A model generated the notes under the pieces. That model saw only the letters and a program-made list of their open reading frames with translations. It ran no database searches and was not told the DNA's origin. A stretch of 64,000 nucleotides of DNA. Source: Qipengyuania sp. HL-TH1. GTDB taxonomy: Bacteria; Pseudomonadota; Alphaproteobacteria; Sphingomonadales; Sphingomonadaceae. The DNA lies in NCBI RefSeq assembly GCF_036365825.1, contig NZ_CP142675.1, forward strand, positions 1 through 64,000. Direction: 5' to 3'. Positions 1 to 64,000 of the stretch are shown here, in pieces. How positions within the stretch are numbered: position 1 is the stretch's first letter; each line of letters begins with the position of its first letter. A program made the position numbers and the translations under genes.

Positions 1-283
1 CCAGCAGGGTGAACTTGTGAATCTGCGGCGGTTCGGAAAACAGTTCGTCTGCCTTTTCCATCAGTGCGGCGGCAACCTTGCCGTCGAGATGGGCCTGGCG
101 ATCCTCCTCTGTCTCGAACGTATCGAAGATCGCGTACGCACCGGGACCTTCCTCGATCGCGTACCAAGTCTGAGTGCCCGGCTCAGCTTGAACGAGCGGC
201 AATGCCGAGGTTAGGAAATCGGCGACATCGCGCTCTTTTCCGGGCTTGGCCTTCAGCGGTACATACAGGGCAAGTTTGGGCAT
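1..283 (-). CDS. Antibiotic-biosynthesis-monooxygenase (ABM/YgiN-like) family protein, C-terminus cut by window edge
   Basis: The visible 94 codons begin MPKLALYVPLKAKPGKE and contain ETEEDRQAHLDGKVAAAL, the pattern of small ferredoxin-like ABM proteins such as quinol monooxygenase YgiN and dimeric stress proteins of about 100 residues. Only a few C-terminal residues can be missing. The start is fixed by a GAGGAG ribosome-binding site seven bases upstream. It is the last gene seen of a minus-strand run of oxidoreductases. Known members oxidise quinols or only act as small dimers, so the substrate cannot be given. A role in quinone or electrophile stress with its neighbours is inference. Confidence 0.8.
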   Translation of the reverse strand, partial: MPKLALYVPLKAKPGKERDVADFLTSALPLVQAEPGTQTWYAIEEGPGAYAIFDTFETEEDRQAHLDGKVAAALMEKADELFSEPPQIHKFTLL

Positions 284-394
284 AAGTGACTCCTCAAGTG
301 AAACGGACAGATATTGTTCGGCAAACTAACGGACGAGCGGGCCGGCACGTTCCCTAAGAGGCGGAGCACACCCGGCCCCGCCTCCTCGTCGAAA

Positions 395-1135
395 TCAGAA
401 CTCCTGTGCGGTCGGCCGGATGACGATCGCGTTGATGTCGACGTCATCCGGTTGTTCGACAGCGAACGCGATAGCACGCGCCACCGATGCCGTCGGGATG
501 GCCTGCTTGTAGAAGTCGAGCACCGTTTCGGCAGCCGTGCCTGATGTCGTGAACTTCAAATCGCTTTCGACAGCGCCAGGCTCGATTGACGTGACCCGGA
601 CCTTTTCCCCCACCTCGTGGCGCAAGCCCTCGCTGATTGCGCTGACGGCGAACTTGGTGCCGGAGTAGACCGTGCCGCCCGGTGCGAAGACCTTGATGCC
701 CGCAACCGAGCTCAGGTTGATGATGTGACCGCTGCCCTGCTCGAGAAAACCGGGAAGGGCCGCCGCGATGCCGTAGAGCGTACCCTTCAGATTGACGTCG
801 ATCATCTGGTCCCACTCGTCGGTGTTGACCTCGGCCATCGGACGGATCGGCATCAGCCCGGCGTTGTTGATCAGCACGTCGAGGCAGCCGAAGTCGGCAA
901 TGATTGCGGCGACGACGGACTGGACCGCCGATTTGTCGGTCACGTCCAGCGCGTAGCTACGTGCCGTGCCACCGTTTGCGGCGATGTCCGCGACGACCTC
1001 GTCGAGCCTGTCCTTGCGCCGCGCGGCGATGGCCACCTTCGCGCCGCGTTCCGCGAGAAGACGCGCTGTTTCCGCGCCGATGCCGCTGCTGCCGCCGGTA
1101 ATGAGAACGACCTTGCCTTCGATACCCTTTGTCAT
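395..1135 (-). CDS. SDR-family NAD(P)-dependent oxidoreductase
   Basis: A 246-residue classical short-chain dehydrogenase. The cofactor motif TGGSSGIG lies at residues 14-21, NNAG at about 90, the catalytic serine in NLSSVAG, and the YSGTK active-site Tyr/Lys pair near residue 157. The length is normal for the family. The best relatives by pattern are clavaldehyde-dehydrogenase-like or serine-dehydrogenase-like SDRs (YdfG type), which reduce small carbonyl compounds; the substrate cannot be read from sequence. It lies 111 bases upstream of the ABM gene and 76 bases after the royal-jelly-like lipoprotein, on the same strand, and may be cotranscribed with them. Confidence 0.93.
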   Translation of the reverse strand: MTKGIEGKVVLITGGSSGIGAETARLLAERGAKVAIAARRKDRLDEVVADIAANGGTARSYALDVTDKSAVQSVVAAIIADFGCLDVLINNAGLMPIRPMAEVNTDEWDQMIDVNLKGTLYGIAAALPGFLEQGSGHIINLSSVAGIKVFAPGGTVYSGTKFAVSAISEGLRHEVGEKVRVTSIEPGAVESDLKFTTSGTAAETVLDFYKQAIPTASVARAIAFAVEQPDDVDINAIVIRPTAQEF

Positions 1136-1211
1136 GATTGTATTCCTTCAAGTCAGTTGTTGATTTTTTGCCGGATCGCGGCCCCGCGCGGGCCTGCCCG
1201 GCCTGACGGGG

Positions 1212-2363
1212 TCACCGCGAGCGCAACAGGACAGGAGCGCTGCCCACCTTGATGCGGAGCAGCTCGTAGGGCTTGCGGCGCAAGTCCCGCCCGCCGTGGA
1301 AGCCGGGTTGGCGGTGGAGCTGGTTGGCAGTGAAGTAGAGATAGCCGTCGGTGCCGATCGACAGTGTGTCGGGCCAGCTGATGCGGGGGTCGCTGACTAC
1401 CGTCGTCCAGCGGCCCTGGTCGAGCACGCGGATAGCGTTGTTCTCGTAATCGCCGGCGAACACGCGGCCCCGGTCGTCTTCGGCAATCCCGTCCGAGGCG
1501 CCTTTGCGCCCCAGGCTGCGTACCGCGCGGGCCAGTTCCTCCTCGGACACCGCGGGGTCACGCAGCATGGCCGTGGGGACCGCGTGCAGCGTGCGACCCG
1601 ATAGTGGCCCGTAGTAGAGCAGGCTGCCGTCGGCGCTAAGCCCGATTGCGTCGCTCGCGATTGCTAGCGGCGTCGCGGGTCCACCAGCGGGACGGTTCAT
1701 CAGCACCGCACCGTCGACAACCGGGGTGAAGCCGGGCTCCGGGTTGGTCGTCACATGGTTCGACAGGCGCCGGATCGCACGCCCACTGGCGATATCGACG
1801 ACGATGATGCCGCCGATCCCCGCGTTGCTGCTGTCGGTGATGTAGGCGACGCCCTCGGCGCCCTGACGCAGATCGAAGCGCACGTCGTTGAGGTAGGTCG
1901 TGGGCAGCACCACGCTGGGCGGCAGGACGATCGTCTTCACCACCCGGTCGGTCGCGAGGTCGATTGCCACCAGCTTTGCACCGCCGGCCTGCGGCTGGGA
2001 GAAATTGGGCGCAGCCGTGTCGAGCACCCAGAGGCGATTGGTGCCGTCGGCCACCACGCTCTGCACCGAGATGAAATGCCCAGCCGGGTCGGCCGGATCG
2101 GGCTGGTTGGTCGCGGCGTCGGGATAAGGCACCGCCTTGCCGTCGACCAGCTCGGCAACCGTGAACGGCGCGTTGTCGCCCCATTGCGGGAAGTTGACGA
2201 AGATGCGCCCGTTGGGGGCGACGGTCACGCCAGTCGGCATCGCGCCATCGAAGGTCGCGACCTGTTCGATCTGGGGCGCGGATGCACCCTCGCGGGTCGT
2301 CGAGCAGGCGGCAAGCGAAAGGGCAGCGCCAGCGGCAAGAAGCAGTTTGACGGAGATTTTCAT
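1212..2363 (-). CDS. Royal-jelly/yellow-type (SMP-30-like) beta-propeller lipoprotein
   Basis: A 383-residue secreted protein. The N-terminus [20 protein letters not shown] is a lipoprotein signal ending in a lipobox with a lipidatable cysteine at residue 20. The body has repeated blades (LWVLDTAAPNF, YLNDVRFDL, GIGGIIVVDI, DAIGLSADGSLLYYGPLSG) typical of the bacterial major-royal-jelly-protein / L-dopachrome tautomerase-like family. The reading frame is open further upstream, but this ATG overlaps the preceding stop by four bases (ATGA) and opens the signal peptide, so I chose it. Function in bacteria is unproven; a periplasmic binding or lactonase-like role is possible. Confidence 0.88.
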   Translation of the reverse strand: MKISVKLLLAAGAALSLAACSTTREGASAPQIEQVATFDGAMPTGVTVAPNGRIFVNFPQWGDNAPFTVAELVDGKAVPYPDAATNQPDPADPAGHFISVQSVVADGTNRLWVLDTAAPNFSQPQAGGAKLVAIDLATDRVVKTIVLPPSVVLPTTYLNDVRFDLRQGAEGVAYITDSSNAGIGGIIVVDIASGRAIRRLSNHVTTNPEPGFTPVVDGAVLMNRPAGGPATPLAIASDAIGLSADGSLLYYGPLSGRTLHAVPTAMLRDPAVSEEELARAVRSLGRKGASDGIAEDDRGRVFAGDYENNAIRVLDQGRWTTVVSDPRISWPDTLSIGTDGYLYFTANQLHRQPGFHGGRDLRRKPYELLRIKVGSAPVLLRSR

Positions 2364-3472
2364 GGGATCATTTCCTTGAGAATGCGACCCGCTTCGTGGG
2401 GCTCGGACCGGAGATATTGCGGGGGCGCCTTTACCGATGCGCCAAGCGCGGCGGCGGCGTGCCAGGGCCAGCGCGGATCCCACAGCGCAGCGCGGGCTAT
2501 CGCTATCGCGTCGGCATGCCCGTCTTCCAGGATGCGCTCCGCCTGCTGCGGATCGGTGATCAGGCCGACAGCGATTACAGGCATAGCGACCGCGTCCTTG
2601 ACCGTCCGGGCCAGCGGCACCTGATAGCCGGGGCCGACAGGGATCTGCTGCCGCGGGTCGAGGCCGCCGCCGGAAACGTGGATTGCCGAACAACCGCGCC
2701 GCTCGAGTTCCTGCGCGAACCTTGCGGTTTCTTCCGCTGTCCAACCGCCTTCAACCCAGTCGGTTCCCGAAACACGAACGGTCACCGGGCGGTCGGCGGG
2801 AAACGCTTCGCGTACGGCATCGAACACTTCGAGCGGGAACCGCATCCGGTTGTCGAGGCTGCCGCCGTATTCGTCGCCGCGCCGGTTGGAGATCGGTGAA
2901 AGAAACTCGTGGAGCAAATAGCCATGCGCGACGTGGATCTGGACGGCTTCGATGCCGAGCCTGCCGGCACGCCGGGCGGCATCCGCGAACGCCTGCCGGA
3001 TGCGGGCAAGCCCTGACTCGTCCAGTTCGACAGGGGGATGGTCGTCCGGAGCGAAGGGAATGGCACTGGGTGCCACGGTCTGCCAGCCATTCTCCGCGTC
3101 GGGGGAAAGCTGCGCGCCGCCGTGCCACGGCTTGGCGCAGCTCGCCTTGCGGCCGGCATGGGCCAGCTGGATGATCAGCGGCATGTCCGACCAACGGCGC
3201 ACACTTTCGAGCACGCTTCGCATCGCCGCTTCGGTACGGTCATCGTACAAGCCGACGTCACCGTAGGTGATGCGGAATTCGGGGCTGACCGCGGTCGCCT
3301 CTATCGTCAGCGCGCCTGCGCCCGAGAGCGCCAACTGGCCGAGATGCATCTGGTGCCAGTCGGTCATCGCGCCGTCGACTGCCGAATACTGGCACATCGG
3401 CGCGATGACGATGCGATTGGCGAGCCGCAGCCCGCCAACCTCAATCGGTTCGAACAATTTCTCCATCACCAT
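2360..3472 (-). CDS. Old Yellow Enzyme family NADH:flavin oxidoreductase (YqjM-like)
   Basis: A 370-residue TIM-barrel flavoenzyme. [21 protein letters not shown] begins the FMN-binding barrel; PMCQYS carries the cysteine that marks YqjM-type enzymes; IQLAHAGRK and [14 protein letters not shown] match core strands; [18 protein letters not shown] is the family signature. Such enzymes reduce the C=C bond of alpha,beta-unsaturated carbonyls with NAD(P)H. The gene overlaps its neighbours on both sides, so it is translationally coupled. A second in-frame ATG at 3466 is an equally possible start. In context it is probably a detoxifier of reactive enals or quinones. Confidence 0.95.
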
Positions 3473-3921
3473 TCGCCCGTGTTGGGCATGGAGGCCCAGG
3501 GTTCGGCCGGAGCCTTGTGTTCGCCCTTCTGCAGCAGTTCGATCGAGATCCCGTCCGGCGAGCGGACGAACGCCATGTATCCGTCACGCGGGGGGCGATT
3601 GATCGTCACGCCGCCCGCCTGCAGCCGCGCGCAAGTTTCGTAGATGTCGTCGACACTGTAGGCGAGATGGCCGAAGTTTCGGCCCCCCGTGTATGTCTCG
3701 GCAGGGCTGCCGTCCTCGGGCGGCCAGTTGTACGTCAGCTCGACCTCGGCATCGCCCTGCTCGCCGTCGCCGCGGAAATCCTCGTCGGCGGCAAGGTAGA
3801 TCAAAGTGTAACGTCCGGCCTGGTTATCCATGCGCCGGGTCTCCTTGATACCCAGCAGCGTGAAGAACCGGATCGCCGCCTCGGGATCGGCGACGCGCAG
3901 CATGGTGTGGAGATAGCGCAT
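3466..3921 (-). CDS. gloA: Glyoxalase I / VOC family metalloenzyme
   Basis: A 151-residue VOC-fold protein. The four metal ligands expected for glyoxalase I are visible in order: His5 (RYLHTMLRV), a glutamate in VELTYNW, His in FGHLAYSV, and Glu in ISIELLQ. The length and the LTYNW signature fit lactoylglutathione lyase, which isomerises the glutathione hemithioacetal of methylglyoxal. The gene starts two bases after the DJ-1 gene and overlaps the OYE gene, placing it inside the operon. A glyoxalase next to a DJ-1/PfpI protein supports a dicarbonyl-detoxification role. Confidence 0.9.
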
Positions 3922-3923
3922 GA

Positions 3924-4733
3924 TCAGGCGACCTTATCCTTGAGGACTTCCATCACGAGCTCCGCGGTGCGGGTAGCGCTGGCGGGGTTCTGACCGGTCA
4001 CCAGATTCCCATCGCGCAGGGCGAAGGGGGAAAAATCGGGGCCGCCCTCGTGCTTGCCCCCAAGTTCCTTGAGGCGCGTTTCGAGCAGGAACGGCACCGC
4101 CTGATCGAGGCCGACCGCGCGTTCCTCGCTGTCGGTGAAGCCCGCGACACGGCGGCCTGCGACGAAGGGCGTGCCATCGGCCTTCTTCGCCGAGACCAGC
4201 CCCGCCGGTCCATGGCAGACGGCGGCGACGATCTTGCCTTCGCGATCGAAGCGTTCGACCAGGCGGGCCAGTTCGTCGCTGCCGGGGTAATCGAACATGG
4301 TGCCGTGGCCGCCGGGCAGGAACAGCGCGTCGTAGCCGGCAGGATCGATAGTGGTGAATACCGGGGTGCCGGCAACCTCGGCCTTCAGGGCGTCGTCCTT
4401 CAGATAGCGCTCGACCGAAGCGTCGTTCTCGCCGTCGGCGTTGACGCTGCGCTGGTCGACGGGGATGGCGCCGCCCTTGATCGAGGCCAGCGTCACCTCG
4501 GCGCCCGCATCACGGAAGGCATAATACGGGGTGGTGAGTTCCTCGAGCCAGACACCCGTCGGTTCGGTGCCGGGAGTCATGCGGTCGGCGGAGGTGGCTA
4601 CCATGAGAATGCGGGTCATCGTCAACTGTCCTTTTCCATTGATGTCGGGGACACGAGCAAACGCAACCGGCGCAGCCGCACCCGCCACAAAGACCGCGGT
4701 GAGAGCTTTCAGCAGTTGGCGGCGATTATGCAT
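3924..4733 (-). CDS. DJ-1/PfpI-family protein with N-terminal export signal
   Basis: A 269-residue type-1 glutamine-amidotransferase-like protein. The nucleophile elbow is in [10 protein letters not shown] (cysteine), and a family glutamate lies earlier in ELTTPYYAF. Members include Hsp31-type glyoxalase III and general stress chaperones. The N-terminus [18 protein letters not shown], followed by an alanine-rich stretch, resembles a Tat/Sec signal, unusual for an enzyme family that is mostly cytosolic. An internal ATG at [10 protein letters not shown] (residue 39) would give a cytosolic form. It is the first gene of the minus-strand operon and is divergent from the LysR gene. Confidence 0.88.
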
Positions 4734-4804
4734 TCGATCGTTCCTTTCGGCGGATTAGATACGCAGGGAACGTCATCATGAAATCCAGCGGGAATGGCGG
4801 ACGG

Positions 4805-4822
4805 CCATAAATCTGGTTATGG
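4805..4822. promoter_or_regulatory. Candidate LysR-type operator: perfect inverted repeat
   Basis: CCATAA and TTATGG form a perfect inverted repeat with a six-base spacer, ending eight bases before the lysR start, in the 96-base gap between the divergent lysR and DJ-1 genes. LysR-type regulators often bind imperfect T-N11-A palindromes in such gaps; this site is symmetric but does not have exactly that spacing. Assignment is inference from position. Confidence 0.4.
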
Positions 4823-4829
4823 AACCGGA

Positions 4830-5708
4830 ATGTCCCTTCTGCAGTTGCGCACCTTCGTCGAAGTCTACCGCCGTCGTTCACTGAGCGAGGCGGCCCGGGC
4901 AATCGGCATCACCCAACCGGCGGCGTCGCAGCACATCGCCTCACTCGAAGCGCAATTGGGCCGTCCCTTATTTGATCGCCATTCACGGGGTGTTCGACCA
5001 ACAGTAATTGCCGACGATCTCGCGGCTTCGATCGGAAGCAGCCTCGACACGGCGGAATCGGCACTGGCCAGCGCGCGGGCCCGATCGTCGCGCATCTCGG
5101 GCACGGTTCATATCGCCGCCCCGTCGGACCTGCTGGGCGAAATGATCACGCCTCGACTTGCTCCGCTGCTGGAAGCAGGGCTGGACCTGCGCCTGCATAT
5201 CGGCGGGCGCGAGGCGCTTTATGCCATGCTCCTCGAAGACAGAGTGCATCTAGCTGTCACCGCCTCGCAACCCGAAGATCCGCGGTTGGCCTTCCATGCG
5301 CTGGGAGAGGAACACCTGCGCGCCATAGCTTCTCCCGCTGTGGCGAGCCGAATTGCCGAATTGCCGCTGGCCGACGGGCTCGACCGGACGGCCCACCTCG
5401 CCTACGATCTCGACCGGCCGCTGCTGCGAACCTGGCTCCATGCAAACCAGATCGAGCTGACCAGCCAGCCCGCCTTGACCGCGCCGGATTTGAGAGTGCT
5501 ACGGTCAGGATTGTGCGCGGGCCTCGGCTGGACGGTACTGCCCGGTTATCTCACCCGCAGCGAACGCGCTGCCCGCACGCTGGTCGAGATACCCGCCCCG
5601 GTCACGGTGCCGCGCAACGCTTACTACCTCGTCTGGGCACGCTCATCGCTGCGACACCCGCGCGTGGCCATGGCTCGGGACGCCCTGATTGCTGCACTCC
5701 GAATATAA
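4830..5708 (+). CDS. LysR-family transcriptional regulator
   Basis: A 292-residue regulator. The N-terminal winged helix-turn-helix is MSLLQLRTFVEVYRRRSLSE followed by AARAIGITQPAASQHI (residues about 5-62), then a linker helix and a periplasmic-binding-protein-like effector domain (about residues 90-290). The start at MSLLQL follows the classic LysR beginning; an upstream in-frame ATG would add 12 residues but fits the family less well. It is transcribed away from the DJ-1/glyoxalase/OYE operon and is its likely regulator. The effector is unknown; a reactive carbonyl or quinone is a reasonable guess. Confidence 0.95.
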   Translation: MSLLQLRTFVEVYRRRSLSEAARAIGITQPAASQHIASLEAQLGRPLFDRHSRGVRPTVIADDLAASIGSSLDTAESALASARARSSRISGTVHIAAPSDLLGEMITPRLAPLLEAGLDLRLHIGGREALYAMLLEDRVHLAVTASQPEDPRLAFHALGEEHLRAIASPAVASRIAELPLADGLDRTAHLAYDLDRPLLRTWLHANQIELTSQPALTAPDLRVLRSGLCAGLGWTVLPGYLTRSERAARTLVEIPAPVTVPRNAYYLVWARSSLRHPRVAMARDALIAALRI

Positions 5709-5853
5709 TTGTGGCCACGCCTGCTGGGCCGTCAGCGCAATTTCGGGTCTGAACCACTTGAGCGCTGGCGGAACGAATGGCGGCTTTAGGGATCGTCGGC
5801 GACAATGCCGAACGGCCGGATGGAGGGCGCGAAGCGGACATTGCTCCTGTGCA

Positions 5854-6018
5854 CTAGAAGCGCCGCGAAAGTTCCACGACCACGCTGGCTGCCAATGCAT
5901 CTTCGGCTTTCTCGCGTCGCTCCCGAACCGTCGATACCAGCTGACGCTTCGAGTGGCTTGGCATCTTGACGATTGCAGCGAGCACGATGGCTTTCATGAG
6001 ATCGGGATGCATGGTCAT
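5854..6018 (-). CDS. Small hypothetical protein coupled to the AlpA-like gene
   Basis: A 54-codon reading frame, MTMHPDLMKAIVLAAIVKM at its start, ending VVVELSRRF. Its ATG overlaps the stop of the AlpA-like gene by four bases (ATGA), which suggests translational coupling. The middle is rich in Arg/Lys/Glu (ERREKAEDALAA) and probably helical. I do not recognise a family. The overlap and reasonable codon content are the only evidence that it is real. Confidence 0.5.
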   Translation of the reverse strand: MTMHPDLMKAIVLAAIVKMPSHSKRQLVSTVRERREKAEDALAASVVVELSRRF

Positions 6019-6272
6019 TGCACAGCTTCTGCAGTCGGCTCATCTGAATTCTTCCGCCGTCTCTCAACCAGCGATCGGAGACTGGCAGTCAGCACCAGCG
6101 TCGAACTGCCCAGCTTGATGATCTCGATCTCACGTTTACCGATGAGCACATAGAGCGTGCTGCGCCCGATCCCGAGATAGCGGCAGGCCTCGGGGACACG
6201 CATCACGATCGGTTCTATTGTCTGGCGCTGTCGTTGCTCGCGAAGATGCTCTGTCGTGCCTGCGGATGGCAT
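6015..6272 (-). CDS. AlpA/excisionase-like helix-turn-helix protein
   Basis: An 85-residue MerR/excisionase-type DNA-binding protein: VPEACRYLGIGRSTLYVLIG is the winged helix-turn-helix, followed by IIKLGSSTLVLTASLRSLVE, the typical AlpA ending in a short helix. Such proteins control excision or transcription of integrated elements. I chose the ATG at 6272 because AAGGA lies nine bases upstream; an in-frame ATG at 6290 has no ribosome-binding site. A long perfect inverted repeat covers that leader. It fits the accessory region shared with the integrase at 9945-11237. Confidence 0.78.
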   Translation of the reverse strand: MPSAGTTEHLREQRQRQTIEPIVMRVPEACRYLGIGRSTLYVLIGKREIEIIKLGSSTLVLTASLRSLVERRRKNSDEPTAEAVQ

Positions 6273-6275
6273 GCC

Positions 6276-6315
6276 GGTCGGTCCTTTCATTCATTTGGGT
6301 GATGACGGACCGACC
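6276..6315 (-). promoter_or_regulatory. Perfect 9-bp inverted repeat over the AlpA leader
   Basis: GGTCGGTCC (6276-6284) and GGACCGACC (6307-6315) are perfect inverted arms with a 22-base loop, immediately upstream of the AlpA-like start. On the minus-strand mRNA the proximal arm includes part of the AAGGACC ribosome-binding region, so a hairpin could hide it; the repeat could equally be a DNA operator for AlpA itself. Confidence 0.45.
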
Positions 6316-7040
6316 TGGGGGATCATGGAGGGGAGCAGACCGGCCCGCCATCGACACCGAGTATCGCTCGATCATGGGTTGCCACGCCACATGACGTTTC
6401 TACGCTGGGGCCGCCTTTGATGCGCTGCCGTCCAAGGACATGATCAATGAAAATCCTATCGCATGCGCCGATATCTGTTTGGACGGACATGGGTACGCAT
6501 GCTGACGCATATCAGGCTCGAAAGACATCTGAGTACGCAATGCGCCGTCGCTGACTGAGTTGAAAACACACGTCTTTGTTAGGAGAGCGCCGGTCGGCTT
6601 ACTTAAGTGCCGTCGCATATTGCTCAGCAAAACCAACCACCTGCACCCCGACCGACGGCGGTGCTTTTATCTCGCCCTAGATTCTTCCTTTCAAATCAGA
6701 CGCTTGCGGAAAAATACCCCGAGCTTCTCACGCCTGCAAGCGGATTGCATCGCGACTGCATCCGGCGCGGCCAGCGACCTGCAGTGATAGCGGTGCGAGT
6801 GTGCCTCTGATCTGCAACCAAACCGCAAATTTTCTGCAGCGGCAGTACCTAAGAGCGTCGCCAAATGATCCCACGCCATGGCAGCAAAACAACGCGATCA
6901 TCGCACACCAACGGCCAGATATTCGGATTGCGAGCGCACACGGGATGCTCGACGATTGGTTGCAGCCACGATCGTGGGCGGCTTTAGGGGCAATAGTCTT
7001 GACGCTTTAATGTCGTGGATGGGGCGGTCAGCGGACTATG
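6316..7040. other. Intergenic stretch without a supported gene
   Basis: About 725 bases between the AlpA-like gene and the next hypothetical gene. The base composition is visibly more A/T-rich than the flanks. Open frames here are short, without family signatures or ribosome-binding sites. It may hold decayed mobile-element DNA; I see no RNA gene or repeat I can defend. Confidence 0.4.
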
Positions 7041-7298
7041 CTAATCGGGCGTTGCTTGCACCCATATGCGGGGAACCTGATACTTTGCGGCCCACTGTTT
7101 TGCAGCGTCGAGCGCCGACTCTAAGCTCAGATCGCTCTTCGGCAGCGAGGCGTAAAACACACCCTCACCTGACGCTTTGAAGCCGTAGCCGCTGCCGAAA
7201 AATCGATCATCATCGCTAGCTTCGACGACAAGCCACGCATCCTCGTCAGCCATTTCCGGCATTTGCTCGCCGGGCTTCAGGTAGATGTATTCGACCAT
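7041..7298 (-). CDS. Small acidic hypothetical protein
   Basis: An 85-residue protein, MVEYIYLKPGEQMPEMADED at its start and ending YQVPRIWVQATPD. The composition is acidic with alternating aromatic residues (FFGSGYGF, VFYASLPKSD), suggesting a compact alpha/beta fold; there is no signal peptide or membrane segment. A GAGGA about 11 bases upstream of the ATG can serve as the ribosome-binding site. No family recognised. It sits among accessory genes of the putative island. Confidence 0.55.
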   Translation of the reverse strand: MVEYIYLKPGEQMPEMADEDAWLVVEASDDDRFFGSGYGFKASGEGVFYASLPKSDLSLESALDAAKQWAAKYQVPRIWVQATPD

Positions 7299-7415
7299 CG
7301 AAAAGCTATCCTCACGTTTACATAGATAACCGTGATGTCGTCGCTAGAGCAAAGGCTGCTCTTGGCAATGTCCCCGCTCGGCCATGCCGGCAAGAATGGG
7401 GTGGATAGCCGTCCA

Positions 7416-8474
7416 TCAGGCCAGACTGGTTTGGAGTTCTTTTCGTAGTATCTGAACCAGTTGTGCGGCCGGCATTTCGCGGATTAGCGGTGCGCCCTGG
7501 CCGGCCCATTGTGCACCAAAGCCGTCGTCGCCCTTCGCCCTAGCTCTTGTGTGAAGGATTTTCCCGGCATCATAGGCAATCGGATAATCAGGCGGCAGCC
7601 GTCCACCAAGCTGATCTGACAGCGCCGTGAAGCGGTTCGCAAGCGCACGCGCTGGGCGGCCGGAGATGAGTGACGTCAGCGTCGTGTGATACGCGCCCGG
7701 ACCTCTCAGGGCCGTGCGGTAACCTTCGTCTGCTGCGGACTCCGGGCACGCTATGAATGCCGTGCCGAGTTGCGCCGCGACTGCACCGAGATTGAGCGCA
7801 GCAGCGATGCCGGCGCCATCCATTATCCCTCCGGCAGCGATGATTGGAAGTCCTGTTTCCCGGACTAGTAACCGGGTGAGCACAAAGGTTCCAAGTGCAT
7901 CGTCGGGCGAGGTCGGATCGAATATTCCGCGATGGCCGCCAGCTTCGATGCCTTGCGCGACGATCGCGTCGATGCCTGCCGCTTTTATCGCCCGTGCCTC
8001 CTCAAGGCTGGTGGCGGTTGCCATCAAAAAGACACCACGTGCGTGCAGTGCCGAAATGGCATCAGCCGAGGGCAAGCCGAAGTGGAAGCTGACGACGGGC
8101 GGCGCCACTTCCAACAGCATCGCCAGCATGTCAGGATCGTCGGCGAAGCTCTTGTAGATCGTGCGCAGCGTCGTCGGTGGTTTGGCGTCGAACTCGGCAA
8201 ACACCGGCGCAAGCGATGCGAGCCACGCCGCCTCGCGACCGGGATCCGCCTTGGCCCTGCAGTGGACAAACAGGTTTACATTGAAGGCCCGGGCCGTGTG
8301 GCTGCGTAGCTCCTGAATCATCGCCCGTGCACCGGCCGCATCAGTCGCGCCCACTCCAATTGATCCAAGTCCTCCTGCTTCGGAAACTGAAGCTGCTAAC
8401 AAGGGCGTCGAGATGCCTGCCATCGGTGCCTGGATCAAAGGCACCGTGAGTTGAAACTGATCGATAAAGGACAT
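7416..8474 (-). CDS. Nitronate monooxygenase (2-nitropropane dioxygenase family)
   Basis: A 352-residue FMN-dependent TIM-barrel enzyme. PLIQAPMAGISTPLLAASVS is the N-terminal signature, GIEAGGHRG the FMN/active-site loop, and IIAAGGIMDGAGIAAALNLGA the phosphate-binding end. Nitronate monooxygenases oxidise alkyl nitronates such as propionate 3-nitronate to aldehydes and nitrite. The length is normal. It stands alone between hypothetical accessory genes, 118 bases from its left neighbour, so no pathway can be inferred. Confidence 0.92.
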   Translation of the reverse strand: MSFIDQFQLTVPLIQAPMAGISTPLLAASVSEAGGLGSIGVGATDAAGARAMIQELRSHTARAFNVNLFVHCRAKADPGREAAWLASLAPVFAEFDAKPPTTLRTIYKSFADDPDMLAMLLEVAPPVVSFHFGLPSADAISALHARGVFLMATATSLEEARAIKAAGIDAIVAQGIEAGGHRGIFDPTSPDDALGTFVLTRLLVRETGLPIIAAGGIMDGAGIAAALNLGAVAAQLGTAFIACPESAADEGYRTALRGPGAYHTTLTSLISGRPARALANRFTALSDQLGGRLPPDYPIAYDAGKILHTRARAKGDDGFGAQWAGQGAPLIREMPAAQLVQILRKELQTSLA

Positions 8475-8617
8475 AGGCGCTCAGCATCCAAAGTTAAACC
8501 ATCACCCGGTTATGCACCCATCAGGACCTCATGTGAACGGCGGTAAATGGGTCGCAAACCGACAGGCTGCTTTCGGCTTAGAAAAGGCGAAAGCGGAGAC
8601 AACAAGTCCTCGCTCGA

Positions 8618-9559
8618 TCACCGAATCTGGTCAGGCTTGGCCTTCGCTTCGGCCTTTAGCTTCGAGATGCGTTCCGAGCACATTTCGTGCACGACGCGGC
8701 CAAGCTCTTCAACCTGCGCGCCGAGCCATTCAAGCTCTTCCTTGGTGACGCGATAGTGCTTCGAATAGCGCGCTTTGACATAGGCGTCCTTGAGCTTTTC
8801 GAACCGGGTGCGATCGCGCTTGGTTTCGCGGGGCCAGACATAGGTGAGACGCGGGTCGATCCGCTCGGCCTGCGTGCGCAAAAAGGCCAAGTTGTGATTA
8901 TGCGGCGTATAAAAAGTGCAGACCAGAAGCACGCAGTGGTAAAGTCGCTCTGCTGTCTGGTGCATCAAGAATGCCGCGAGTTTGAGGTCTCCGTCTCGTA
9001 CTGCGTAACCAGCATTGCGCTTAAATCCCATCGCTGTCGGCAGCCACTCGTCAAAATACTCCTGCGCCATGGCGAGCGCCTGCACCGGTGTCTTGGGCTT
9101 AGGCGTATGAAGCTCAGTCTCATCGAACTGGTAAAGCGCAACACCGTCCTCCTTCACGTCCATGAAGAAATACCGCCCGTGGGCGAGCCCGTCGTTCACC
9201 TCCTGCAGGGTATGGACGATGAAGTTGACTGGAGTCTTGAGCGTACCGGTAACGCCATATTCGCGCATCAACCGGTCATCTAGCTTCGCCCAGTATTTGA
9301 CTCTGTCGGTGAGCCGCTTGTCGTTGACGATGATCAGCAGATCGAAGTCGGAGCGGTAGCCCTTCGCGGTGTGGGGCTCATCGACCCACGTGCCGCGCGC
9401 ATAGCTACCGTAAAGGATCACCTTGAGGATGCGCCCCGCCTTCTTCCACTCATGCTTGGCGAGGGCAAAGGCGTCATCAAACTCCTCGAAGATAAGCTGC
9501 ACCACGCGCTCAAGTTCGCGCTGCTTTTGCGGGGGCAAATGATCAAGGTCGGTCTTCAT
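8618..9559 (-). CDS. Nucleotidyltransferase-HEPN fusion protein
   Basis: A 313-residue two-domain protein. Residues about 1-110 form a minimal nucleotidyltransferase with LYGSYARGTW (GS motif, residues 51-52) and the catalytic SDFD (Asp71, Asp73). Residues about 150-310 form a helical HEPN-like domain (HQTAERLYHCVLLVCTFY, KARYSKHYRVTKEELEWL). MNT and HEPN proteins usually form separate antitoxin/toxin pairs; here they are joined in one chain. The canonical HEPN RNase motif (Arg-x4-6-His) is not clearly present, so RNase activity is doubtful. It lies beside the integrase and origin-like repeats, suiting a mobile-element maintenance or defence role. Confidence 0.85.
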   Translation of the reverse strand: MKTDLDHLPPQKQRELERVVQLIFEEFDDAFALAKHEWKKAGRILKVILYGSYARGTWVDEPHTAKGYRSDFDLLIIVNDKRLTDRVKYWAKLDDRLMREYGVTGTLKTPVNFIVHTLQEVNDGLAHGRYFFMDVKEDGVALYQFDETELHTPKPKTPVQALAMAQEYFDEWLPTAMGFKRNAGYAVRDGDLKLAAFLMHQTAERLYHCVLLVCTFYTPHNHNLAFLRTQAERIDPRLTYVWPRETKRDRTRFEKLKDAYVKARYSKHYRVTKEELEWLGAQVEELGRVVHEMCSERISKLKAEAKAKPDQIR

Positions 9560-9754
9560 CGTCTAATCTCTAGCAAGCAGCCGCGAAGCTTGCACCTGCC
9601 GAGTGCACAGGCGCGCGGCGACGGCGCACCCCAAAGCGCTAAGGAGCCGCGCGCTGATATGCTGCGCGTTAGCAACAATCCGACAAGGATTGTCGTTAGC
9701 ATAGTTAAGAGGCGCTGGAGCCCAGCATTTCTGCGGGTTTGAGGCCTGTTTTGG

Positions 9755-9815
9755 TTCCTAATAGTCCGAGCTGTGAGTTCCTGATAGTCCGTGTCCCCCG
9801 GTTCCTGATAGTCCG
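9755..9815. repeat. Three iteron-like direct repeats, TTCCTRATAGTCCG
   Basis: The 14-base unit occurs at 9755-9768 (TTCCTAATAGTCCG), 9778-9791 and 9802-9815 (both TTCCTGATAGTCCG). Start-to-start distances are 23 and 24 bases, about two helical turns, as in the iterons bound by plasmid Rep proteins. The second and third copies are identical and the first differs by one base. Confidence 0.75.
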
Positions 9816-9829
9816 AACAGACCACAGGC

Positions 9830-9838
9830 TTATCCACA
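9830..9838. promoter_or_regulatory. DnaA box TTATCCACA
   Basis: An exact match to the high-affinity DnaA-box consensus TTATCCACA, 14 bases after the third iteron. A DnaA box next to Rep iterons is the usual layout of iteron-type plasmid origins. A single box by itself could be chance; the neighbouring repeats make it meaningful. Confidence 0.6.
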
Positions 9839-9944
9839 AGGCCCATCCCCATTTCTGGAGACAGGCCTTGATTTGGAGCGGCGACAAGCACGAGCTACCG
9901 CAGTCTCTCAATCTGGCTTCAGGGCAGACCTAGACAAGTAGGCA

Positions 9945-11237
9945 TCATGCCACAGCACGCAACGCTGCCAGTGTGCGCGCTTGCTTGATCTCCCGCACGC
10001 TCCGCAACTCGCCACCGTCCAATAGTCGAGCAATCTCTCCCGCCACTTGATCCGCCGCGATGACGAGCGCGGTATCCAGGTGCACATAGCGCTGGGTTAC
10101 GCCGCGCGGGGCATGACCGAGCAGGCCCGAGATGGTCAGTTCACTGAATCCTTGTGCCGCTGCCATGCTTGCAAAGCTGTGGCGCAGGGTGTGCGGTGTC
10201 ACGCTGTCCAGACCCGCGCGCGCGCAGACCCGGCCCAGCACCCGAACGACGCCTATGAAATGCCCATCGCCCCAATCCGCCGGGAAGATGAAGGGCGAAT
10301 GGCTGGACAATGCCTGAGCCTCCAGCACATGCATTGCTGAGTCTCCCGCCACGCGGATTTGCGGACCGGACTTTGTATCCGGAAAACGGACGAGATTGTC
10401 GTCGAGCTGTACCCATTCCTTGCGCATTGCCAGCACTTCCATGCGGCGAAAACCGGTGAGAAGCATGACGCGGATTGCAGCAAGGCCGGTCGGGTGCTCG
10501 CCCTCGCTTTCCATCTGCGTCATCACCTTGCCAAGGTGACGGATTTCGCCAGCGCTCAGATATCGCTTCGCCTTCTGCGAGGCCATGATGCGCACGCCTT
10601 TTGCCGGACTAGCCTCAATAATGCCGAGGCGGCGGGCGTGATTGAGTAAAGCGCGAAGCGTGCTGATGGCGCGGGCAGCAACGCCTGCGCCGCCAGCCGT
10701 TTGCCCACCTCGGGATCTGCGCCTCGCTTGGGCAGTCCGACCAGCCGCAATATCACCTTGCAAGCGTTCAATATCTGCCAATTTCAATTGGCTGACCACG
10801 CGATTGCCTATCAGCGGCTTAATGTGGAGTTCAATGCGGCTTCGATCACCTGCGATTGATGACGCTTTAATAGGGCGGCGGTTGCGTCCGATCAGCCGAC
10901 CGGCTTCGGCCTCGGCAAGATACCAATCGCAAACTGCTGCGATTGTCAGCCCCGTGCGGACCGAGTGTCGTTCGGCAGACGGGTCGGCCCCGTCGATCAC
11001 GGCGGCGAGTTTCTTTTGGGCGAGGTTGCGGGCTTGCTCGACAGTCAGGACTCCATATTGGCCTATGACGCAGCGACGGGTCCTCGCCTCTTGGTTCCGA
11101 TACTGGATGATAAAGGTTTTGGTGCCGCTTGGTTTTGCGCGAACGCCAAAACCGCGCAGTTCGTTGTCCCAAAGGAAGGCGTCACGCTCTGGGTTGGATT
11201 TAAGCGCCTCGACGGTGCGTTTAGTTAATCTGGTCAT
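9945..11237 (-). CDS. Tyrosine-recombinase integrase (DUF4102 / P4-type)
   Basis: A 430-residue site-specific recombinase. The N-terminal arm-binding domain (DNELRGFGVRAKPSGTKTFI) is of the DUF4102 type found in integrases that use tRNA genes; a core-binding SAM-like region follows. The catalytic domain shows the Arg in TGFRRMEVLAM, HTLRHSFAS (His-x-x-Arg), GHAPRGVTQ (His) and the nucleophile tyrosine in QRYVHLD, so all catalytic residues are present and it appears functional. It is transcribed away from the tRNA-Gly fragment 256 bases upstream, the expected position for the integrase of an element inserted at that tRNA. Confidence 0.95.
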   Translation of the reverse strand: MTRLTKRTVEALKSNPERDAFLWDNELRGFGVRAKPSGTKTFIIQYRNQEARTRRCVIGQYGVLTVEQARNLAQKKLAAVIDGADPSAERHSVRTGLTIAAVCDWYLAEAEAGRLIGRNRRPIKASSIAGDRSRIELHIKPLIGNRVVSQLKLADIERLQGDIAAGRTAQARRRSRGGQTAGGAGVAARAISTLRALLNHARRLGIIEASPAKGVRIMASQKAKRYLSAGEIRHLGKVMTQMESEGEHPTGLAAIRVMLLTGFRRMEVLAMRKEWVQLDDNLVRFPDTKSGPQIRVAGDSAMHVLEAQALSSHSPFIFPADWGDGHFIGVVRVLGRVCARAGLDSVTPHTLRHSFASMAAAQGFSELTISGLLGHAPRGVTQRYVHLDTALVIAADQVAGEIARLLDGGELRSVREIKQARTLAALRAVA

Positions 11238-11492
11238 GCGATTTGTCCGTGATTTGAGTTGTCATTCCTTTCGAAGTTGCTCCTGCGCTCCGGTGGCCCA
11301 CGCGCTTGATATTTGCTTCCCCACGCAGGTGCAGCATGACCGGGGAAGCAGGGGGGAAGCAGTAGGAGGGAAACCGCCGGAAATCGCAGCGTACCAATGG
11401 CGACTCGGTGTGATAAACAAGCAATTGATGTTGCGTGGAATATAGTAGATTTTACTGAAAACGGAGACGATAGCGAAAATACCAATTGGCAG

Positions 11493-11537
11493 TTGCCAAG
11501 GTTGGGGTCGGGCGTTCGAATCGCCTCGCCCGCTCCA
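11493..11537 (+). mobile_element. Attachment-site scar: orphan 3' half of tRNA-Gly(GCC)
   Basis: From the anticodon loop TTGCCAA (anticodon GCC) onward the sequence reads as a normal tRNA-Gly: GGTTG stem strand, variable GGGTC, T-arm GGGCG-TTCGAAT-CGCCT, acceptor strand CGCCCGC, T and CCA. Upstream of the loop the required D-arm and acceptor 5' strand are absent, and the preceding GGCAG cannot pair with GGTTG. A 3' tRNA fragment of this length next to an integrase is the att repeat left when an element inserts into a tRNA gene; the intact tRNA-Gly should lie at the other end, to the left. Confidence 0.85.
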
Positions 11538-11820
11538 TTTTCTTCCAGCGATGTCAGCATCCGGCCGGGCTTGTTCCGGGCGCGGGGAAGGCTGTGTCGT
11601 CGCTCCCCTCCCACGCCGTTTCGCCCGCCTGATAGCGGCTGAGATAGACACCGATGCGCGGCACGCCGGATATTGGCGCAGCCGATTGCCGCCCCCTGCC
11701 GTTCTCTCGTTCTGCTTGGAAAAAGGCCCGGGCGTTCTCACGCCCGGGCCCGGATACGGTCGGCCCCGGAATCCAGGGGTGGAGGATCTGGCCGACCGGA
11801 TCCTATCGGAAATTCCTGCG
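11538..11820. other. Junction DNA between att scar and autotransporter
   Basis: About 280 bases without a supported gene. Apart from the autotransporter terminator at 11721-11750 nothing is recognised. Open frames crossing here are shadows of the tRNA fragment or of the autotransporter gene. Confidence 0.5.
11721..11750 (-). terminator. Rho-independent terminator of the autotransporter gene
   Basis: An 11-bp GC-rich stem (11725-11735 with 11740-11750) closes a four-base loop. On the minus strand it is followed at once by TTTTT, about 70 bases after the autotransporter stop codon. Confidence 0.85.
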
Positions 11821-14800
11821 TCAGAGCTCGAAATTGATCGAGGCGCGCAGGCCGTATCCGATCTTGTCGTTGCGCTCCTCGACCGAAAACTCGCCGCTTA
11901 CTGTGTAGAACTCGTCCCCAGCCTGGCCGCGCAGCCGCGCGAACCAGCCGCTCGAACTCTGGTCCGGGAGCAAGGTAAAGCTTTCTCCATCGCCGAACCG
12001 CGCGGTGGTACCGCCGAGCTCGCCCGCGAGGATCTCGCGCCAGCCCCCTTCTGCTTCGAGGCGCATCCACAGGTCGTCGCCGCGCCGCATCCCCAAGAGG
12101 TCGAAGCCGAGCGCTGTCGCGAGGTTGAGCCCCAGCTCGTCACTCGTCCGGTCCTCGACCGAAAGATCGAGCGCCGCGCCCCCGCCGGTCTCGTCGTAGC
12201 CGTTCTCGTCAAGGCGAATGTAATCGACGAAAACGGACGGCCGGAAGAAGAAGAATTGCGAGCCGCCCTCGACCGAAGCACCGGCCATCAGCGAAACGAC
12301 ATTGCCCGACCAGTCGCGTTCGATCGTGCGGGCCAGCGTTTCCTCGCCGTTCATGCCGATGAACTGGCGCGAGCCGTCGAAATCGGTGAAGCCATACGAG
12401 CCGCGCGCGAAGGAGGAAAAGGCACCCCAGTCGCCGCGCCAGTAGAGCGCCGCCTCATAGGTGTTCGACAGCACGGTGTTCTCCGGGCCGTTGTCATAGC
12501 GGTTCCACAGCCAGCTTGCGCTCGCGCCCACCCGTCCGATGCCGGTGAGGAGTTCGGCGCCGCCCGAAAACCCGAGACCATCGAGATCGTAGCCGGCGCT
12601 TTCCTGCTCGTCCTTGCTCGAACCCCAGCCGGCGCCCTCGAATGTCAGGCGCAGCTTGCCGGTCGCTTCGATCGGTCCGTCGCCGTCGGCCAGGCGCCGG
12701 GCGAAGGTGCGCAAGCCGAGGCTCAGCCCCTCGAAAGCGCCGCCCGCATGATCGGGCAGGGCCTGCGCCACCGTGGCGCGGAACAGATCCTTATCGGTGA
12801 TGCCGAGGAACACGCCGGCGACGTCGTCATCTTCGGCCAGCGCCGCGTAGAGCGCGTCATAGGCAGCGCCCTGCGCACGGTTCAGGCCGAGGTCCTCATT
12901 GGCCTTCCGTTCGATGTCGACCATCACCAGACCCGCAGCCTCTTCGATTGCCAGCGCGGCATCGTACATGAAGGGGACCAGCGTATTGTCGGACACCAGA
13001 TCGTCGGCGCCGGTGAGGCTGCCCGCCGTGATCACGGTATAGGTGCCTTCGGCAGCGGCGATATCGGTCAGGCGCAGCTTGAGCTTGGCGCCGTCGGCGA
13101 AGCTGGCATTGCCGCCAACGGTGATCGCGCTTCCTTCGCCCGTTTCCTTGCTCAAGGTGGCAACGATGATGCCTTTTGCCCCGACCTCGAGCGAAGCGAT
13201 CGTCGTCGGCGACGCCAGATCGAGGGTCCCGCCTTCGAGCGCGACCGCAACATTCTGGCTGTCGACGAAGCGGCCCGAGAACGCGCTCTTGTCCGACAAC
13301 GTGACCGCAGCCGCGCCGCCAGCGAAATCAGCCGTGCCGGAGAAGGAGGAGGTGCCGGAGAGTGCCAGTTCGTCCGCCTGCCCGCCGAAATCCACCCGTC
13401 CGGAGAACTTTGCGTCTCCCGCCATCAGCAGCCGGTCCTGACCCGAACCGAAGGCAACATTGCCGGCGACCACGCCGTCGGCGATCTGGAGCAGGTCGCT
13501 ACCGGTCCCGAACCGGATATCGCCTTCGATCACGGGTGCTGCCACACCCGAGCCCACCGCGGTCTGCCGGACCGTGGCTCCCGAGGACACGTTCGACAGG
13601 TCGATGGCGATATTGCGCCCCGAACCCGCCTTTGCACCGCTCGCCACGATCTTGCCGCTGTTCTCGACGAGCTCAAGCGTGCCGCTGTTGTCGACGATGG
13701 CGATGGCGGTGCCGTCCTCGCCGCCCGAAGTGGCCCGGATCGTGTCGCTGTTGCGCAGGTGCGGAAGCGTGGCGCCCTGATCCACGGATATGGCGGTGGC
13801 GCGGCTATCCGCGTCCTTGCCGGTCGTCGCCGCGATGGTCCCCGAAACGCGCAGTTCGCCGGTGGACGCTCCACCGCCAAACCGCAGCGCGGTCGCGTTG
13901 GCATCCTTCGACGTCGCTTCGACCGCGCCTGCGACCGCGATGCCCTTCTCGATCGTCACAGCGCCGCCGCGTCCGCCGATCACCAGTCCGTTGCCATCGA
14001 CACCGGCGTAGACGCCGTTCCCGGCAACACTGCCATCGACAATCAGGCCGAAGCCCGACCCGGTTGCCGGAACCGCGCCAATTGTGATGTCGCGATCGGT
14101 GGCGCCGATCACCACTGCCGGCGCAGCGCCATAAGACACGACTTTCGCGCTGCCTTCCTTGGCGTCCTCGATCCCGTCCTTATCCTCGTCCGGATCGTCC
14201 TTGTCGGCATCCTTGGGCGGGACCGCGAAGTAAATGCCCTTGGCGACATCGCCCTCGATCACCAGCGCGCTCCCGCCCTGGAGCAGGTCGTCGTCGTCGA
14301 GCTTGGACGGGTCGGTAGGTGCAGTGGTATAGCGGTAGCCGGTCGCCGCGATGGAGCCCTGGACCACCAGCGCGCCATCGATATCGCCGCCCAGATGCGC
14401 GGCGGAAGACCCTTCCCCGGCTGCTGATATGGTCCCCGCCAGCCGGACATTGCCGGTCACGTCGCCGACCTCGACGCCAACGCTATCGTCGCCAAGGACG
14501 CTGGTCTTGCCATCGTGAACGAAGTCGCCATCGAGCAGGCCCGCCACGGAAATCCCGGCGGACTCGTTGCCTTCGACAGTGATCGTGCCGGTATGGCGGA
14601 TATCGCCGACAAGATTTCCGCGAACGCGGATGGCTACGCGGTCACGCCCGACGGCGAAGGGGCCGTCCAGGTCCTTGTCGTTGTCGATGTCCTCTGCCGT
14701 ATAGGTTTCGTCGATCGTTATCGTACCCGAATTGACGATATCGGCCTGGCGGTCACCAACCACCTCGATGCCGCTTGCGCCATCGGCATTGGTGACCACG

Positions 14801-15024
14801 ATCTTGCCAGCATTTGTCGTATCGTGATCGCCATCGACGGTAATCGCCGAACCGGCGGTCAGCTCGATCGAACCCTTGTCGGTCACCTTTACGGCATCGC
14901 CTGCCCCGCCCTTCAACTGCGATGTGCGGATCGGCTGCGTGCGCTTGTCTTCAATGAGGGTCTGCGCGGCGAGCGGAACGGCCAGGGTCGCCAGAGCGGT
15001 CCCGGTCAGCAGGTATCGATACAT
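11821..15024 (-). CDS. Autotransporter with outer-membrane beta-barrel domain
   Basis: A 1067-residue type Va autotransporter. MYRYLLTGTALATLAVPLAAQ is a signal peptide. Residues about 30-640 form a beta-helix-type passenger with repeated units such as NSGTITID, HTGTITVEGNESAGI and GTISAAGEGSSAA, and an acidic insert (DADKDDPDEDKDGIEDA) resembling a calcium-binding type-3 repeat. The last ~270 residues form the translocating barrel, ending in SINFEL. A GGAGG site lies seven bases before the ATG. The gene follows the TonB receptor by 99 bases on the same strand and has its own terminator. The passenger's target is unknown; adhesion is the common role. Confidence 0.92.
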   Translation of the reverse strand: MYRYLLTGTALATLAVPLAAQTLIEDKRTQPIRTSQLKGGAGDAVKVTDKGSIELTAGSAITVDGDHDTTNAGKIVVTNADGASGIEVVGDRQADIVNSGTITIDETYTAEDIDNDKDLDGPFAVGRDRVAIRVRGNLVGDIRHTGTITVEGNESAGISVAGLLDGDFVHDGKTSVLGDDSVGVEVGDVTGNVRLAGTISAAGEGSSAAHLGGDIDGALVVQGSIAATGYRYTTAPTDPSKLDDDDLLQGGSALVIEGDVAKGIYFAVPPKDADKDDPDEDKDGIEDAKEGSAKVVSYGAAPAVVIGATDRDITIGAVPATGSGFGLIVDGSVAGNGVYAGVDGNGLVIGGRGGAVTIEKGIAVAGAVEATSKDANATALRFGGGASTGELRVSGTIAATTGKDADSRATAISVDQGATLPHLRNSDTIRATSGGEDGTAIAIVDNSGTLELVENSGKIVASGAKAGSGRNIAIDLSNVSSGATVRQTAVGSGVAAPVIEGDIRFGTGSDLLQIADGVVAGNVAFGSGQDRLLMAGDAKFSGRVDFGGQADELALSGTSSFSGTADFAGGAAAVTLSDKSAFSGRFVDSQNVAVALEGGTLDLASPTTIASLEVGAKGIIVATLSKETGEGSAITVGGNASFADGAKLKLRLTDIAAAEGTYTVITAGSLTGADDLVSDNTLVPFMYDAALAIEEAAGLVMVDIERKANEDLGLNRAQGAAYDALYAALAEDDDVAGVFLGITDKDLFRATVAQALPDHAGGAFEGLSLGLRTFARRLADGDGPIEATGKLRLTFEGAGWGSSKDEQESAGYDLDGLGFSGGAELLTGIGRVGASASWLWNRYDNGPENTVLSNTYEAALYWRGDWGAFSSFARGSYGFTDFDGSRQFIGMNGEETLARTIERDWSGNVVSLMAGASVEGGSQFFFFRPSVFVDYIRLDENGYDETGGGAALDLSVEDRTSDELGLNLATALGFDLLGMRRGDDLWMRLEAEGGWREILAGELGGTTARFGDGESFTLLPDQSSSGWFARLRGQAGDEFYTVSGEFSVEERNDKIGYGLRASINFEL

Positions 15025-15123
15025 ATGAAATCCTCCGTCTGGTTGCAGACGAGACGGAGACAGCGGCGCGATGCCTTGGAAAAAAGTAGCGTGCCCGTGC
15101 GGCTAATTCCGCCAGCGCGGCGT

Positions 15124-17496
15124 TCAGAAGGAGAAATCGACTCCCAGCCGGATGGTGCGCGGCCGCAGCGGCGTCACCTGTTCGCGCATGACCGCAAACG
15201 GCGTGCCGAGGGCGAAGCGATTGCCTTCGCTATCGGCCAGGTTGGTGATCGAAAGGGTCCCGCCGACCCGTTCGTTGCCGACGCGGACGAGCAGCCCGCT
15301 GTCGAGATAGTCGCCCTGCAAATCGCCCAGTTCGGGGCCGATGCCGAGACGGGACTTGCCGATGTAGCTTGCCCATAAGCGGCCATCGAGATCGAGACCG
15401 CTGCCGAGGTAGCGCGCATATTCCAGCCCCAGACGGCCTGAGAATTCCGCAATATTGGGGACGTGGGTAATCCGGCTGAAGGCGAGCAGGACGGGTTCGT
15501 CGATCTCGCTCCGGTTGAGCGTCGCGCCGCCGGTCAGGCGCAAATCGTCGGTCAGGAACGCGCCACCCGACGCGCTGATGGTCCAGACACGGCCGTCACC
15601 GATATTGGCGGTGCTCGGAAGCCCGAGGTCGTCGATGAAATCGGCCTGGATGTCGCTCCATCGGGTGTAGGACAGGTTCAGCGCCAGATCGACGGAATCG
15701 ATTCCGGCGCGCCCGTGACGCGCCCCCATTTCCAGCGTCCGGGCGTGGTCGTCGCGGAAGCGGCGGACGAATTCGCCCTCGATCGCCAGCCCCCCCGGAC
15801 GGAAGCCTTCCTGATAGCGGGCATAGAGGCTGGTCTTCGGACCCAGCGAGGCGAGCAGCGAGGCCGAGGGCAGGATGGCCGACTGGTCGCGGCTTGCCGT
15901 GGTCGCTGCGCGCTCCACCAGCAAGGCAAGCGGCACGTCTTCGGCGCTTCCGCCGAGGCGGGCATGGGTGAAGCGGGCACCCAGTGTCGCGATGAGGCCA
16001 GCGCGCAAGCGGTAGGACCCTTCGCCGTAGAGCGTGGCTTCGGTAATCGTATTGAGCACGCCCGTCGTAGCGGACCGCTGGTTTTCCCGTTCGAGCGAAC
16101 GGTTCAACTGCGTGCGATTGTCGATCAGGCTTATCCCGGCGAGCCAGCCGAACCGGCGCTCATCGAGTGGCAGCCAGATCCGCGTCTCATGTGCGAACAT
16201 GCGCGTTTCATTGCGCTGGATGAAAACACGGTCTTCGGCATCGGGCATCGTGGCATCGTAGCGCTCCTCGAGCTCCTGCCGGGCAAGTCCGGTCGTGGAG
16301 CGCAATCCCAGCGCGCCGATCTGTCCGGACAGAACCAATTGCCCGTGAAGATAGTCGGCATCCGAACCTTCACGGACGCGCGCCGTGCTCTCGTAGCGAT
16401 CCCCCTCGCGCGCGGCATACTGGCTGTCGGAAGCATGGGTGGATTGCGCGAGGCCGACTACGTCCACAGTCCATTGCGGGGCCAGTTCGAGCCGGGCGAT
16501 CGCACGGCCCGCCACGATACTTGTGCGGTTCACGTCGCTGCTGCCGAGCAGCGGCTTGTCGATATACCCGCCCTCGCTGGCAGCATCGAGCGTGATGCGA
16601 AGCGCGGCCTTTTCCGCGGCCAGCGGGACGTTGGCGGTTGCGCTCGCATCGAGGCTTCCGGCCCCGTGCTGGGTCAGCGCCCCGCCCACAGTGGCGCGGA
16701 AATCCCGCCGGTCGAGTTCGGGCATGTTCGGCACCAGCCGAATGATACCGCCGAGAGAACCCGCCCCGTAAAGCGTGCCCTGCGGCCCTTCGAGAACTTC
16801 GACGCGTTCGAGATCCGACAGCCTGAGGTCGGGATCGGGCGCATTGTAGCTGAGCCGCATATCGCCGAGGTACTGGCCGACCGTTGCCTGCGTCGGCCCG
16901 GTGAAGCTGGAATCGGCAATTCCACGAATGAACAGCTTGTTGCGCCCGCTTCCAAGATAGGTCGAAGAAACGGTGGCGATCCGCTGGGTGATCTTTTCGG
17001 TCCCGCCGATACCACCGAGAGCAAGTTCCTCGCCATCGACGATCGACACCTGCGCGGGGAGATCTTCGAGCCGTGTATCGCGCTTGCTGGCGACGACGAC
17101 GATCTCTTCCATGGGTGCCGGTGGGGGAGGGGGCGATTTGGCAGCTGGCCGGGGCAGGGGCTCGGGCCGCCGCGCCGTGCGAGCGAACCGCACAGCCCTG
17201 CGCGGTTGCTGCTCAAGCCGCCACGAGGAATTACCGATGGCAACGGCCTTCGCGTCGACGCTTTCGGCCAGTCGCCGGACGGCCTGACGGGCGCTCATAC
17301 GGCCGCGGATGCGCGGCGCGGGTCGCTGGGCAAGCACCGGGTCGCTAACCACGATGCTCGTGCCGGTTTGCCGCGCGATGGCGATGGCCGATTCTGCGAC
17401 AGTGCCCGGAGCTATGTCGATCGATGCGTCGCGTGCAGCGGCTTGCGCGGGAAGACAGGCCGCCAGGGCAATAAGGGCATAGGGAGCGTGCCGCAT
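15124..17496 (-). CDS. FecA-type TonB-dependent receptor with STN signalling domain
   Basis: A 790-residue outer-membrane receptor. After the signal MRHAPYALIALAACLPAQA comes an STN domain (DIAPGTVAESAIAIARQTGT, residues about 25-80) that signals to a FecR protein, a proline-rich spacer, the plug (EEIVVVASKRDTRLEDLPAQ, then VEVLEGPQGTLYGAGSLGG) and a 22-strand barrel ending in the terminal Phe of GVDFSF. The frame is open further upstream, but the ATG chosen is two bases after the fecR stop and begins the signal peptide. Ferric siderophore is the commonest ligand of such sets; the substrate here is not determinable. Confidence 0.93.
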   Translation of the reverse strand: MRHAPYALIALAACLPAQAAARDASIDIAPGTVAESAIAIARQTGTSIVVSDPVLAQRPAPRIRGRMSARQAVRRLAESVDAKAVAIGNSSWRLEQQPRRAVRFARTARRPEPLPRPAAKSPPPPPAPMEEIVVVASKRDTRLEDLPAQVSIVDGEELALGGIGGTEKITQRIATVSSTYLGSGRNKLFIRGIADSSFTGPTQATVGQYLGDMRLSYNAPDPDLRLSDLERVEVLEGPQGTLYGAGSLGGIIRLVPNMPELDRRDFRATVGGALTQHGAGSLDASATANVPLAAEKAALRITLDAASEGGYIDKPLLGSSDVNRTSIVAGRAIARLELAPQWTVDVVGLAQSTHASDSQYAAREGDRYESTARVREGSDADYLHGQLVLSGQIGALGLRSTTGLARQELEERYDATMPDAEDRVFIQRNETRMFAHETRIWLPLDERRFGWLAGISLIDNRTQLNRSLERENQRSATTGVLNTITEATLYGEGSYRLRAGLIATLGARFTHARLGGSAEDVPLALLVERAATTASRDQSAILPSASLLASLGPKTSLYARYQEGFRPGGLAIEGEFVRRFRDDHARTLEMGARHGRAGIDSVDLALNLSYTRWSDIQADFIDDLGLPSTANIGDGRVWTISASGGAFLTDDLRLTGGATLNRSEIDEPVLLAFSRITHVPNIAEFSGRLGLEYARYLGSGLDLDGRLWASYIGKSRLGIGPELGDLQGDYLDSGLLVRVGNERVGGTLSITNLADSEGNRFALGTPFAVMREQVTPLRPRTIRLGVDFSF

Positions 17497-17498
17497 GG

Positions 17499-18415
17499 TC
17501 AACGAGACGCAAGGATCCAGGTCTCGCCGCGCCGCTCGACCGAGACCCCGAGCAGGGGACCCAGCGAAGCCGGGTCCGCGCGCAGGGGGCGAGGGCGATG
17601 CTGCCTGAAATGGGCCGCTCGCCGCTGGTCTCGGAAGCACGGTAGTCGATCCCGCTTGCCCGCGCGATGTCGGCGGCGACATCGGCCAGGGGCGCCCGGA
17701 GGAAAGTCAGTCGTCCCTCGCGCCACTCGCCGACCTGATCCAGCGGAATGCTTGCAAGCTCGTAGGTTGCACTGGCCCTGTCGAAGGTAAGGATGCGGCC
17801 CGGTTCGATCCGGGCATTCTGTCTTGCCGGATTATAGATGACCGCGCCTTCGGACACGCCGACACCGACCTCGGAGCGCCGGATGCTGACATCGAAAACC
17901 GTCCCGGCATCGACCAGCGTGGCGCTGCCGACATCGACCCGGAACGGGTTGTTCTCGTCATGGCGGATTTCGAACAGGGCACGTCCGCGCTCGAGGCGGG
18001 CGTAACGATCACGGTCCGGATCGACGATCAACTCGGTGTCGCCGGCCATGACGATCACGCTCCCGTCATCCAGCGCGATCTGGCGCGTTTCGCCGGGCAC
18101 GGTGCGATAGACCGAGGCCGGATCGTTCACCTGCCAGACCCACAGCGCCGCCACCAGCGCGAGACATGCGGCAAGCGCGGGAGCGAACCAGTGGCGCCGG
18201 GGGGCGGGGCGCTCGTCGTCGATGTCATTGGCAGGTTGGGCTTCGAGCATGGCGGCGCCCTCTTCCGCTGCCAGCATGACATTGTCGTAGGCCGCCGCAT
18301 GCTCGGGCGATTGTTCGAGCCAGTCGGTAAAGCGCGACCAGTCCTCGAATCCGGGTTCGGACGTCCTTACCGCCCAAGCTGCGGCCTCATCGAGAATGTT
18401 GCGATCAAGCGCCAT
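17499..18415 (-). pseudogene. fecR: FecR-like anti-sigma/sigma-regulator gene with one-base frameshift
   Basis: The frame encodes a FecR protein: cytoplasmic DUF4880 segment (DEAAAWAVRTSEPGFEDWSRF), one membrane helix (WFAPALAACLALVAALWVW), then the periplasmic FecR domain (RTVPGETRQIALDDGSVIVM). After GSIALAP the frame breaks at a five-C run (plus-strand 17585-17589). One extra C restores LRADPASLGPLLGVSVERRG to a natural end at 17499, two bases before the receptor ATG, giving 305 residues. Without correction the frame runs 150 bases into the receptor gene. The start at 18415 has AGGAG upstream; an earlier ATG overlaps the sigma-factor stop. A sequencing error in the homopolymer is as likely as a true mutation. 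Confidence 0.8.
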
Positions 18416-18453
18416 AGATTGTTGCTCCTGCCCTATAGACGGAGTCCCTGCGT

Positions 18454-18999
18454 TCATTCCTCATCGAACCGCTCCCTGAGTGCAGCGAGAACCCGGTAAA
18501 TGGCGCGCAAATCACCTTCGACGGTACTGATGCTGACGCCGAATTCCTCGGCAATGGCGCGCTGGGCGATACCGTCGATGCGGCGGCGCCTAAAGATTTT
18601 CACCGCCCGGTCGGGAAATTCCGCCAGCGCCTCTTCCACCTTGCGGGCGAATTGCCGGCCGGCGATCACGCGCTCGACCGAAGGGCTGTCGGATATGCCA
18701 GGCACCGGTCCGGAACTGGCTTCGGTCCATTCCTTCTCCCGCACGGCGGATTGCCTTGCGGAACGATACCGATCGATCATCGCCATATTGGCCGCGCGGT
18801 AGAGATAGGCCATCGGCGCACCGACGGGACCGGCCGGGCGGCGGGCAATCTTCAGCCAGACCTCCTGCAATATGTCCTCGGCATCGTCACCGGCACCGCG
18901 CGCCACGAGGAAACGCAGAAGCGGTTGCCGGTTCGCAAGGAAGACGGCCTGTAGTCCATCGTCCGGATCCTCGGTCACGGCAAGCTTCACCCTTCCCAC
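18454..18999 (-). CDS. FecI-like ECF sigma factor
   Basis: A 181-residue extracytoplasmic-function sigma factor. Region 2 is seen in GDDAEDILQEVWLKIARR and AYLYRAANMAMIDRYR; region 4 is the helix-turn-helix RAIAEEFGVSISTVEGDLRA. It is the first gene of the sigma-FecR-receptor set, where the receptor's STN domain and FecR relay ligand occupancy to the sigma factor. Stop and fecR frame overlap in ATGA. If the fecR frameshift is real, the sigma factor may be unregulated or inactive. Confidence 0.93.
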   Translation of the reverse strand: MGRVKLAVTEDPDDGLQAVFLANRQPLLRFLVARGAGDDAEDILQEVWLKIARRPAGPVGAPMAYLYRAANMAMIDRYRSARQSAVREKEWTEASSGPVPGISDSPSVERVIAGRQFARKVEEALAEFPDRAVKIFRRRRIDGIAQRAIAEEFGVSISTVEGDLRAIYRVLAALRERFDEE

Positions 19000-19258
19000 T
19001 TCTCGATTCGCGCACAGCCGCTCGCGTGCAGGTGAACCGCAATCGCTGAACCGGAGACAACGAGCCGCCCCGCGCGGCGCTGCCGACAGGTACGAACGGT
19101 TCCATCGCCCCGCAAGCGGCTGCGATCAAGGCAATTGAACGACGACTCCGTCTCTTGGGCGAGGCGGCAGTCGAAGGCTGTCTCGCAAGTGATCCCGGCA
19201 AGCCGGGCAACTCGCGAGCGCATTCCCTCGCACCTCCGAGTTTATGAAAGGAAAGACT

Positions 19259-19951
19259 ATGAAAGCTATTTTCTTGATCGGCGCTGCGGCCATGGCTCTG
19301 GCGGGCACCTCCGCACAGGCGCAGGACGTTTCCGGCTTCCGCATCGAAGGCCGCCTCGGGTGGGAAAAGGCCGGCGCCGAAGCCGTGCTCCCCAACCCGG
19401 AAGACGACGAAGACGAAACCGGCGACGAATTCCTCGTCGGCAAGGACAAGGATGACGGCCCTGCCTACGGGGTCGAGATCGGCTACGACTTTCAGATCGG
19501 CGACAGCTTCGTCGTTGGCGCCTATGGCGGTGTCGACCTGTCGGACAGCAATATCTGCGTCGAATTGGTCGAAGACGATCTCTCCTGCGCCGAGCTCGGC
19601 AGGGCTTTCACGGCGGGTCTGCGCGCAGGCGTGCCGTTCGGCAGGAATTCGCTCATTTATGCAAAGGGCGGCTATTCCAACGGCAAACTGGACCTGAGCT
19701 ACGATCCCGATGTCACCGACAATGACGACGAGGAACCCGGCGAAATCGCTGCCTTCTCGGAAAAGCGCGACGGCTATCACCTCGGTGCCGGCGCCGAAAT
19801 CGGGATCACCTCGAGCATCTATGCCAAGCTCGAATATGTCTACACCGACTTCGGCAGCGATTCCTATCTCCTCGACGAGGACGAAGAGACGTCGATCGAT
19901 GTCCAGAGCGATCGCCACCAGGTCCTCATCGGCCTGGGCCTGCGGTTCTGA
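19259..19951 (+). CDS. Outer-membrane beta-barrel protein (Omp25/porin-like)
   Basis: A 230-residue small barrel. MKAIFLIGAAAMALAGTSAQ is a signal peptide; strands such as FRIEGRLGWEK, AYGVEIGYDFQIGD, FVVGAYGGVDL, SIYAKLEYVYTDFG and the terminal VLIGLGLRF (C-terminal Phe) are typical of the Omp25/OmpA-like eight-strand family. Loops are strongly acidic (EDDEDETGDE, DNDDEEPGE). The ATG at 19259 is preceded by AAAGGAAAG; an ATG five codons upstream is less well placed. Its role may be structural. Confidence 0.88.
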   Translation: MKAIFLIGAAAMALAGTSAQAQDVSGFRIEGRLGWEKAGAEAVLPNPEDDEDETGDEFLVGKDKDDGPAYGVEIGYDFQIGDSFVVGAYGGVDLSDSNICVELVEDDLSCAELGRAFTAGLRAGVPFGRNSLIYAKGGYSNGKLDLSYDPDVTDNDDEEPGEIAAFSEKRDGYHLGAGAEIGITSSIYAKLEYVYTDFGSDSYLLDEDEETSIDVQSDRHQVLIGLGLRF

Positions 19952-19958
19952 CCGGTGC

Positions 19959-19987
19959 GGCGGGGAGGGGGAATCCTCCTCCCCGCC
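19959..19987 (+). terminator. GC-rich hairpin after the beta-barrel gene
   Basis: GGCGGGGAGG and CCTCCCCGCC form a perfect 10-bp stem with a nine-base loop, eight bases after the stop codon. There is no T-run, so it may be a stability hairpin rather than a full intrinsic terminator. Confidence 0.5.
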
Positions 19988-20064
19988 CAATGCCCGTCGG
20001 TTGGATAGCCCTTCAGATACGCGCCCAATGACCGGTCGCTTCCCGGCGCAATTCATCGCCTTTG

Positions 20065-20076
20065 CGAATGCATTCG
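20065..20076. promoter_or_regulatory. Perfect 12-bp palindrome upstream of the ZnuD-like receptor
   Basis: CGAATGCATTCG is fully symmetric and lies 67 bases before the receptor start. It could be an operator (for example of a metal regulator), but it does not match a Zur or Fur consensus I know. Confidence 0.3.
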
Positions 20077-20142
20077 TCGATTAGGCCGCAAGGCGCAGAG
20101 AAAATCCTTGCGCGCCCGGCCAACGCCGCTAACACGCAGGAG

Positions 20143-22353
20143 ATGTTGTATCGTTCAAAGCACTCGCTTCGCCTTGTCGTCTCTACCCTCTCGCTCGCGG
20201 CCATGCTGGTCGCGGGTCCGGCGCTGGCCCAACAGGTCGATGCCGAACCGGAGGCGGAGCCGGACGCGCCGCCAGCCGAAGACCTGCACGACCGCCGGAT
20301 CAACTATCAGGGCCAGATCATCGTTAGCGCGCAGGGCCTGCGCGAATTCGACCTCCTGGCAGGTACCAGCGTCGTCGAGGCAGACGAATTGCAGCGCAAT
20401 ATGGATGGCCAGCTCGGCGAAGTGCTCGCCAGCCTGCCCGGCGTTTCGGCATCGGGCTTCGCGCCGGGCGCCTCGCGCCCGATCCTGCGCGGATTCTCGG
20501 GCGAACGCGTCAAGGTGCTGGTCGATGGCATCGGCGCAATCGACGCCTCCAACACATCCGACGATCACGCCGTCTCGATCGACCCGCTGACCGCCGAGAG
20601 CATCGAGGTATTGCGCGGACCTGCCGTGCTGCTGTTCGGCAGCCAGGCGATCGGCGGCGCGGTGAACGTGATCGACAAGCGGATCCCGCGCCGGGTTCCG
20701 GACGAGCCGGTGCATGTCGATTTTGTCGCCCGCACCGACACCGCCAGCGATCTGCGCGAATTCGGCGGCTCGGTCGATGTGCCCTTCGGCACCAGCGGCT
20801 TCGTGGCGCATGTCGACGGGTCATGGCGCGATAGCGACGATCTCGAGATTGCCGGGTTCTCGGTGGCGCCTGCGCTGCGTGCCGAAATCCTTGCAGACGC
20901 TGCCGAGGAAGAGGACGAGGGCGAGTTCGAAGAGGCCGAGGAACTGCGCGAGGCCGCCGACCAGCGCGGCGTGCTGCCCAATAGCGCGACCGAAACCTGG
21001 ACTGCCAATGCGGGCCTCGCCTTCTTCAAGGGCGATAGCAATCTGGGTGTCTCCTTCGGCGTCTACGACACCGCCTATGGCGTTCCCGGCCGGCCGGGTG
21101 CGGGGCATCATCATGGCGAGGAAGAAGACCATGAGGACGAGGATCACGACGAAGACGAGCAGGGCGAGGAAGAGCATGGCGAAGAGCAGGTCAGCATCGG
21201 CCTGCGCCAGTACCGCGCCGATCTGCGCGGCGATATCTTCCTCGGCGAAGGCTTCTTCGAGCGGCTGAAAATCCGCGCGGGTTATTCGGACTATACCCAT
21301 ACCGAATTCGAAGGCGACGAGATTGGCACGGTGTTCGAGGTCGAAGGTCTCGAAGCGCGGGCAGAGCTGGTCCAGAACACCTCGGGCGCATGGCGCGGTT
21401 CGCTGGGCACGCAATATTACTTCCGCGACTTCGAAGCGGTCGGCGCGGAAGCCTTCGTGGCGCCCAACCGCACCGAACAGATCGCCTTTTTCGCGCTGCA
21501 GGAATATGGCGACGGCCCGTTCGAAGTCGAAGGCTCGCTACGCTACGAAAACACCAGGGTCGATGCGACCACGCTGGGTATCGAACGCAGTTTCGACACC
21601 TTCTCGGGCGCGGTCGGTCTTGCCTACGAGGTTTCGCCGACCGTCCGGACGGGGATCAACCTGTCCCGCGTGGCGCGTGCGCCTGCGGGCGAGGAACTGT
21701 TCTCCAACGGCCCGCATATTGCCACCCAGGCGTTCGAGATCGGCAATCCCGATCTCGATATCGAACGCGCCTGGGGTGCGGAAATCTTCGCCCGCGGCAG
21801 CGTGGGCGGGGCGCGCTTCAGCATCGCCGCCTATCGCAGCTGGTTCGACGATTTCATCTACCTCGCGCAGAATGGCGAGGAAGAAGACGATCTACCGGTG
21901 TTTCTCTTCCTCCAGCAGGATGCGACCTACACCGGGATCGAGGGCGAAGTGGCTTTCGACCTGGTCGATACCGGCGATTTCACGATCGGGACCGAGCTGC
22001 AGGGCGACTATGTCCATGCCAGGCTCGCCGACGACAGCTTCGTGCCGCGGATTCCGCCGCTTCACCTCGCTGCCGCGTTGACCGCTTCGACCGATGCCTT
22101 CGACCTGCGCGGCGAAGTGGAATGGTATGACGACCAGAACGACATCGCGGCGTACGAGACGGCGACCGAGGGCTACACCTTCGTCAATGCCGCGCTCGCC
22201 TGGCGCCCGCTGCACGGGAACGAGTCGATCACGCTGATGCTCAAGGCCGACAACATCTTCGATGTGACCGCGCGCCGCCACACCAGCGTCACCAAGGATT
22301 TCGTGCCGCTGGCGGGGCGCAATTTCAGCGCGAGCATCCGCGCCAGCTTCTAG
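20143..22353 (+). CDS. ZnuD-like TonB-dependent receptor with metal-binding loop
   Basis: A 736-residue receptor. Signal MLYRSKHSLRLVVSTLSLAA; TonB box and plug (IIVSAQGLREFDLLAGTSVV, GEVLASLPGVSASGFAPGAS, RPILRGFSGERVKVLVDGI); barrel ending in NFSASIRASF. An extracellular loop encoded at about 21100-21190 is packed with His, Glu and Asp (GHHHGEEEDHEDEDHDEDE), and a second acidic loop precedes it. The plug and His-rich loop match ZnuD-type zinc receptors. The 5' start is uncertain: AGGAG abuts this ATG, and an in-frame ATG at 20068 is possible but lacks a signal peptide. The gene ends six bases from the convergent DoxX gene. Confidence 0.88.
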   Translation: MLYRSKHSLRLVVSTLSLAAMLVAGPALAQQVDAEPEAEPDAPPAEDLHDRRINYQGQIIVSAQGLREFDLLAGTSVVEADELQRNMDGQLGEVLASLPGVSASGFAPGASRPILRGFSGERVKVLVDGIGAIDASNTSDDHAVSIDPLTAESIEVLRGPAVLLFGSQAIGGAVNVIDKRIPRRVPDEPVHVDFVARTDTASDLREFGGSVDVPFGTSGFVAHVDGSWRDSDDLEIAGFSVAPALRAEILADAAEEEDEGEFEEAEELREAADQRGVLPNSATETWTANAGLAFFKGDSNLGVSFGVYDTAYGVPGRPGAGHHHGEEEDHEDEDHDEDEQGEEEHGEEQVSIGLRQYRADLRGDIFLGEGFFERLKIRAGYSDYTHTEFEGDEIGTVFEVEGLEARAELVQNTSGAWRGSLGTQYYFRDFEAVGAEAFVAPNRTEQIAFFALQEYGDGPFEVEGSLRYENTRVDATTLGIERSFDTFSGAVGLAYEVSPTVRTGINLSRVARAPAGEELFSNGPHIATQAFEIGNPDLDIERAWGAEIFARGSVGGARFSIAAYRSWFDDFIYLAQNGEEEDDLPVFLFLQQDATYTGIEGEVAFDLVDTGDFTIGTELQGDYVHARLADDSFVPRIPPLHLAAALTASTDAFDLRGEVEWYDDQNDIAAYETATEGYTFVNAALAWRPLHGNESITLMLKADNIFDVTARRHTSVTKDFVPLAGRNFSASIRASF

Positions 22354-22359
22354 GCCGGG

Positions 22360-22842
22360 TCAGACACTGTCGGCGGGGCGATCGCTGCGGACAGCCGCGG
22401 CGGTCGCCCCTTCGGCTTTCCCTTCGGCATGCGCGGCCTTGACCTCGGCGTCATGCGCGCGGTCACGTTCGCGCCACAGGCCGACCTGGCCGCGGACCTG
22501 GCCATAGGCGAACACCATCAGCAGACCGCCGATGATGGCGACGTTCTTGAGCGCCATCGCCGCCTGCGTCTGGTCGGTCACCTGTTCGTGGAAGAACAGC
22601 GTCGCCAGCGCGGTGAAGACGAGCAGTGCGAGGCTGGCCAGCCGTGTCATGAAGCCGCTTGCCAGGATCAGTCCCGCCACGACCTCGAACACGCCCACGG
22701 CAAGCGCAAGGCTACCGGGAAAGGGCGATTCGGCTTCCATGTAGGCAGCGGTCGCCGCCGGATCCATGACCTTGCCGAGCCCGGCCATGACGAACAATGC
22801 GCCGAGTAGGATACGCCCAATCAGTGCTGCGATGGTAGCCAT
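22360..22842 (-). CDS. DoxX-family membrane protein
   Basis: A 160-residue inner-membrane protein with four predicted helices (IGRILLGALFVMAGLGKV, LALAVGVFEVVAGLILA, LASLALLVFTALATLFF, AMALKNVAIIGGLLMVFAY), the DoxX layout. The C-terminal 35 residues are a charged, alanine-rich cytoplasmic tail. DoxX proteins are linked to quinone/redox balance in several bacteria, but the reaction is unknown. It lies just after the next gene on the same strand (51 bases), perhaps cotranscribed. Confidence 0.9.
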   Translation of the reverse strand: MATIAALIGRILLGALFVMAGLGKVMDPAATAAYMEAESPFPGSLALAVGVFEVVAGLILASGFMTRLASLALLVFTALATLFFHEQVTDQTQAAMALKNVAIIGGLLMVFAYGQVRGQVGLWRERDRAHDAEVKAAHAEGKAEGATAAAVRSDRPADSV

Positions 22843-22893
22843 TGTCTCTCTCCCCTGTGGTGTTGTTCGGCGCCGCCGGTGCGACCCCGCCTC

Positions 22894-24069
22894 CTACTCC
22901 TCGACGGCGAACCGCAATTCGGCGTGGTCGCGCAGACGTTCGACCAGCGCTTCGCCGAGGAACGAACCGGGCGTGCCGACGCCGCCTTCGGCATCGCTGT
23001 CGAGCAGGGCCATGCCGGTTTCGGCCAGCATCCGGCTGGTCGAGCCATAGCCGGGATCATACTTGCCCTTGACCCCGTAGTGGAGCCGTTTGCCATCGGG
23101 CCATTCGCCCACGAACAGCACGTCGTAATACCCGTTCTCGCGCTCGTCCTTGCTCGGCCCTTCGCCGGGCTTGGGCGGCTTGGCGCCAAACGGGTTCTTG
23201 AGCATGTCGACCACCGCATTGGCCGCCGCCTTGCCCGCTTCGCCGGGGCTGGTGAGCATCATCTCGTCATAGCGGAAGTCCTCGCCATAAGGATGCCCGC
23301 GCAGGAAATTGGTGCGGTGGACGTTCTTGGTGTTGATCGTCGCCATGATGAACGGCGCGGCCCATTTGCCCAGCTCGTCCTCATAATGCGGGATCATGCC
23401 CGAAGGCTGGTCGGGGCCGTCGAAACCGGGGGCGAGGCCGAAGGGATCGTTGAGCACCTTGATGATCCCGGGGTTCTTCGCCGCCGCCTTCATCGTCGCG
23501 GTCAGGCTGGCCGCGGTGCCGCCCGAGAAGGTGCCTTGCATCGCGCGAACGCGGCCCTTGACCCGCGGCGCGGGCGAACCGTGGCGGGCGACCGCTTCGT
23601 GCTGGAGCATCAGCACGCCGAGATCGAAGGGGATCGAATCGAACCCGCTCGAAAAGGTGATCCGCGCGCCGCTGGCCTTGGCGGCTTCGTGGTGGAGGTC
23701 GATCTGCTCGCGCATCCATGCCGGTTCGCCGCACAGATCGGCATAGTCGGTGCCCGTTTTGACGCAGGCGGCAACCAGCTTGTCGCCGTAGAGCTGGTAG
23801 GGGCCGACGGTGCTGAGGACGACCTTGGTCCGGCGGCACATCGCTTCGAGGCTGGCGGGATCGTCGGCATCGGCGACCACCAGCGGGGTCGTGGCCGGTG
23901 CGCCGATTTCGTCACGGACCGCTTCGAGCTTGTCCATGCTCCGCCCGGCCATGGCCCATTTCGGCCTATCCGCCGCTGCGCCATATTCACGCACGAAATG
24001 CTCCGCGACGAGGCGCCCGGTATATCCGGTGGCGCCATAGACGATGATGTCGAATTCGGTGTCGGCCAT
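22894..24069 (-). CDS. Saccharopine-dehydrogenase-like NAD(P)-binding oxidoreductase
   Basis: A 391-residue protein. FDIIVYGATGYTGRLVAEHF is the Rossmann fold with GATGYTG at its nucleotide-binding turn; VVLSTVGPYQLYGDKLVAAC and DYADLCGEPAWMREQIDLHH are typical of the trans-acting enoyl reductase / saccharopine-dehydrogenase-like family found in mycobacteria and sphingomonads. AAAGGAGAG lies upstream of the chosen ATG. A role in lipid modification is known only for some homologues; the substrate is unknown here. Confidence 0.9.
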   Translation of the reverse strand: MADTEFDIIVYGATGYTGRLVAEHFVREYGAAADRPKWAMAGRSMDKLEAVRDEIGAPATTPLVVADADDPASLEAMCRRTKVVLSTVGPYQLYGDKLVAACVKTGTDYADLCGEPAWMREQIDLHHEAAKASGARITFSSGFDSIPFDLGVLMLQHEAVARHGSPAPRVKGRVRAMQGTFSGGTAASLTATMKAAAKNPGIIKVLNDPFGLAPGFDGPDQPSGMIPHYEDELGKWAAPFIMATINTKNVHRTNFLRGHPYGEDFRYDEMMLTSPGEAGKAAANAVVDMLKNPFGAKPPKPGEGPSKDERENGYYDVLFVGEWPDGKRLHYGVKGKYDPGYGSTSRMLAETGMALLDSDAEGGVGTPGSFLGEALVERLRDHAELRFAVEE

Positions 24070-24122
24070 GTGTCTCTCCTTTGCCGCCTGAATGCGCGTG
24101 GCGGGCGGGAGAGTCAAAGACG

Positions 24123-24905
24123 TTACGGCGTGCGCGCAATGCGCGGGAGGACCCCCGACTGGCTCGAAATTGCCAGCAAGCGTCCGTCTTCGGCGAAGTG
24201 CCGGGCGCTGCCGTGGACCACGCCGCGATCAAAGGCGGCAAGCTCGGTCACCGAAAGTACCCAGCCATCCTCCGCCGACTGGATATGGCGATAGGTATCG
24301 TCGAGGCTCGACCCGCCGCGCGAAGCGGGATGCGCGCCGAGGAAGAAGTCCGAGACGATTGCCAGCCAACCCGAATCCGCTTGAAAACCCGCCTGCGAAC
24401 GCGACCATAGCGCCTGGATGCCGCGCGCGTCGTCCTGCAGCGCCACGCGGATCTCGAGCTGGTCGCCCAGCGTACCGGGCACGCCCCAGCCGCGATCGCC
24501 CGGTTCGCATTCGGCTGCGGGCGGGACATCAGGCATTGCGGCGAAGATGCGCTGCTCGCTCGGCTCGCGCGCACCCAGCGCCGCGCTGGCGCGGTGGGTC
24601 AGCCGGCCGTTGCTGCGAATTTCCGCCTGCCATTGGCCCACCGACTGGCCGCCCCCGCACTGTTCGCAGGAAACGACCAGTTCCTCCGCATGTGTGGTGG
24701 GGGCGAGGAACTGGATGTTCGACCACAGCAGCGTCTGCCCGCTCGCGAGTTCGAGCGCGTCGACCGCTGCCGCCAGTGCGACCCCGCCCATCACATGCGG
24801 TGCGCCTTCGGGCCCCACCGTGGCAGGCGGCATGACCGGCAGGACGTATTCGCCCTCGCGCTGACCCGGCGCGACGCGCCAGAAGGGAAAGCGTGAAACG
24901 TTCAT
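24123..24905 (-). CDS. Acyl-CoA thioesterase, double hot-dog fold
   Basis: A 260-residue protein with the two-domain hot-dog layout of TesB/FcoT-type thioesterases: GGVALAAAVDALELASGQ with SNIQFLAPTTHAEELVVSCE in the N-terminal half, and GWLAIVSDFFLGAHP with GWVLSVTELAAFDRGVVHGS in the C-terminal half. Such enzymes hydrolyse acyl-CoA. It is 10 bases downstream of dcd and 53 bases before the saccharopine-dehydrogenase-like gene on the same strand. The assignment is by pattern only; catalytic residues were not verified. Confidence 0.8.
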   Translation of the reverse strand: MNVSRFPFWRVAPGQREGEYVLPVMPPATVGPEGAPHVMGGVALAAAVDALELASGQTLLWSNIQFLAPTTHAEELVVSCEQCGGGQSVGQWQAEIRSNGRLTHRASAALGAREPSEQRIFAAMPDVPPAAECEPGDRGWGVPGTLGDQLEIRVALQDDARGIQALWSRSQAGFQADSGWLAIVSDFFLGAHPASRGGSSLDDTYRHIQSAEDGWVLSVTELAAFDRGVVHGSARHFAEDGRLLAISSQSGVLPRIARTP

Positions 24906-24915
24906 CCGATCGCGG

Positions 24916-25470
24916 TCACAGCCGCGGCAGGGTCACGCCGCGCTGACCCATATATTTGCCCGCGCGGTCCCGGTAGGTGGTCTCGCAGCGCTCGTTGCCC
25001 TGCAGGAACAGGAACTGGCACGCGCCTTCATTGGCGTAGATTTTCGCGGGCAGCGGGGTGGTGTTGGAAAACTCCAGCGTCACATGGCCTTCCCAGCCGG
25101 GTTCGAGCGGGGTGACGTTCACGATGATCCCGCAGCGCGCATAAGTGCTCTTGCCGAGACAGATCACCAGCACGTCTTCGGGCACACGGAAATATTCGAC
25201 CGTACGCGCCAGCGCGAAGCTGTTGGGCGGGATGACGCAGATGTCGGTTTCGCGGTCGACCAGGCTGTCACCGTCGAAATTCTTCGGATCGACCACCGCG
25301 CTGTTCACATTGGTGAAGATCTTGAACTCGGGTGCCACGCGCGCGTCGTAGCCATAGCTCGACAGCCCGTAGCTGATCACCCCCTCGCGTCGCTGCGCCT
25401 CGACGAAGGGCTCGATCATGCCCTCGTTTTGCGCCTTGTCGCGGATCCACTTGTCGGAAAGAATCGCCAT
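24916..25470 (-). CDS. dcd: dCTP deaminase
   Basis: A 184-residue enzyme, exactly the usual length. It begins [51 protein letters not shown] and [18 protein letters not shown] are conserved dCTP deaminase/dUTPase trimer motifs, including the catalytic Glu in YANEG. It converts dCTP to dUTP and ammonia for thymidylate synthesis. An upstream extension of the frame lacks homology; the ATG chosen follows GGGAATTCCTCTCCC in the leader. Confidence 0.97.
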
Positions 25471-25610
25471 GGGAGAGGAATTCCCGAAGTGAGGGGCGGG
25501 GGCAAGCGGGAGGCGGGATTTATCCCGTATCGCGGCGATTGCTGGGTCTCCAACCCATCCGCACCGCACCCGCTCGGCCTGAGCGGAGGTGGGTGGCCCT
25601 AGTGCCTCAT

Positions 25611-28600
25611 CTAGCTCGCCAGTAGCGTTGCGTTCCCTCCGGCCGCGGTCGTGTCGATGCACACCACGCGTTCGGTGGCGAAGCGCGCGACATAGTGCGG
25701 GCCGCCCGCCTTGGGGCCGGTTCCCGACAGGCCCTCGCCACCGAAGGGCTGGCTTTCGACCACGGCGCCGATCTGGTTGCGGTTGACGTAGAAATTGCCG
25801 ACCTTGGCGCGCGCTTCCACGAAGGCGCGCGTGTCGTCATTGCGGCTGTGGAGCCCCAGCGTCAGGCCGAAACCGGTGGCGTTGATATCCTCTACCACGC
25901 GCTCGAGGTCGGACGCCTTCCAGCGGACCACATGCAGGATCGGGCCGAAGTTCTCGCGCTTCAGGTCGAGGATCGAATCCATTTCGATGATCGTCGGTGC
26001 GACGTAGCAACCGGCATTCGCCCCGCGGTGCAGGCGGCGGCGCCAGACCGGTCGCCCGCCCTTCTTGCGGCGCGCGACATGGCGTTCGAGCGAGGATTTG
26101 GCATCCATGTCGATTACCGGGCCGACATCGGTTGCAAGGTGTTCGGGATTGCCGATCGTCAGCGCTTCGAACCCGCCGCGGATCATCTTCAGCATGTCGT
26201 CATAGACATCGTCCTGGATGTAGAGGACGCGCAAGGCGGAGCAGCGTTGGCCGGCGCTCTGGAACGCGCTGGCGACGACATCGCGTGTGACCTGTTCGGG
26301 CAGCGCGGTGGAATCGACGATCATCGCGTTCTGGCCGCCGGTCTCGGCGATCAGCGTGGCGATGGGGCCTTCGCGCGCTGCCAGTCCGCGATTGATCGCC
26401 TGCGCGGTCTGGCTCGAGCCGGTAAACGCCACGCCTGCAATGCGCGGATCCGACGTGATCATCTCGCCCACATCGCCCGCGCCGGGCAGGAGCTGGAACG
26501 CCGCTTCGGGAATGCCCGCTTCATGGCACAGGCGCACTGCGAGCGCGGCGATCAGCGGGGTCTGCTCGGCAGGCTTGGCGATGACGGTGTTGCCCGCGGC
26601 CAGCGCGGCGGCGGGGGTGCCGATGAAGATCGCCAGCGGGAAGTTCCACGGGCTGATGCAGGCAAACACGCCGCGGCCGTGCAGGCTCAGGCGGTTTTCT
26701 TCGCCGGTCGGGCCTGGCAGCGGGATGGGGCCAGTGAACTGGCGCCGCGCCTCATTGGCGTAGAAGCGCAGGAAATCGACTGCTTCGCGCAGTTCGAGCA
26801 CTGCATCCATCAGCGTCTTGCCGGCTTCGCGCTGGCACAGGCTGAGGAATTCGTCAGTATGGTCCTCGAACAGATCGGCGGCGGCATCGAGCAGCAGCGC
26901 GCGCTTCTCGCCGCCCAGCCGGTCCCAGCCGGGCTGGATCGCTTCGGCGCGCGTGATCGCTTCCTCGACTTCGAAATCGAGCGCGTCGCGCCGCGTGCCG
27001 ACTTCGGCGGACAGATCGTGCGGCTTGTTGATCGGCGCCACTTCGCCCTCGGCCCCCGATACGAAGGTCGGCTCGGCTACCCAATGGCGGCTTTCGAGCG
27101 CGGCGAGGCGATCCTGCAGCGGTTCGAGCACCAGCGGGTCGGACAGGTCGATCCCCGCCGAATTGGGGCGGCCGGGGAAGATGTCGGTCGGCAGCGGAAT
27201 GGTCGGGTTGCGATAGGGCGCGAGCGCTGCGAGGTCGGCCACCGGGTCGGTCGCCAGTTCGGCGGCCGGCACTTCGGCATCGGCCATGCGATTGACGAAC
27301 GAGCTGTTGGCGCCGTTTTCGAGGAGGCGCCGTACCAGATAGGCGAGCAGGTCCTTATGCGTGCCGGTGGGGGCGTAGATGCGCACATTGGTGCGATCAC
27401 TGCCTTCCATCTGCGCGAGCGCGCCGTAGATGTCCTCGCCCATGCCGTGCAGCCGCTGGAATTCGAGCGGCTTGTTCCCCGCCAGCGCCTTGATCGCGCC
27501 GATGGTGTAGGCGTTATGCGTGGCGAATGCCGGATAGATCGCATCGTCTGAGGCGAGCATCTTTTCCGCGCAGGCAAGGTAGCTCACATCGGTCGCCAGT
27601 TTGCGCGTGAAAACGGGGAAATCCTTGAAGCCGCCGACCTGGCTGAGCTTGATTTCGGTATCCCAATAGGCACCCTTGACCAGCCGGACGAAGAACTTGC
27701 GGTCGTATTTGCGCGCCAGCCGGGCGGTCCAGTCGACCATCGGCGCGCCGCGCTTCTGATAGGCCTGGATGGCCAGGCCGAACCCTTCCCAGCGGCTCCC
27801 GTCGGGACGCGTGAACAGGCTGTCGTCGCGCGCCAGCGCCTCGATCAAATCCATCGACAGCTCGAGCCGGTCGGCTTCCTCGGCATCGATGGTGAAGTGG
27901 ATATTGGCATCGCGCGCCGCAGTGGCGAGATCGCGCACGATCGGCAGCAGGTCGGCCACCGCAAGGTCGGCGTGAAGGAAGGTATATTTCGGATGCAGCG
28001 CCGACAGCTTGACCGAAATGCCCGGCGCGGTGCGGACATCGCCGGTGGCCTCCTTGACCAGCCGGTCGATCGCCTTGTGATAATTCACCCGGTAGCGCTC
28101 GGCATCGTCATAGGTCATCGCGGCTTCACCCAGCATGTCGAAGCTGTGCGTCAGTCCGCGCGCGCGTTCGGGCGCGGCGCGCTTGAGCGATTCCTGGATC
28201 GTGCGGCCATAGACGAACTGGCCGCCGAGGATGCGCATGGCCTGCAGCGTCGCGGTGCGGATCACGGGTTCGCCAAGGCGGTTGACCGCGCGCTTCAGCG
28301 TCTTGCCCATCCCCTTCTGTGCATCCTCGGGGCGGTCGAGCACCTCGCCGGTCAGCATCAGCGAGAAGGTCGCGGCATTGACGAAGGTCGACGAGCTTTC
28401 GCCCATGTGTTCGGCCCAGTCGATATCGCCGATCTTGTCGCGGATCAGCGCATCGGCGGTGGCGGCATCGGGCACGCGCAGCAATGCTTCGGCAAGGCAC
28501 ATCAGCGCCACGCCTTCCTCGGTCGCAAGGCCGTATTGATGCAGGAAGGCGTCGATCCCGCTCGCCTTGCGCTGACGCGCGTCCTCGATCAGGCGGATCG

Positions 28601-28748
28601 CGATCCGCGCTGCTTCCTCGTGTTTCGCGCTGGCGGCGCCGGCCTGTGCCATGCGTTCGGCGACGCAGGCATTTTCTTCCGCGCGATAGGCTTCGCGGAG
28701 AGCTTGGCGGGAAATGGGGGACAGGCGGGCAGGATCGTGCAGGGCCAT
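25611..28748 (-). CDS. putA: Bifunctional proline dehydrogenase / L-glutamate-gamma-semialdehyde dehydrogenase
   Basis: A 1045-residue short-form PutA. Residues about 1-120 are helical; the PRODH barrel follows ([53 protein letters not shown]); the P5C dehydrogenase domain has [27 protein letters not shown], the glutamate in [10 protein letters not shown] and the nucleophile in [14 protein letters not shown]. It oxidises proline to glutamate with FAD and NAD. There is no N-terminal ribbon-helix-helix domain, so it should not repress its own gene. The stretch at about 880-900 ([17 protein letters not shown]) is unusually arginine-rich. Confidence 0.97.
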
Positions 28749-28842
28749 ACGACTCCGGGAGAACGAGGGATCAAGCAGGCCCCTTGGACCTGCGGTGGTT
28801 CCCTTTCAAGCATTGTGGAACGCGGTGGTTCCGTAGCGTCGT

Positions 28843-30330
28843 TCAGTCGCGCGCGGCGAACCAGTCGGTCACGGCCTGCTGTGCATCCTCGGCCAGGTGT
28901 AGGCCCAGCTTGCTACGCCGCCACAACACATCTTCGGCGGTGCGGGCGTATTCATGCGCGACGAGGTAGCGCAGTTCGGCCACATAAAGCGTGCCGCCGA
29001 AGTGCCGCCCGAGATCGGCGAGCGAGGTCGCCTCGCCCAGCACGAGGTCGAGCCGGGTGCCATAGGCGCGCGCGAGCCGCTGGAGCATTTCGGGCGGCAC
29101 CCAGCCATAGCGTTCGTTCGCGCGCCACAGGAAAGCGGCAAAATCGCCATCGGGCATGTCGCCCCCGGGTAGCGGCGCCTGCGCGGTCCACGCCGCGCCG
29201 GGCAGATCGAGCACTTGGCCAAGCTTTTCCAGAGCGTGTTCGGCAAGCTTGCGATAGGTGGTGATCTTGCCGCCATAGACCGACAGGATCGGCGCGCCGC
29301 CCTCGGCTTCCAGCTCGAACACATAGTCGCGCGTGACGGTCGAATTGCTCGCCGCATTGTCTTCGTACAGCGGGCGCACCCCGGCATAGGTGGAGACGAT
29401 CTCCTCCTCGCTCACCGCGCTGGTGAAATAGCGCGAGGCGGCTTCGCACAGATACGTGACTTCCTCGGGCGCGATGCGCACGTCGTCGAGATCCCCCCTG
29501 TACAGCTGGTCGGTGGTGCCGATCAGCGTGAAATCGCGCTCGTAGGGAATGGCGAAGACGATCCGCCCGTCGGGCTGCTGGAAGATATAGGCATGCTCGC
29601 CCGGGAAGCGGCGCGAGACGATGATGTGGCTGCCCTTGACCAGTCGCAGATGCGCCGGCGTGCTACGGCCGAGCGCGGTTTTCGCCACGCGATCGACAAA
29701 CGGGCCGGCGGCGTTGATCACCGCGCGCGCGGTCACCTCGCTCTCGCCAGAACCATCGCGGAGTGTTGCCCGCCACCCGTCGGCGGCGCGCGCCAGCGCC
29801 GTGCATTCGGTCCCGACCCGCACCACGGCGCCGCGTTCCTCGGCATCCTTGACCGTCAGCACCACCAGCCGTGCATCCTCGACCCAGCAGTCGGAATATT
29901 CGAACCCGGTCCTCAGCCGCTCCTGCAGCACTCCGCGATGCGGGGCGACGCGCAGGTCGACACGCTTGCTGCGCGGCAGGCTCATCTTCCCGCCGATGCG
30001 ATCGTATAGCAACAGGCCGAGGCGCAGCATCCATTTGGGCCGCATGCTCGGTTCATGCGGCATCACGAAACGCAGCGGCCAGATGATATGCGGTGCATTG
30101 CGCAGCAGCACTTCGCGTTCGCGCAGGCTCTCCGAGACGAGCCGGAACTCGTAATGCTCGAGATAGCGCAGCCCGCCATGGACCAGCTTGGTGCTGGCCG
30201 ATGAGGTATGCGAGGCAAGGTCGTCTTTCTCGACCAGCAGCACGCGCAGCCCGCGCCCGGCGGCATCGCGCGCTATCCCGGCACCATTGATTCCGCCACC
30301 GATGACTAGGAGGTCGTAAGCCTGGCTCAT
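28843..30330 (-). CDS. glpD: Aerobic glycerol-3-phosphate dehydrogenase
   Basis: A 495-residue FAD enzyme. YDLLVIGGGINGAGIARDAA is the dinucleotide fold; DLASHTSSASTKLVHGGLRY is the GlpD family signature; ISVYGGKITTYRKLAEHALE appears as the late FAD motif. It oxidises glycerol-3-phosphate to DHAP, feeding electrons to ubiquinone at the membrane. Its ATG overlaps the stop of mtnP by four bases. No glycerol kinase or facilitator gene is adjacent. Confidence 0.97.
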   Translation of the reverse strand: MSQAYDLLVIGGGINGAGIARDAAGRGLRVLLVEKDDLASHTSSASTKLVHGGLRYLEHYEFRLVSESLREREVLLRNAPHIIWPLRFVMPHEPSMRPKWMLRLGLLLYDRIGGKMSLPRSKRVDLRVAPHRGVLQERLRTGFEYSDCWVEDARLVVLTVKDAEERGAVVRVGTECTALARAADGWRATLRDGSGESEVTARAVINAAGPFVDRVAKTALGRSTPAHLRLVKGSHIIVSRRFPGEHAYIFQQPDGRIVFAIPYERDFTLIGTTDQLYRGDLDDVRIAPEEVTYLCEAASRYFTSAVSEEEIVSTYAGVRPLYEDNAASNSTVTRDYVFELEAEGGAPILSVYGGKITTYRKLAEHALEKLGQVLDLPGAAWTAQAPLPGGDMPDGDFAAFLWRANERYGWVPPEMLQRLARAYGTRLDLVLGEATSLADLGRHFGGTLYVAELRYLVAHEYARTAEDVLWRRSKLGLHLAEDAQQAVTDWFAARD

Positions 30331-31199
30331 CCCTGCTGGAGCAACCGCCCGGCAATGGCGTCGAGCTTGGCCAGCGTGGCACGATCATGCTGTTCGGTGG
30401 CGGTGATCACCGCGTCGTCCAGCGCGTGGTCGATCGGCGAAGGGCTACGCTTGCGCGGCAGGCCCTTGCAGAACGCCTCGACCGCCTTGCGCGCCAGTTT
30501 GGAGTTCTGCTCCATCTGCTCGACGACCTGCGCCAGATCGACTGCCTCGCCCTCTTCGCGCCAGCAATCGTAATCGGTGACCATGGCCAGCAGCGCGTAG
30601 GGCAGTTCGGCCTCGCGCGCGAGCCGGGCTTCTGGCATGCCGGTCATCCCGATCACTTCGGCGCCCCAATGGCGGTAAAGCCGGCTTTCCGCCCTGGTTG
30701 AAAACTGCGGACCTTCCATCGCCAGATAGGTCGCCCCCTCGGTGCATTCGCCGCCCGCGCCGGTGACTGCCTTGGCCGCGTGTTTGGCGAGCCGGGGGCA
30801 GACCGGGTCGGCCATGCTGACATGCGTGACGAAGCCGTCGCCGAAGAAGGTCGACGGGCGGCCCTTGGTGTTGTCGATGAACTGGTCGACCGTGACGAAG
30901 CGGCCCGGCGCCAGCTCCTCCGACAACGAGCCGACCGCGCTGATCGCGAGGATGTCGGTACAGCCCGCGCGTTTGAGCGCATCGATATTGGCGCGCGCAT
31001 TGATCGTCGAAGGGGCGATGCGGTGTCCCCGCCCATGACGCGGCAGGAAGCGCACGCGGACATGGCCGATGGTTCCGCACAGGACTTCGTCCGACGGCTG
31101 GCCCCAGGGCGACTGGATCGGGATCCATTGCGCATCCTCGAGCGCATCGATGGCATAAAGCCCCGATCCTCCGATGATGCCGATGGTCCAGTCGCTCAT
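30327..31199 (-). CDS. mtnP: S-methyl-5'-thioadenosine phosphorylase
   Basis: A 290-residue purine-phosphorylase family enzyme. WTIGIIGGSGLYAIDALED opens the protein, RFLPRHGRGHRIAPSTINAR is the phosphate and purine region, and YLAMEGPQFSTRAESRLYR with VIGMTGMPEARLAREAELPY are the MTAP/PNP signatures. It splits methylthioadenosine, the by-product of polyamine and acyl-homoserine-lactone synthesis, for methionine salvage. An AAGGGAA site precedes the chosen ATG; the frame extends a few codons further. It overlaps glpD, an unusual partner. Confidence 0.94.
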   Translation of the reverse strand: MSDWTIGIIGGSGLYAIDALEDAQWIPIQSPWGQPSDEVLCGTIGHVRVRFLPRHGRGHRIAPSTINARANIDALKRAGCTDILAISAVGSLSEELAPGRFVTVDQFIDNTKGRPSTFFGDGFVTHVSMADPVCPRLAKHAAKAVTGAGGECTEGATYLAMEGPQFSTRAESRLYRHWGAEVIGMTGMPEARLAREAELPYALLAMVTDYDCWREEGEAVDLAQVVEQMEQNSKLARKAVEAFCKGLPRKRSPSPIDHALDDAVITATEQHDRATLAKLDAIAGRLLQQG

Positions 31200-31450
31200 A
31201 TATTCCCTTTCGCGTCGCAAGCCGATCCGTGTCCGGCAGCGCGGGTCAAGATCGCGTTAACATGACGGCGAGGCGTGGCGGGTGGCAGCGGCTAAGTCCA
31301 CCCCTCAAATCGGCCAATGGTTCGCATGCGGGGTCGCGTGCAAGGCCCGCCCAGGCCATACGCATTGGTATTCACGCGCTACCGATGGGCGCCCCGCTTG
31401 ACACTGCGCCCGGTTTCGCGCGGAACCCTCCGCAATGCGGGACATAGGGA

Positions 31451-34237
31451 ATGATGATGGCCGAAACGAAGATCGAACCGACCCTGGCAAGCCTGAGCGA
31501 CAGGCTGCGCGTGCTCCACAGCCAGACGCGCGAGACGCCGCTGTTCAACCCCGTGTTCCAGCTCTCGCTCGACATTTCGCGCAAGCTCGAAAGCGGCGAG
31601 CTGGGGATCGACGCGCTGGCCGGGCTGGTCGACGAACTCGAAGCGCAATCGCTCGATGCGCGGGCTGTGCGGCTCGGCAATCTGCTCGAACCGCAGGAGG
31701 CCGACCACCGGCTCGCCACGCTGGCGGCGGCAGGCGATAATTTCGAGCGCTTCCGCGCCTCGTGGGAACGCCCGCACATGCATGCGGTGTTTACCGCCCA
31801 CCCCACCTTCCTGCTGACCCCGCGGCAGAGCGAGGCGGTGGCCACCGCGGTCGCCTCGGGACGCGAAGCCGATCCGCAGGGCCCTTCCGAGACGCCCGAA
31901 ATCACGCTGCGCTACGAGCATGAATGCGCCATGGCCGCGCTGGCCAATGCGCAGGATGCGCGCGACCGCATCGTAGCCGCGGTGCTGCGCGAAGCGCGCG
32001 GGGCCTATCCCGACCGCTGGACCGAATTGCAGCCCATGCCGTTCCGCTTCGCCAGCTGGGTCGGTTACGACATGGACGGGCGCACCGATATCACCTGGTA
32101 CAATTCGATCGCCTTCCGCCTGTCCGAAAAGGCGCAGCGGCTGGGGCGCTATGCGGATACGCTCGAGGCGATCGACGTGGCGCACGGGGCCATCGCCGCG
32201 CTGCGCGCCGCCCGCGATCATGCGGCCGCGAGCGCGGCGGACTTCGCCGGGGACCTGTCCGACCCGGCGGCAATGTCGGCCGCCGCCAATCGCCTGACGG
32301 CGGACCATCCGGCCAAGCTGCTCACGCTTGCCCCGCTGATTGACCAGCTCGAGAGCGAGGCGGGCGACAGCAATGCGGAGGATGCAATCGGCCGGCGCAC
32401 GCTGGCGGCCGCCATGCGCGCCGACGGGCTCGGCATGAGCTGGATCCATTTTCGCGTGAATGCCAAACAGCTCCACAATGCGATCCGCACGCGGCTGGGT
32501 GATGCAGCGGATATCGACTTGTCCAGCCGCGGCGCAATTGCGGCATTGCGCGAACTGCTCGCCAGCGTTGAACCGCAAAGCGCCAATTTCGCCAGCCTCG
32601 CGGTCGAAAGCTCGACCGCGGTGCGGCAGTTCCTCGCGATGGCGCAGATCCTCAAGCATGTGGATGCCGATGCACCGATCCGCATGCTGGTGGCCGAATG
32701 CGAGCAGCCCTCCACCGTGCTCGCCGCGCTCTATTTCGCCAAGCTGTTCGGAATTGCCGACAAGGTCGATGTCTCGCCGCTGTTCGAGACCGAGACCGCG
32801 CTCGAACATGGCGGACGGTTTCTGGACCTGCTGCTCGCCGAGCCCGACTACAAGGCCTATGCCAAGGTGCGCGGGCGCGTGGCGATCCAGACGGGTTTTT
32901 CCGATGCGGGGCGCTTCGTCGGCCAGATTCCCGCCAGCCTCGCGATCGAGCGGCTGCAGGGGCGGCTGGCCGAGGCGATGGCCGCCAACGGGCTGACCGA
33001 TGTCGCCGCGCTGATCTTCAATACGCATGGCGAAGGCATGGGCCGCGGCGCGCATCCTTCCAGTTTCGAAGACCGCATCGAATGGGCGCTCAGTGCCTGG
33101 GCGCAGCGGCGCTTCGCCCGTGCGGGGGTCGCGCTCGAGCCAGAAGCAAGCTTCCAGGGCGGTGATGGGTATCTGCCCTTCGCCACGCCCGATCTCGCAC
33201 TCGCCACGCTGACCCAGGTCATCGCGCACAGCCCCGCGCATACCGATGCCGACGTTCCCACCGATCCCTTCTACCGGCGGACCGATCTCAGCCTCGATTT
33301 CTACCGCGCGATCAAGGAGCACCAGCGCGACCATCTCGAAAGTCGGACCTACAGCCGTGCGATCACCGCTTTCGGCCTCGGGCTGCTCAACGAAACCGGT
33401 AGCCGCAAGTCGCGCCGGCAGAGCGACCTGTCCGCCGATCGCGAGATGAGCCTGCGCCAGATCCGCGCGATCCCGCACAACGCCATCCTGCAGCAACTGG
33501 GCTATCCGGTGAACATCATTGCCGGGGTCGGCAGCGCGGCCGAAGGCAATATCGAGGAGCTTGGCGCGCTGCTCACCGAGAGCGCGCGCGGCCGCCAGAT
33601 CATGCGGCTGGTCCGCGCCTCGAATGCGCTCGCCAGCATCAAGACCGTCGCCGCCTTCGGCGAATTGTTCAATTCGGCCTATTGGGCGAGCCGCCCCTAT
33701 CGCGGCACCGAACAGCATCTTGCGCAGGCCTGTGAAGCGCTCGCCGAATATCTGATCAAGGACGATCGCAACGGCGTGTTCCGGCGGCTGGCCTCTAGGC
33801 TGCGCGTCGATGCGCTCAAGCTCCACCGCCTGTTCGACCTCGTGCCCGATGACGATCCGCATCCCGAACGCGAAAGCGTGCGCCGCGCGATCGGCGTGCT
33901 GCAGGCGGTGCGCCTCGCGCTGCTCCAGCACATGTTCCTCAAGGTGGTTTCGGTGCCAGCCTTCAGCCGCGCCAACGACATCAGCCGCACCGATGTGCTC
34001 GAAATGGTCTTCACCCTGCGAATCGACGAAGCGCTGGCGCAATTGCGCCGCGCTTTCCCCATCAGCTTCCCGCGCAAGGGCGATTTCGCGCTCGACGAAG
34101 CGGGCGAGTATCCGCTGGGCGAGGGCGAAGGCTATGCCGCGATCCGCGCCAATTCGATCGAGCCGATCGAGCAGGCCTATGCGCTGTGCCTGCGGATCTC
34201 GACCGCCATCGCCAACGAGTTCGGCGCACACGGCTGA
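31451..34237 (+). CDS. ppc: Divergent phosphoenolpyruvate carboxylase homologue
   Basis: A 928-residue protein with PEPC landmarks throughout: VFTAHPTFLLTP (TAHPT histidine), SWVGYDMDGRTD (normally GGDRDGN), TGFSDAGRF (normally YSDSAKD), FNTHGEGMGRGAHP (normally FHGRGG..GRGG.P), GSRKSRRQ and LRQIRAIPHN (normally GSRP.KR and LRAIPW). The C-terminal QNTG of ordinary PEPC is absent (it ends ANEFGAHG). PEPC makes oxaloacetate from PEP and bicarbonate. Several active-site positions differ, so activity may be altered. Consecutive ATG codons at the start leave the exact first residue open. The upstream region is divergent from mtnP. Confidence 0.85.
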   Translation: MMMAETKIEPTLASLSDRLRVLHSQTRETPLFNPVFQLSLDISRKLESGELGIDALAGLVDELEAQSLDARAVRLGNLLEPQEADHRLATLAAAGDNFERFRASWERPHMHAVFTAHPTFLLTPRQSEAVATAVASGREADPQGPSETPEITLRYEHECAMAALANAQDARDRIVAAVLREARGAYPDRWTELQPMPFRFASWVGYDMDGRTDITWYNSIAFRLSEKAQRLGRYADTLEAIDVAHGAIAALRAARDHAAASAADFAGDLSDPAAMSAAANRLTADHPAKLLTLAPLIDQLESEAGDSNAEDAIGRRTLAAAMRADGLGMSWIHFRVNAKQLHNAIRTRLGDAADIDLSSRGAIAALRELLASVEPQSANFASLAVESSTAVRQFLAMAQILKHVDADAPIRMLVAECEQPSTVLAALYFAKLFGIADKVDVSPLFETETALEHGGRFLDLLLAEPDYKAYAKVRGRVAIQTGFSDAGRFVGQIPASLAIERLQGRLAEAMAANGLTDVAALIFNTHGEGMGRGAHPSSFEDRIEWALSAWAQRRFARAGVALEPEASFQGGDGYLPFATPDLALATLTQVIAHSPAHTDADVPTDPFYRRTDLSLDFYRAIKEHQRDHLESRTYSRAITAFGLGLLNETGSRKSRRQSDLSADREMSLRQIRAIPHNAILQQLGYPVNIIAGVGSAAEGNIEELGALLTESARGRQIMRLVRASNALASIKTVAAFGELFNSAYWASRPYRGTEQHLAQACEALAEYLIKDDRNGVFRRLASRLRVDALKLHRLFDLVPDDDPHPERESVRRAIGVLQAVRLALLQHMFLKVVSVPAFSRANDISRTDVLEMVFTLRIDEALAQLRRAFPISFPRKGDFALDEAGEYPLGEGEGYAAIRANSIEPIEQAYALCLRISTAIANEFGAHG

Positions 34238-34295
34238 TTGAAATCGCCGCGATACGGGCGCATTGTCCCTCCCGATCAACTTGGGGGATGCGGTC

Positions 34296-35636
34296 ATGGG
34301 GAATTTCCTGCTCGGAGTCGGCGCGACGATCGTGGCGCTTGGCGTGCTCGGCTATCTCGGCTTCCGGCTGTTTCGCCGCGGGCCGCTGACGTTCGAGATC
34401 GACGGCTTCTACAGCCATGTGGTCGATGGCGATGTCGGCCCCTTCATCCGCGATGTGCAGGCGGATGTCCCCGATGCGAAGATCTGCACGCTGGACGATC
34501 GCATGTCCTGTTCGATCCGCGATGCGGTGCAATGCCACAACCAGGCCGAACGGCCCGATTGCAACGTGCTGCTGCTGTCGGGGGGCGGCCAATGGGGGGC
34601 CTATGGGGCGGGCCTGTTCGACACGCTGAGCAGACATAGCCCCGACGAGCTCGCTCTGCCGGGAATCGGCGTGATCACCGGCATCTCAACCGGTTCGCTG
34701 CAGGCGCTGATGCTGATGGTCGGGCTCGACCCCGCGCAGACCCCGGACATGCGGCGTTTCGCGCTCGACCGGCTGGTGTGGGGTTATTCGCCCGAACGCG
34801 AAAGCGATGTGGTGAACAATACCAAGCTGATTTCCGTGCCGCTCTACGGCTCGGCCGCGGGGACTGCGCCGCTGCGCAAGCGGATCATCGAAGCGCTGAT
34901 GCCCGGCGGCGATCCGCGGTTGGTCGAGGCGATCGGCAATTCGAGCATCGAAGGGTTCGTCGGCTTCGTCGAGGCCGAACGCGGCGTGTTCCGCTATGCC
35001 GAGGTCAAGCAGCTGGTGAACGCTGCGCCCGATGCGGCGGCAGCGGCCCAGGCGCTGGCGGCGGCGTCGATGGCGTCTTCCGCCATGCCGGTGTTCCACC
35101 AGCAATTGCGGGTCGCGGGCAGCGATGGGAAGCCGATGACGCAATATGACGGCGGGGTGCGCCGCTCGGTGTTCTTCGACCGGGCGATGGCCGCGGTCGA
35201 CCAGGAAGTGCGCAAGCAGATGGCCGCGCAAACCGGCCCGGAGGCGCTGGCGACCATGAAGCAGGCGAGCTTCGGCGACGATTACGAACGCAAGGCGCCG
35301 ACCGTCTATGTCGTGCGTAACGGCCCCACCGCGCGCAAGCCCGACGCAGCGCTCAACACCACTTCGGGTCCGCTCAAGAACGGCCAGCGCGGCTACGACT
35401 TGCTGGTCAATGAAAGCGAGATCGGCGCGATTGCGGGGCTGCGGCTCAACAATCCCTATGGCAAGATCATGCTGACCAGCGCCGACCGCTACGATACATT
35501 CCCGAGCGATGTGGGCGAGAACTTCAAGGATGACGAGATGTTCAAGCCCGCGTTCATGGCGCGGCTGCGCGACCTGGGTCGGCACAAGGCCGAACGCCCC
35601 ACTGGGCCGTGGTGGCCGCTGAGCAAGATCGCCTAG
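34296..35636 (+). CDS. Patatin-like phospholipase with N-terminal membrane helix
   Basis: A 446-residue protein. MGNFLLGVGATIVALGVLGY forms an N-terminal membrane anchor or signal. The patatin domain has the oxyanion loop LSGGGQWGAYGAGLFDTL, the nucleophile elbow GISTGS, and the Asp of the dyad in YDGGVRR. Such enzymes hydrolyse acyl esters of phospholipids. GGGGGATGCGGTC in front gives the ribosome-binding site for this ATG; an upstream TTG is less likely. It follows ppc by 58 bases on the same strand. Confidence 0.9.
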   Translation: MGNFLLGVGATIVALGVLGYLGFRLFRRGPLTFEIDGFYSHVVDGDVGPFIRDVQADVPDAKICTLDDRMSCSIRDAVQCHNQAERPDCNVLLLSGGGQWGAYGAGLFDTLSRHSPDELALPGIGVITGISTGSLQALMLMVGLDPAQTPDMRRFALDRLVWGYSPERESDVVNNTKLISVPLYGSAAGTAPLRKRIIEALMPGGDPRLVEAIGNSSIEGFVGFVEAERGVFRYAEVKQLVNAAPDAAAAAQALAAASMASSAMPVFHQQLRVAGSDGKPMTQYDGGVRRSVFFDRAMAAVDQEVRKQMAAQTGPEALATMKQASFGDDYERKAPTVYVVRNGPTARKPDAALNTTSGPLKNGQRGYDLLVNESEIGAIAGLRLNNPYGKIMLTSADRYDTFPSDVGENFKDDEMFKPAFMARLRDLGRHKAERPTGPWWPLSKIA

Positions 35637-35668
35637 CCTTTACGCTCCGGTCGCCCGGCGGAGGGGCG

Positions 35669-35983
35669 TCAATCCGCGGGGACGATCCGCAAACGCAAGC
35701 CGTCACATGCGTCGGTGAGCGGAATCTGGCAGGACAATCGCGACCCCGCCTGGCGGTGGTCGGACCCGTCAAGCAAATCGTCCTCCTCGCTCGACATCGG
35801 TTCCGGCGCGACGAAGTCGGACTCCACGACAATGTGGCAGGTCGCGCACGAACAGCATCCGCCGCACAGAGCCAGCAAGTCCTGGAAACCACTGTCGCGG
35901 ATTGCTTCCATCAGCGAACCATCCGGTGCGACCTCGACGGTTTGCTCGGTGCCCGAGAGATTCTTGATGTGCAGCTTGATCAT
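35669..35983 (-). CDS. [2Fe-2S] ferredoxin, adrenodoxin type
   Basis: A 104-residue ferredoxin. Cluster cysteines are in CGGCCSCATC (C-x5-C-x2-C) with the fourth in RLSCQIPLTDACDGL; SLMEAIRDSG is the usual helix. It carries one electron, typically for cytochrome P450 or other oxygenases, including diiron enzymes. It is convergent with the patatin gene, and the membrane-protein gene follows 89 bases upstream. No reductase or P450 gene lies in the window; the diiron desaturase at 36854 is a possible but unproven partner. Confidence 0.93.
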   Translation of the reverse strand: MIKLHIKNLSGTEQTVEVAPDGSLMEAIRDSGFQDLLALCGGCCSCATCHIVVESDFVAPEPMSSEEDDLLDGSDHRQAGSRLSCQIPLTDACDGLRLRIVPAD

Positions 35984-36072
35984 GAATGGCGCTCCTTCCG
36001 GCGCGATGGCGGCTGGGGGTGTTGCGGGAGTGATTGACGGATGGGTCGCCGCTGGCGAGCTCGTCCGGGCCG

Positions 36073-36735
36073 TCAGACCTCGGCGGGGCGACCCGGTTCG
36101 GGCTCGGATGATTCGGTCTGGGTGTTCAGCACTTGGCGAAAGGTCCGCCTGACCAGCCAGGGCTCGAGCACGCGGCCCACGAGAAACAGCGCGAAGAACA
36201 GCCCGGCAAAGACGAAAGCAGGCGTTGGCGAGTGTGTGCCCTCCTGCTCCTCTTCCTCCTCTTCCATCCGCTGCTTCTTTTGCTCGAGCGATTCAGGCGG
36301 CGGGGCACCGAGCATCTGGTCGACGATATTGTGCGGCCTGGGCTCTTCCTCGTCTTCCTCATCCTCCGCGTCGCTCGCCTCGGTTTCCGCGGCGCTTTCG
36401 AGCTCGGAGATGACGATGGTGGCCTGTGCAATCGCGAGGAACAGCAGCGGGGCCAGCGCGCACAGCAGCAGTGCGGGGCTGAACAGGTCGTAGCGCAGCT
36501 TGGCGGTCCCGCCTTCCTCCACGACTTGGAGCGTGCCGCGGCTGAAGGTGGCCAGCTTGTCCTGCGCGGCGGGGTTGTCCTTCACATAGGTCAGCGTGTC
36601 GCCGTCGATCTCTTGGCTGGCGGCGTCCAGCAATGGATCGAGCCGGGCGAACGCGCTTTGCGGCGTGCGCGGCGGGTCCAGCTCCACGACACCGCGCGCG
36701 CGCCATATCCAGTCGATGAAAGACAGTTTGGGCAT
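36073..36735 (-). CDS. Hypothetical membrane protein with acidic linker
   Basis: A 220-residue protein starting MPKLSFIDWIWRARGVVELD. Two membrane helices are visible: FSPALLLCALAPLLFLAIA (about 95-115) and PAFVFAGLFFALFLVGRVLE (about 175-195). Between them lies a highly acidic stretch (EASDAEDEEDEEEP, EEEEEEQEG) that probably faces one compartment. GGAGACC lies before the ATG. The N-terminal region resembles proteins of unknown function in sphingomonads. No function is proposed. Confidence 0.72.
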   Translation of the reverse strand: MPKLSFIDWIWRARGVVELDPPRTPQSAFARLDPLLDAASQEIDGDTLTYVKDNPAAQDKLATFSRGTLQVVEEGGTAKLRYDLFSPALLLCALAPLLFLAIAQATIVISELESAAETEASDAEDEEDEEEPRPHNIVDQMLGAPPPESLEQKKQRMEEEEEEQEGTHSPTPAFVFAGLFFALFLVGRVLEPWLVRRTFRQVLNTQTESSEPEPGRPAEV

Positions 36736-36853
36736 GGCGCTGGTCTCCGGCAATCTCGGGCGGGCACAAGCCTTCCACGTCCTGAAGCGGATCGCAGGCA
36801 GGCACGTCGGAAGGATGGGTCGGGTTGCGACCGGATGAGGCCGCAATGTGGGG

Positions 36854-37843
36854 CTATTCCGCTGGCACGCTTGAGCGGCGGAAGCGTGCGGGGATCCGCT
36901 CCTTCACCGCCCTGACCCCTTCGGTGAAGGGAAAGACCATCGTCTCGTTGATCTGCATCCTGCGGCCGCCCTCCATCCCGAGCTTTTCGGCTTCGCCATC
37001 GACGCAGGTTCCGAATATCCGGTCGAAGATGATCCAGGTGGCGCCGTAATTGCTACGGCTGCCTTGGAAATCCTGCGAATGATGGACGCTGTGATGCTCG
37101 GTCGTGTTGAACAGGAAGCGCCACCAACGAGGCGTGTTGAAGCGCACGTTGATGTGCTGATAGGTGCCGATGGCGAGGCCGAAGGTCGCGGCAAGCAGCG
37201 CGGCCCGCGGCAGGAAATCGAAGAACCCGCCGATCCCGAGGCCAATCAGGAACAATTCGATCGGGTTGCCAACCGCGCCTTTGTTGATGTTCAGCTGCGT
37301 GATGTAGTGATGCGGTGCATGCGTCAGCCACAGCGGATACCAATTGTGCATTCCGCGATGCATCCAGTACTGGCCGAAATCGAAGATCAGCGAGATCAGG
37401 AGCGCCTGCACCAGCAAGGGCATGCCGGTAAACCAATCAAGCTTGCCCCAGTCATAGGCGCCCTGGATGGCTTCGATGACCACGCCGGCGCCGATATAGA
37501 CATCGACCATCCGCAGCAGCGTGTATCCCAGGCCGACATAGAACAGGTCGGTGCACAATTCCTTCCACGTGAGCTGCCAGCTCTTGTGACGCGGGTTCAC
37601 CAGCTCGATCCCGATCAGCAGGACCTTGAAAGATATGGCAATGGTGATCGCCGTCGTTGCCGTGGCCAGCGAATTGGGCGCGTAATACCAGAAGGCGATC
37701 AGCGAAAAGAGGAAGAAGGGCTGGAAATAGGTGAAGATGAACCGCTTCAGCGGGCCGCCTTCCACCTTGGGAATGTTGTCCCATCCGACCGTAACCGGCG
37801 AGTCCGCCCCGATGATCCTGTTTCCTACGCGTACACCGGCCAT
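36854..37843 (-). CDS. Sterol-desaturase / fatty-acid-hydroxylase family diiron membrane enzyme
   Basis: A 329-residue protein with about four membrane helices and the eight-histidine diiron signature: HRGMHN (about 168), HAPHH (about 180) and EHHSVHHS (about 262). Members hydroxylate or desaturate lipids, including alkylglycerols and sterols; the substrate is unknown here. A GGGAGG ribosome-binding site precedes the ATG. About 200 bases upstream is a TATTA-N16-TAATA site identical in layout to those of the guanidine/urea cluster (see 38043), implying coregulation with that cluster. Confidence 0.9.
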   Translation of the reverse strand: MAGVRVGNRIIGADSPVTVGWDNIPKVEGGPLKRFIFTYFQPFFLFSLIAFWYYAPNSLATATTAITIAISFKVLLIGIELVNPRHKSWQLTWKELCTDLFYVGLGYTLLRMVDVYIGAGVVIEAIQGAYDWGKLDWFTGMPLLVQALLISLIFDFGQYWMHRGMHNWYPLWLTHAPHHYITQLNINKGAVGNPIELFLIGLGIGGFFDFLPRAALLAATFGLAIGTYQHINVRFNTPRWWRFLFNTTEHHSVHHSQDFQGSRSNYGATWIIFDRIFGTCVDGEAEKLGMEGGRRMQINETMVFPFTEGVRAVKERIPARFRRSSVPAE

Positions 37844-38032
37844 ATCCGCTACCTCCCGTGCGAGACTGTGGGGATACGCCGGACAATGCGCAGGACTCTG
37901 GGCAGACTGCTGTCCGGCCTCCTGAGGTTCTGTGGGATGCGCACCGACGGACTCCCCCTTGCTCGGATCGTATGACCGATCCGGCTGGTTTCTGTGTCTC
38001 TCCCGGCGAACGTTTTTTTGGCTATTGCGGCG

Positions 38033-38068
38033 AGGCTATCGATATTATGAAAACCGTCAAGGGTAATA
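38033..38068 (-). promoter_or_regulatory. Operator-promoter, site 3: TATTA-N16-TAATA with overlapping -35
   Basis: TATTA (38043-38047) and TAATA (38064-38068) stand 16 bases apart. On the minus strand the spacer reads CCCTTGACGGTTTTCA; TTGACG (38060-38055) can act as -35 and TAGCCT (38038-38033), 16 bases on, as -10, pointing to the diiron desaturase gene. The downstream half-site lies between -35 and -10, so binding of a repressor would block RNA polymerase. The promoter calls are inference. Confidence 0.6.
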
Positions 38069-38103
38069 ACGGTCCTTTTTTGACATTTATGCGAAGCTGA
38101 AGG

Positions 38104-39867
38104 TCAGGTGCGAGCAATATAGGCGCGCCATCCGCCCAGCTCGGTGATATCTTCGGCTCCGCTGGTTGCACGGGGTTCGGCTACGAAGCCTTTGACATTG
38201 CTGCCATCTTCCAGCGTCACCGTGCCGATGGCGAGCGGAGCGGGCACTTCGGCGACGAAGCTGCCGAAGGCGGCCACGTCGAGTTCGTAGACCTCGACCG
38301 CGATCGCCGCACCATCCTCGCTATGGACCAGCGCGGGCTTTGGCGGTGTGCTGTCGGCCATCGCATAGAGCCGGTAGGCGGGGGCGGTGTCGAACGCACC
38401 GACGAATCGCGCATCGCGCGACGTCAGTTGCCAATGCAGCGGCATGTCCTTCAGATGTGCGCCGACGACGGCAAGCTTAACGGTTTCCATTCTTCCCTCC
38501 AGATCGAGCGCGGGTCTCGCGGGCAAGTCCGCCTTGGCGAGATAGCTTTCGGCAGCGTCCATAAGGCCGCTGTCGCTGCCTGCCGGACCTATCAGTGTGA
38601 TCCCGAAGCCGGTGCCATTGGCGCGCGCACCGGCCGGCACGGCGATCGCGGCCATGTCGAGCAGGTTCACGAAATTGGTATAAAGGCCCAGATTGCTGTT
38701 CAGCGCGACCGGCGCGGCTTCCAGTTCGGCCACGCGGTAGGTCGTGCCGGTGGTCGGGAAGGCGAGCATGTCGACGCTGGCCCACATCTCCTCGGCACCC
38801 CGTTGCAATTCCGCGAGGCGATAGATCCCGTTGAACAGTTCGACCGCCGAAATGTCGAGGCCCGGCGCCACCACTGCGCGGACGGTGGCGTCGATCGCCT
38901 CGGGGTTGGCGGCCAGCACCGGGGCCAGCGCCGCCGCGCGCTCGGCTACCCATGGGCCGCTGTAGAGCAGGCTCGCGGCTTCGTTGAGGAAGGCGATATC
39001 GAGCTCGCAGATCTCGGCATCGCGCCCCAGAGTTTGGAGCGCGCGGGAATAGAGCGCTTCCGACTGGCTGTCGCCGAACCAGCCTCGCTGGTCGGGACGG
39101 GGGACGCCGATGCGTTTGGGGGTCAATTCCCGAGTGGGCAAGGCGCGAGAATAGGCATCCTGCGGATCGAATCCCGCCATGATCTGGTCGACCAGCCGCG
39201 CTTCGGAGATGTCGTCGGTGAAGACGCTGATGCAGTCGAGCGTACGGCACGCAGGTACCAGCCCCGTGGTGCTCCAGCGTCCCTTGCTCGGCTTGTATCC
39301 CACCAAATGGTTGAAGGCTGCGGGCACCCGCCCCGATCCGGCAGTATCGGTACCCAGCGCAAAGGCCACGAGACCGGCCGCCACCGCGACTGCCGAACCC
39401 GAACTCGATCCCCCGCTCACATAGGCGAGATTGTAGGCGTTGCGCAGAATGCCATAGGGACTGCGTGTGCCAACCAGCCCGGTCGCGAACTGGTCGAGAT
39501 TGGTCTTGCCGACGCAGATCGCGCCAGCGTCGAGCAACCGCGCGACCGCCGGTGCGGTGGTGTCGGGGGTGTAGGAGAACGCCGGGCATCCCGCGGTTGT
39601 GTCGAAACCGGCGACATCGATATTGTCTTTCACGGCAAAGGGGACGCCCGCAAGCGGGAGCGTTTCTCCCTCGGCGATCCGCGCATCCACTGCGCGCGCG
39701 GCCTCTGCCACCCGTTCGGGCGAAGCGTGGCTGATCCAGACCTGCGGCTGGATTTCGTCATAGGCGTCGATCCGCGCCAGGGTCGCTTCGGCAATGTCGA
39801 GCGCGCTTGCCGTGCCGGTGTTGACCGCCGCGGCGATCGTTTGGACGCTCTGGCGTGCAAGGTCCAT
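38104..39867 (-). CDS. atzF: Allophanate hydrolase
   Basis: A 587-residue enzyme with an amidase-signature domain: Lys in FAVKDNIDVAG, serine in YVSGGSSSGSAVAVAAG, and nucleophile region DTAGSGRVPAAFN (Ser-cisSer-Lys triad). The C-terminal ~120 residues (KLAVVGAHLKDMPLHWQLT) form the extra domain typical of allophanate hydrolase. It splits allophanate into ammonia and CO2. Its ATG overlaps the stop of the carboxylase by one base (TGATG). It is the last gene of the minus-strand operon. Confidence 0.95.
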   Translation of the reverse strand: MDLARQSVQTIAAAVNTGTASALDIAEATLARIDAYDEIQPQVWISHASPERVAEAARAVDARIAEGETLPLAGVPFAVKDNIDVAGFDTTAGCPAFSYTPDTTAPAVARLLDAGAICVGKTNLDQFATGLVGTRSPYGILRNAYNLAYVSGGSSSGSAVAVAAGLVAFALGTDTAGSGRVPAAFNHLVGYKPSKGRWSTTGLVPACRTLDCISVFTDDISEARLVDQIMAGFDPQDAYSRALPTRELTPKRIGVPRPDQRGWFGDSQSEALYSRALQTLGRDAEICELDIAFLNEAASLLYSGPWVAERAAALAPVLAANPEAIDATVRAVVAPGLDISAVELFNGIYRLAELQRGAEEMWASVDMLAFPTTGTTYRVAELEAAPVALNSNLGLYTNFVNLLDMAAIAVPAGARANGTGFGITLIGPAGSDSGLMDAAESYLAKADLPARPALDLEGRMETVKLAVVGAHLKDMPLHWQLTSRDARFVGAFDTAPAYRLYAMADSTPPKPALVHSEDGAAIAVEVYELDVAAFGSFVAEVPAPLAIGTVTLEDGSNVKGFVAEPRATSGAEDITELGGWRAYIART

Positions 39868-42800
39868 CAACACCGCCTCGTCAGCGCCATGAGCGGCGCG
39901 CCCGGTTCGATCGGCTGGCGTTCCTCGATATACAGCGAGGAAATCGTCCCGGCCGCCGGGCTTTCCAGCGGACACTCCATCTTCATTGCTTCGATGACGG
40001 CCACGGTGTCCCCCTTTTCGACCTCGTCGCCCTCGGCGACGAGCAATTTCCAGATGTATCCGCCAAAGGGAGATTCGACGACTTCGGCGCCCTCCGGCAC
40101 GTCGACTGCCGGCGCATCCAGCGCGGCGCCGCCGATGTCGTCGGCCAGTTCGGAAAGGCGGTCGAATTCGCCGTTACGCTCCCATTCGCCCCGTTCGGCA
40201 TCGAATGCCGCCTGCCGGGTCTCCTCGAACGCGGCGATCGATTGCGCGTTTTCGTTCAGGAAAGCGCGGTAATCGGCCAGCCGGAATTCCGAATGCTCGA
40301 CCTCGATCGACCGCCGCCCGGCAGGGAAGTCCCGCCGCCATTCCTCGAGCTCTTCGGCCGAGACTTCGAAAAAGCGGATCTGGTCGAAGAAGCGCAGCAG
40401 CCACGGCTTGCCGTCCTTGAAGACGTCGGTCTGGCGATAGGTGTTCCACACCTGGATGGTGCGCCCGAACAGCTGGTAACCGCCCGGGCCTTCCATCCCG
40501 TAGATGCACATATAGGCGCCGCCGATCCCGACGACATTGGGCGGGGTCCAGGTGCGCGCGGGGTTGTATTTGGTCGTGACGAGCCGATGCCGCGGATCGA
40601 CGGGTGTTGCGACGGGCGCGCCCAGATAGACATCCCCCAGTCCCATCACCAGGTAGCTGGCATCGAACACGATATCCTGCACCGCATCGGCATCGGGTAA
40701 GCCGTTGATCCGGCGAATGAATTCGATGTTGTCGGGACACCAGGGCGCATCGTCGCGCACCGCCGCCATATATTTCTCGACGGTCGCAATGGTCGCGGGG
40801 TCGCGCCAGCTGAGCGGCAGGTGGACGATCCGCGAGGGAATGGCGAAATCCTCGAGATCGCCGAGTTCGTCCTCGCATTCCATCAGCGCTGCGAGGGCGG
40901 AGCGCTGGTCGAGCTGCTTGCCGTCGAAATGGAGCTGGAGCGAGCGGATGCCCGGGGTGATGTCGACCACCCCGCGGAGCCCTTTCGCCTCGAGCACGGT
41001 CATCAGCGCATGGACGCGGATACGCAATTCGAGGTCGAGCACGATCGCCCCGTATTCGACCAGGATATTGCGATCGCCCTGCTGCCGGTAGACGGTTCGC
41101 GGACGATGCCCCTCGGCGGGGATTTCGGCGAGGATCGGGCTGAGATCGGCCGGGGCGCGCGGCTCGCTGTCAGCCGGCACCCCGGTCGTTGCCCCGGCAA
41201 GGGGCGCGGACTGGTCGGCGGCTTGCGCTTCGGCGATATCCACGGGCTGGAAGCGCAGGCGGTTCCCCGGAGCCAGTTGGCCGATCTTCCAGCGATCTGC
41301 GGCGATCACCACGAAGGGGCAGACGAAACCGCCCAGCGAGGGGCCATCGGGGCCGAGGATGATCGGCATGTCGCCGGTGAAATCGACCGCACCGATGGCA
41401 TAGGGATTGTCATGGATGTTGGACGGATGAAGCCCCGCCTCGCCGCCATCCTTGCGGGCCCATTCGGGCTTGGGCCCGACCAGCCGGACGCCGGTGCGAT
41501 TGCTGTTGTAGTGCACCTGCCATTCGGCAGTGGTGATCGCTTGCACGTCGTCCGGGGTGAAGAAGTCGGGCGCGCCGTGCGGGCCGTATAGGACGCGCAA
41601 AGTCCAGCAATTGCCCAGCTCGGGTTCGGGACCCGCGGGCATGTCCGTGGTGGTGGCGTTACCGGCCAGATGCAGCGTGTCGCCAGCGAGCAGCCGCCGC
41701 GCCGCATGTCCGCCGAACTGCCCCAGTTCGAAGGTACTACGGCTGTCGAGATAGGGCGGGATATCCAGCCCGCCTGCAAACAGGATATAGCCGCGCATAC
41801 CCCCGCCCGAAACGCGGCCCAGTGCGAGCGTCTGTCCGGCCACGACATCGAGCGGCGTGTCGCGCGCCACCGGATTGCCATCGAGCCTGGCCCCGAAATC
41901 CGCCCCGGCAAGGCACAGGCGCGCGGGCGCATTGAAGCGCAGCGTCGGCCCGGTGAAGGTCACCTCGAGCCCCGCCGTGCCCTCAGGATTGCCCAGCCGC
42001 AGATTGCCCAGCCGGAACGAGCGGTCATCCATCGGCCCGGACGGCGGGACCCCGACCGACCATAGTCCTTCGCGCCCCGGCCAGTCCTGTACGGTAGTGG
42101 CAGTGCCGCCGGAGACGATCTGGAAGCTGCTGGGCGCATAGGGAATCGTATCGAGCAGGCGGGTCGTGACCGTGCCCGCGATGAAGGATTCGTCCTGCAC
42201 GACATCGCGCAGCCAGCGCAGGTTCGTCTCGATCCCGTCGATCCGGCTTTCGGCGAGCGCCGCCTGCATCGCGCCAATGGCGCCTTCGCGCGTGTCAGCA
42301 TGCGTGATCAGCTTGGCGATCATCGGATCGTACCATGCGCTGATCGTGGTGCCGGCTTCGCACCAGGTTTCCGCCCGAATGCTATCGGGGAACGACAGCG
42401 CCGACAGCGTGCCGGTGGTCGGGCGATAGTCGAGCGCCGGGTCCTCGGCATACAGTCGCACCTGGACCGCATGCCCACGGGCGGTCGGCGCAGCGCGATC
42501 CATGAAGGCGTAATCGCCCATGCCCCCACGCACCATCCATTCGACCAGATCGACGCCCATTACCTCTTCGGTCACCCCGTGTTCGACCTGCAGGCGGGTG
42601 TTCATTTCGAGGAAGAAGAACTCCTGCCGTTCGGCGTCGAAGAGGAATTCCACCGTCCCCGCCGAGCGATATTGTGCCGCCTGAGCGAGGTTGACCGCGG
42701 CCAGGATGAGGTCGCGGCGCAGCGCATCCGACAGGCAGGGGGCAGGGGCTTCCTCGACGACCTTCTGGTTGCGGCGCTGGAGCGAACAGTCGCGTTCGCC

Positions 42801-43472
42801 CAGCGGCATGACGTGGCCTGCGCCATCACCGAAAATCTGGACCTCGATATGCCGGGCCCGCGCGATGTAGCGTTCGAGGAACACGCCCGCATCGCCAAAA
42901 CTGCTCTCGCCCTGGCGTACCACGCCGGCAAAGCCGTCACGCAGTTCGGCCTCATCCGCGCAGATGCGCATCCCGATGCCGCCGCCCCCGGCGGTCGCCT
43001 TGAGAATGACCGGATAGCCGATGTCGGCAGCCGCGCGGGCGGCCTCGTCTTCCCCGGTCAGCAGGCCGGTACCGGGCGCCAGCGGCACGCCCTGTTCCTC
43101 GGCCAGAGCGCGGGCGCTGTGCTTGAGGCCGAAGGTGCGGATATGCTCGGGTCGCGGGCCGATGAAGACGATCCCCGCAGCCTCGCAGGCTTCGGCAAAT
43201 TCGGCATTCTCGGCGAGAAACCCGTAACCGGGGTGAATATAGCCTGCGCCCGCCTCCTTCGCCGCGGCGATGATCGCGGCGCTATCGAGGTAGCTTTCGG
43301 TTGCGGGGGGCGGCCCGATGCACACCGCACTGTCCGCCAGCGACACATGCAGCGAATCGGCATCGGCGTCGGAATAGACCGCGACCGAACGCAGACCCAT
43401 GGTCCGCAAGGTCCGGATAATCCTGGTGGCAATCGCTCCGCGGTTGGCGATCAATACCGTCGGCGTGCTCAT
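39867..43472 (-). CDS. uca: Urea/guanidine carboxylase (biotin-dependent), probably guanidine-specific
   Basis: A 1201-residue multidomain carboxylase. In order: biotin carboxylase (VLIANRGAIATRIIRTLRTM, ATAGGGGIGMRICADE, FLEMNTRLQVEHGVTEEVMG), the two KipA/KipI-like halves of the carboxyltransferase (TTVQDWPGREGLWSVGVPPS through YGMEGPGGYQLFGRTIQVWN) and a biotin-carrier domain with EAMKME at the C-terminus. The start at 43472 overlaps the UAAP2 stop in ATGA. Homologues called urea carboxylase that travel with UAAP1/UAAP2 carboxylate guanidine; this gene has both partners beside it. Urea activity cannot be excluded from sequence. Confidence 0.95.
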   Translation of the reverse strand: MSTPTVLIANRGAIATRIIRTLRTMGLRSVAVYSDADADSLHVSLADSAVCIGPPPATESYLDSAAIIAAAKEAGAGYIHPGYGFLAENAEFAEACEAAGIVFIGPRPEHIRTFGLKHSARALAEEQGVPLAPGTGLLTGEDEAARAAADIGYPVILKATAGGGGIGMRICADEAELRDGFAGVVRQGESSFGDAGVFLERYIARARHIEVQIFGDGAGHVMPLGERDCSLQRRNQKVVEEAPAPCLSDALRRDLILAAVNLAQAAQYRSAGTVEFLFDAERQEFFFLEMNTRLQVEHGVTEEVMGVDLVEWMVRGGMGDYAFMDRAAPTARGHAVQVRLYAEDPALDYRPTTGTLSALSFPDSIRAETWCEAGTTISAWYDPMIAKLITHADTREGAIGAMQAALAESRIDGIETNLRWLRDVVQDESFIAGTVTTRLLDTIPYAPSSFQIVSGGTATTVQDWPGREGLWSVGVPPSGPMDDRSFRLGNLRLGNPEGTAGLEVTFTGPTLRFNAPARLCLAGADFGARLDGNPVARDTPLDVVAGQTLALGRVSGGGMRGYILFAGGLDIPPYLDSRSTFELGQFGGHAARRLLAGDTLHLAGNATTTDMPAGPEPELGNCWTLRVLYGPHGAPDFFTPDDVQAITTAEWQVHYNSNRTGVRLVGPKPEWARKDGGEAGLHPSNIHDNPYAIGAVDFTGDMPIILGPDGPSLGGFVCPFVVIAADRWKIGQLAPGNRLRFQPVDIAEAQAADQSAPLAGATTGVPADSEPRAPADLSPILAEIPAEGHRPRTVYRQQGDRNILVEYGAIVLDLELRIRVHALMTVLEAKGLRGVVDITPGIRSLQLHFDGKQLDQRSALAALMECEDELGDLEDFAIPSRIVHLPLSWRDPATIATVEKYMAAVRDDAPWCPDNIEFIRRINGLPDADAVQDIVFDASYLVMGLGDVYLGAPVATPVDPRHRLVTTKYNPARTWTPPNVVGIGGAYMCIYGMEGPGGYQLFGRTIQVWNTYRQTDVFKDGKPWLLRFFDQIRFFEVSAEELEEWRRDFPAGRRSIEVEHSEFRLADYRAFLNENAQSIAAFEETRQAAFDAERGEWERNGEFDRLSELADDIGGAALDAPAVDVPEGAEVVESPFGGYIWKLLVAEGDEVEKGDTVAVIEAMKMECPLESPAAGTISSLYIEERQPIEPGAPLMALTRRC

Positions 43473-44104
43473 GCAGCGACGATCATCCGCACGGGGGTCG
43501 GGTTGAAGGCATTGCACGGGTTGTTGATCTGCGGGCAGTTCGACACCACCACGACCACATCCATATCCGCGCGCAGGTCGACCGTAAGGCCGGGCGCGGA
43601 AATGCCGTCGACAATGCCGAGCGACCCGTCTTCCTCTACGGGCACGTTCATGAAGAAGTTGATGTTGGGCACCATGTCGCGCTTGCCGCGCCCCTCGGAC
43701 AGATTGGCCTCGAGGAAGTTCTCGACGCAGGCGTGCTGCGCCTTGGTGTGGTGGCCATAACGCAGGGTATTGGATTCGCAGGAACACGCGCCGCCGATCG
43801 TGTCATGATAGGCGACCGAAGTGCCGGTGATGGTCATCATCGCGCGGCCTTCGTTCGAACGCAGGACGCTGCCCTGGCGCAGGAACAGGTTCCCCTGCGC
43901 GGCCACGGTGTCCTGCGAGCTATACCGTTCGGCATCGTCAGCATCCGCGTAGAGCAGGAAATCGACCGCCTGATTGCCTTCCACATCGATAATGCGGAGC
44001 GTCTGCCCTGCCGCGATGTGATGCAGCCACGGCGCCCGGGCAGGCACGATTTCGTCATGGACGACGGCACCGGGCAGGCCCCCTGTTGCGGGATCAGCGG
44101 TCAT
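43469..44104 (-). CDS. Urea-amidolyase-associated protein UAAP2 (carboxyguanidine deiminase subunit)
   Basis: A 211-residue protein of the UAAP2 family. Conserved blocks include QTLRIIDVEGNQAVDFLLYA, RYSSQDTVAAQGNLFLRQGS, SNEGRAMMTI and SCESNTLRYGHHTKAQHACVENF. UAAP1 and UAAP2 together form carboxyguanidine deiminase in characterised systems, releasing ammonia from carboxyguanidine to give allophanate. Cys and His residues in this last block are the probable metal or catalytic residues. The gene is coupled to the carboxylase by a four-base overlap. Confidence 0.92.
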   Translation of the reverse strand: MTADPATGGLPGAVVHDEIVPARAPWLHHIAAGQTLRIIDVEGNQAVDFLLYADADDAERYSSQDTVAAQGNLFLRQGSVLRSNEGRAMMTITGTSVAYHDTIGGACSCESNTLRYGHHTKAQHACVENFLEANLSEGRGKRDMVPNINFFMNVPVEEDGSLGIVDGISAPGLTVDLRADMDVVVVVSNCPQINNPCNAFNPTPVRMIVAA

Positions 44105-44124
44105 GCAGTCTGCGCCCTTCCTTG

Positions 44125-44949
44125 CTAGCGGCGGTAGTAGTCTTCGATATTTTCGAAGGCGCGCAGGCCCTCGGGCGTGGCACAGCGGATCGGGTCGTCC
44201 TGATCGGTCACGGGCCCGCGCCACGCGCTTATGCGCAGCGGCGAAACCTGCCAGTCGTCCCGCGGGTCGAGGACATGCGGGCAATTGGCCAGGACCACGA
44301 TCACATCCATTTCCGCGCGCAGCACGATTTCGCGCCCCGCCTCGAAGGGGCCTACCAGCGGCGTGATGGCCCCATCGGCCTCGATCCGCGTGCCCTTAAA
44401 CAGATTGACGCAAGGGTGGACATCACGGCGCTGCAGCCCGTGCTTGGCCGAGCCCAGCAGCAGCCGGTCGCGGCCATTGGGAAAGGCGCCGCTATTGCGG
44501 CCCTCGCCATATTTGGCTTCGTTGGTGGCGGCATTCGATGTGCCGCAGAAAACGTCATGCGTGGCGGCGCCATCTTCGAGGATGCTCATCATCACGCGGC
44601 CCATGTCGGACAGCAGCAGCTTGCCCGCGCCGAGATAGCCGTTCCACTGCACCTTGACCGTGTCGGCCACGTTCAGCCGTTCGGTCGGCATTTCGGCATT
44701 GTAGATGAGCATCGAGGCACAGGCGTCGCCGGCAAGATCGATCAGCCGGACCCGCGATCCGCGCGCCAGCCTGCGGGTAGCATACCCGCCCGGGGCGACG
44801 GTTTCCTCCCACAGGAGGTCGTCCGGCTCCACGCCTGCGGGAAGGTCTGGCGCAACCGGCGGCAGGACGGGCATCGCGTCGACCACCGTGCCGGCCATCG
44901 CGCGGGCGTGGTCGCGCGCTGCCAGCGGGTTTGCCAGCCCCTCCGTCAT
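44125..44949 (-). CDS. Urea-amidolyase-associated protein UAAP1 (carboxyguanidine deiminase subunit)
   Basis: A 274-residue homologue of UAAP2: LWEETVAPGGYATRRLARGS, RLIDLAGDACASMLIYNAEM, ERLNVADTVKVQW, with the conserved DRLLLGSAKHGLQRRDVHPC. It is the partner subunit of UAAP2 in carboxyguanidine deiminase. The N-terminus is about 30 residues longer than usual, so a later start (for example Met18) is possible. Its ATG overlaps the stop of the NikR-like gene by four bases, and UAAP2 begins 20 bases after its stop. Confidence 0.92.
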   Translation of the reverse strand: MTEGLANPLAARDHARAMAGTVVDAMPVLPPVAPDLPAGVEPDDLLWEETVAPGGYATRRLARGSRVRLIDLAGDACASMLIYNAEMPTERLNVADTVKVQWNGYLGAGKLLLSDMGRVMMSILEDGAATHDVFCGTSNAATNEAKYGEGRNSGAFPNGRDRLLLGSAKHGLQRRDVHPCVNLFKGTRIEADGAITPLVGPFEAGREIVLRAEMDVIVVLANCPHVLDPRDDWQVSPLRISAWRGPVTDQDDPIRCATPEGLRAFENIEDYYRR

Positions 44950-45455
44950 GCGGCCGCGGACTTTGGCGGCTTGGGCTTCTTGCCTGCACTGTTGTCGTTG
45001 GCGTCGGCTTCGCCCTGCTCATGCAGCGGCGGCAGCAGCGCGGTGGTGGTGACCAGTTGGAGCTGGTGAACCCCGCGAATCGAGCGCAGCGAATCGCACA
45101 GCGCCTCGAGCCGTACGGCGGGGCCTTGCACAAGCAGCACTTCGAGCGACTGGTCGTCCTCGAGGAAGACATGCTGCGAGGAGATGACTTCCTTCAGATA
45201 TTGCAATTGCGTCGTTGCGAGTTGCTGGCGGATGCTGCCGCGATCGCCGACATAGACAAGCGTGATCGTGCCCGCGAGCATCTCTTCGGGCCGGGTCTGC
45301 GCTTCGTGCTCGGCGAGGGCGTGCCGGATCAATTCGGCGATCAGCTGCGAGCGCGACGGCAGACCCCGTTCTTCCACCATCATGTCGAGCTGGCGGAACA
45401 GGTCCGCGGGCAGGCTCATGCTGAGGCGGGCAAGATTGGTGGGTTCGGATGCCAT
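44946..45455 (-). CDS. NikR-like ribbon-helix-helix regulator lacking nickel ligands
   Basis: A 169-residue protein. Residues 8-50 form a CopG/NikR ribbon-helix-helix (ARLSMSLPADLFRQLDMMVE, GLPSRSQLIAELIRHAL); residues 60-140 form a NikR-type ACT-like regulatory domain (GTITLVYVGDRG, SLEVLLVQGPAVRLEALCDS). In a gap-free alignment with E. coli NikR the nickel ligands His76, His87, His89 and Cys95 correspond to Leu84, His95, Phe97 and Ser103, so three of four are lost. It heads the operon UAAP1-UAAP2-carboxylase-atzF and has a NikR-spaced operator 18 bases before its ATG, so it is probably its autoregulator. It likely senses a non-metal signal. Confidence 0.88.
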   Translation of the reverse strand: MASEPTNLARLSMSLPADLFRQLDMMVEERGLPSRSQLIAELIRHALAEHEAQTRPEEMLAGTITLVYVGDRGSIRQQLATTQLQYLKEVISSQHVFLEDDQSLEVLLVQGPAVRLEALCDSLRSIRGVHQLQLVTTTALLPPLHEQGEADANDNSAGKKPKPPKSAAA

Positions 45456-45472
45456 GGGACGGTCCTCTCAAG

Positions 45473-45498
45473 TATTATCTATATTGTCAATCGTAATA
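45473..45498 (-). promoter_or_regulatory. Operator, site 1: TATTA-N16-TAATA upstream of the NikR-like gene
   Basis: TATTA (45473-45477) and TAATA (45494-45498), 16 bases apart; the dyad extends to AGTATTA and TAATACT, seven-base perfect arms. The minus-strand spacer is CGATTGACAATATAGA. It lies in the 57-base gap between the ATPase gene and the NikR-like gene. The hexamer versions GTATTA and TAATAC with 16 bases between equal the geometry of the E. coli NikR operator (GTATGA-N16-TCATAC). A clear -10 box is not seen here. Confidence 0.7.
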
Positions 45499-45512
45499 CT
45501 ACGATTTTTGTC

Positions 45513-46283
45513 TCATGCGGATTGGGTCAGGACTGCGCGGGTCTCCGCCCGCTGCGGTGCCTTCCGCGTGAGAGGAAGATCGTAGACGATGGAGGCACCA
45601 TACCGATTTGGGGCGTGCGGGTCATGCCGCAGCTTATCGAGCGTTAGCACGCGGTTGCCGAGCGCGAAGGCCTCGCCGATATCGTGCGTTACCATCATCA
45701 CGGTGAGCGCATATTCGCTCCACAGGCTGGTGATCAGTGCGTGCATATCGGACCGGATCCCGGGATCGAGCGCGCCAAAGGGTTCGTCGAGCAGCAATAT
45801 CCGCGGGCGTTTGATCAGCGCCTGAGCGATCGCCAAGCGTTGCTGCATGCCACCCGACATCTGCGCCGGATACAAATGAAGGCTGTCTTCCAGCCCGACC
45901 GCTGCCAGCATTTCTTCCGCTTCGGCCAGCGCAGCGCGCCGCGCCGCGCCGAACAGCCGCCCGGCCAGCGGGGCGCGCCCGCATTCGATCCCGAACAGCG
46001 TGTTCCCCAGGACCGTCAGATGCGGAAACACCGAATAGCGCTGGAACACCACGCCGCGATCGCTGTCGCATTGGGGCTTGAGCGGGACGCCGTCGAGCGT
46101 GATGGTCCCGCGCGTCGGCGCATCCTGCCCCAGTACCACGCGCAGCAGGCTGCTCTTGCCTGCACCCGATGGCCCGATGACCGAAACGAATGCGCCTTCC
46201 TCGATTTCGAGGTTGACGCGCTCGAGCACGATCTTGTCGCCATATTCGACCCAGACGTCGCGCAGGCTGAGGAAGCTGCTCAT
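45513..46283 (-). CDS. ABC transporter ATPase of the urea-carboxylase cluster
   Basis: A 256-residue ATPase of the nitrate/taurine (SsuB/TauB) class. Walker A GPSGAGKSS, Q-loop FQRYSVFPHLTVLG, signature MSGGMQQRLAIAQAL, Walker B ILLLDEPFGALDP, H-loop VTHDIGEAF. The start at 46283 overlaps the permease stop in ATGA. It drives import of the ligand bound by the lipoprotein at 47138-48223; guanidine or a related compound is inferred from the cluster. Confidence 0.95.
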   Translation of the reverse strand: MSSFLSLRDVWVEYGDKIVLERVNLEIEEGAFVSVIGPSGAGKSSLLRVVLGQDAPTRGTITLDGVPLKPQCDSDRGVVFQRYSVFPHLTVLGNTLFGIECGRAPLAGRLFGAARRAALAEAEEMLAAVGLEDSLHLYPAQMSGGMQQRLAIAQALIKRPRILLLDEPFGALDPGIRSDMHALITSLWSEYALTVMMVTHDIGEAFALGNRVLTLDKLRHDPHAPNRYGASIVYDLPLTRKAPQRAETRAVLTQSA

Positions 46284-47095
46284 CTCTCGGTCCTGTGTGC
46301 CCAGCCGAACAGGCGGCGGCTGGACCATGACAGCAGCAGGTCGGTGATCGCCGCGAGGATGGCGATCCACGCTACATAGGGCAGGATGACGTCCATCGCG
46401 AGATAGCGGCGAACGAGGAAGATGCGGTAGCCCAGCCCGATATCGGCGGCGATCGCTTCGGCCGAAATCAGGAATACCCATGCCGGACCCAGCGACAGGC
46501 GCACTGCCTGGATCAGCCTTGGCATGGCCTGCGGGAGGACGACGCGCAGCGCCAATTGCCATGTGCTTGCGCCCAGCGTCTGCGCCTTGATGATCTGCTC
46601 GCGCGGGAGCGCTGCCGTATGCGCGGCGATATCGCGGATCATGAAAGGCGCAATGCCGATCACGATAAGCGCCACCTTGGCGGTCTCACCCAGCCCGAAG
46701 GCGATGAACAAGATCGGCAGCAGCGCGATCGGCGGGATCACCGCAATCCCGGTGACCAGCATGCCGAAGGTGGCGCGAACGGGTGGCAGAAGCCCCAGAA
46801 CGAGGCCCACCAGCAGCGCGCTGGCGGTGGAAATGGCCAGTCCGAGACCGAGCCGCTGCAGGCTCGCCAGCGTATCGGCCCAGAAGAGATAGCGGCCCGA
46901 CAGCGGATCCCGCTCGAACACCAGCGCGCGCATGGCGTCCACCATCGCCCCGGGGAGCGGGAGGATCTTGTCGGCCGGGTTGATCTCGTTCCGCGCGACC
47001 GCGAGGAACAGATATACCAGGATCAGGAGCAGGATCGGGATCGCCCCTAGAAGCAGGGAATTGGTCCGCCCGATCCGGCGATCGACCCAGCGCAC
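46280..47095 (-). CDS. ABC transporter permease of the urea-carboxylase cluster
   Basis: A 271-residue inner-membrane permease of the BPD-transport (SsuC/TauC) family. Membrane helices include LLLGAIPILLLILVYLFL, LGLGLAISTASALLVGLVLG and IAVIPPIALLPILFIAFG; the coupling EAA loop is LGASTWQLALRVVLPQAMPR. GTG is the start codon, 42 bases after the binding-protein gene. It forms one transporter with the flanking ATPase and lipoprotein. Confidence 0.93.
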   Translation of the reverse strand: MRWVDRRIGRTNSLLLGAIPILLLILVYLFLAVARNEINPADKILPLPGAMVDAMRALVFERDPLSGRYLFWADTLASLQRLGLGLAISTASALLVGLVLGLLPPVRATFGMLVTGIAVIPPIALLPILFIAFGLGETAKVALIVIGIAPFMIRDIAAHTAALPREQIIKAQTLGASTWQLALRVVLPQAMPRLIQAVRLSLGPAWVFLISAEAIAADIGLGYRIFLVRRYLAMDVILPYVAWIAILAAITDLLLSWSSRRLFGWAHRTER

Positions 47096-47137
47096 TACGC
47101 GCCGATCCCCGGTCCGCTGCCCGTCCGCTTCACCGGC

Positions 47138-48223
47138 CTATAGCTCGCCATCGGCAGCCATCTGCATGAAGCTGTCGTCGAAGCGCAATGTGATGCTGTT
47201 GCCATCGCCCAAGGTCTTGCCGCCCGGGAAGGCCATTCCCACCGCTTCGGCCGAACTGGCACCCTGGCCGAACAGGCCCTGTGAGAAACTGAAGTCGCGG
47301 ACCCGGGTCATGGTTTCGATCAGCGCCGGATCGGTCGCCGCCGCAACCGCTTGCGCGGGCTCGACATAAAGATGGGTCGTCGCCACCTGCGCTTCGAACA
47401 TCTCCGGCGTCGTACCCGCAAGCTGCGCCATCGCTGCACGCGCCGCTTCGCCCGCTTCGTCGTCCTGCTGCATCAGCGCGATGGTCTCGTACCAGATGCC
47501 CACCAGTGCCTTGCCCAGATTCGGGTTGGCTTCGAGCGTGGCGGTATCGACCACCAGCAGGTCGAGGATTTCACCCGGAATGTCGGCCGAGCTGAAGACC
47601 TCATGCGCGCCCGCTTCCTGTTTCATCGTCAGGAGCTGCGGGTTCCACGCCACCGCGGCGGTGACATCGGGCGAGGTGAACGCACCGGCAATATCCGCAT
47701 CTGCGGTATTGATCGTCCGCACATCGGTCATCGCGAGGTCTGCCGATTCAAGCGCCCGGGCGAGCAGATAATGCGACACCGACAGCTCGACCAGATTGAC
47801 CTGCTGTCCGGCGATACCGGCGAGATTGTCGGTGCCTTTCAGCAAGACCCCGTCATTGCCATTCGAATAGTCGCCGATGATGAGGGCGGTGGTATCCTTC
47901 CCGCCGGCGGCGGGGATGGTCAGCGCATCCATGTTCGCGACCGTCACCCCGTCAAGCTGCCCGGCGGTGTATTGATTGACCGATTCGACGTAATCGTTGA
48001 CCTGCACGATATCGATTTCGATCCCGTATTTGTCCCCCCACTTCTTCACGATCCCGGCCTGTTCGGCATAGGGCCACGGCATCCACCCGGCATAGATCGA
48101 CCAGCCGATCGTGAACTGGGTCTTGGGCGCGGTGGCGTCTTCGCTTGCGGGCGCGCACGAGGCGACGAATAAGGCACAGGCCAGCGCTGCGGCTGCCCCC
48201 ACTTTGCGGATCCCGTTCAACAT
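47138..48223 (-). CDS. ABC transporter substrate-binding lipoprotein, urea-carboxylase type
   Basis: A 361-residue periplasmic binding lipoprotein of the NMT1/SsuA-like class. Signal and lipobox: LACALFVASC. Typical segments: FTIGWSIYAGWMPWPYAEQA, VQVNDYVESVNQYTAGQLD, VAWNPQLLTM. Homologues of this type occur next to urea/guanidine carboxylases. The ATG at 48223 has AAAGGAG upstream; the frame is open a further 19 codons. The first gene of the transporter trio; operator site 2 begins 62 bases upstream. Confidence 0.92.
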   Translation of the reverse strand: MLNGIRKVGAAAALACALFVASCAPASEDATAPKTQFTIGWSIYAGWMPWPYAEQAGIVKKWGDKYGIEIDIVQVNDYVESVNQYTAGQLDGVTVANMDALTIPAAGGKDTTALIIGDYSNGNDGVLLKGTDNLAGIAGQQVNLVELSVSHYLLARALESADLAMTDVRTINTADADIAGAFTSPDVTAAVAWNPQLLTMKQEAGAHEVFSSADIPGEILDLLVVDTATLEANPNLGKALVGIWYETIALMQQDDEAGEAARAAMAQLAGTTPEMFEAQVATTHLYVEPAQAVAAATDPALIETMTRVRDFSFSQGLFGQGASSAEAVGMAFPGGKTLGDGNSITLRFDDSFMQMAADGEL

Positions 48224-48285
48224 AGAGGTAACTCCTTTCGCATGTGCAGCATTGCGCCAAAAGAGCCCCCTGTCCATCACTTATT

Positions 48286-48321
48286 TATTACCATTGCCAT
48301 TGTTGGTAATAATCATATGGT
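48286..48321 (+). promoter_or_regulatory. Operator-promoter, site 2: TATTA-N16-TAATA between transporter and MBL genes
   Basis: TATTA (48286-48290) and TAATA (48307-48311) flank the 16-base spacer CCATTGCCATTGTTGG; the arms extend to TTATTACCA and TGGTAATAA. On the plus strand TTGCCA (48294-48299) and TATGGT (48316-48321) can be -35 and -10 of a promoter for the MBL genes. The same symmetrical site lies before the divergent transporter genes, so it may control both directions. Confidence 0.6.
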
Positions 48322-48435
48322 GTCGCTCCAGAGCGCGGGGGCGTAAGGCGACCGACGCGCGGAGGACCGCCTGGGAGGGCATGCATCGAAGGCAGCCAAT
48401 TGCCGCTGTACCGGCGGCTTTGCCCGGAGCGCCCG

Positions 48436-49524
48436 ATGTCGCAGACCACGCCTGCCCCCGCACCGACCCCGACCCCCGCCCCATCGGTCCAGCCGACCTT
48501 CGCGGGGAATGGCGATATCGCGGCGGCGTATAATCCGCCGGGAGTGCGCAACACCGATTCCGCGCTGCCGCTGCATCCCCGCGAACCGGTCGAGCATGAC
48601 TATTCGAGCAGCGGGCCGGCCCCCGGGCGGCTCGGCTTCCGCTGGATCTACGGATCGAATGTCGCGGCGAAGAACACCGATCCACGCATCCAGGTGGTGC
48701 AGTATAACGAAGACACTTTCGTCCTGCGGCAGAACGTCTGCGTCCATTGGGAAGCGCCGTTCGTCTACCTGCTGTTCGGCAATGCCGGAGCCTTGCTGAT
48801 CGACAGCGGGGCCACTGCGAAAGCGGCCTTTTTCCCGCTGCGCGAGACCGTCGATGCGATCATCACTCGCTGGGAGCAGATGCGCGGCCGCAAGCGCATG
48901 CCGCTGACCATCGCGCTGACATCGGGCGAAGACGTCGCGCAGAACCAGGGGCTGCGGCAATTCGCGGATCGCCCGCGAACCACCATCGTCCCCAGACCGA
49001 TCGGGGCGATGCAGGCGCATTACGGGCTTGCGGGCAACTGGCCGGGCGGAACCGGGGCAGTCGATCTCGGCGACAGGCGGATCGAGGTCATCCCCACCCC
49101 CGGGAGCCACCGTGACGGGGTGACCTTCTACGATCCCTATTGCGACTTGCTGTTCACGGGCGACCTGTTGTTCCCCGGACGGATCAACATCGGCAACGAC
49201 CGGGATTACATTGCGGCGCTGGCGCGGTTGCAGGAGTTCGCCGGACGCAATCCGGTCGAGGCGGTGCTCGGCGGGCACATCGACATGATGTTCGCGCCGG
49301 GCTGCTATTATCCCCGTTTCGCGACCTACAAACCCTATGAGCGCATCCTGCAGCTTTCGCCCGCCACGATCGACGAGGCCTCGCACTATGCGCGCGAGGT
49401 GCAGGGCCGCGACATGATGCTGATCCGCCCCGACTTCGTCCTTTTCAACGGAGTCAGTCCCGACCAGCGGACCCGGGTCTGGCCCGAAGGCGTCGCCCGC
49501 ATCACTCCGCCGCACCCCTTTTGA
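48436..49524 (+). CDS. Metallo-beta-lactamase-fold protein with degenerate zinc motif
   Basis: A 362-residue MBL-fold protein with a proline-rich N-terminus. Several family blocks are present: FVYLLFGNAGALLIDSG, TPGSHRDGVTFYD, LLFTGDLLFPGR and GGHID. At the place of the metal motif HxHxDH it has TSGEDVAQ, so a normal two-zinc site cannot form. It is similar over its length to the next protein (RWIYGSNVAAKNTDPRIQVV against RWICGSESLKDNTDPPVHVH), evidence of a tandem duplication. No signal peptide is evident at the chosen ATG. It may be a partner or regulator rather than a hydrolase. Confidence 0.85.
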   Translation: MSQTTPAPAPTPTPAPSVQPTFAGNGDIAAAYNPPGVRNTDSALPLHPREPVEHDYSSSGPAPGRLGFRWIYGSNVAAKNTDPRIQVVQYNEDTFVLRQNVCVHWEAPFVYLLFGNAGALLIDSGATAKAAFFPLRETVDAIITRWEQMRGRKRMPLTIALTSGEDVAQNQGLRQFADRPRTTIVPRPIGAMQAHYGLAGNWPGGTGAVDLGDRRIEVIPTPGSHRDGVTFYDPYCDLLFTGDLLFPGRINIGNDRDYIAALARLQEFAGRNPVEAVLGGHIDMMFAPGCYYPRFATYKPYERILQLSPATIDEASHYAREVQGRDMMLIRPDFVLFNGVSPDQRTRVWPEGVARITPPHPF

Positions 49525-49541
49525 CGACCGGGAGAACCGCT

Positions 49542-50549
49542 TTGGACCGTCGTACTTTCCTGTCGTACAATGCCGCAGCGCTGGCGGTTCCGGCTGCGCT
49601 GACAACCTATAGCCAGGCCGCGCAGGCCGCCGGGCTGCGGCCCGATCCGGTCGATTTCAAAAGCGACCTGCCTGCCCCGGGCAGTTTCCCCGACCGCTGG
49701 ATCTGCGGTTCGGAATCGCTCAAGGACAACACCGATCCGCCGGTGCATGTGCACTGGTACAATGCACACACGGCCATCCTTCGGCAGAACAAGGCCTACA
49801 GCTTCGAGGCGCCTTTTGCCCCGCTGTATTTCGGCAATGATCGCGTGCTGTTGCTCGACGAGGGCTTTACCCAGTTGCGCACCGACTGGGACCTGCGCGG
49901 CGTGGTCGACGAGTGCATCGCGGATTGGTGCAGGCGCAAGGGACGCGATCCTGCCGACCTCGAATTGCTCGTCGCCTTCAGCCACCTTCACGCCGATCAC
50001 TATGCCGCGGTCAACCAGTTCGCCGACCGGCCCAATACGCGCTACATGGGACTGACGCATGAGGAGATGCTCGGCTTCTGGGGGATGACCAACTTCCCCG
50101 AGGAACGCGTCACGCTCGATCTCGGCGGGCGCGATATCCTTATCTGGGGCTCGCCCGGCCATGTGGCGTCCGAATTCGCCTATTACGACAGCTACACGCA
50201 GATCCTCTACACCGGCGACATGTTCTATCGCGGGCGCTGCTACATCACCTTTTGGCAGCCCTGGTTCGACAGCATGACGCGGCTGATCGAATTCTGCGAC
50301 AACCATCCCGTGTCGCATGTCATGGGGTGTCACGTCGAAATCAGCAGGACGGGGGAGGATTACCCCTACGGTCTGACCTGGCAACCCGACGAGGCACCCG
50401 TGCAGATGACGGTGGATCAGCTTCGCGAAGCCTATGCCTATGCCCAGACAATCACTGAACCGGGCATCTATTTCACCGGCACGGTGTTTCTCTGCAACCA
50501 GACCCGCAGCCTCACCACCATCGACACCAATCCGTATCGCTACAGTTGA
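49542..50549 (+). CDS. Tat-exported metallo-beta-lactamase-fold hydrolase
   Basis: A 335-residue MBL-fold hydrolase with the complete metal motif HLHADH in AFSHLHADHYAAV, plus GSPGH, YTGDMFYRG and MGCHVE supplying later ligands. The start is TTG at 49542, which follows GGGAG by seven bases and gives the N-terminus DRRTFLSYNAAALAVPAALT, a Tat signal; an earlier TTG at 49521 overlaps the previous stop. It is a paralogue of the preceding gene, 17 bases away. The substrate is unknown; the location suggests a periplasmic hydrolase acting on a compound also handled by this cluster. Confidence 0.88.
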   Translation: MDRRTFLSYNAAALAVPAALTTYSQAAQAAGLRPDPVDFKSDLPAPGSFPDRWICGSESLKDNTDPPVHVHWYNAHTAILRQNKAYSFEAPFAPLYFGNDRVLLLDEGFTQLRTDWDLRGVVDECIADWCRRKGRDPADLELLVAFSHLHADHYAAVNQFADRPNTRYMGLTHEEMLGFWGMTNFPEERVTLDLGGRDILIWGSPGHVASEFAYYDSYTQILYTGDMFYRGRCYITFWQPWFDSMTRLIEFCDNHPVSHVMGCHVEISRTGEDYPYGLTWQPDEAPVQMTVDQLREAYAYAQTITEPGIYFTGTVFLCNQTRSLTTIDTNPYRYS

Positions 50550-50604
50550 CGCCGCTGCCGGGACGGCCCGGCACGCCCCACCTGCCATGCAAGGACCAAC
50601 GCCC

Positions 50605-51528
50605 ATGACCCGATCGATCTGCCTCCTGCCCCTCATTGCCGCGGCTTGCGCGCCTGCGGCCGAAATGAGCCCCGAGCCCGCATTCGCCGAGAATGTGATC
50701 GACGTCCCCGGCTTCGCCGATTTCCTCCAGGTTGATGGCGATACCGTATGGACCACCAATGACGGCCGGGTGGAACAGTGGTCGAAAACCGAGAAGCTGG
50801 CCTCGGTCGCGATCCCGCGCCCGTGCGGCACGATGGCGATGGAATCCGGATCGCTCTGGGTGGGCAATTGCGATGGGGGCGAGCTGTATCGCATCGGTCC
50901 CGAAACCGCGCAGGTGCTGGCTACCATACCGGCGGGCATCGGACCGAGCGGCGAACAGAACGTGGTCGCCGGCGCCGGGTCGGTATGGGCGCCCAACCAG
51001 GCGGAGGGGACGATCTCCCGCATCGATCCCGCGACCAATGAAATCTCCGCGTCGATCGAGGTGGCGCCGGGTACGACTTTCCTCGCCTTCGGGTTCGACG
51101 CGCTATGGGCGGTAAGCGGAACCGGGGGGACACTGCAGCGCGTGGACCCGGCTACCAACGCGGTCACCGACACGATCCAGCTGGGCGATACGCCCGGGTT
51201 CCTCGTCGCGGGTGAAGGGGCCGTCTGGGTGCAGGAGCAGGGCGACGGGACCGTCGCGCGGATCGACCCCGAAACGCGCGAAGTGGCGGGCCGTACCCTC
51301 GTCGGCGACAACCTCAAATGGGGCGATATCGACACGGGCGACGGGAAGGTGTGGCTGCGTACGACCGACGACCAGACCTTCGTCGTGATCGATGCGGCGA
51401 CCGCCGAAATCCTCGCCCGCGTCGGACGGGCGGAGGGCAGCGGCGCGCTGCGTTATACGCCCGACGGGATATGGACGAGCGCGCATGACGTCCACTCGCT
51501 GACCTGGTGGACCAGCGAAGCCCGGTGA
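50605..51528 (+). CDS. YncE/Vgb-like beta-propeller lipoprotein
   Basis: A 307-residue protein with signal MTRSICLLPLIAAAC and a cysteine suitable for lipidation. The rest is repeated propeller blades: AGAGSVWAPNQAEGTISRID, FGFDALWAVSGTGGTLQRVD and AGEGAVWVQEQGDGTVARID, each ending in (R)IDP or VDP. Similar proteins (YncE, virginiamycin B lyase-like) bind or scavenge small molecules. The AAGGAC site lies nine bases before the ATG. It follows the MBL gene by 55 bases and ends the plus-strand run. Confidence 0.85.
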   Translation: MTRSICLLPLIAAACAPAAEMSPEPAFAENVIDVPGFADFLQVDGDTVWTTNDGRVEQWSKTEKLASVAIPRPCGTMAMESGSLWVGNCDGGELYRIGPETAQVLATIPAGIGPSGEQNVVAGAGSVWAPNQAEGTISRIDPATNEISASIEVAPGTTFLAFGFDALWAVSGTGGTLQRVDPATNAVTDTIQLGDTPGFLVAGEGAVWVQEQGDGTVARIDPETREVAGRTLVGDNLKWGDIDTGDGKVWLRTTDDQTFVVIDAATAEILARVGRAEGSGALRYTPDGIWTSAHDVHSLTWWTSEAR

Positions 51529-52254
51529 CGGCGCGGAATCGATTCGGGGCAGCCGCACCGCGCACGCCGCGAGGCTGCGAAGGGGACGATATGACGCAGC
51601 ATCCACAGGGTTCGCGTGACTTGCCGAACCCTGTGAAAATCGTGTGAATTCAGTTCTAAATGCCAGGCTCGCGGTGCTGTTCGGGCGATCAATTAATACT
51701 CTTGACGCATTCCGTAATATCTCTAGCGTATGTGTCATGCCGTCGTAAGCAACGGCAACGCTTGGGAAGGGGATCTGCAGGATTGAGCCGGCTATCGGCT
51801 CGATATGGAGATTGTCTATGGACCGAACATCGGGAGCCGGGACCTTCGCGAAGAGCAAGCGCTCTGCCGTCCGCGCTGCCGGTCCGGCCGCCTCCCTATC
51901 TTCGAAACCTGCACATGATTTCTCGCGGCGCGCACACGTGCGCTCGTTGCGGTCCCGTCGATACGGAGCCGCACAACACCCCTCTCCATATGAAAACACC
52001 GCGTTCTCATCCCCTCAATCGAGAACGAAGAACAATCGCAGGCGGGGCAATTCGGATAAATCCGAACAACCGAAGAAAAAGCAAGCGGGATCGTGCGAAT
52101 AGGCGGGTTGGTTTCGCCGTGTCGATAAGGTGAATGCCTGAAGTCCGAATAACGGAGCACAGGCGCACCTCAGGTCCTCAAGTAAAGCTGGGTCGGCTGC
52201 GACATGCGTGTCGCGGCCCGGGGAAGCTCAACCGCAAAAGACGGGAAGAAAACG
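51529..52254. other. Long leader region upstream of the TonB receptor
   Basis: About 725 bases without a supported gene. It holds site 4 (51694-51729), 525 bases before the receptor, and a perfect inverted repeat, TTCGGAT-AA-ATCCGAA (52051-52066). Short open frames here have no family signature. A promoter at site 4 would give a long untranslated leader. Confidence 0.5.
51694..51729 (+). promoter_or_regulatory. Operator-promoter, site 4: TAATA-N16-TAATA upstream of the TonB receptor
   Basis: TAATA (51694-51698) and TAATA (51715-51719), 16 bases apart, with spacer CTCTTGACGCATTCCG. TTGACG (51702-51707) could be -35 and TAGCGT (51724-51729) -10, 16 bases later. The left arm differs from the other sites by one base (TAATA in place of TATTA), so it is a weaker match. 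The spacer nucleotides C and TTGAC sit in the same register as in sites 1 and 3. Confidence 0.5.
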
Positions 52255-54657
52255 ATGAAAAAATGCGCAAAACTGAAATTCGGTCTGCTGTCGGCAACCG
52301 TGTTTTCGACCACCACGCTGGCCGCACCGGCTTTCGCCCAGGAGGAGCCGGAAGAGGAGAGCGCGGCTCCGGTCACGATCGTCGTTACGGCCACCCGCCG
52401 CGCGACGACGCTGATGGATACGCCGATCAATATCACCGCCGTCAGCGCGGAAGAGCTGGCGCGGCAGCGGATCGACGACATTCGCGATATTGCCGATTTC
52501 ACTCCCGGCATGACGATTTCGGACACCGGCCCGGGCTCGACCGGCACGGTGGTGCTGCGCGGTCTCAATGCCTCGGGCGTGGGTGACGGCGGCGCCATCT
52601 ATGACGACGCGCTGGGCATCTATCTGGGCGAAGTCCCGCTCTATTACGATTTCAAGCTGGTCGATATCGCCCGCGTTGAAACCCTGCTCGGCCCGCAGGG
52701 CACGCTTTACGGGCTTGGTACGCTGGCCGGCGCGATCCGCTATATTCCCAACCGGCCCGATCCCAGCGTGGTCGAGGGCGAGGTCCATGCGCGCGCTTAT
52801 GCCAAATCGCATAGCGACGATTTCGGCTATCAGATCGATGGCGTGATCAACCTGCCCATTGTGGCCGATCACATCGCGTTCCGCAGCGCGACGGGCTATT
52901 ACTTCGACCCGGGATTCATCGACTATTCGCTGCTCGTCCAGGAACCCGGCGTATCGCTGCCGCAGCCCGATGGCCCCGACAGCATTTCCGATGCGGGTTA
53001 TGCAGCGAACCTCTACGAGGAAGAGGATCTCAATTTCGAGCGGACCTTCACCACGCGCAACCAATTGCTGTTCCAGGCCGACGAGGACCTGCAATTGCTG
53101 CTGACCTATGCGTATCAGCAGACCGAGACCGAAGGTGCGCAATCGAACAGCGCGGGCGTGCTGGGCACCGGACGCTATGAGAACGCCAGCCGGTTCAAGG
53201 AACCGGTCGACCGTCATGCGCATCTCGTCAGCGCCGAGATCAATGCCAATATCGCGGACATCGTCGATATCGTCGCCACCGGCGCCTACACCGAGATGGG
53301 CTATAGCGATAAGGGCGACGTCACCGACCTGCTGCTCGACCTCGATTACGATTACGAGTTGTTCCCGGCATTCGCGGGCCATTACGCATCCGACCGCACG
53401 CGCAAGCAAAAGAACTTCGAACTGCGGCTGGTGTCGAGCCATGGCGGTCCGTTCAGCTGGGTTTTGGGCGGCTTCTACAACGAGAACGACTATCAGAGCG
53501 ACTACGCCGAACGCATTCCCAACCACCCGTGGGTCGACCCGACCACCAATCCCGAAGCGCTGGAATATGTCAGCTACATCACCTCCGAGGTGAAGGAGAA
53601 GGCGATCTTCGGCGAAGCCACGTTCGAGGTTACGCCGGATTGGCAGGTCACCGCGGGCGCGCGCTATTTCGACTATACATCGACGATCTCGGGTGCGGCG
53701 GCCCTGCCCGTCCTGGGCGATCCGCTCAGCCCCTATGATTTGCCGTCCAATGGCGGCGATGCCGGGGAAGACGGCTGGGTGTGGAAGTTCAATACCTCGT
53801 ATGAATTCAGTCCCGACTTCATGGTCTACGCCACGTACAGCAAGGGCTACCGCCTCGGCGGGCCCAACCGGGTTGCGCCCTGCCCGGCCGATATCCAGCC
53901 GGGTCAGCAGATCATCTGCGCGCTGCCCGACGAGCTGCAATACGGCCCCGACACGACCAAGAATATCGAGATCGGGATGCGCAGCCAGCTGTTCAATGAC
54001 GTGCTGGCGCTCAACTTCAACGTCTTCGACGTGAAGTGGCAGGGGATCCAGGTCAATTCCTCCACGCTCTATGGCGCAACCGGGATCACGGTGAACGGCG
54101 GGTCGGCCAAGTCGCGCGGCTTCGAAGCCTCGTTCCAGCTCAAGCCGATCCCCGAACTGTCGATCCAGGGGACCTATTCCTATACCGACGCCTATCTCAC
54201 CGAGGACGTACCGGGCATCATCACCATTCGCGAAACGCCGGGCGATTATTCGAACCGCTTCGTCCAGCTGGACGCGCTCGATGGCGACCGGCTGCCCGGC
54301 TCGGCGAAGAACTCGGGCAGCCTTGGCGTTACCTACGTCCAGCCGATGGGCGATGCCGATCTGGTGGCCAACTGGACGGCGACCTATCGCGGCAATGTCG
54401 TTTCGCGGATCGGGTGGGACCGCGCCTATGGCGATCTGATCCCCGGTTACACGCTGCACCGGGCGGCGCTGACCTACGAGATGGAAACCTACAGCATCAG
54501 CCTTTTCGCCAACAACATCTTCGACAAATACGCAGTTGTATCGACCGCCAATGATCGCTCGCGCATCGGCGTGAACGACGGGGTTGCGGTGCGTTACTAT
54601 CGCCAGGCGGTAATGAGTCCGCGGGTCGTCGGGGTGGAAGCACGCATGTCGTTCTGA
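52255..54657 (+). CDS. TonB-dependent receptor
   Basis: An 800-residue receptor without STN domain. Signal MKKCAKLKFGLLSATVFSTT; TonB-box region PVTIVVTATRRATTLMDTP; plug (DDIRDIADFTPGMTISDTGP, VETLLGPQGTLYGLGTLAGA); barrel ending in VVGVEARMSF. A GGAAGAAAACG leader precedes the ATG; an upstream in-frame ATG would add 17 residues. It follows the MBL/propeller genes on the same strand but with a 726-base gap and its own operator-like site. The substrate may be the compound handled by the neighbouring cluster; this is inference. Confidence 0.93.
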   Translation: MKKCAKLKFGLLSATVFSTTTLAAPAFAQEEPEEESAAPVTIVVTATRRATTLMDTPINITAVSAEELARQRIDDIRDIADFTPGMTISDTGPGSTGTVVLRGLNASGVGDGGAIYDDALGIYLGEVPLYYDFKLVDIARVETLLGPQGTLYGLGTLAGAIRYIPNRPDPSVVEGEVHARAYAKSHSDDFGYQIDGVINLPIVADHIAFRSATGYYFDPGFIDYSLLVQEPGVSLPQPDGPDSISDAGYAANLYEEEDLNFERTFTTRNQLLFQADEDLQLLLTYAYQQTETEGAQSNSAGVLGTGRYENASRFKEPVDRHAHLVSAEINANIADIVDIVATGAYTEMGYSDKGDVTDLLLDLDYDYELFPAFAGHYASDRTRKQKNFELRLVSSHGGPFSWVLGGFYNENDYQSDYAERIPNHPWVDPTTNPEALEYVSYITSEVKEKAIFGEATFEVTPDWQVTAGARYFDYTSTISGAAALPVLGDPLSPYDLPSNGGDAGEDGWVWKFNTSYEFSPDFMVYATYSKGYRLGGPNRVAPCPADIQPGQQIICALPDELQYGPDTTKNIEIGMRSQLFNDVLALNFNVFDVKWQGIQVNSSTLYGATGITVNGGSAKSRGFEASFQLKPIPELSIQGTYSYTDAYLTEDVPGIITIRETPGDYSNRFVQLDALDGDRLPGSAKNSGSLGVTYVQPMGDADLVANWTATYRGNVVSRIGWDRAYGDLIPGYTLHRAALTYEMETYSISLFANNIFDKYAVVSTANDRSRIGVNDGVAVRYYRQAVMSPRVVGVEARMSF

Positions 54658-54680
54658 GCGACACCATCACCCCAAGTAAA

Positions 54681-54708
54681 GGGCGCCTGCGTTCCTACGC
54701 AGGCGCCC
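54681..54708. terminator. Bidirectional terminator between TonB receptor and sulfotransferase
   Basis: GGGCGCCTGCG (54681-54691) and CGCAGGCGCCC (54698-54708) form a perfect 11-bp stem with the loop TTCCTA. A T-rich tail follows on the plus side and an AAA-run precedes it on the other, so it can stop both the receptor and the convergent sulfotransferase transcripts. Confidence 0.9.
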
Positions 54709-54736
54709 TTATTCTTGCGCCCTGTCGAAATGTCCT

Positions 54737-56302
54737 TCAGCCGGTGGAGATGCCCTGCTTTTCGAGCCAAGCGCGCGCCGGCTCCAGCGCGCGCTCATGC
54801 GTCCGCCAGCGGCCCACGGCATCGGCGTTGAGCGGTCGGCGCACCTGCGCCGCGCTCGGCGTGGCCACCGCTGCCGTATTCTCGTGAAAGTGCAGGCAGG
54901 CATCGTCCCAGTCGAGCCCGCAGAAGTCGATCAATCGCCGCGTCTGCCCGTCCTGATCGGCGACCAGGCCTTCATAGCCCAGCTGCAATATCCGGCCGGG
55001 AAAGAGCGTCTCCCACTGCGCCATCAACCGGTCGAAGCGCGCATAATAGCGCGCTGTGTCGAGGAGGTCGTAGGAATAGGCGTAATAGGCCGACTGGCTC
55101 GCAAACAGGTTTTTGTAATTGCTCCACACCGTATCCATCGGATTGCGGCGCAGGCACACGATCCGCGCATGCGGCAGCGCTGCGGCGATATGGCCGATAT
55201 ACAGGAAATTGGCGGGAAGCTTGTCGACGAAGCGCGGCGTTCGTTCGGGCAAATGATGCGCAGCCTGCTCGATATAGGCGCGGCCCAGCTGCGCGGGATC
55301 GATCGTGCTGCTGGCGGCAATCGTCTCTGCGTCGATGACCTTTTTCGACGCGGTTCCAGCCAGCCGCTTGACCGCCACCGGCATGGCCTGAAGCTCTCCC
55401 GCCGACACGACCTCCGGATGCGACGACAGGATGCGATCGATCAGCGTGGTGCCGGTTCGCGGCATTCCCACTACGAAGATCGGTGCGGCATCGGGAAGGC
55501 CCGGGGCCCCGTGCAACATGCCGTCGGGCTGGGAGAACAGCGTTTCGAGCGCGTCGAAGATTTCCGCATCCTGCGCAAAATCATAGCCCAGCGCGCTCTT
55601 CTGCTGCGCATTGGCCGCTGCAAGATGATCAAACGCAGTGGGATCGCGCAAATCCTCCAGTTCCTTGGCCAGCGCATAGCGGATGCGCAGCGCATCATCG
55701 GCCCCTTGCGCGGCGGCCAATGCGCGTTTCAACCGGGGAAGGTGATTGGCCTCGGCGGTCTGGCGCGACAGGATGGCGAGCGCATAATGCGCGCGCGCAT
55801 TGCCTGGATCGGCGCGCAGAATGTCCTCGTAATGCCGCCGTGCGTCATCGACGCGCCCGGTAAAGCTGCTCGCGGCGGCAAGGTTGTAGCGATAATCGAG
55901 ATTGCCGGGTTCGCGGGCTACCGCCGCGGTGAACGGACCAATGGCGCCTTCGTGGTCGCCCAGCCGGGTCAGAACGCACCCTATCGTATCCAGCGTGCGT
56001 GCATCGGCGGGCGCGAGCGCGAGGGCGCGCTTGCTAGCCGCGGCGGCTTCCCCGTCACGGCGCAAGAGGCTGAGCAGCCGGGCCTGCTGGGCCAGATGCT
56101 CGGCCTGGGGGCCGCGCTGGACGGCCGCGTCCAACAACAGGACCGCATTGTCGATCTGTCCGGCCTGCTCGGCCGCAATGCCCAGCAGGAAATATCCTGC
56201 CGGTGCATCGCGATCCTGCAGGACGATCGCCTTGGCAGCTTGTGTCGCTCCCAGGAGGTCGTCGCGTTCGAGCGCGTCGCGCGCCTGCTGCTCCAGGCTC
56301 AC
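54737..56302 (-). CDS. TPR-sulfotransferase fusion protein
   Basis: A 521-residue protein. Residues about 5-260 are tetratricopeptide repeats (AAEQAGQIDNAVLLLDAAVQ, HYEDILRADPGNARAHYALA). Residues about 275-521 form a sulfotransferase domain with the PAPS phosphate loop VVGMPRTGTTLIDRILSSHP and RIVCLRRNPMDTVWSNYKNL. The GTG at 56302 is the start, with GAGGA nine bases upstream; the frame open beyond it overlaps the UrcA gene. Such proteins transfer sulfate to lipids, sugars or peptides. They are common beside TonB receptors in this order; a target is not evident. Confidence 0.92.
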   Translation of the reverse strand: MSLEQQARDALERDDLLGATQAAKAIVLQDRDAPAGYFLLGIAAEQAGQIDNAVLLLDAAVQRGPQAEHLAQQARLLSLLRRDGEAAAASKRALALAPADARTLDTIGCVLTRLGDHEGAIGPFTAAVAREPGNLDYRYNLAAASSFTGRVDDARRHYEDILRADPGNARAHYALAILSRQTAEANHLPRLKRALAAAQGADDALRIRYALAKELEDLRDPTAFDHLAAANAQQKSALGYDFAQDAEIFDALETLFSQPDGMLHGAPGLPDAAPIFVVGMPRTGTTLIDRILSSHPEVVSAGELQAMPVAVKRLAGTASKKVIDAETIAASSTIDPAQLGRAYIEQAAHHLPERTPRFVDKLPANFLYIGHIAAALPHARIVCLRRNPMDTVWSNYKNLFASQSAYYAYSYDLLDTARYYARFDRLMAQWETLFPGRILQLGYEGLVADQDGQTRRLIDFCGLDWDDACLHFHENTAAVATPSAAQVRRPLNADAVGRWRTHERALEPARAWLEKQGISTG

Positions 56303-56339
56303 CGCCGCGGTCCTCGCGCGGTGGCCTGCTGTGTGGTGC

Positions 56340-56669
56340 CTACTGGCTCGCAGCGAGCCGGGTGGCCGTGTCCTGCAGCGCGACGCGCGTTTCGATCCGT
56401 TCGCGAATGCGGGCGAGGACTTCGGTACGGCACTCCTGCGAACGCGCATGCGCGCGCAAATGCAGGGTGTCGAGGCCGTCGCCGCATACCGCGCGCGCGG
56501 CATCGTTCATCCGAATGGCCAGGCGGCGCTGCCCGTCGACAGTCGCGAGATCGAGCCCGCCAAGGTGCAGCGTCGCGCTGTCCTGCACGAAGGGGTCGGA
56601 AGGGGTGGTTTCCGCCATGGCCGGCGCCGCAAGCGCGCACGCAGCCAGGGCCATCAGGCCAGCTTTCAT
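56340..56669 (-). CDS. UrcA-family small secreted protein
   Basis: A 109-residue exported protein. The signal MKAGLMALAACALAAPAMAE is followed by LHLGGLDLATVDGQRRLAIR and ARAVCGDGLDTL, the UrcA pattern with two cysteines that probably form a disulphide. AGGAG lies nine bases before this ATG; an ATG two codons upstream is less well placed. The family is of unknown function and common in sphingomonads. Confidence 0.88.
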   Translation of the reverse strand: MKAGLMALAACALAAPAMAETTPSDPFVQDSATLHLGGLDLATVDGQRRLAIRMNDAARAVCGDGLDTLHLRAHARSQECRTEVLARIRERIETRVALQDTATRLAASQ

Positions 56670-56774
56670 GATCATCGTCTCCTGCGTTATTATTGCGCCG
56701 CTCTTTGGCGGCTGCGCAGGGAGATATGCCCACGTGTCGGCGCTGGCAAGGTTCGCGGTGAATCGAAGCGAGGC

Positions 56775-57152
56775 TCATGGACCGGTGACCTCGAGCGCAG
56801 TCAGCCGGGTCGTGCCCCCCAGCAGCCCGATCGGCAGCCGCACGCTGGCGGACGTCTCGTCGCCGGTGTCCGGATCGCGCAACGTCACCTCGACCGTCCG
56901 TGCGTGCAGCGGCGCAAGGCGTCTTACCGTATCGAGCGGAAGGTCCACGCGCCATTTCCGTGCGCCCCGCGGGCTGGTTTCGTGGCTGTTTACAATCACC
57001 AGCACGCGCGCATCCTCGCGCTGGCCCGAAACCCGCAGGCAATCGTGATCGCCGCAGCGGACCAGCCTGGCCTCGGGGGCGGGTGCGGCGGAAATGGGCG
57101 GAGAAAGCGCGAGCAGAACACCCGCGATAAGAAACTGCGAGGCTGCGCGCAT
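56775..57152 (-). CDS. Secreted hypothetical protein
   Basis: A 125-residue protein with signal MRAASQFLIAGVLLALSPPI and a two-cysteine segment (VRCGDHDCLRV). The rest is beta-rich (VLVIVNSHETSPRGARKWRV, TVEVTLRDPDTGDETSASVR) and ends in ALEVTGP. AAAGGAG lies upstream of the start. I do not recognise the family. It is 105 bases upstream of the UrcA gene on the same strand. Confidence 0.65.
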   Translation of the reverse strand: MRAASQFLIAGVLLALSPPISAAPAPEARLVRCGDHDCLRVSGQREDARVLVIVNSHETSPRGARKWRVDLPLDTVRRLAPLHARTVEVTLRDPDTGDETSASVRLPIGLLGGTTRLTALEVTGP

Positions 57153-57314
57153 GAGGAGTCTCCTTTCCGCGCGCCGCAGGATCGGCGCGGGCTGCCGAAG
57201 CTCTCCCACGAATGTTTTTGTTCTTGCGTAAGGTGTTCCGCAAATCGGTCGCAGCGTCAAGCATGCGCCGATATCGGCGTTCTAAAGGGCGGTCATCGGG
57301 GTTAGGAGAGAAAT

Positions 57315-57401
57315 TGGTGCGGTCGAGAAGACTCGAACTTCCACGGCCTTGCGGCCACAACGACCTCAACGTTGCGCGTCTACCAGTTCCGCCACGACCG
57401 C
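57315..57401 (-). tRNA. tRNA-Leu(GAG)
   Basis: A full 87-base leucine tRNA on the minus strand. The acceptor GCGGTCG pairs with CGACCGC, the D-arm is GCGGAACTGGTAGACGC, the anticodon loop is TTGAGGT (anticodon GAG, codon CUC), the long variable arm TGTGGCCGCAAGGCCGT is typical of Leu, the T-loop is TTCGAGT, and CCA is encoded. Confidence 0.97.
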
Positions 57402-57511
57402 ACACAGTCTGCATCGAGAGCGAATCCGCGAACGGGCTCCCGCCGGTAGGAGCGCGCCACTAGCAGCGAGGCTGCGGCCTCGCAAGCATCTTTGTTGCGC
57501 GGCTGCGCAAG

Positions 57512-58390
57512 CTAGCGCGGGGCCCAGCCGATATCCGCGAAGACCGCCGATTTGGGCACGTCGGTGACCGCCTCGTTGATGGTCAGTTCCTCGCCCGGCG
57601 CGAGCGTCGACTGCGGCGGCTGGACGACCCAGCTATAGACCTGCCGTTCACGCTGGTCGCGCAGCACGATCAGGATTTGCGGGATCGGGCGCGATTCGCG
57701 CGCCGTATTCTTGACGATCACGCGCGCGCCGAAGAATTCGGTGCCGTTGGGCAACGTGCGGCGTTCCTGCTGCTCGACCGGGAAGGACAATTCCAGATCG
57801 GGCTGCGCGGCCCCGAACAGCGGGCGGCTGACCGGCACCCAGTCGGGTAGGCCGGCATAATTGACCGCGGCAATCGTGCCGATCGCGATCACTGCGAAAA
57901 TCGTGGCCGCCCAGGTCCACAGCTTGGTGAGGTTGCGACGCGGACGGAACGGCGGCGCATGGTCGAAACGCGAGCGGGAATCGTCGCTCTCGGGCGTGGG
58001 CGCGGGGGGCAGCTCGTCCTGAACTTCGCCATAGGGCGGGGTGGTTTCGTCGAAATCGGGCCCGTCGCGCAGGGGCGCGTCGCGGGTGGGGGCATCACGC
58101 ACAGGCGCCGCTGTGGCGGTTTCGCCATAGCTGAAGCCGGGTTGCGCCTGCGGGTCGGGACCTTCCGCCACGGGGGGCGGTGGCGGCGCAGGCGGCGCCG
58201 GTCTGGGAGCGGATGGCGCAGCGGGCGGCGGGACCGGGACGGCAGCAACCGCGGCGAGCCGTTCGGCATCGGGGCCGTCCTGGAACCAGCTGTGTTTGCA
58301 TTTCGCGCAGCGCACGGTGCGCCCGTCGATCCCGATAGCGCTGTCGGGCACGACATAGCGCGTGGAACAAGCAGGGCAGGCAATGATCAT
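57512..58390 (-). CDS. Zinc-ribbon DUF3426 family membrane protein
   Basis: A 292-residue protein. The N-terminal MJ0042-type zinc ribbon has CPAC and CAKC ([26 protein letters not shown]); a long Pro/Ala-rich linker follows; one membrane helix ([20 protein letters not shown], near residue 160) leads to a C-terminal DUF3426 domain ([38 protein letters not shown]). It is divergent from ftsE, the usual arrangement in alphaproteobacteria. Its role is unknown, possibly linked to cell envelope or division. Confidence 0.92.
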
Positions 58391-58545
58391 GGTGACCCAA
58401 GGCCTTAGGACCCGTTGCGAATCACGACAAGCGACAGCCCTGTTCGCAAACCCCGAGAGCGGCTTTTTTCCACATGCAAGCGCGGTTATAGGCAGTTTCC
58501 TACAATGACGGGTGCAACTTTCCTCTTGAACGACCGGGCCATGCG

Positions 58546-59271
58546 ATGAGCGCGCCCGAGGACGAGGTCGTCCGGTTCGACAATGTCGGGCTGCGTTACG
58601 GCACCGATCGTGAAATCCTGTCGAACGTTTCCTTCACGCTGTTCCCCGGCCGGTTCTATTTCCTCACCGGCGCCAGCGGGGCGGGCAAGACCTCGCTGCT
58701 GCGCCTGCTTTATCTCGCGCAGCGCCCGTCCCGCGGGGCGATCAGCATGTTCGGGACCGATGTCATCACCCTCCCGCGCGAGCGCCTGCCTGCCTATCGC
58801 CGGCGGATGGGGGTGGTGTTCCAGGATTTTCGGCTGGTCGATCACTTGTCGGCGTTCGACAATGTCGCGCTGCCGCTGCGCGTTTCGGGCGTACGCGAAG
58901 CCGATTTGCAGGGGCCGGTGTCCGACATGCTCGACTGGGTCGGGCTGGCCCACCGCGCCGACGCGCGCCCGGCGACGCTGTCGGGCGGCGAGCAGCAACG
59001 CGTGGCCATCGCCCGCGCGGTCATCGGCCGTCCCGACATGCTCGTGGCCGACGAACCGACGGGCAATGTCGATCCGGAAATGGCGCTCAAGCTGATTCGC
59101 CTGTTCGAAGCGCTTAACCGGCTGGGCACAACCGTGGTTGTGGCGACGCATGACGTCCACCTGCTGCGCAAGGTGCCCGATTCGCTGATCATGCGGCTCG
59201 ACAAGGGGCTGTTGTCCGATCCCACCGGCGCGCTGCGCTATCCGCCGCGGCGGGTGGGGGCGGGCGAATGA
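58546..59271 (+). CDS. ftsE: Cell division ATP-binding protein FtsE
   Basis: A 241-residue ABC ATPase. Walker [10 protein letters not shown], signature [15 protein letters not shown], Walker [14 protein letters not shown], with [20 protein letters not shown] and [21 protein letters not shown] typical of FtsE. With FtsX it controls peptidoglycan hydrolases at the septum. Its stop overlaps the ftsX start by four bases (ATGA). Confidence 0.96.
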
Positions 59272-60200
59272 AGAAGCCGCCGGTCCCGCCGCGCATGGTC
59301 GAGCGTGGCCGCTCGCCTTTCCAGGGCCGCCGCGCGGCGCATCTGCTGCCGCAAGCGCGGCTGGGCGGACCGATGCCATGGGTGATCGCGATCATGGTCG
59401 CGCTGACGGTGCTGGCGGCAGGGGGCGGGCTGGCGCTCGACAATCTCGCGGACCGCGCACGCGGCGAATTGTCCGGCAGCGCGACGGTCCAGATCGTCGA
59501 GGCGGATCCGCAATCGCGCGCGCGGCAGGCGGAGGATGCGGCGACCATCATGGTGCAGGACCCGGCGGTCGCCGGGCTCGCGGTGGTCCCGCAGGAATCG
59601 GTCGAGGCCCTTCTCGCCCCGTGGCTGGGCACCGACACGCCCGAGGATACGGTGCCGATCCCTGCGCTGATCGACCTGCGGCTGCGCGATGGCGCGGACG
59701 CCGCCACGCTCGACCGGCTACGCAGCCTGCTCGCCGACCGCGTCCCCGCGGCGCGGATCGATGCGCAGGCGCAATGGCTCGCTCCCGTGCTCGCCGCGCT
59801 CTCGGCGCTCGGCTGGATGGCGCTGGGGCTGATCGGCCTGCTTGCCTTCACCGGCGCGGCGGCGGTGTGGCTGGCGGCGCGCAATGCGCTGGGCAGCAAT
59901 CGCGACACGATCGAGATCGTCCATCTGCTGGGCGGCAATGACGACCAGATCGCGCGGATCTTCCAGCGCTCGATCCTGGTCGATGCGCTGGGCGGGGGTG
60001 TGCTCGGACTGGCGCTCGGCGCGGCGGCGGTCTGGGTGATGGGCGCGCAATTCGCGGCGCTCGATTCGGGACTCGTGACAGGCGGCGGGCTCGAAACCAG
60101 CGATTGGCTGGTCTTGGCCCTTGTCCCTGTGGGGGCGGTTGTTCTAGCGGTCTATACGGCGCGGTTCACCGTGCTCGCGTCGCTCAGGAAAATGTTGTGA
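59268..60200 (+). CDS. ftsX: Cell division protein FtsX
   Basis: A 310-residue membrane protein with one N-terminal helix (PMPWVIAIMVALTVLAAGGG), an extracytoplasmic domain (about residues 55-160), and three C-terminal helices (LAALSALGWMALGLIGLLAF, GGGVLGLALGAAAVWVMG, WLVLALVPVGAVVLAVYTAR). The ATG overlaps the ftsE stop. FtsX relays FtsE activity to murein hydrolases. The N-terminal basic segment ([19 protein letters not shown]) is cytoplasmic. Confidence 0.94.
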   Translation: MKKPPVPPRMVERGRSPFQGRRAAHLLPQARLGGPMPWVIAIMVALTVLAAGGGLALDNLADRARGELSGSATVQIVEADPQSRARQAEDAATIMVQDPAVAGLAVVPQESVEALLAPWLGTDTPEDTVPIPALIDLRLRDGADAATLDRLRSLLADRVPAARIDAQAQWLAPVLAALSALGWMALGLIGLLAFTGAAAVWLAARNALGSNRDTIEIVHLLGGNDDQIARIFQRSILVDALGGGVLGLALGAAAVWVMGAQFAALDSGLVTGGGLETSDWLVLALVPVGAVVLAVYTARFTVLASLRKML

Positions 60201-60727
60201 TCCTCCGCCTCTTCGCTGCCGTCATGCTCGTCTATGCGTTCGGTTTTCTCGGCTTTGCCGTCTCGCTGCCCCAACCGGCTGCGGATGAGAAGACCGACGC
60301 GGTGATCGTGCTGACCGGCGGGCCGGGCCGGATAGCGCGGGGTCTGGATGTGGTCGAGCAGGGGCTGGCGCGCGAAATGTTCGTCTCGGGCGTCGATCCC
60401 GATGTGACGCCCGCCGAATTCGCCGCCGAATTCGATGTCTCGCGGCGGGTGATGCAATGCTGCGTCAAGCTCGGCTATCTCGCGGTCGATACGCGCAGCA
60501 ATGCCGGCGAAGCGGCGCAATGGCTCAAAGAAAACGAGTTCACCTCGGTGCGCCTCGTGACGACCGACTGGCACATGGCGCGCTCCGCCGCCGAATTCAG
60601 CGAAACGCTGCCGCCCGACATGCTCGTGGTCAAGGACGCGGTGGTCTCGCACCCGCAGCTCGCGACGCTCTATCTCGAATATAACAAGCTGCTGGCGGCG
60701 GCGATCTCGCAAGGTCTGCCGCGCTGA
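60197..60727 (+). CDS. YdcF-family (DUF218) membrane-associated protein
   Basis: A 176-residue protein with N-terminal helix ILRLFAAVMLVYAFGFLGFA, then a DUF218 domain: DAVIVLTGGPGRIARGLDVV, EMFVSGVDPDVT, ARSAAEFSETLPPDMLVVKD. The GTG start at 60197 overlaps the ftsX stop, so this is the third gene of the ftsEX operon; the frame extends further upstream. YdcF proteins act on the cell envelope (for example in O-antigen or peptidoglycan assembly in other bacteria); the precise reaction here is unknown. Confidence 0.88.
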   Translation: MILRLFAAVMLVYAFGFLGFAVSLPQPAADEKTDAVIVLTGGPGRIARGLDVVEQGLAREMFVSGVDPDVTPAEFAAEFDVSRRVMQCCVKLGYLAVDTRSNAGEAAQWLKENEFTSVRLVTTDWHMARSAAEFSETLPPDMLVVKDAVVSHPQLATLYLEYNKLLAAAISQGLPR

Positions 60728-60735
60728 CGCAGCCC

Positions 60736-61413
60736 ATGCTCTTTCTCCGCAACCTCGCCTTCTATCTCGCCTTCTACAGCGGCTCGCTGCTGATCACGAC
60801 GGCGTCGCTGGCCTCGCTGCCGTTCAGCGTGACCGCGTTCCGTGCGCGGGTGCGCAATTGGTCGCAATGGCAGCGCTGGTGCGTCACCCATATGCTCGGC
60901 TGCGAGATCGTCCACGAGGGGGCGCCGCTCGACCAGCCGGTGCTCTATGCGATCAAGCACGAGAGCTTCTTTGAAGCGATCGATGCGCCCGCGCTGTTCA
61001 ACTGCCCGAGTGTTTTCGCCAAGCAGGAGCTGTTCAAGATCCCGCTATGGGGCCGCGCCGCGGCCGCCTTCGGCCTGGTCCCGGTCGAACGCGAGGCAGG
61101 CGCAAAGGCGCTGATGAAGATGATCCGCCACGCCAAGGCGCTGATCGCGGATGGCCGCCCGCTGGTGATCTTTCCCGAAGGCACGCGGGTGCCGCATGGT
61201 GAACGGAGGCCGCTGCAATCGGGTTTCGCGGGGCTGTACAAGATGCTTGGCCTGCCGGTGGTGCCGGTGGCAGTGGACAGCGGGCCGATCTACCATCGGC
61301 GGCTCAAGCGGTCGGGGCGGATCACTTACCGCTTTGGCGAGCCGATCCCGCCGGGCCTGCCACGCGCCGAAGTCGAAGAGCGTGTGCGCGAGGCGATCAA
61401 CGCGCTGAACTGA
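60736..61413 (+). CDS. plsC: 1-acyl-sn-glycerol-3-phosphate acyltransferase
   Basis: A 225-residue acyltransferase. The NHxxxxD-type motif is KHESFFEAID, followed by LVPVEREAGAKALMKMI and the FPEGTRVPHGER motif; an N-terminal helix anchors it in the membrane. It makes phosphatidic acid for phospholipid synthesis. It follows the YdcF gene by eight bases and is probably in the same operon. The variant KHESFFEAID in place of NHxSxxD is typical of alphaproteobacterial PlsC. Confidence 0.94.
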   Translation: MLFLRNLAFYLAFYSGSLLITTASLASLPFSVTAFRARVRNWSQWQRWCVTHMLGCEIVHEGAPLDQPVLYAIKHESFFEAIDAPALFNCPSVFAKQELFKIPLWGRAAAAFGLVPVEREAGAKALMKMIRHAKALIADGRPLVIFPEGTRVPHGERRPLQSGFAGLYKMLGLPVVPVAVDSGPIYHRRLKRSGRITYRFGEPIPPGLPRAEVEERVREAINALN

Positions 61414-61458
61414 GACCCCGCCCGGTGCGCCGGGCCGGTCGTCAGTCTCACACGGCCT

Positions 61459-62364
61459 TTAGTGATCGGTCCGCCCGAAGTCGGGCCGCGCGTCGTCCTG
61501 GCCCTCCTCGATGATCGAGCGGCGGATCGCGCGGGTGCGTTCGAACAGGTCGAACAGCGTCTCGCCATCGCCATCGCGGATCGCGCGCTGGAGCAGGCTG
61601 AGATCTTCGGTGAACCGGCCCAGTACTTCGAGTACGGCGTCGCGGTTGGACAGGAACACGTCGCGCCACATCGTCGGATTGCTCGCGGCGATGCGGGTGA
61701 AATCGCGAAAGCCACCGGCCGAATATTTGATCACCTCGCCGCGGGTTACATCCTCGAGATCGGAGGCAGTGCCGACGATGGTATAGGCGATCAGATGCGG
61801 GATATGGCTGGTCACTGCGAGCACGAGGTCGTGATGCGCCGGGTCCATGATTTCGACCGTGGCACCAAGCCCTTCCCAGAACTGCGTGAGCGCCTCTACC
61901 GCTGCGGGCGGGGCCGTGTGGTCCGGCGTGACGATGCACCAGCGATGGCGGAACAGTTCGGGGAAACCGGCATCGGGTCCGCTGTTCTCGGTCCCTGCGA
62001 CCGGGTGCGCGGGGATGACCACTGCCCCGGGCAGCGTCTTGGCCAGTGCCTCGCCGACGCGGCGTTTGGAGGAGCCGACATCGCTGACGATGGTGCCGGG
62101 GACAAGGTCGGCGGCAATCGCCTCGGCCGCCGCATTCATCGCGCCGACGGGTACGCACAGGATCACCAGCTCGGCCTCGCGCACGGCGTCGCCCGCGGTT
62201 TCGCAAATGGTGCCGGCCAGCCCGCGTTCGGCAGCGCGGCGGCGCACGGCGGCATCGGCATCCCAGCCGGTGGTCGCCACACCGGGCAGCATCTCGCGGA
62301 CCGCCAGACCGATCGAACCGCCGATCAGGCCCAGCCCGATGATTGCGACGCGCGAAATCGTCAT
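61459..62364 (-). CDS. tyrC: Prephenate/arogenate dehydrogenase
   Basis: A 301-residue enzyme with NAD(P) fold [48 protein letters not shown] and [20 protein letters not shown], signatures of TyrA-type dehydrogenases. It converts prephenate or arogenate toward tyrosine. The C-terminal ~20 residues ([18 protein letters not shown]) are acidic. The ATG overlaps the hisC stop in ATGA. Whether it prefers prephenate or arogenate is not visible; sphingomonad homologues are often called cyclohexadienyl dehydrogenase. Confidence 0.95.
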
Positions 62365-63461
62365 GCGCCCGCACCGCACAGCGTGCGCAATACGCGGGTG
62401 ATGTCGTCCATCTGGCGCGCGGTCCCGATGGTGATGCGCAGCGCCTGCGGCAGCCCCTGTCCGGGCAGGTGACGCACCGCATAACCCGCATCGGCGATCG
62501 CCTGCAGCGCGGTTTCTGCCTGCAGGTCGCCTTCGAACAGCACGAGCACGAAATTGGCCTTGCTCGGCACTGCGCGCAGCCAGTGATTGCCCAGCGCCTC
62601 GATCGCATGGACGAACCGCTTGCGCTCCTCGCGGTTGGCTTCGCGCGAGCGGGCGAGGAAGTTCGTGTCGGCCAAGGCCGCAAGCGCGGCGCGCTGGCCG
62701 CTTGCGGTCACGTTGAACGGCCCGCGGATGCGGTTGAGCACATCGACCAGCCCCGGCACGCCGGTGGCCCAGCCGATCCGCTCGCCCGCCAGGCCATAGA
62801 TCTTGGAGAAGGTCCGCGTGACCAGCACGTTCGCGTGGTGCGCGGCGAGATCGAGACCGCCGTCGTCCTCGCCGGGCTCGAGATATTCGGCATAGGCCTG
62901 GTCGACCACCAGCAGCACGTCGCCCGGCAATCCGGCATGGAGCCGCTCGACCTCGGCGCGGGGCAGGCAGGTGCCGGTGGGATTGTTCGGATTGGCGAGG
63001 AACACCACGCGGGTGCGCTCGGTCACCGCGGCCAGCAGCGCATCGACATCGGTGCCGTAATCGGCGTCGGGCGCTTCCACCGGGGTCGCGCCGCAGCGCC
63101 TTGCAGCGATGTCGTAAACCGCGAAGCTGTAGCGGCTGAACAGGACCTCGTCGCCCGGACCGGCAAAGCCCTGCGCGGCGAGATTGAGCAATTCGTCCGA
63201 GCCCGTGCCGCAAACGATCCGCGCGGGATCGATGCCGTGCTGTCTGCCCAGCGCAGCGCGCAAAGCAGCGGCGTCGGGATCGGGATAGGCCGCGGGGGTA
63301 TGATCCACGGCCAGCGCCGCCAGCGCATCGGCGCTGCACCCCAGCGGGTTCTCGTTTGCCGACAGTTTGACCAGCTTGCGCCCGTCGGCACTGGTCGATT
63401 TGCCCGGGACATAGGCATGGATGCCTTCGATCCAGGGCTTCATGATGGGTGTGTCTGCCAT
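62361..63461 (-). CDS. hisC: Histidinol-phosphate / aromatic aminotransferase
   Basis: A 366-residue class-I/II PLP aminotransferase. [20 protein letters not shown] and [15 protein letters not shown] form the N-terminal signature, [17 protein letters not shown] the co-substrate loop, and [17 protein letters not shown] holds the PLP lysine. Together with the dehydrogenase gene it overlaps it suggests a role in histidine and also tyrosine/phenylalanine synthesis, as in other alphaproteobacteria. The ATG at 63461 begins [10 protein letters not shown]; the frame extends upstream without homology. Confidence 0.94.
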
Positions 63462-63555
63462 TTCAGCTTCGCCGCATGAAAGAAATACGGCCCTTCGACA
63501 AGCCGGAGGCTTGCCGATAGAGACAGCGTTTGATTGTTTCATCCCAAGGTCCGAT

Positions 63556-64000
63556 TTGAACGCGCAACCCCAATCGCTGCTCCTGCCCGACCCGCTGCCG
63601 CTCGATGGCGGCGCCGAACTGGCGCGTGTCGAGGTCGCATATGAGACCTATGGCACGCTGGCCGACGACGGATCGAATGCGATCCTGCTGTGCCATGCGC
63701 TGACGGGCGACCAGCATGTCGCCAGCGTGCATCCGGTGACCGGCAAGCCCGGCTGGTGGGAGCGCATGGTCGGTCCCGGCAAGCCGATCGACACCGACCG
63801 CTTCCATGTCATCTGTCCCAATGTGATCGGCAGCTGCATGGGCTCGACCGGTCCCGCCAGCGAGGCCAGCGACGGGCGGCCCTATGCGATGCGCTTCCCG
63901 GTCATCACCATCCGCGACATGGTCCGCGCGCATGTCGCCCTGCTCGATGTGCTGGGGATCGACCGGCTGCATGCAGTGGTCGGCGGGTCGATGGGCGGGA
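63556..64000 (+). CDS. metX: Homoserine O-acetyltransferase, C-terminus beyond window
   Basis: The first 148 codons of an alpha/beta hydrolase-type acyltransferase. [74 protein letters not shown] and the start of the nucleophile elbow GGSMGG are conserved MetX motifs. TTG at 63556 follows AAGG by nine bases; no ATG is present in frame. It acetylates homoserine for methionine synthesis. It is divergent from hisC. Confidence 0.93.

Follow-up and report, generated by a model that had tools for sequence, protein, structure and literature searches.

Four classes of guanidine riboswitches are known, and the locus described here raises the question of what controls a guanidine degradation cluster that stands beside the gene for a NikR-like protein, and to which compound such a protein would respond. 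The window, meaning the whole stretch of DNA analyzed, comprises 64,000 nucleotides of Qipengyuania sp. HL-TH1 (NZ_CP142675.1, positions 1 to 64,000; genome of 3,325,063 bases). The cluster consists of the following features:

36854..37843, minus strand: FA_hydroxylase-superfamily (diiron type) protein (PF04116)
38104..39975, minus strand: ORF of allophanate hydrolase, true start probably inside (TIGR02713, 738.8 bits, cut-off 511.05)
39867..43460, minus strand: guanidine carboxylase, annotated urea carboxylase (TIGR02712, 1749.8 bits, cut-off 1303.85)
43469..44062, minus strand: matched stretch of UAAP2, second DUF1989 protein (ORF 43469-44284, exact start not settled)
44125..44949, minus strand: UAAP1, DUF1989, a carboxyguanidine deiminase subunit (TIGR03425, 306.7 bits, cut-off 205.95)
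44946..45455, minus strand: NikR-like ribbon-helix-helix regulator of 169 aa (RHH_1 and NikR_C, nickel ligand set incomplete)
45513..46562, minus strand: ORF of ABC transporter ATPase, true start probably inside
46280..47095, minus strand: ABC transporter permease
47138..48223, minus strand: binding protein of urea-carboxylase-linked ABC transporter (TIGR03427, 524.7 bits, cut-off 333.9)
48436..49524, plus strand: metallo-beta-lactamase-fold (MBL) protein 1, ORF from 48400
49521..50549, plus strand: MBL protein 2
50434..51528, plus strand: ORF of beta-propeller repeat protein, true start probably inside
51818..52102, plus strand: open frame, putative hydroxylase relic
52204..54657, plus strand: ORF of TonB-dependent receptor (PF00593, PF07715)

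The carboxylase ORF extends to 43787, the family match beginning at 43460; for the binding protein, ATG 48223 is a more likely start than GTG 48280, and in the TonB receptor a later Met at codon 18 is the better fit to a signal peptide. The OlsE model gave the FA hydroxylase 69.8 bits against a cut-off of 475, and none of the receptor models reached its cut-off on the TonB-receptor ORF.

All components of the known guanidine carboxylase pathway (carboxylase, carboxyguanidine deiminase, and allophanate hydrolase) are present in the window, with two DUF1989 subunits and the allophanate hydrolase beside the carboxylase, as in relatives. Two Asp residues, 1330 and 1584 in the numbering of the K. 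lactis enzyme, are diagnostic of guanidine carboxylase (PMC11410670), and in the alignment the window carboxylase has Asp at both equivalents. Among the best 80 of 214 relatives, whose loci amount to 1,282,485 bases, Asp occupies the 1330 equivalent in 78/78 and the 1584 equivalent in 77/77 covered loci, L009 and L064 being uncovered at both positions and L044 at the second only. The regulator gene lies directly before UAAP1 in all 80 of these loci, and in the order as a whole the regulator and a urea/guanidine carboxylase over its cut-off occur in exactly the same 13 of 196 genomes.

The original prediction described four sites around this cluster with TATTA/TAATA elements spaced by 16 bases. 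All four are where it placed them and all are intergenic:

38043..38068, minus strand: operator site 1, TATTACCCTTGACGGTTTTCATAATA; FA-hydroxylase ATG 200 bases downstream
38060-38055 and 38038-38033, minus strand: site 1 promoter boxes, -35 TTGACG and -10 TAGCCT
45473..45498, minus strand: operator site 2, TATTACGATTGACAATATAGATAATA; regulator ATG 18 bases downstream; -35-like TTGACA, no TAnnnT -10
48286..48311, plus strand: operator site 3, TATTACCATTGCCATTGTTGGTAATA; separates the divergent ABC-transporter and MBL genes
48294-48299 and 48316-48321, plus strand: site 3 promoter boxes, -35 TTGCCA and -10 TATGGT
51694..51719, plus strand: operator site 4, TAATACTCTTGACGCATTCCGTAATA; TonB-receptor ORF 485 bases downstream
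51702-51707 and 51724-51729, plus strand: site 4 promoter boxes, -35 TTGACG and -10 TAGCGT

In all four, as had been claimed, C is the first spacer base and TTG(A/C)C occupies positions 4-8, but the strands have to be corrected: in this reading sites 1 and 2 are minus-strand, sites 3 and 4 plus-strand. A -35 box followed 16 bases later by a TA-N3-T -10 box, proposed for sites 2, 3, and 4, holds for 3 and 4 and fails for 2, while site 1 has both boxes. The ten fixed bases are present, but the operator is longer than these, namely TATTAC-N14-GTAATA. The proposed set of targets (diiron hydroxylase, catabolic operon, transporter plus MBL genes, and TonB receptor) holds with two refinements. Site 3 serves divergent genes, the ABC transporter one way and MBL the other. 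Site 4 is indeed followed by the receptor, but in eight close relatives its counterpart precedes a second hydroxylase gene that is missing in the window. The frame at 51818..52102, whose start region aligns with that of the relatives' second FA-hydroxylase and which is conserved as a whole in L006 only, is probably a relic of this gene, judging from an alignment of nine sequences.

The four sites are real. The expectation that such a pattern would almost never recur by chance is borne out by dinucleotide shuffles of the window (pattern in 0/100), and the genome scan suggested as a check finds TAWTA-N16-TAWTA at 4 places in 3,325,063 bases, all within the same 13.7 kb, against an expectation of about 0.38 given the base composition of the window; the backwards-read control occurs at 2 places in the same genome. 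The comparison of homologous clusters, likewise suggested, shows the operator recurring around the orthologous cluster in the 80 loci. Two conditions named as refuting the prediction, a motif common throughout the genome and a motif absent from orthologous clusters, do not hold. In these best 80 of 214 relatives TATTAC-N14-GTAATA gives 239 forward matches versus 3 for a swapped control, with at least one operator in every locus. Arm scores of 12/12, 11/12, and 10/12 were reached by 139, 101, and 4 sites, and with reversed arms by 0, 1, and 19. The operator stands directly before the regulator in 59/80 loci and before an ABC operon that reads into the regulator in the other 21/80; it is found upstream of the ABC binding-protein gene in 79/79 testable loci, and an equivalent of site 1 precedes the orthologous FA-hydroxylase gene. 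With paralogues and operon-internal genes included, an operator lies within 500 bases of MBL1 in 42/61, the FA hydroxylase in 46/59, the TonB receptor in 24/69, and the propeller gene in 5/55. Within the window's own family TATTAY-N14-RTAATA is present in 12/12 genomes with the regulator versus 9/101 without it.

The operator letters of relatives change together with the predicted DNA-contacting residue of the local regulator: Ser goes with the arm TATTAC, Gly (L143, L144) with TGTTAC, and Thr (L204) with TATGAC. The variant at L143 and L144 equals the delta-proteobacterial NikR consensus GTGTTAC-[N13/14]-GTAACAC (PMC545781), and that at L204 equals the E. coli NikR operator GTATGA-N16-TCATAC (PMC7055735). 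The spacing of the latter is also that of the window sites, as the original prediction had pointed out, and the geometry is the same (PMC545781; PMC7055735). Phyletic coupling, conserved operators at equivalent promoters, and operator variants that track the contact residue give strong support to control of all four sites by the NikR-like protein, as predicted, and on these comparisons both the regulon and the predicted binding site are strongly supported.

Of 197 oriented sites from the 80 loci, 124 have a -10 box exactly 16 bases after the -35, and no other distance scanned is represented more than 3 times; this count derives from 238 sites, of which 44 without TTG at spacer positions 4-6 in either direction were dropped and 3 were counted both ways. 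The -35 box lies within the operator, whose right arm falls between -35 and -10. Such a placement over the -35 box and the -35/-10 spacer normally blocks the polymerase. Because of this overlap and the fixed spacing of the -10, the arrangement points to the regulator acting as a repressor. Site 2 lacks a clear -10, and therefore the regulator's own promoter may be controlled differently. This site, and the ability of Helicobacter pylori NikR to activate targets (PMC9860126), would fit a regulator that activates, or that both activates and represses, which the overlap at the oriented sites makes improbable. The fixed -10 and the arms flanking a -35 box could also suggest conserved AT-rich promoter elements that serve RNA polymerase or another factor. 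We regard this as very improbable, since the pattern is found nowhere else in the genome, the arms form an inverted repeat reaching past the promoter hexamers, operator letters follow the DNA-contact residue of the regulator encoded at each locus, and regulator-less genomes of the family mostly lack the pattern (9/101 against 12/12).

The NikR-like identity proposed for the protein stands as far as its domains go: PF01402 and PF08753 are over their cut-offs (NikR_C E 2.3e-19) and the best PDB match is the archaeal NikR 2bj1 (E 2.6e-25). It falls below all five curated NCBIfam NikR cut-offs, however (PRK04460 100.1 versus 105; TIGR02793 58.4 versus 175.45), and, judged from its residues, it is no nickel sensor. 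The nickel ligands of NikR are His76, His87, His89, and Cys95 in E. coli numbering (PMC7055735); the His87 equivalent alone is kept in all 80 of the best 80 of 214 relatives, where the Cys position is Ser in 80/80, whereas seven more distant aligned NikRs (L205-L211) retain the His of the HxH pair and the Cys. With three of four ligands lost, something other than nickel is the most likely inducer. An ordinary nickel-responsive NikR linking the cluster to nickel supply would account for the NikR_C domain, the 2bj1 match, and the known operator geometry (PMC545781; PMC7055735), but is hardly credible given these residues and scores, a carboxylase route that is biotin-dependent, and urease over cut-off in 0/14 regulator genomes. 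No nickel transporter or nickel enzyme was recognized in the cluster, and all four genomic places of the operator pattern are at the guanidine cluster; on ligand residues, gene context, and urease absence we reject nickel regulation. Several relatives carry the database name 'CopG family nickel-responsive transcriptional regulator', a label that need not mean a nickel sensor.

The regulator appears, from genome comparison, to fill the place that guanidine riboswitches have in other Alphaproteobacteria. Guanidine-I riboswitches were found in 0/13 and guanidine-II in 0/14 regulator genomes (the first 95 or 138 candidates being scored in larger genomes), and cmscan detected no guanidine riboswitch in window positions 30000-60000. 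A hidden one was sought with RF00442 and RF01068 genome-wide and with Rfam scans of the loci and was not found; for classes beyond I and II, coverage comes solely from these two scans, cmscan of the window and Rfam of the loci. Among the other sampled Alphaproteobacteria with UAAP1 over its cut-off, class I is present in 12/14 and class II in one more (13/14). G281, whose UAAP1 match is borderline, yielded no regulator and no class I/II riboswitch. G475, which has a Clade-B regulator, was ruled out as a riboswitch-free regulator genome by the guanidine-II riboswitch before its adjacent guanidine genes. Clade-B relatives, 41-45% identical to the regulator, lie beside creatininase and glutamine-synthetase genes; because of this context and the G475 riboswitch, the wider family is presumably not guanidine-sensing by default.

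We therefore favor, with a probability of about 0.72, a nickel-blind NikR-type repressor that dissociates in response to guanidine or to a compound of the pathway, where we infer binding, ligand, and sign of control. By analogy with NikR, a tetramer would set two ribbon-helix-helix heads on the two arms of TATTAC-N14-GTAATA, and the operator-bound protein would block RNA polymerase. Repression would cover guanidine carboxylase, carboxyguanidine deiminase, allophanate hydrolase, and the ABC transporter, and further the diiron hydroxylase, the two MBL proteins with the propeller protein, the TonB receptor, and the regulator itself, until the protein binds guanidine or some breakdown-pathway compound, perhaps at the former metal site. 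The presence of TonB-receptor, MBL, and hydroxylase genes suggests that the true substrate may exceed guanidine in size. It is conceivable, though unlikely, that the nickel-blind repressor responds to such a larger guanidino or nitrogen compound, handled by receptor, hydroxylase, and MBL proteins with guanidine as the last step. These genes bear operators in many loci, the Clade-B relatives stand beside creatininase-family and glutamine-synthetase genes, and a riboswitch-controlled guanidine operon of Vreelandella has a methylguanidine-hydroxylating dioxygenase (PMC12508155). Guanidine carboxylation, however, is the constant partner of the regulator: the regulator of G756 and those of the two G054 clusters accompany guanidine-pathway genes without detectable hydroxylase, MBL, or propeller orthologues in the 18-20 kb read, where the TonB receptor has just one match, a weak one (22%, L143).

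Bolder than the preferred reading of a nickel-blind repressor is a proposal to which we give slightly less than even odds, namely a guanidine-sensing factor derived from NikR whose nickel site has turned into a guanidinium pocket, which replaces the riboswitches, controls a larger uptake and oxidative-release regulon, and belongs to a nickel-free NikR family sensing organic nitrogen. Candidate pocket residues are His95, Phe97, Glu99, Asp101, and Ser103, and the larger regulon would free guanidine from bigger guanidino compounds through the TonB receptor, diiron hydroxylase, and MBL pair. The case illustrates a way in which a metal sensor may come to sense a different signal. It is a small, testable candidate: its four operators are known, orthologues are numerous, and its exchange with riboswitches across genomes is almost clean.

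A published link between NikR/CopG proteins and guanidine or urea carboxylase was not found in literature mostly outside subscription, and a 2025 review names guanidine-binding transcription factors as a possible future discovery (PMC12186494); the regulator is a candidate for such a guanidine-sensing protein. With the NikR of E. coli, archaea, and delta-proteobacteria it shares the RHH and NikR_C domains and the inverted-repeat operator geometry, the window operator having the NikR-type format of a 26-28 bp inverted repeat with a spacing of about 14-16 bases; unlike NikR, it lacks three of four nickel ligands and stands before guanidine carboxylation genes. Unlike the known guanidine carboxylase pathway, the window has a TonB receptor, diiron hydroxylase, MBL pair, and propeller protein sharing the operator. 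In the methylguanidine demethylation operon of Vreelandella a hydroxylase is encoded with the guanidine carboxylase pathway, as in the window, but there it is a 2-oxoglutarate dioxygenase under a riboswitch and here an FA_hydroxylase-superfamily protein behind a predicted protein operator (PMC12508155). Guanidine riboswitches likewise control guanidine carboxylase genes of the same kind, yet they are RNA, whereas the window regulator is a protein.

The cluster comprises, from right to left:

rightmost gene: TonB receptor
plus strand, left of the TonB receptor: propeller protein, then MBL2 and MBL1 (metallo-beta-lactamase-fold proteins)
minus strand: ABC transporter binding protein, permease and ATPase
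44946-45455, minus strand, between the ABC transporter ATPase and UAAP1: NikR-like regulator
minus strand, left of the regulator: UAAP1, UAAP2, carboxylase, allophanate hydrolase and FA_hydroxylase-superfamily protein

UAAP1 and UAAP2 are DUF1989 proteins, a family in which two carboxyguanidine deiminase subunits have been placed (excerpt of PMC11410670). When aligned with the K. lactis urea carboxylase (positions counted by eye), the window carboxylase has Asp at the position of Asn 1330 and retains the Asp equivalent to 1584, a residue pair published as the signature of guanidine carboxylase (excerpts of PMC11410670; PMC12186494). Because of this match, the cluster is assigned, by signature, to guanidine rather than urea. 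A TPR-sulfotransferase gene (54737-56503) adjoins the TonB receptor, and the same neighbourhood occurs in a number of relatives.

Inspection of the sequence confirmed TATTA-N16-TAATA at 38043-38068, 45473-45498 and 48286-48311 (sites 1-3) and TAATA-N16-TAATA at 51694-51719 (site 4), and gene positions place all four between genes. The original prediction considered such recurrence improbable by chance. TAWTA-N16-TAWTA occurs at only these four places in the 3,325,063-base genome, vs about 0.38 occurrences predicted from composition; reversing the pattern gives two occurrences. Strand labels were right for sites 1 (minus) and 4 (plus) and have to be swapped for sites 2 and 3, while the -10 box proposed at sites 2, 3 and 4 is present at 3 and 4, was found also at site 1, and is missing at site 2, the regulator's own, which has no TAnnnT at that spacing.

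The motif is conserved around the best 80 of 214 relatives found with the regulator protein as query, of which 79 have record titles naming Sphingomonadales genera or groups, and the regulator of Qipengyuania citrea (L006) is identical to that of the window. The remaining locus, L061, is a contig filed as Candidatus Poribacteria with a cluster resembling the Sphingomonadales ones, and this filing is probably a binning error. In these 80 loci (1,282,485 bases) the predicted recurrence in homologous clusters was borne out by 239 forward matches vs 3 for an A/T-swapped control, with one to five matches per locus. Scored against the full form TATTAC-N14-GTAATA, 139 matches reach 12/12, 101 reach 11/12 and 4 reach 10/12, and the reversed-arm control yields 0, 1 and 19, respectively. 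The regulator lies at most 700 bases before UAAP1 in all 80 loci; an operator is found no more than 120 bases upstream of the regulator in 59, and in the other 21 before the ABC operon that leads into it. When matches of at least 10/12 from -500 to +60 of a gene are counted, all 79 testable loci have an operator ahead of the binding-protein gene. The corresponding counts for MBL1 (42/61), the FA hydroxylase (46/59), the TonB receptor (24/69) and the propeller gene (5/55) pool, unsorted, orthologues, paralogues (MBL1 and hydroxylase matches of 35-44% identity) and operon-internal genes, so that not all misses are lost sites.

Across 196 genomes of the order, the regulator is present in 13, and the same 13 have a carboxylase over the cut-off of TIGR02712; weaker matches to this model are found in all 196, and those listed are confined to its biotin-carboxylase part, roughly positions 1-440. 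Within the window's family, TATTAY-N14-RTAATA occurs in 12 of 12 regulator-bearing genomes vs 9 of 101 without the regulator (hand count), and in five of these nine the control pattern also matches. In f8, a different family of the same order, pattern and control are about equally frequent.

Arg3, Thr5 and Thr7 are the strand residues through which E. coli NikR contacts DNA; their equivalents in the regulator are Arg10, Ser12 and Ser14. These three are invariant in the 80 loci, paired with TATTAC. The Ser-type regulator of G756 has TATTAC-N14-GTAATA just upstream, and both copies in G054, a genome of another family, have Gly at the contact position and CGTGTTAC-N14-GTAACACG before the regulator; one copy (L144) has in addition an 11/12 TATTAC-N13 match distant from the regulator. 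Three relatives with 41-45% identity from outside the order (clade B), two of the same class (G475, G804) and one of another (G795), follow suit: with Ser, G795 matches TATTAC-N14-GTAATA perfectly ahead of its ABC operon and G475 has a one-mismatch copy between regulator and ABC operon; with Thr, G804 has GTATGAC-N14-GTCATAC between regulator and creatininase gene. Among distant Thr-type NikRs, four of six (L207, L208, L210, L211) show, within the stretch read, a match resembling GTATGA-N15-TCATAC and scoring 11 or 12 of 12; none was found in the stretches read of L206 and L209 (Thr) or L205 (Ser). Excerpts of published work give GTATGA-N16-TCATAC for E. coli (PMC7055735) and GTGTTAC-[N13/14]-GTAACAC for delta-proteobacteria (PMC545781). 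Operator letters thus seem to track the contact residue, a consistent trend rather than a statistic, since Gly and Thr are represented by few examples, two copies in a single genome and one clade-B genome, respectively.

The regulator matches the RHH_1 and NikR_C domains and scores below all five NCBIfam NikR cut-offs among those listed. Alignment with archaeal NikR 2bj1 gives position 84, His95, Phe97 and Ser103 as nickel-ligand equivalents; in the 80 loci position 84 is never His, and His95, Phe97 and Ser103 are each conserved in all, as are Glu99, Asp101 and Glu105. Second regulator copies, present in 21 loci (e.g., L012, L016, L022, L023, L025, L037), have Val (15) or Phe (6) at position 97. 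Clade B keeps both His of the HxH pair, but Cys is replaced by Thr and the first ligand position lacks His; the seven distant NikRs (L205-L211) retain the HxH pair (HLH in L205) and Cys. In a 29-row tree (19 of clade A, the guanidine-linked relatives; 3 of clade B; seven NikRs), regulators without the full ligand set separate from the seven NikRs at 99/96, under the program's long-branch warning; clade A forms one group at 100/100, and clade B was not recovered as a single group. Urease over the cut-off was found in none of 14 clade-A genomes. Creatininase-family and glutamine-synthetase genes adjoin the clade-B regulators (L145, L203, L204), joined in two of the three by an ABC transporter, which suggests that nickel-free NikRs linked to organic nitrogen form a wider family.

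The regulator seems to take the place of riboswitches. Of 289 Alphaproteobacteria sampled, 16 have UAAP1 over the cut-off, two of them with a clade-A regulator (G000, G019); 12 of the other 14 carry a guanidine-I riboswitch, and G475 has a guanidine-II riboswitch before its guanidine genes. Neither type was found in G281, a borderline UAAP1 match. Genome-wide, none of 13 clade-A genomes yielded guanidine-I (at most 95 candidates scored per genome; G756 was covered by a 20-kb locus scan) and none of 14 yielded guanidine-II (at most 138), absences bounded by these limits, under which the positives emerged. No guanidine riboswitch emerged from Rfam scans of the 30-60 kb part of the window, of nine among the 80 loci, of the Gly-type loci L143 and L144, or of L202. 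In the clade-B locus L145, a guanidine-II riboswitch lies at 16530-16579 before guanidine genes, and the neighbouring operon has a NikR-type operator.

Among 238 sites with enough flank, 194 have TTG at spacer positions 4-6 when read in one or both directions; three count twice, which makes 197 oriented sites. TAnnnT follows exactly 16 bases past the -35 in 124 of the 197, with at most three at any other distance examined. Given this fixed distance, the operator covers the -35 and the spacer, the place expected of a repressor. Uninduced regulator would occupy the operators and shut off the operons, and guanidine, or a compound derived from it, would release it. In E. coli NikR, operator binding is strengthened by nickel; because a catabolic operon needs the opposite sign, disappearance of the metal site may have produced a regulator whose default state is DNA-bound. 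No account of this regulon was found among open PubMed Central papers, and an earlier computational prediction of it may exist outside them.

What stays constant alongside the clade-A regulator, judged by gene content, is the guanidine pathway. In G054 the regulator is accompanied by UAAP1, UAAP2, carboxylase and allophanate hydrolase, in G756 by these four and an ABC transporter, and no hydroxylase, MBL or propeller orthologues were detectable in the stretches read of these two genomes. TonB receptor, hydroxylase and MBL genes appear to be additions in the window's relatives. Eight close relatives (L007, L010, L011, L017, L028, L029, L031, L051) have, after the counterpart of site 4, a second hydroxylase gene whose product is 40-43% identical to the first, and which is absent from the window, L006 and L008. 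Past site 4 and ahead of the TonB receptor gene, an open frame (51818-52102) has a start region that aligns with that of this second hydroxylase gene, and the frame is probably a relic of it. The TonB receptor, hydroxylase and MBL proteins may release guanidine from larger compounds, much as in Vreelandella, where a dioxygenase frees guanidine from methylguanidine (excerpt of PMC12508155).
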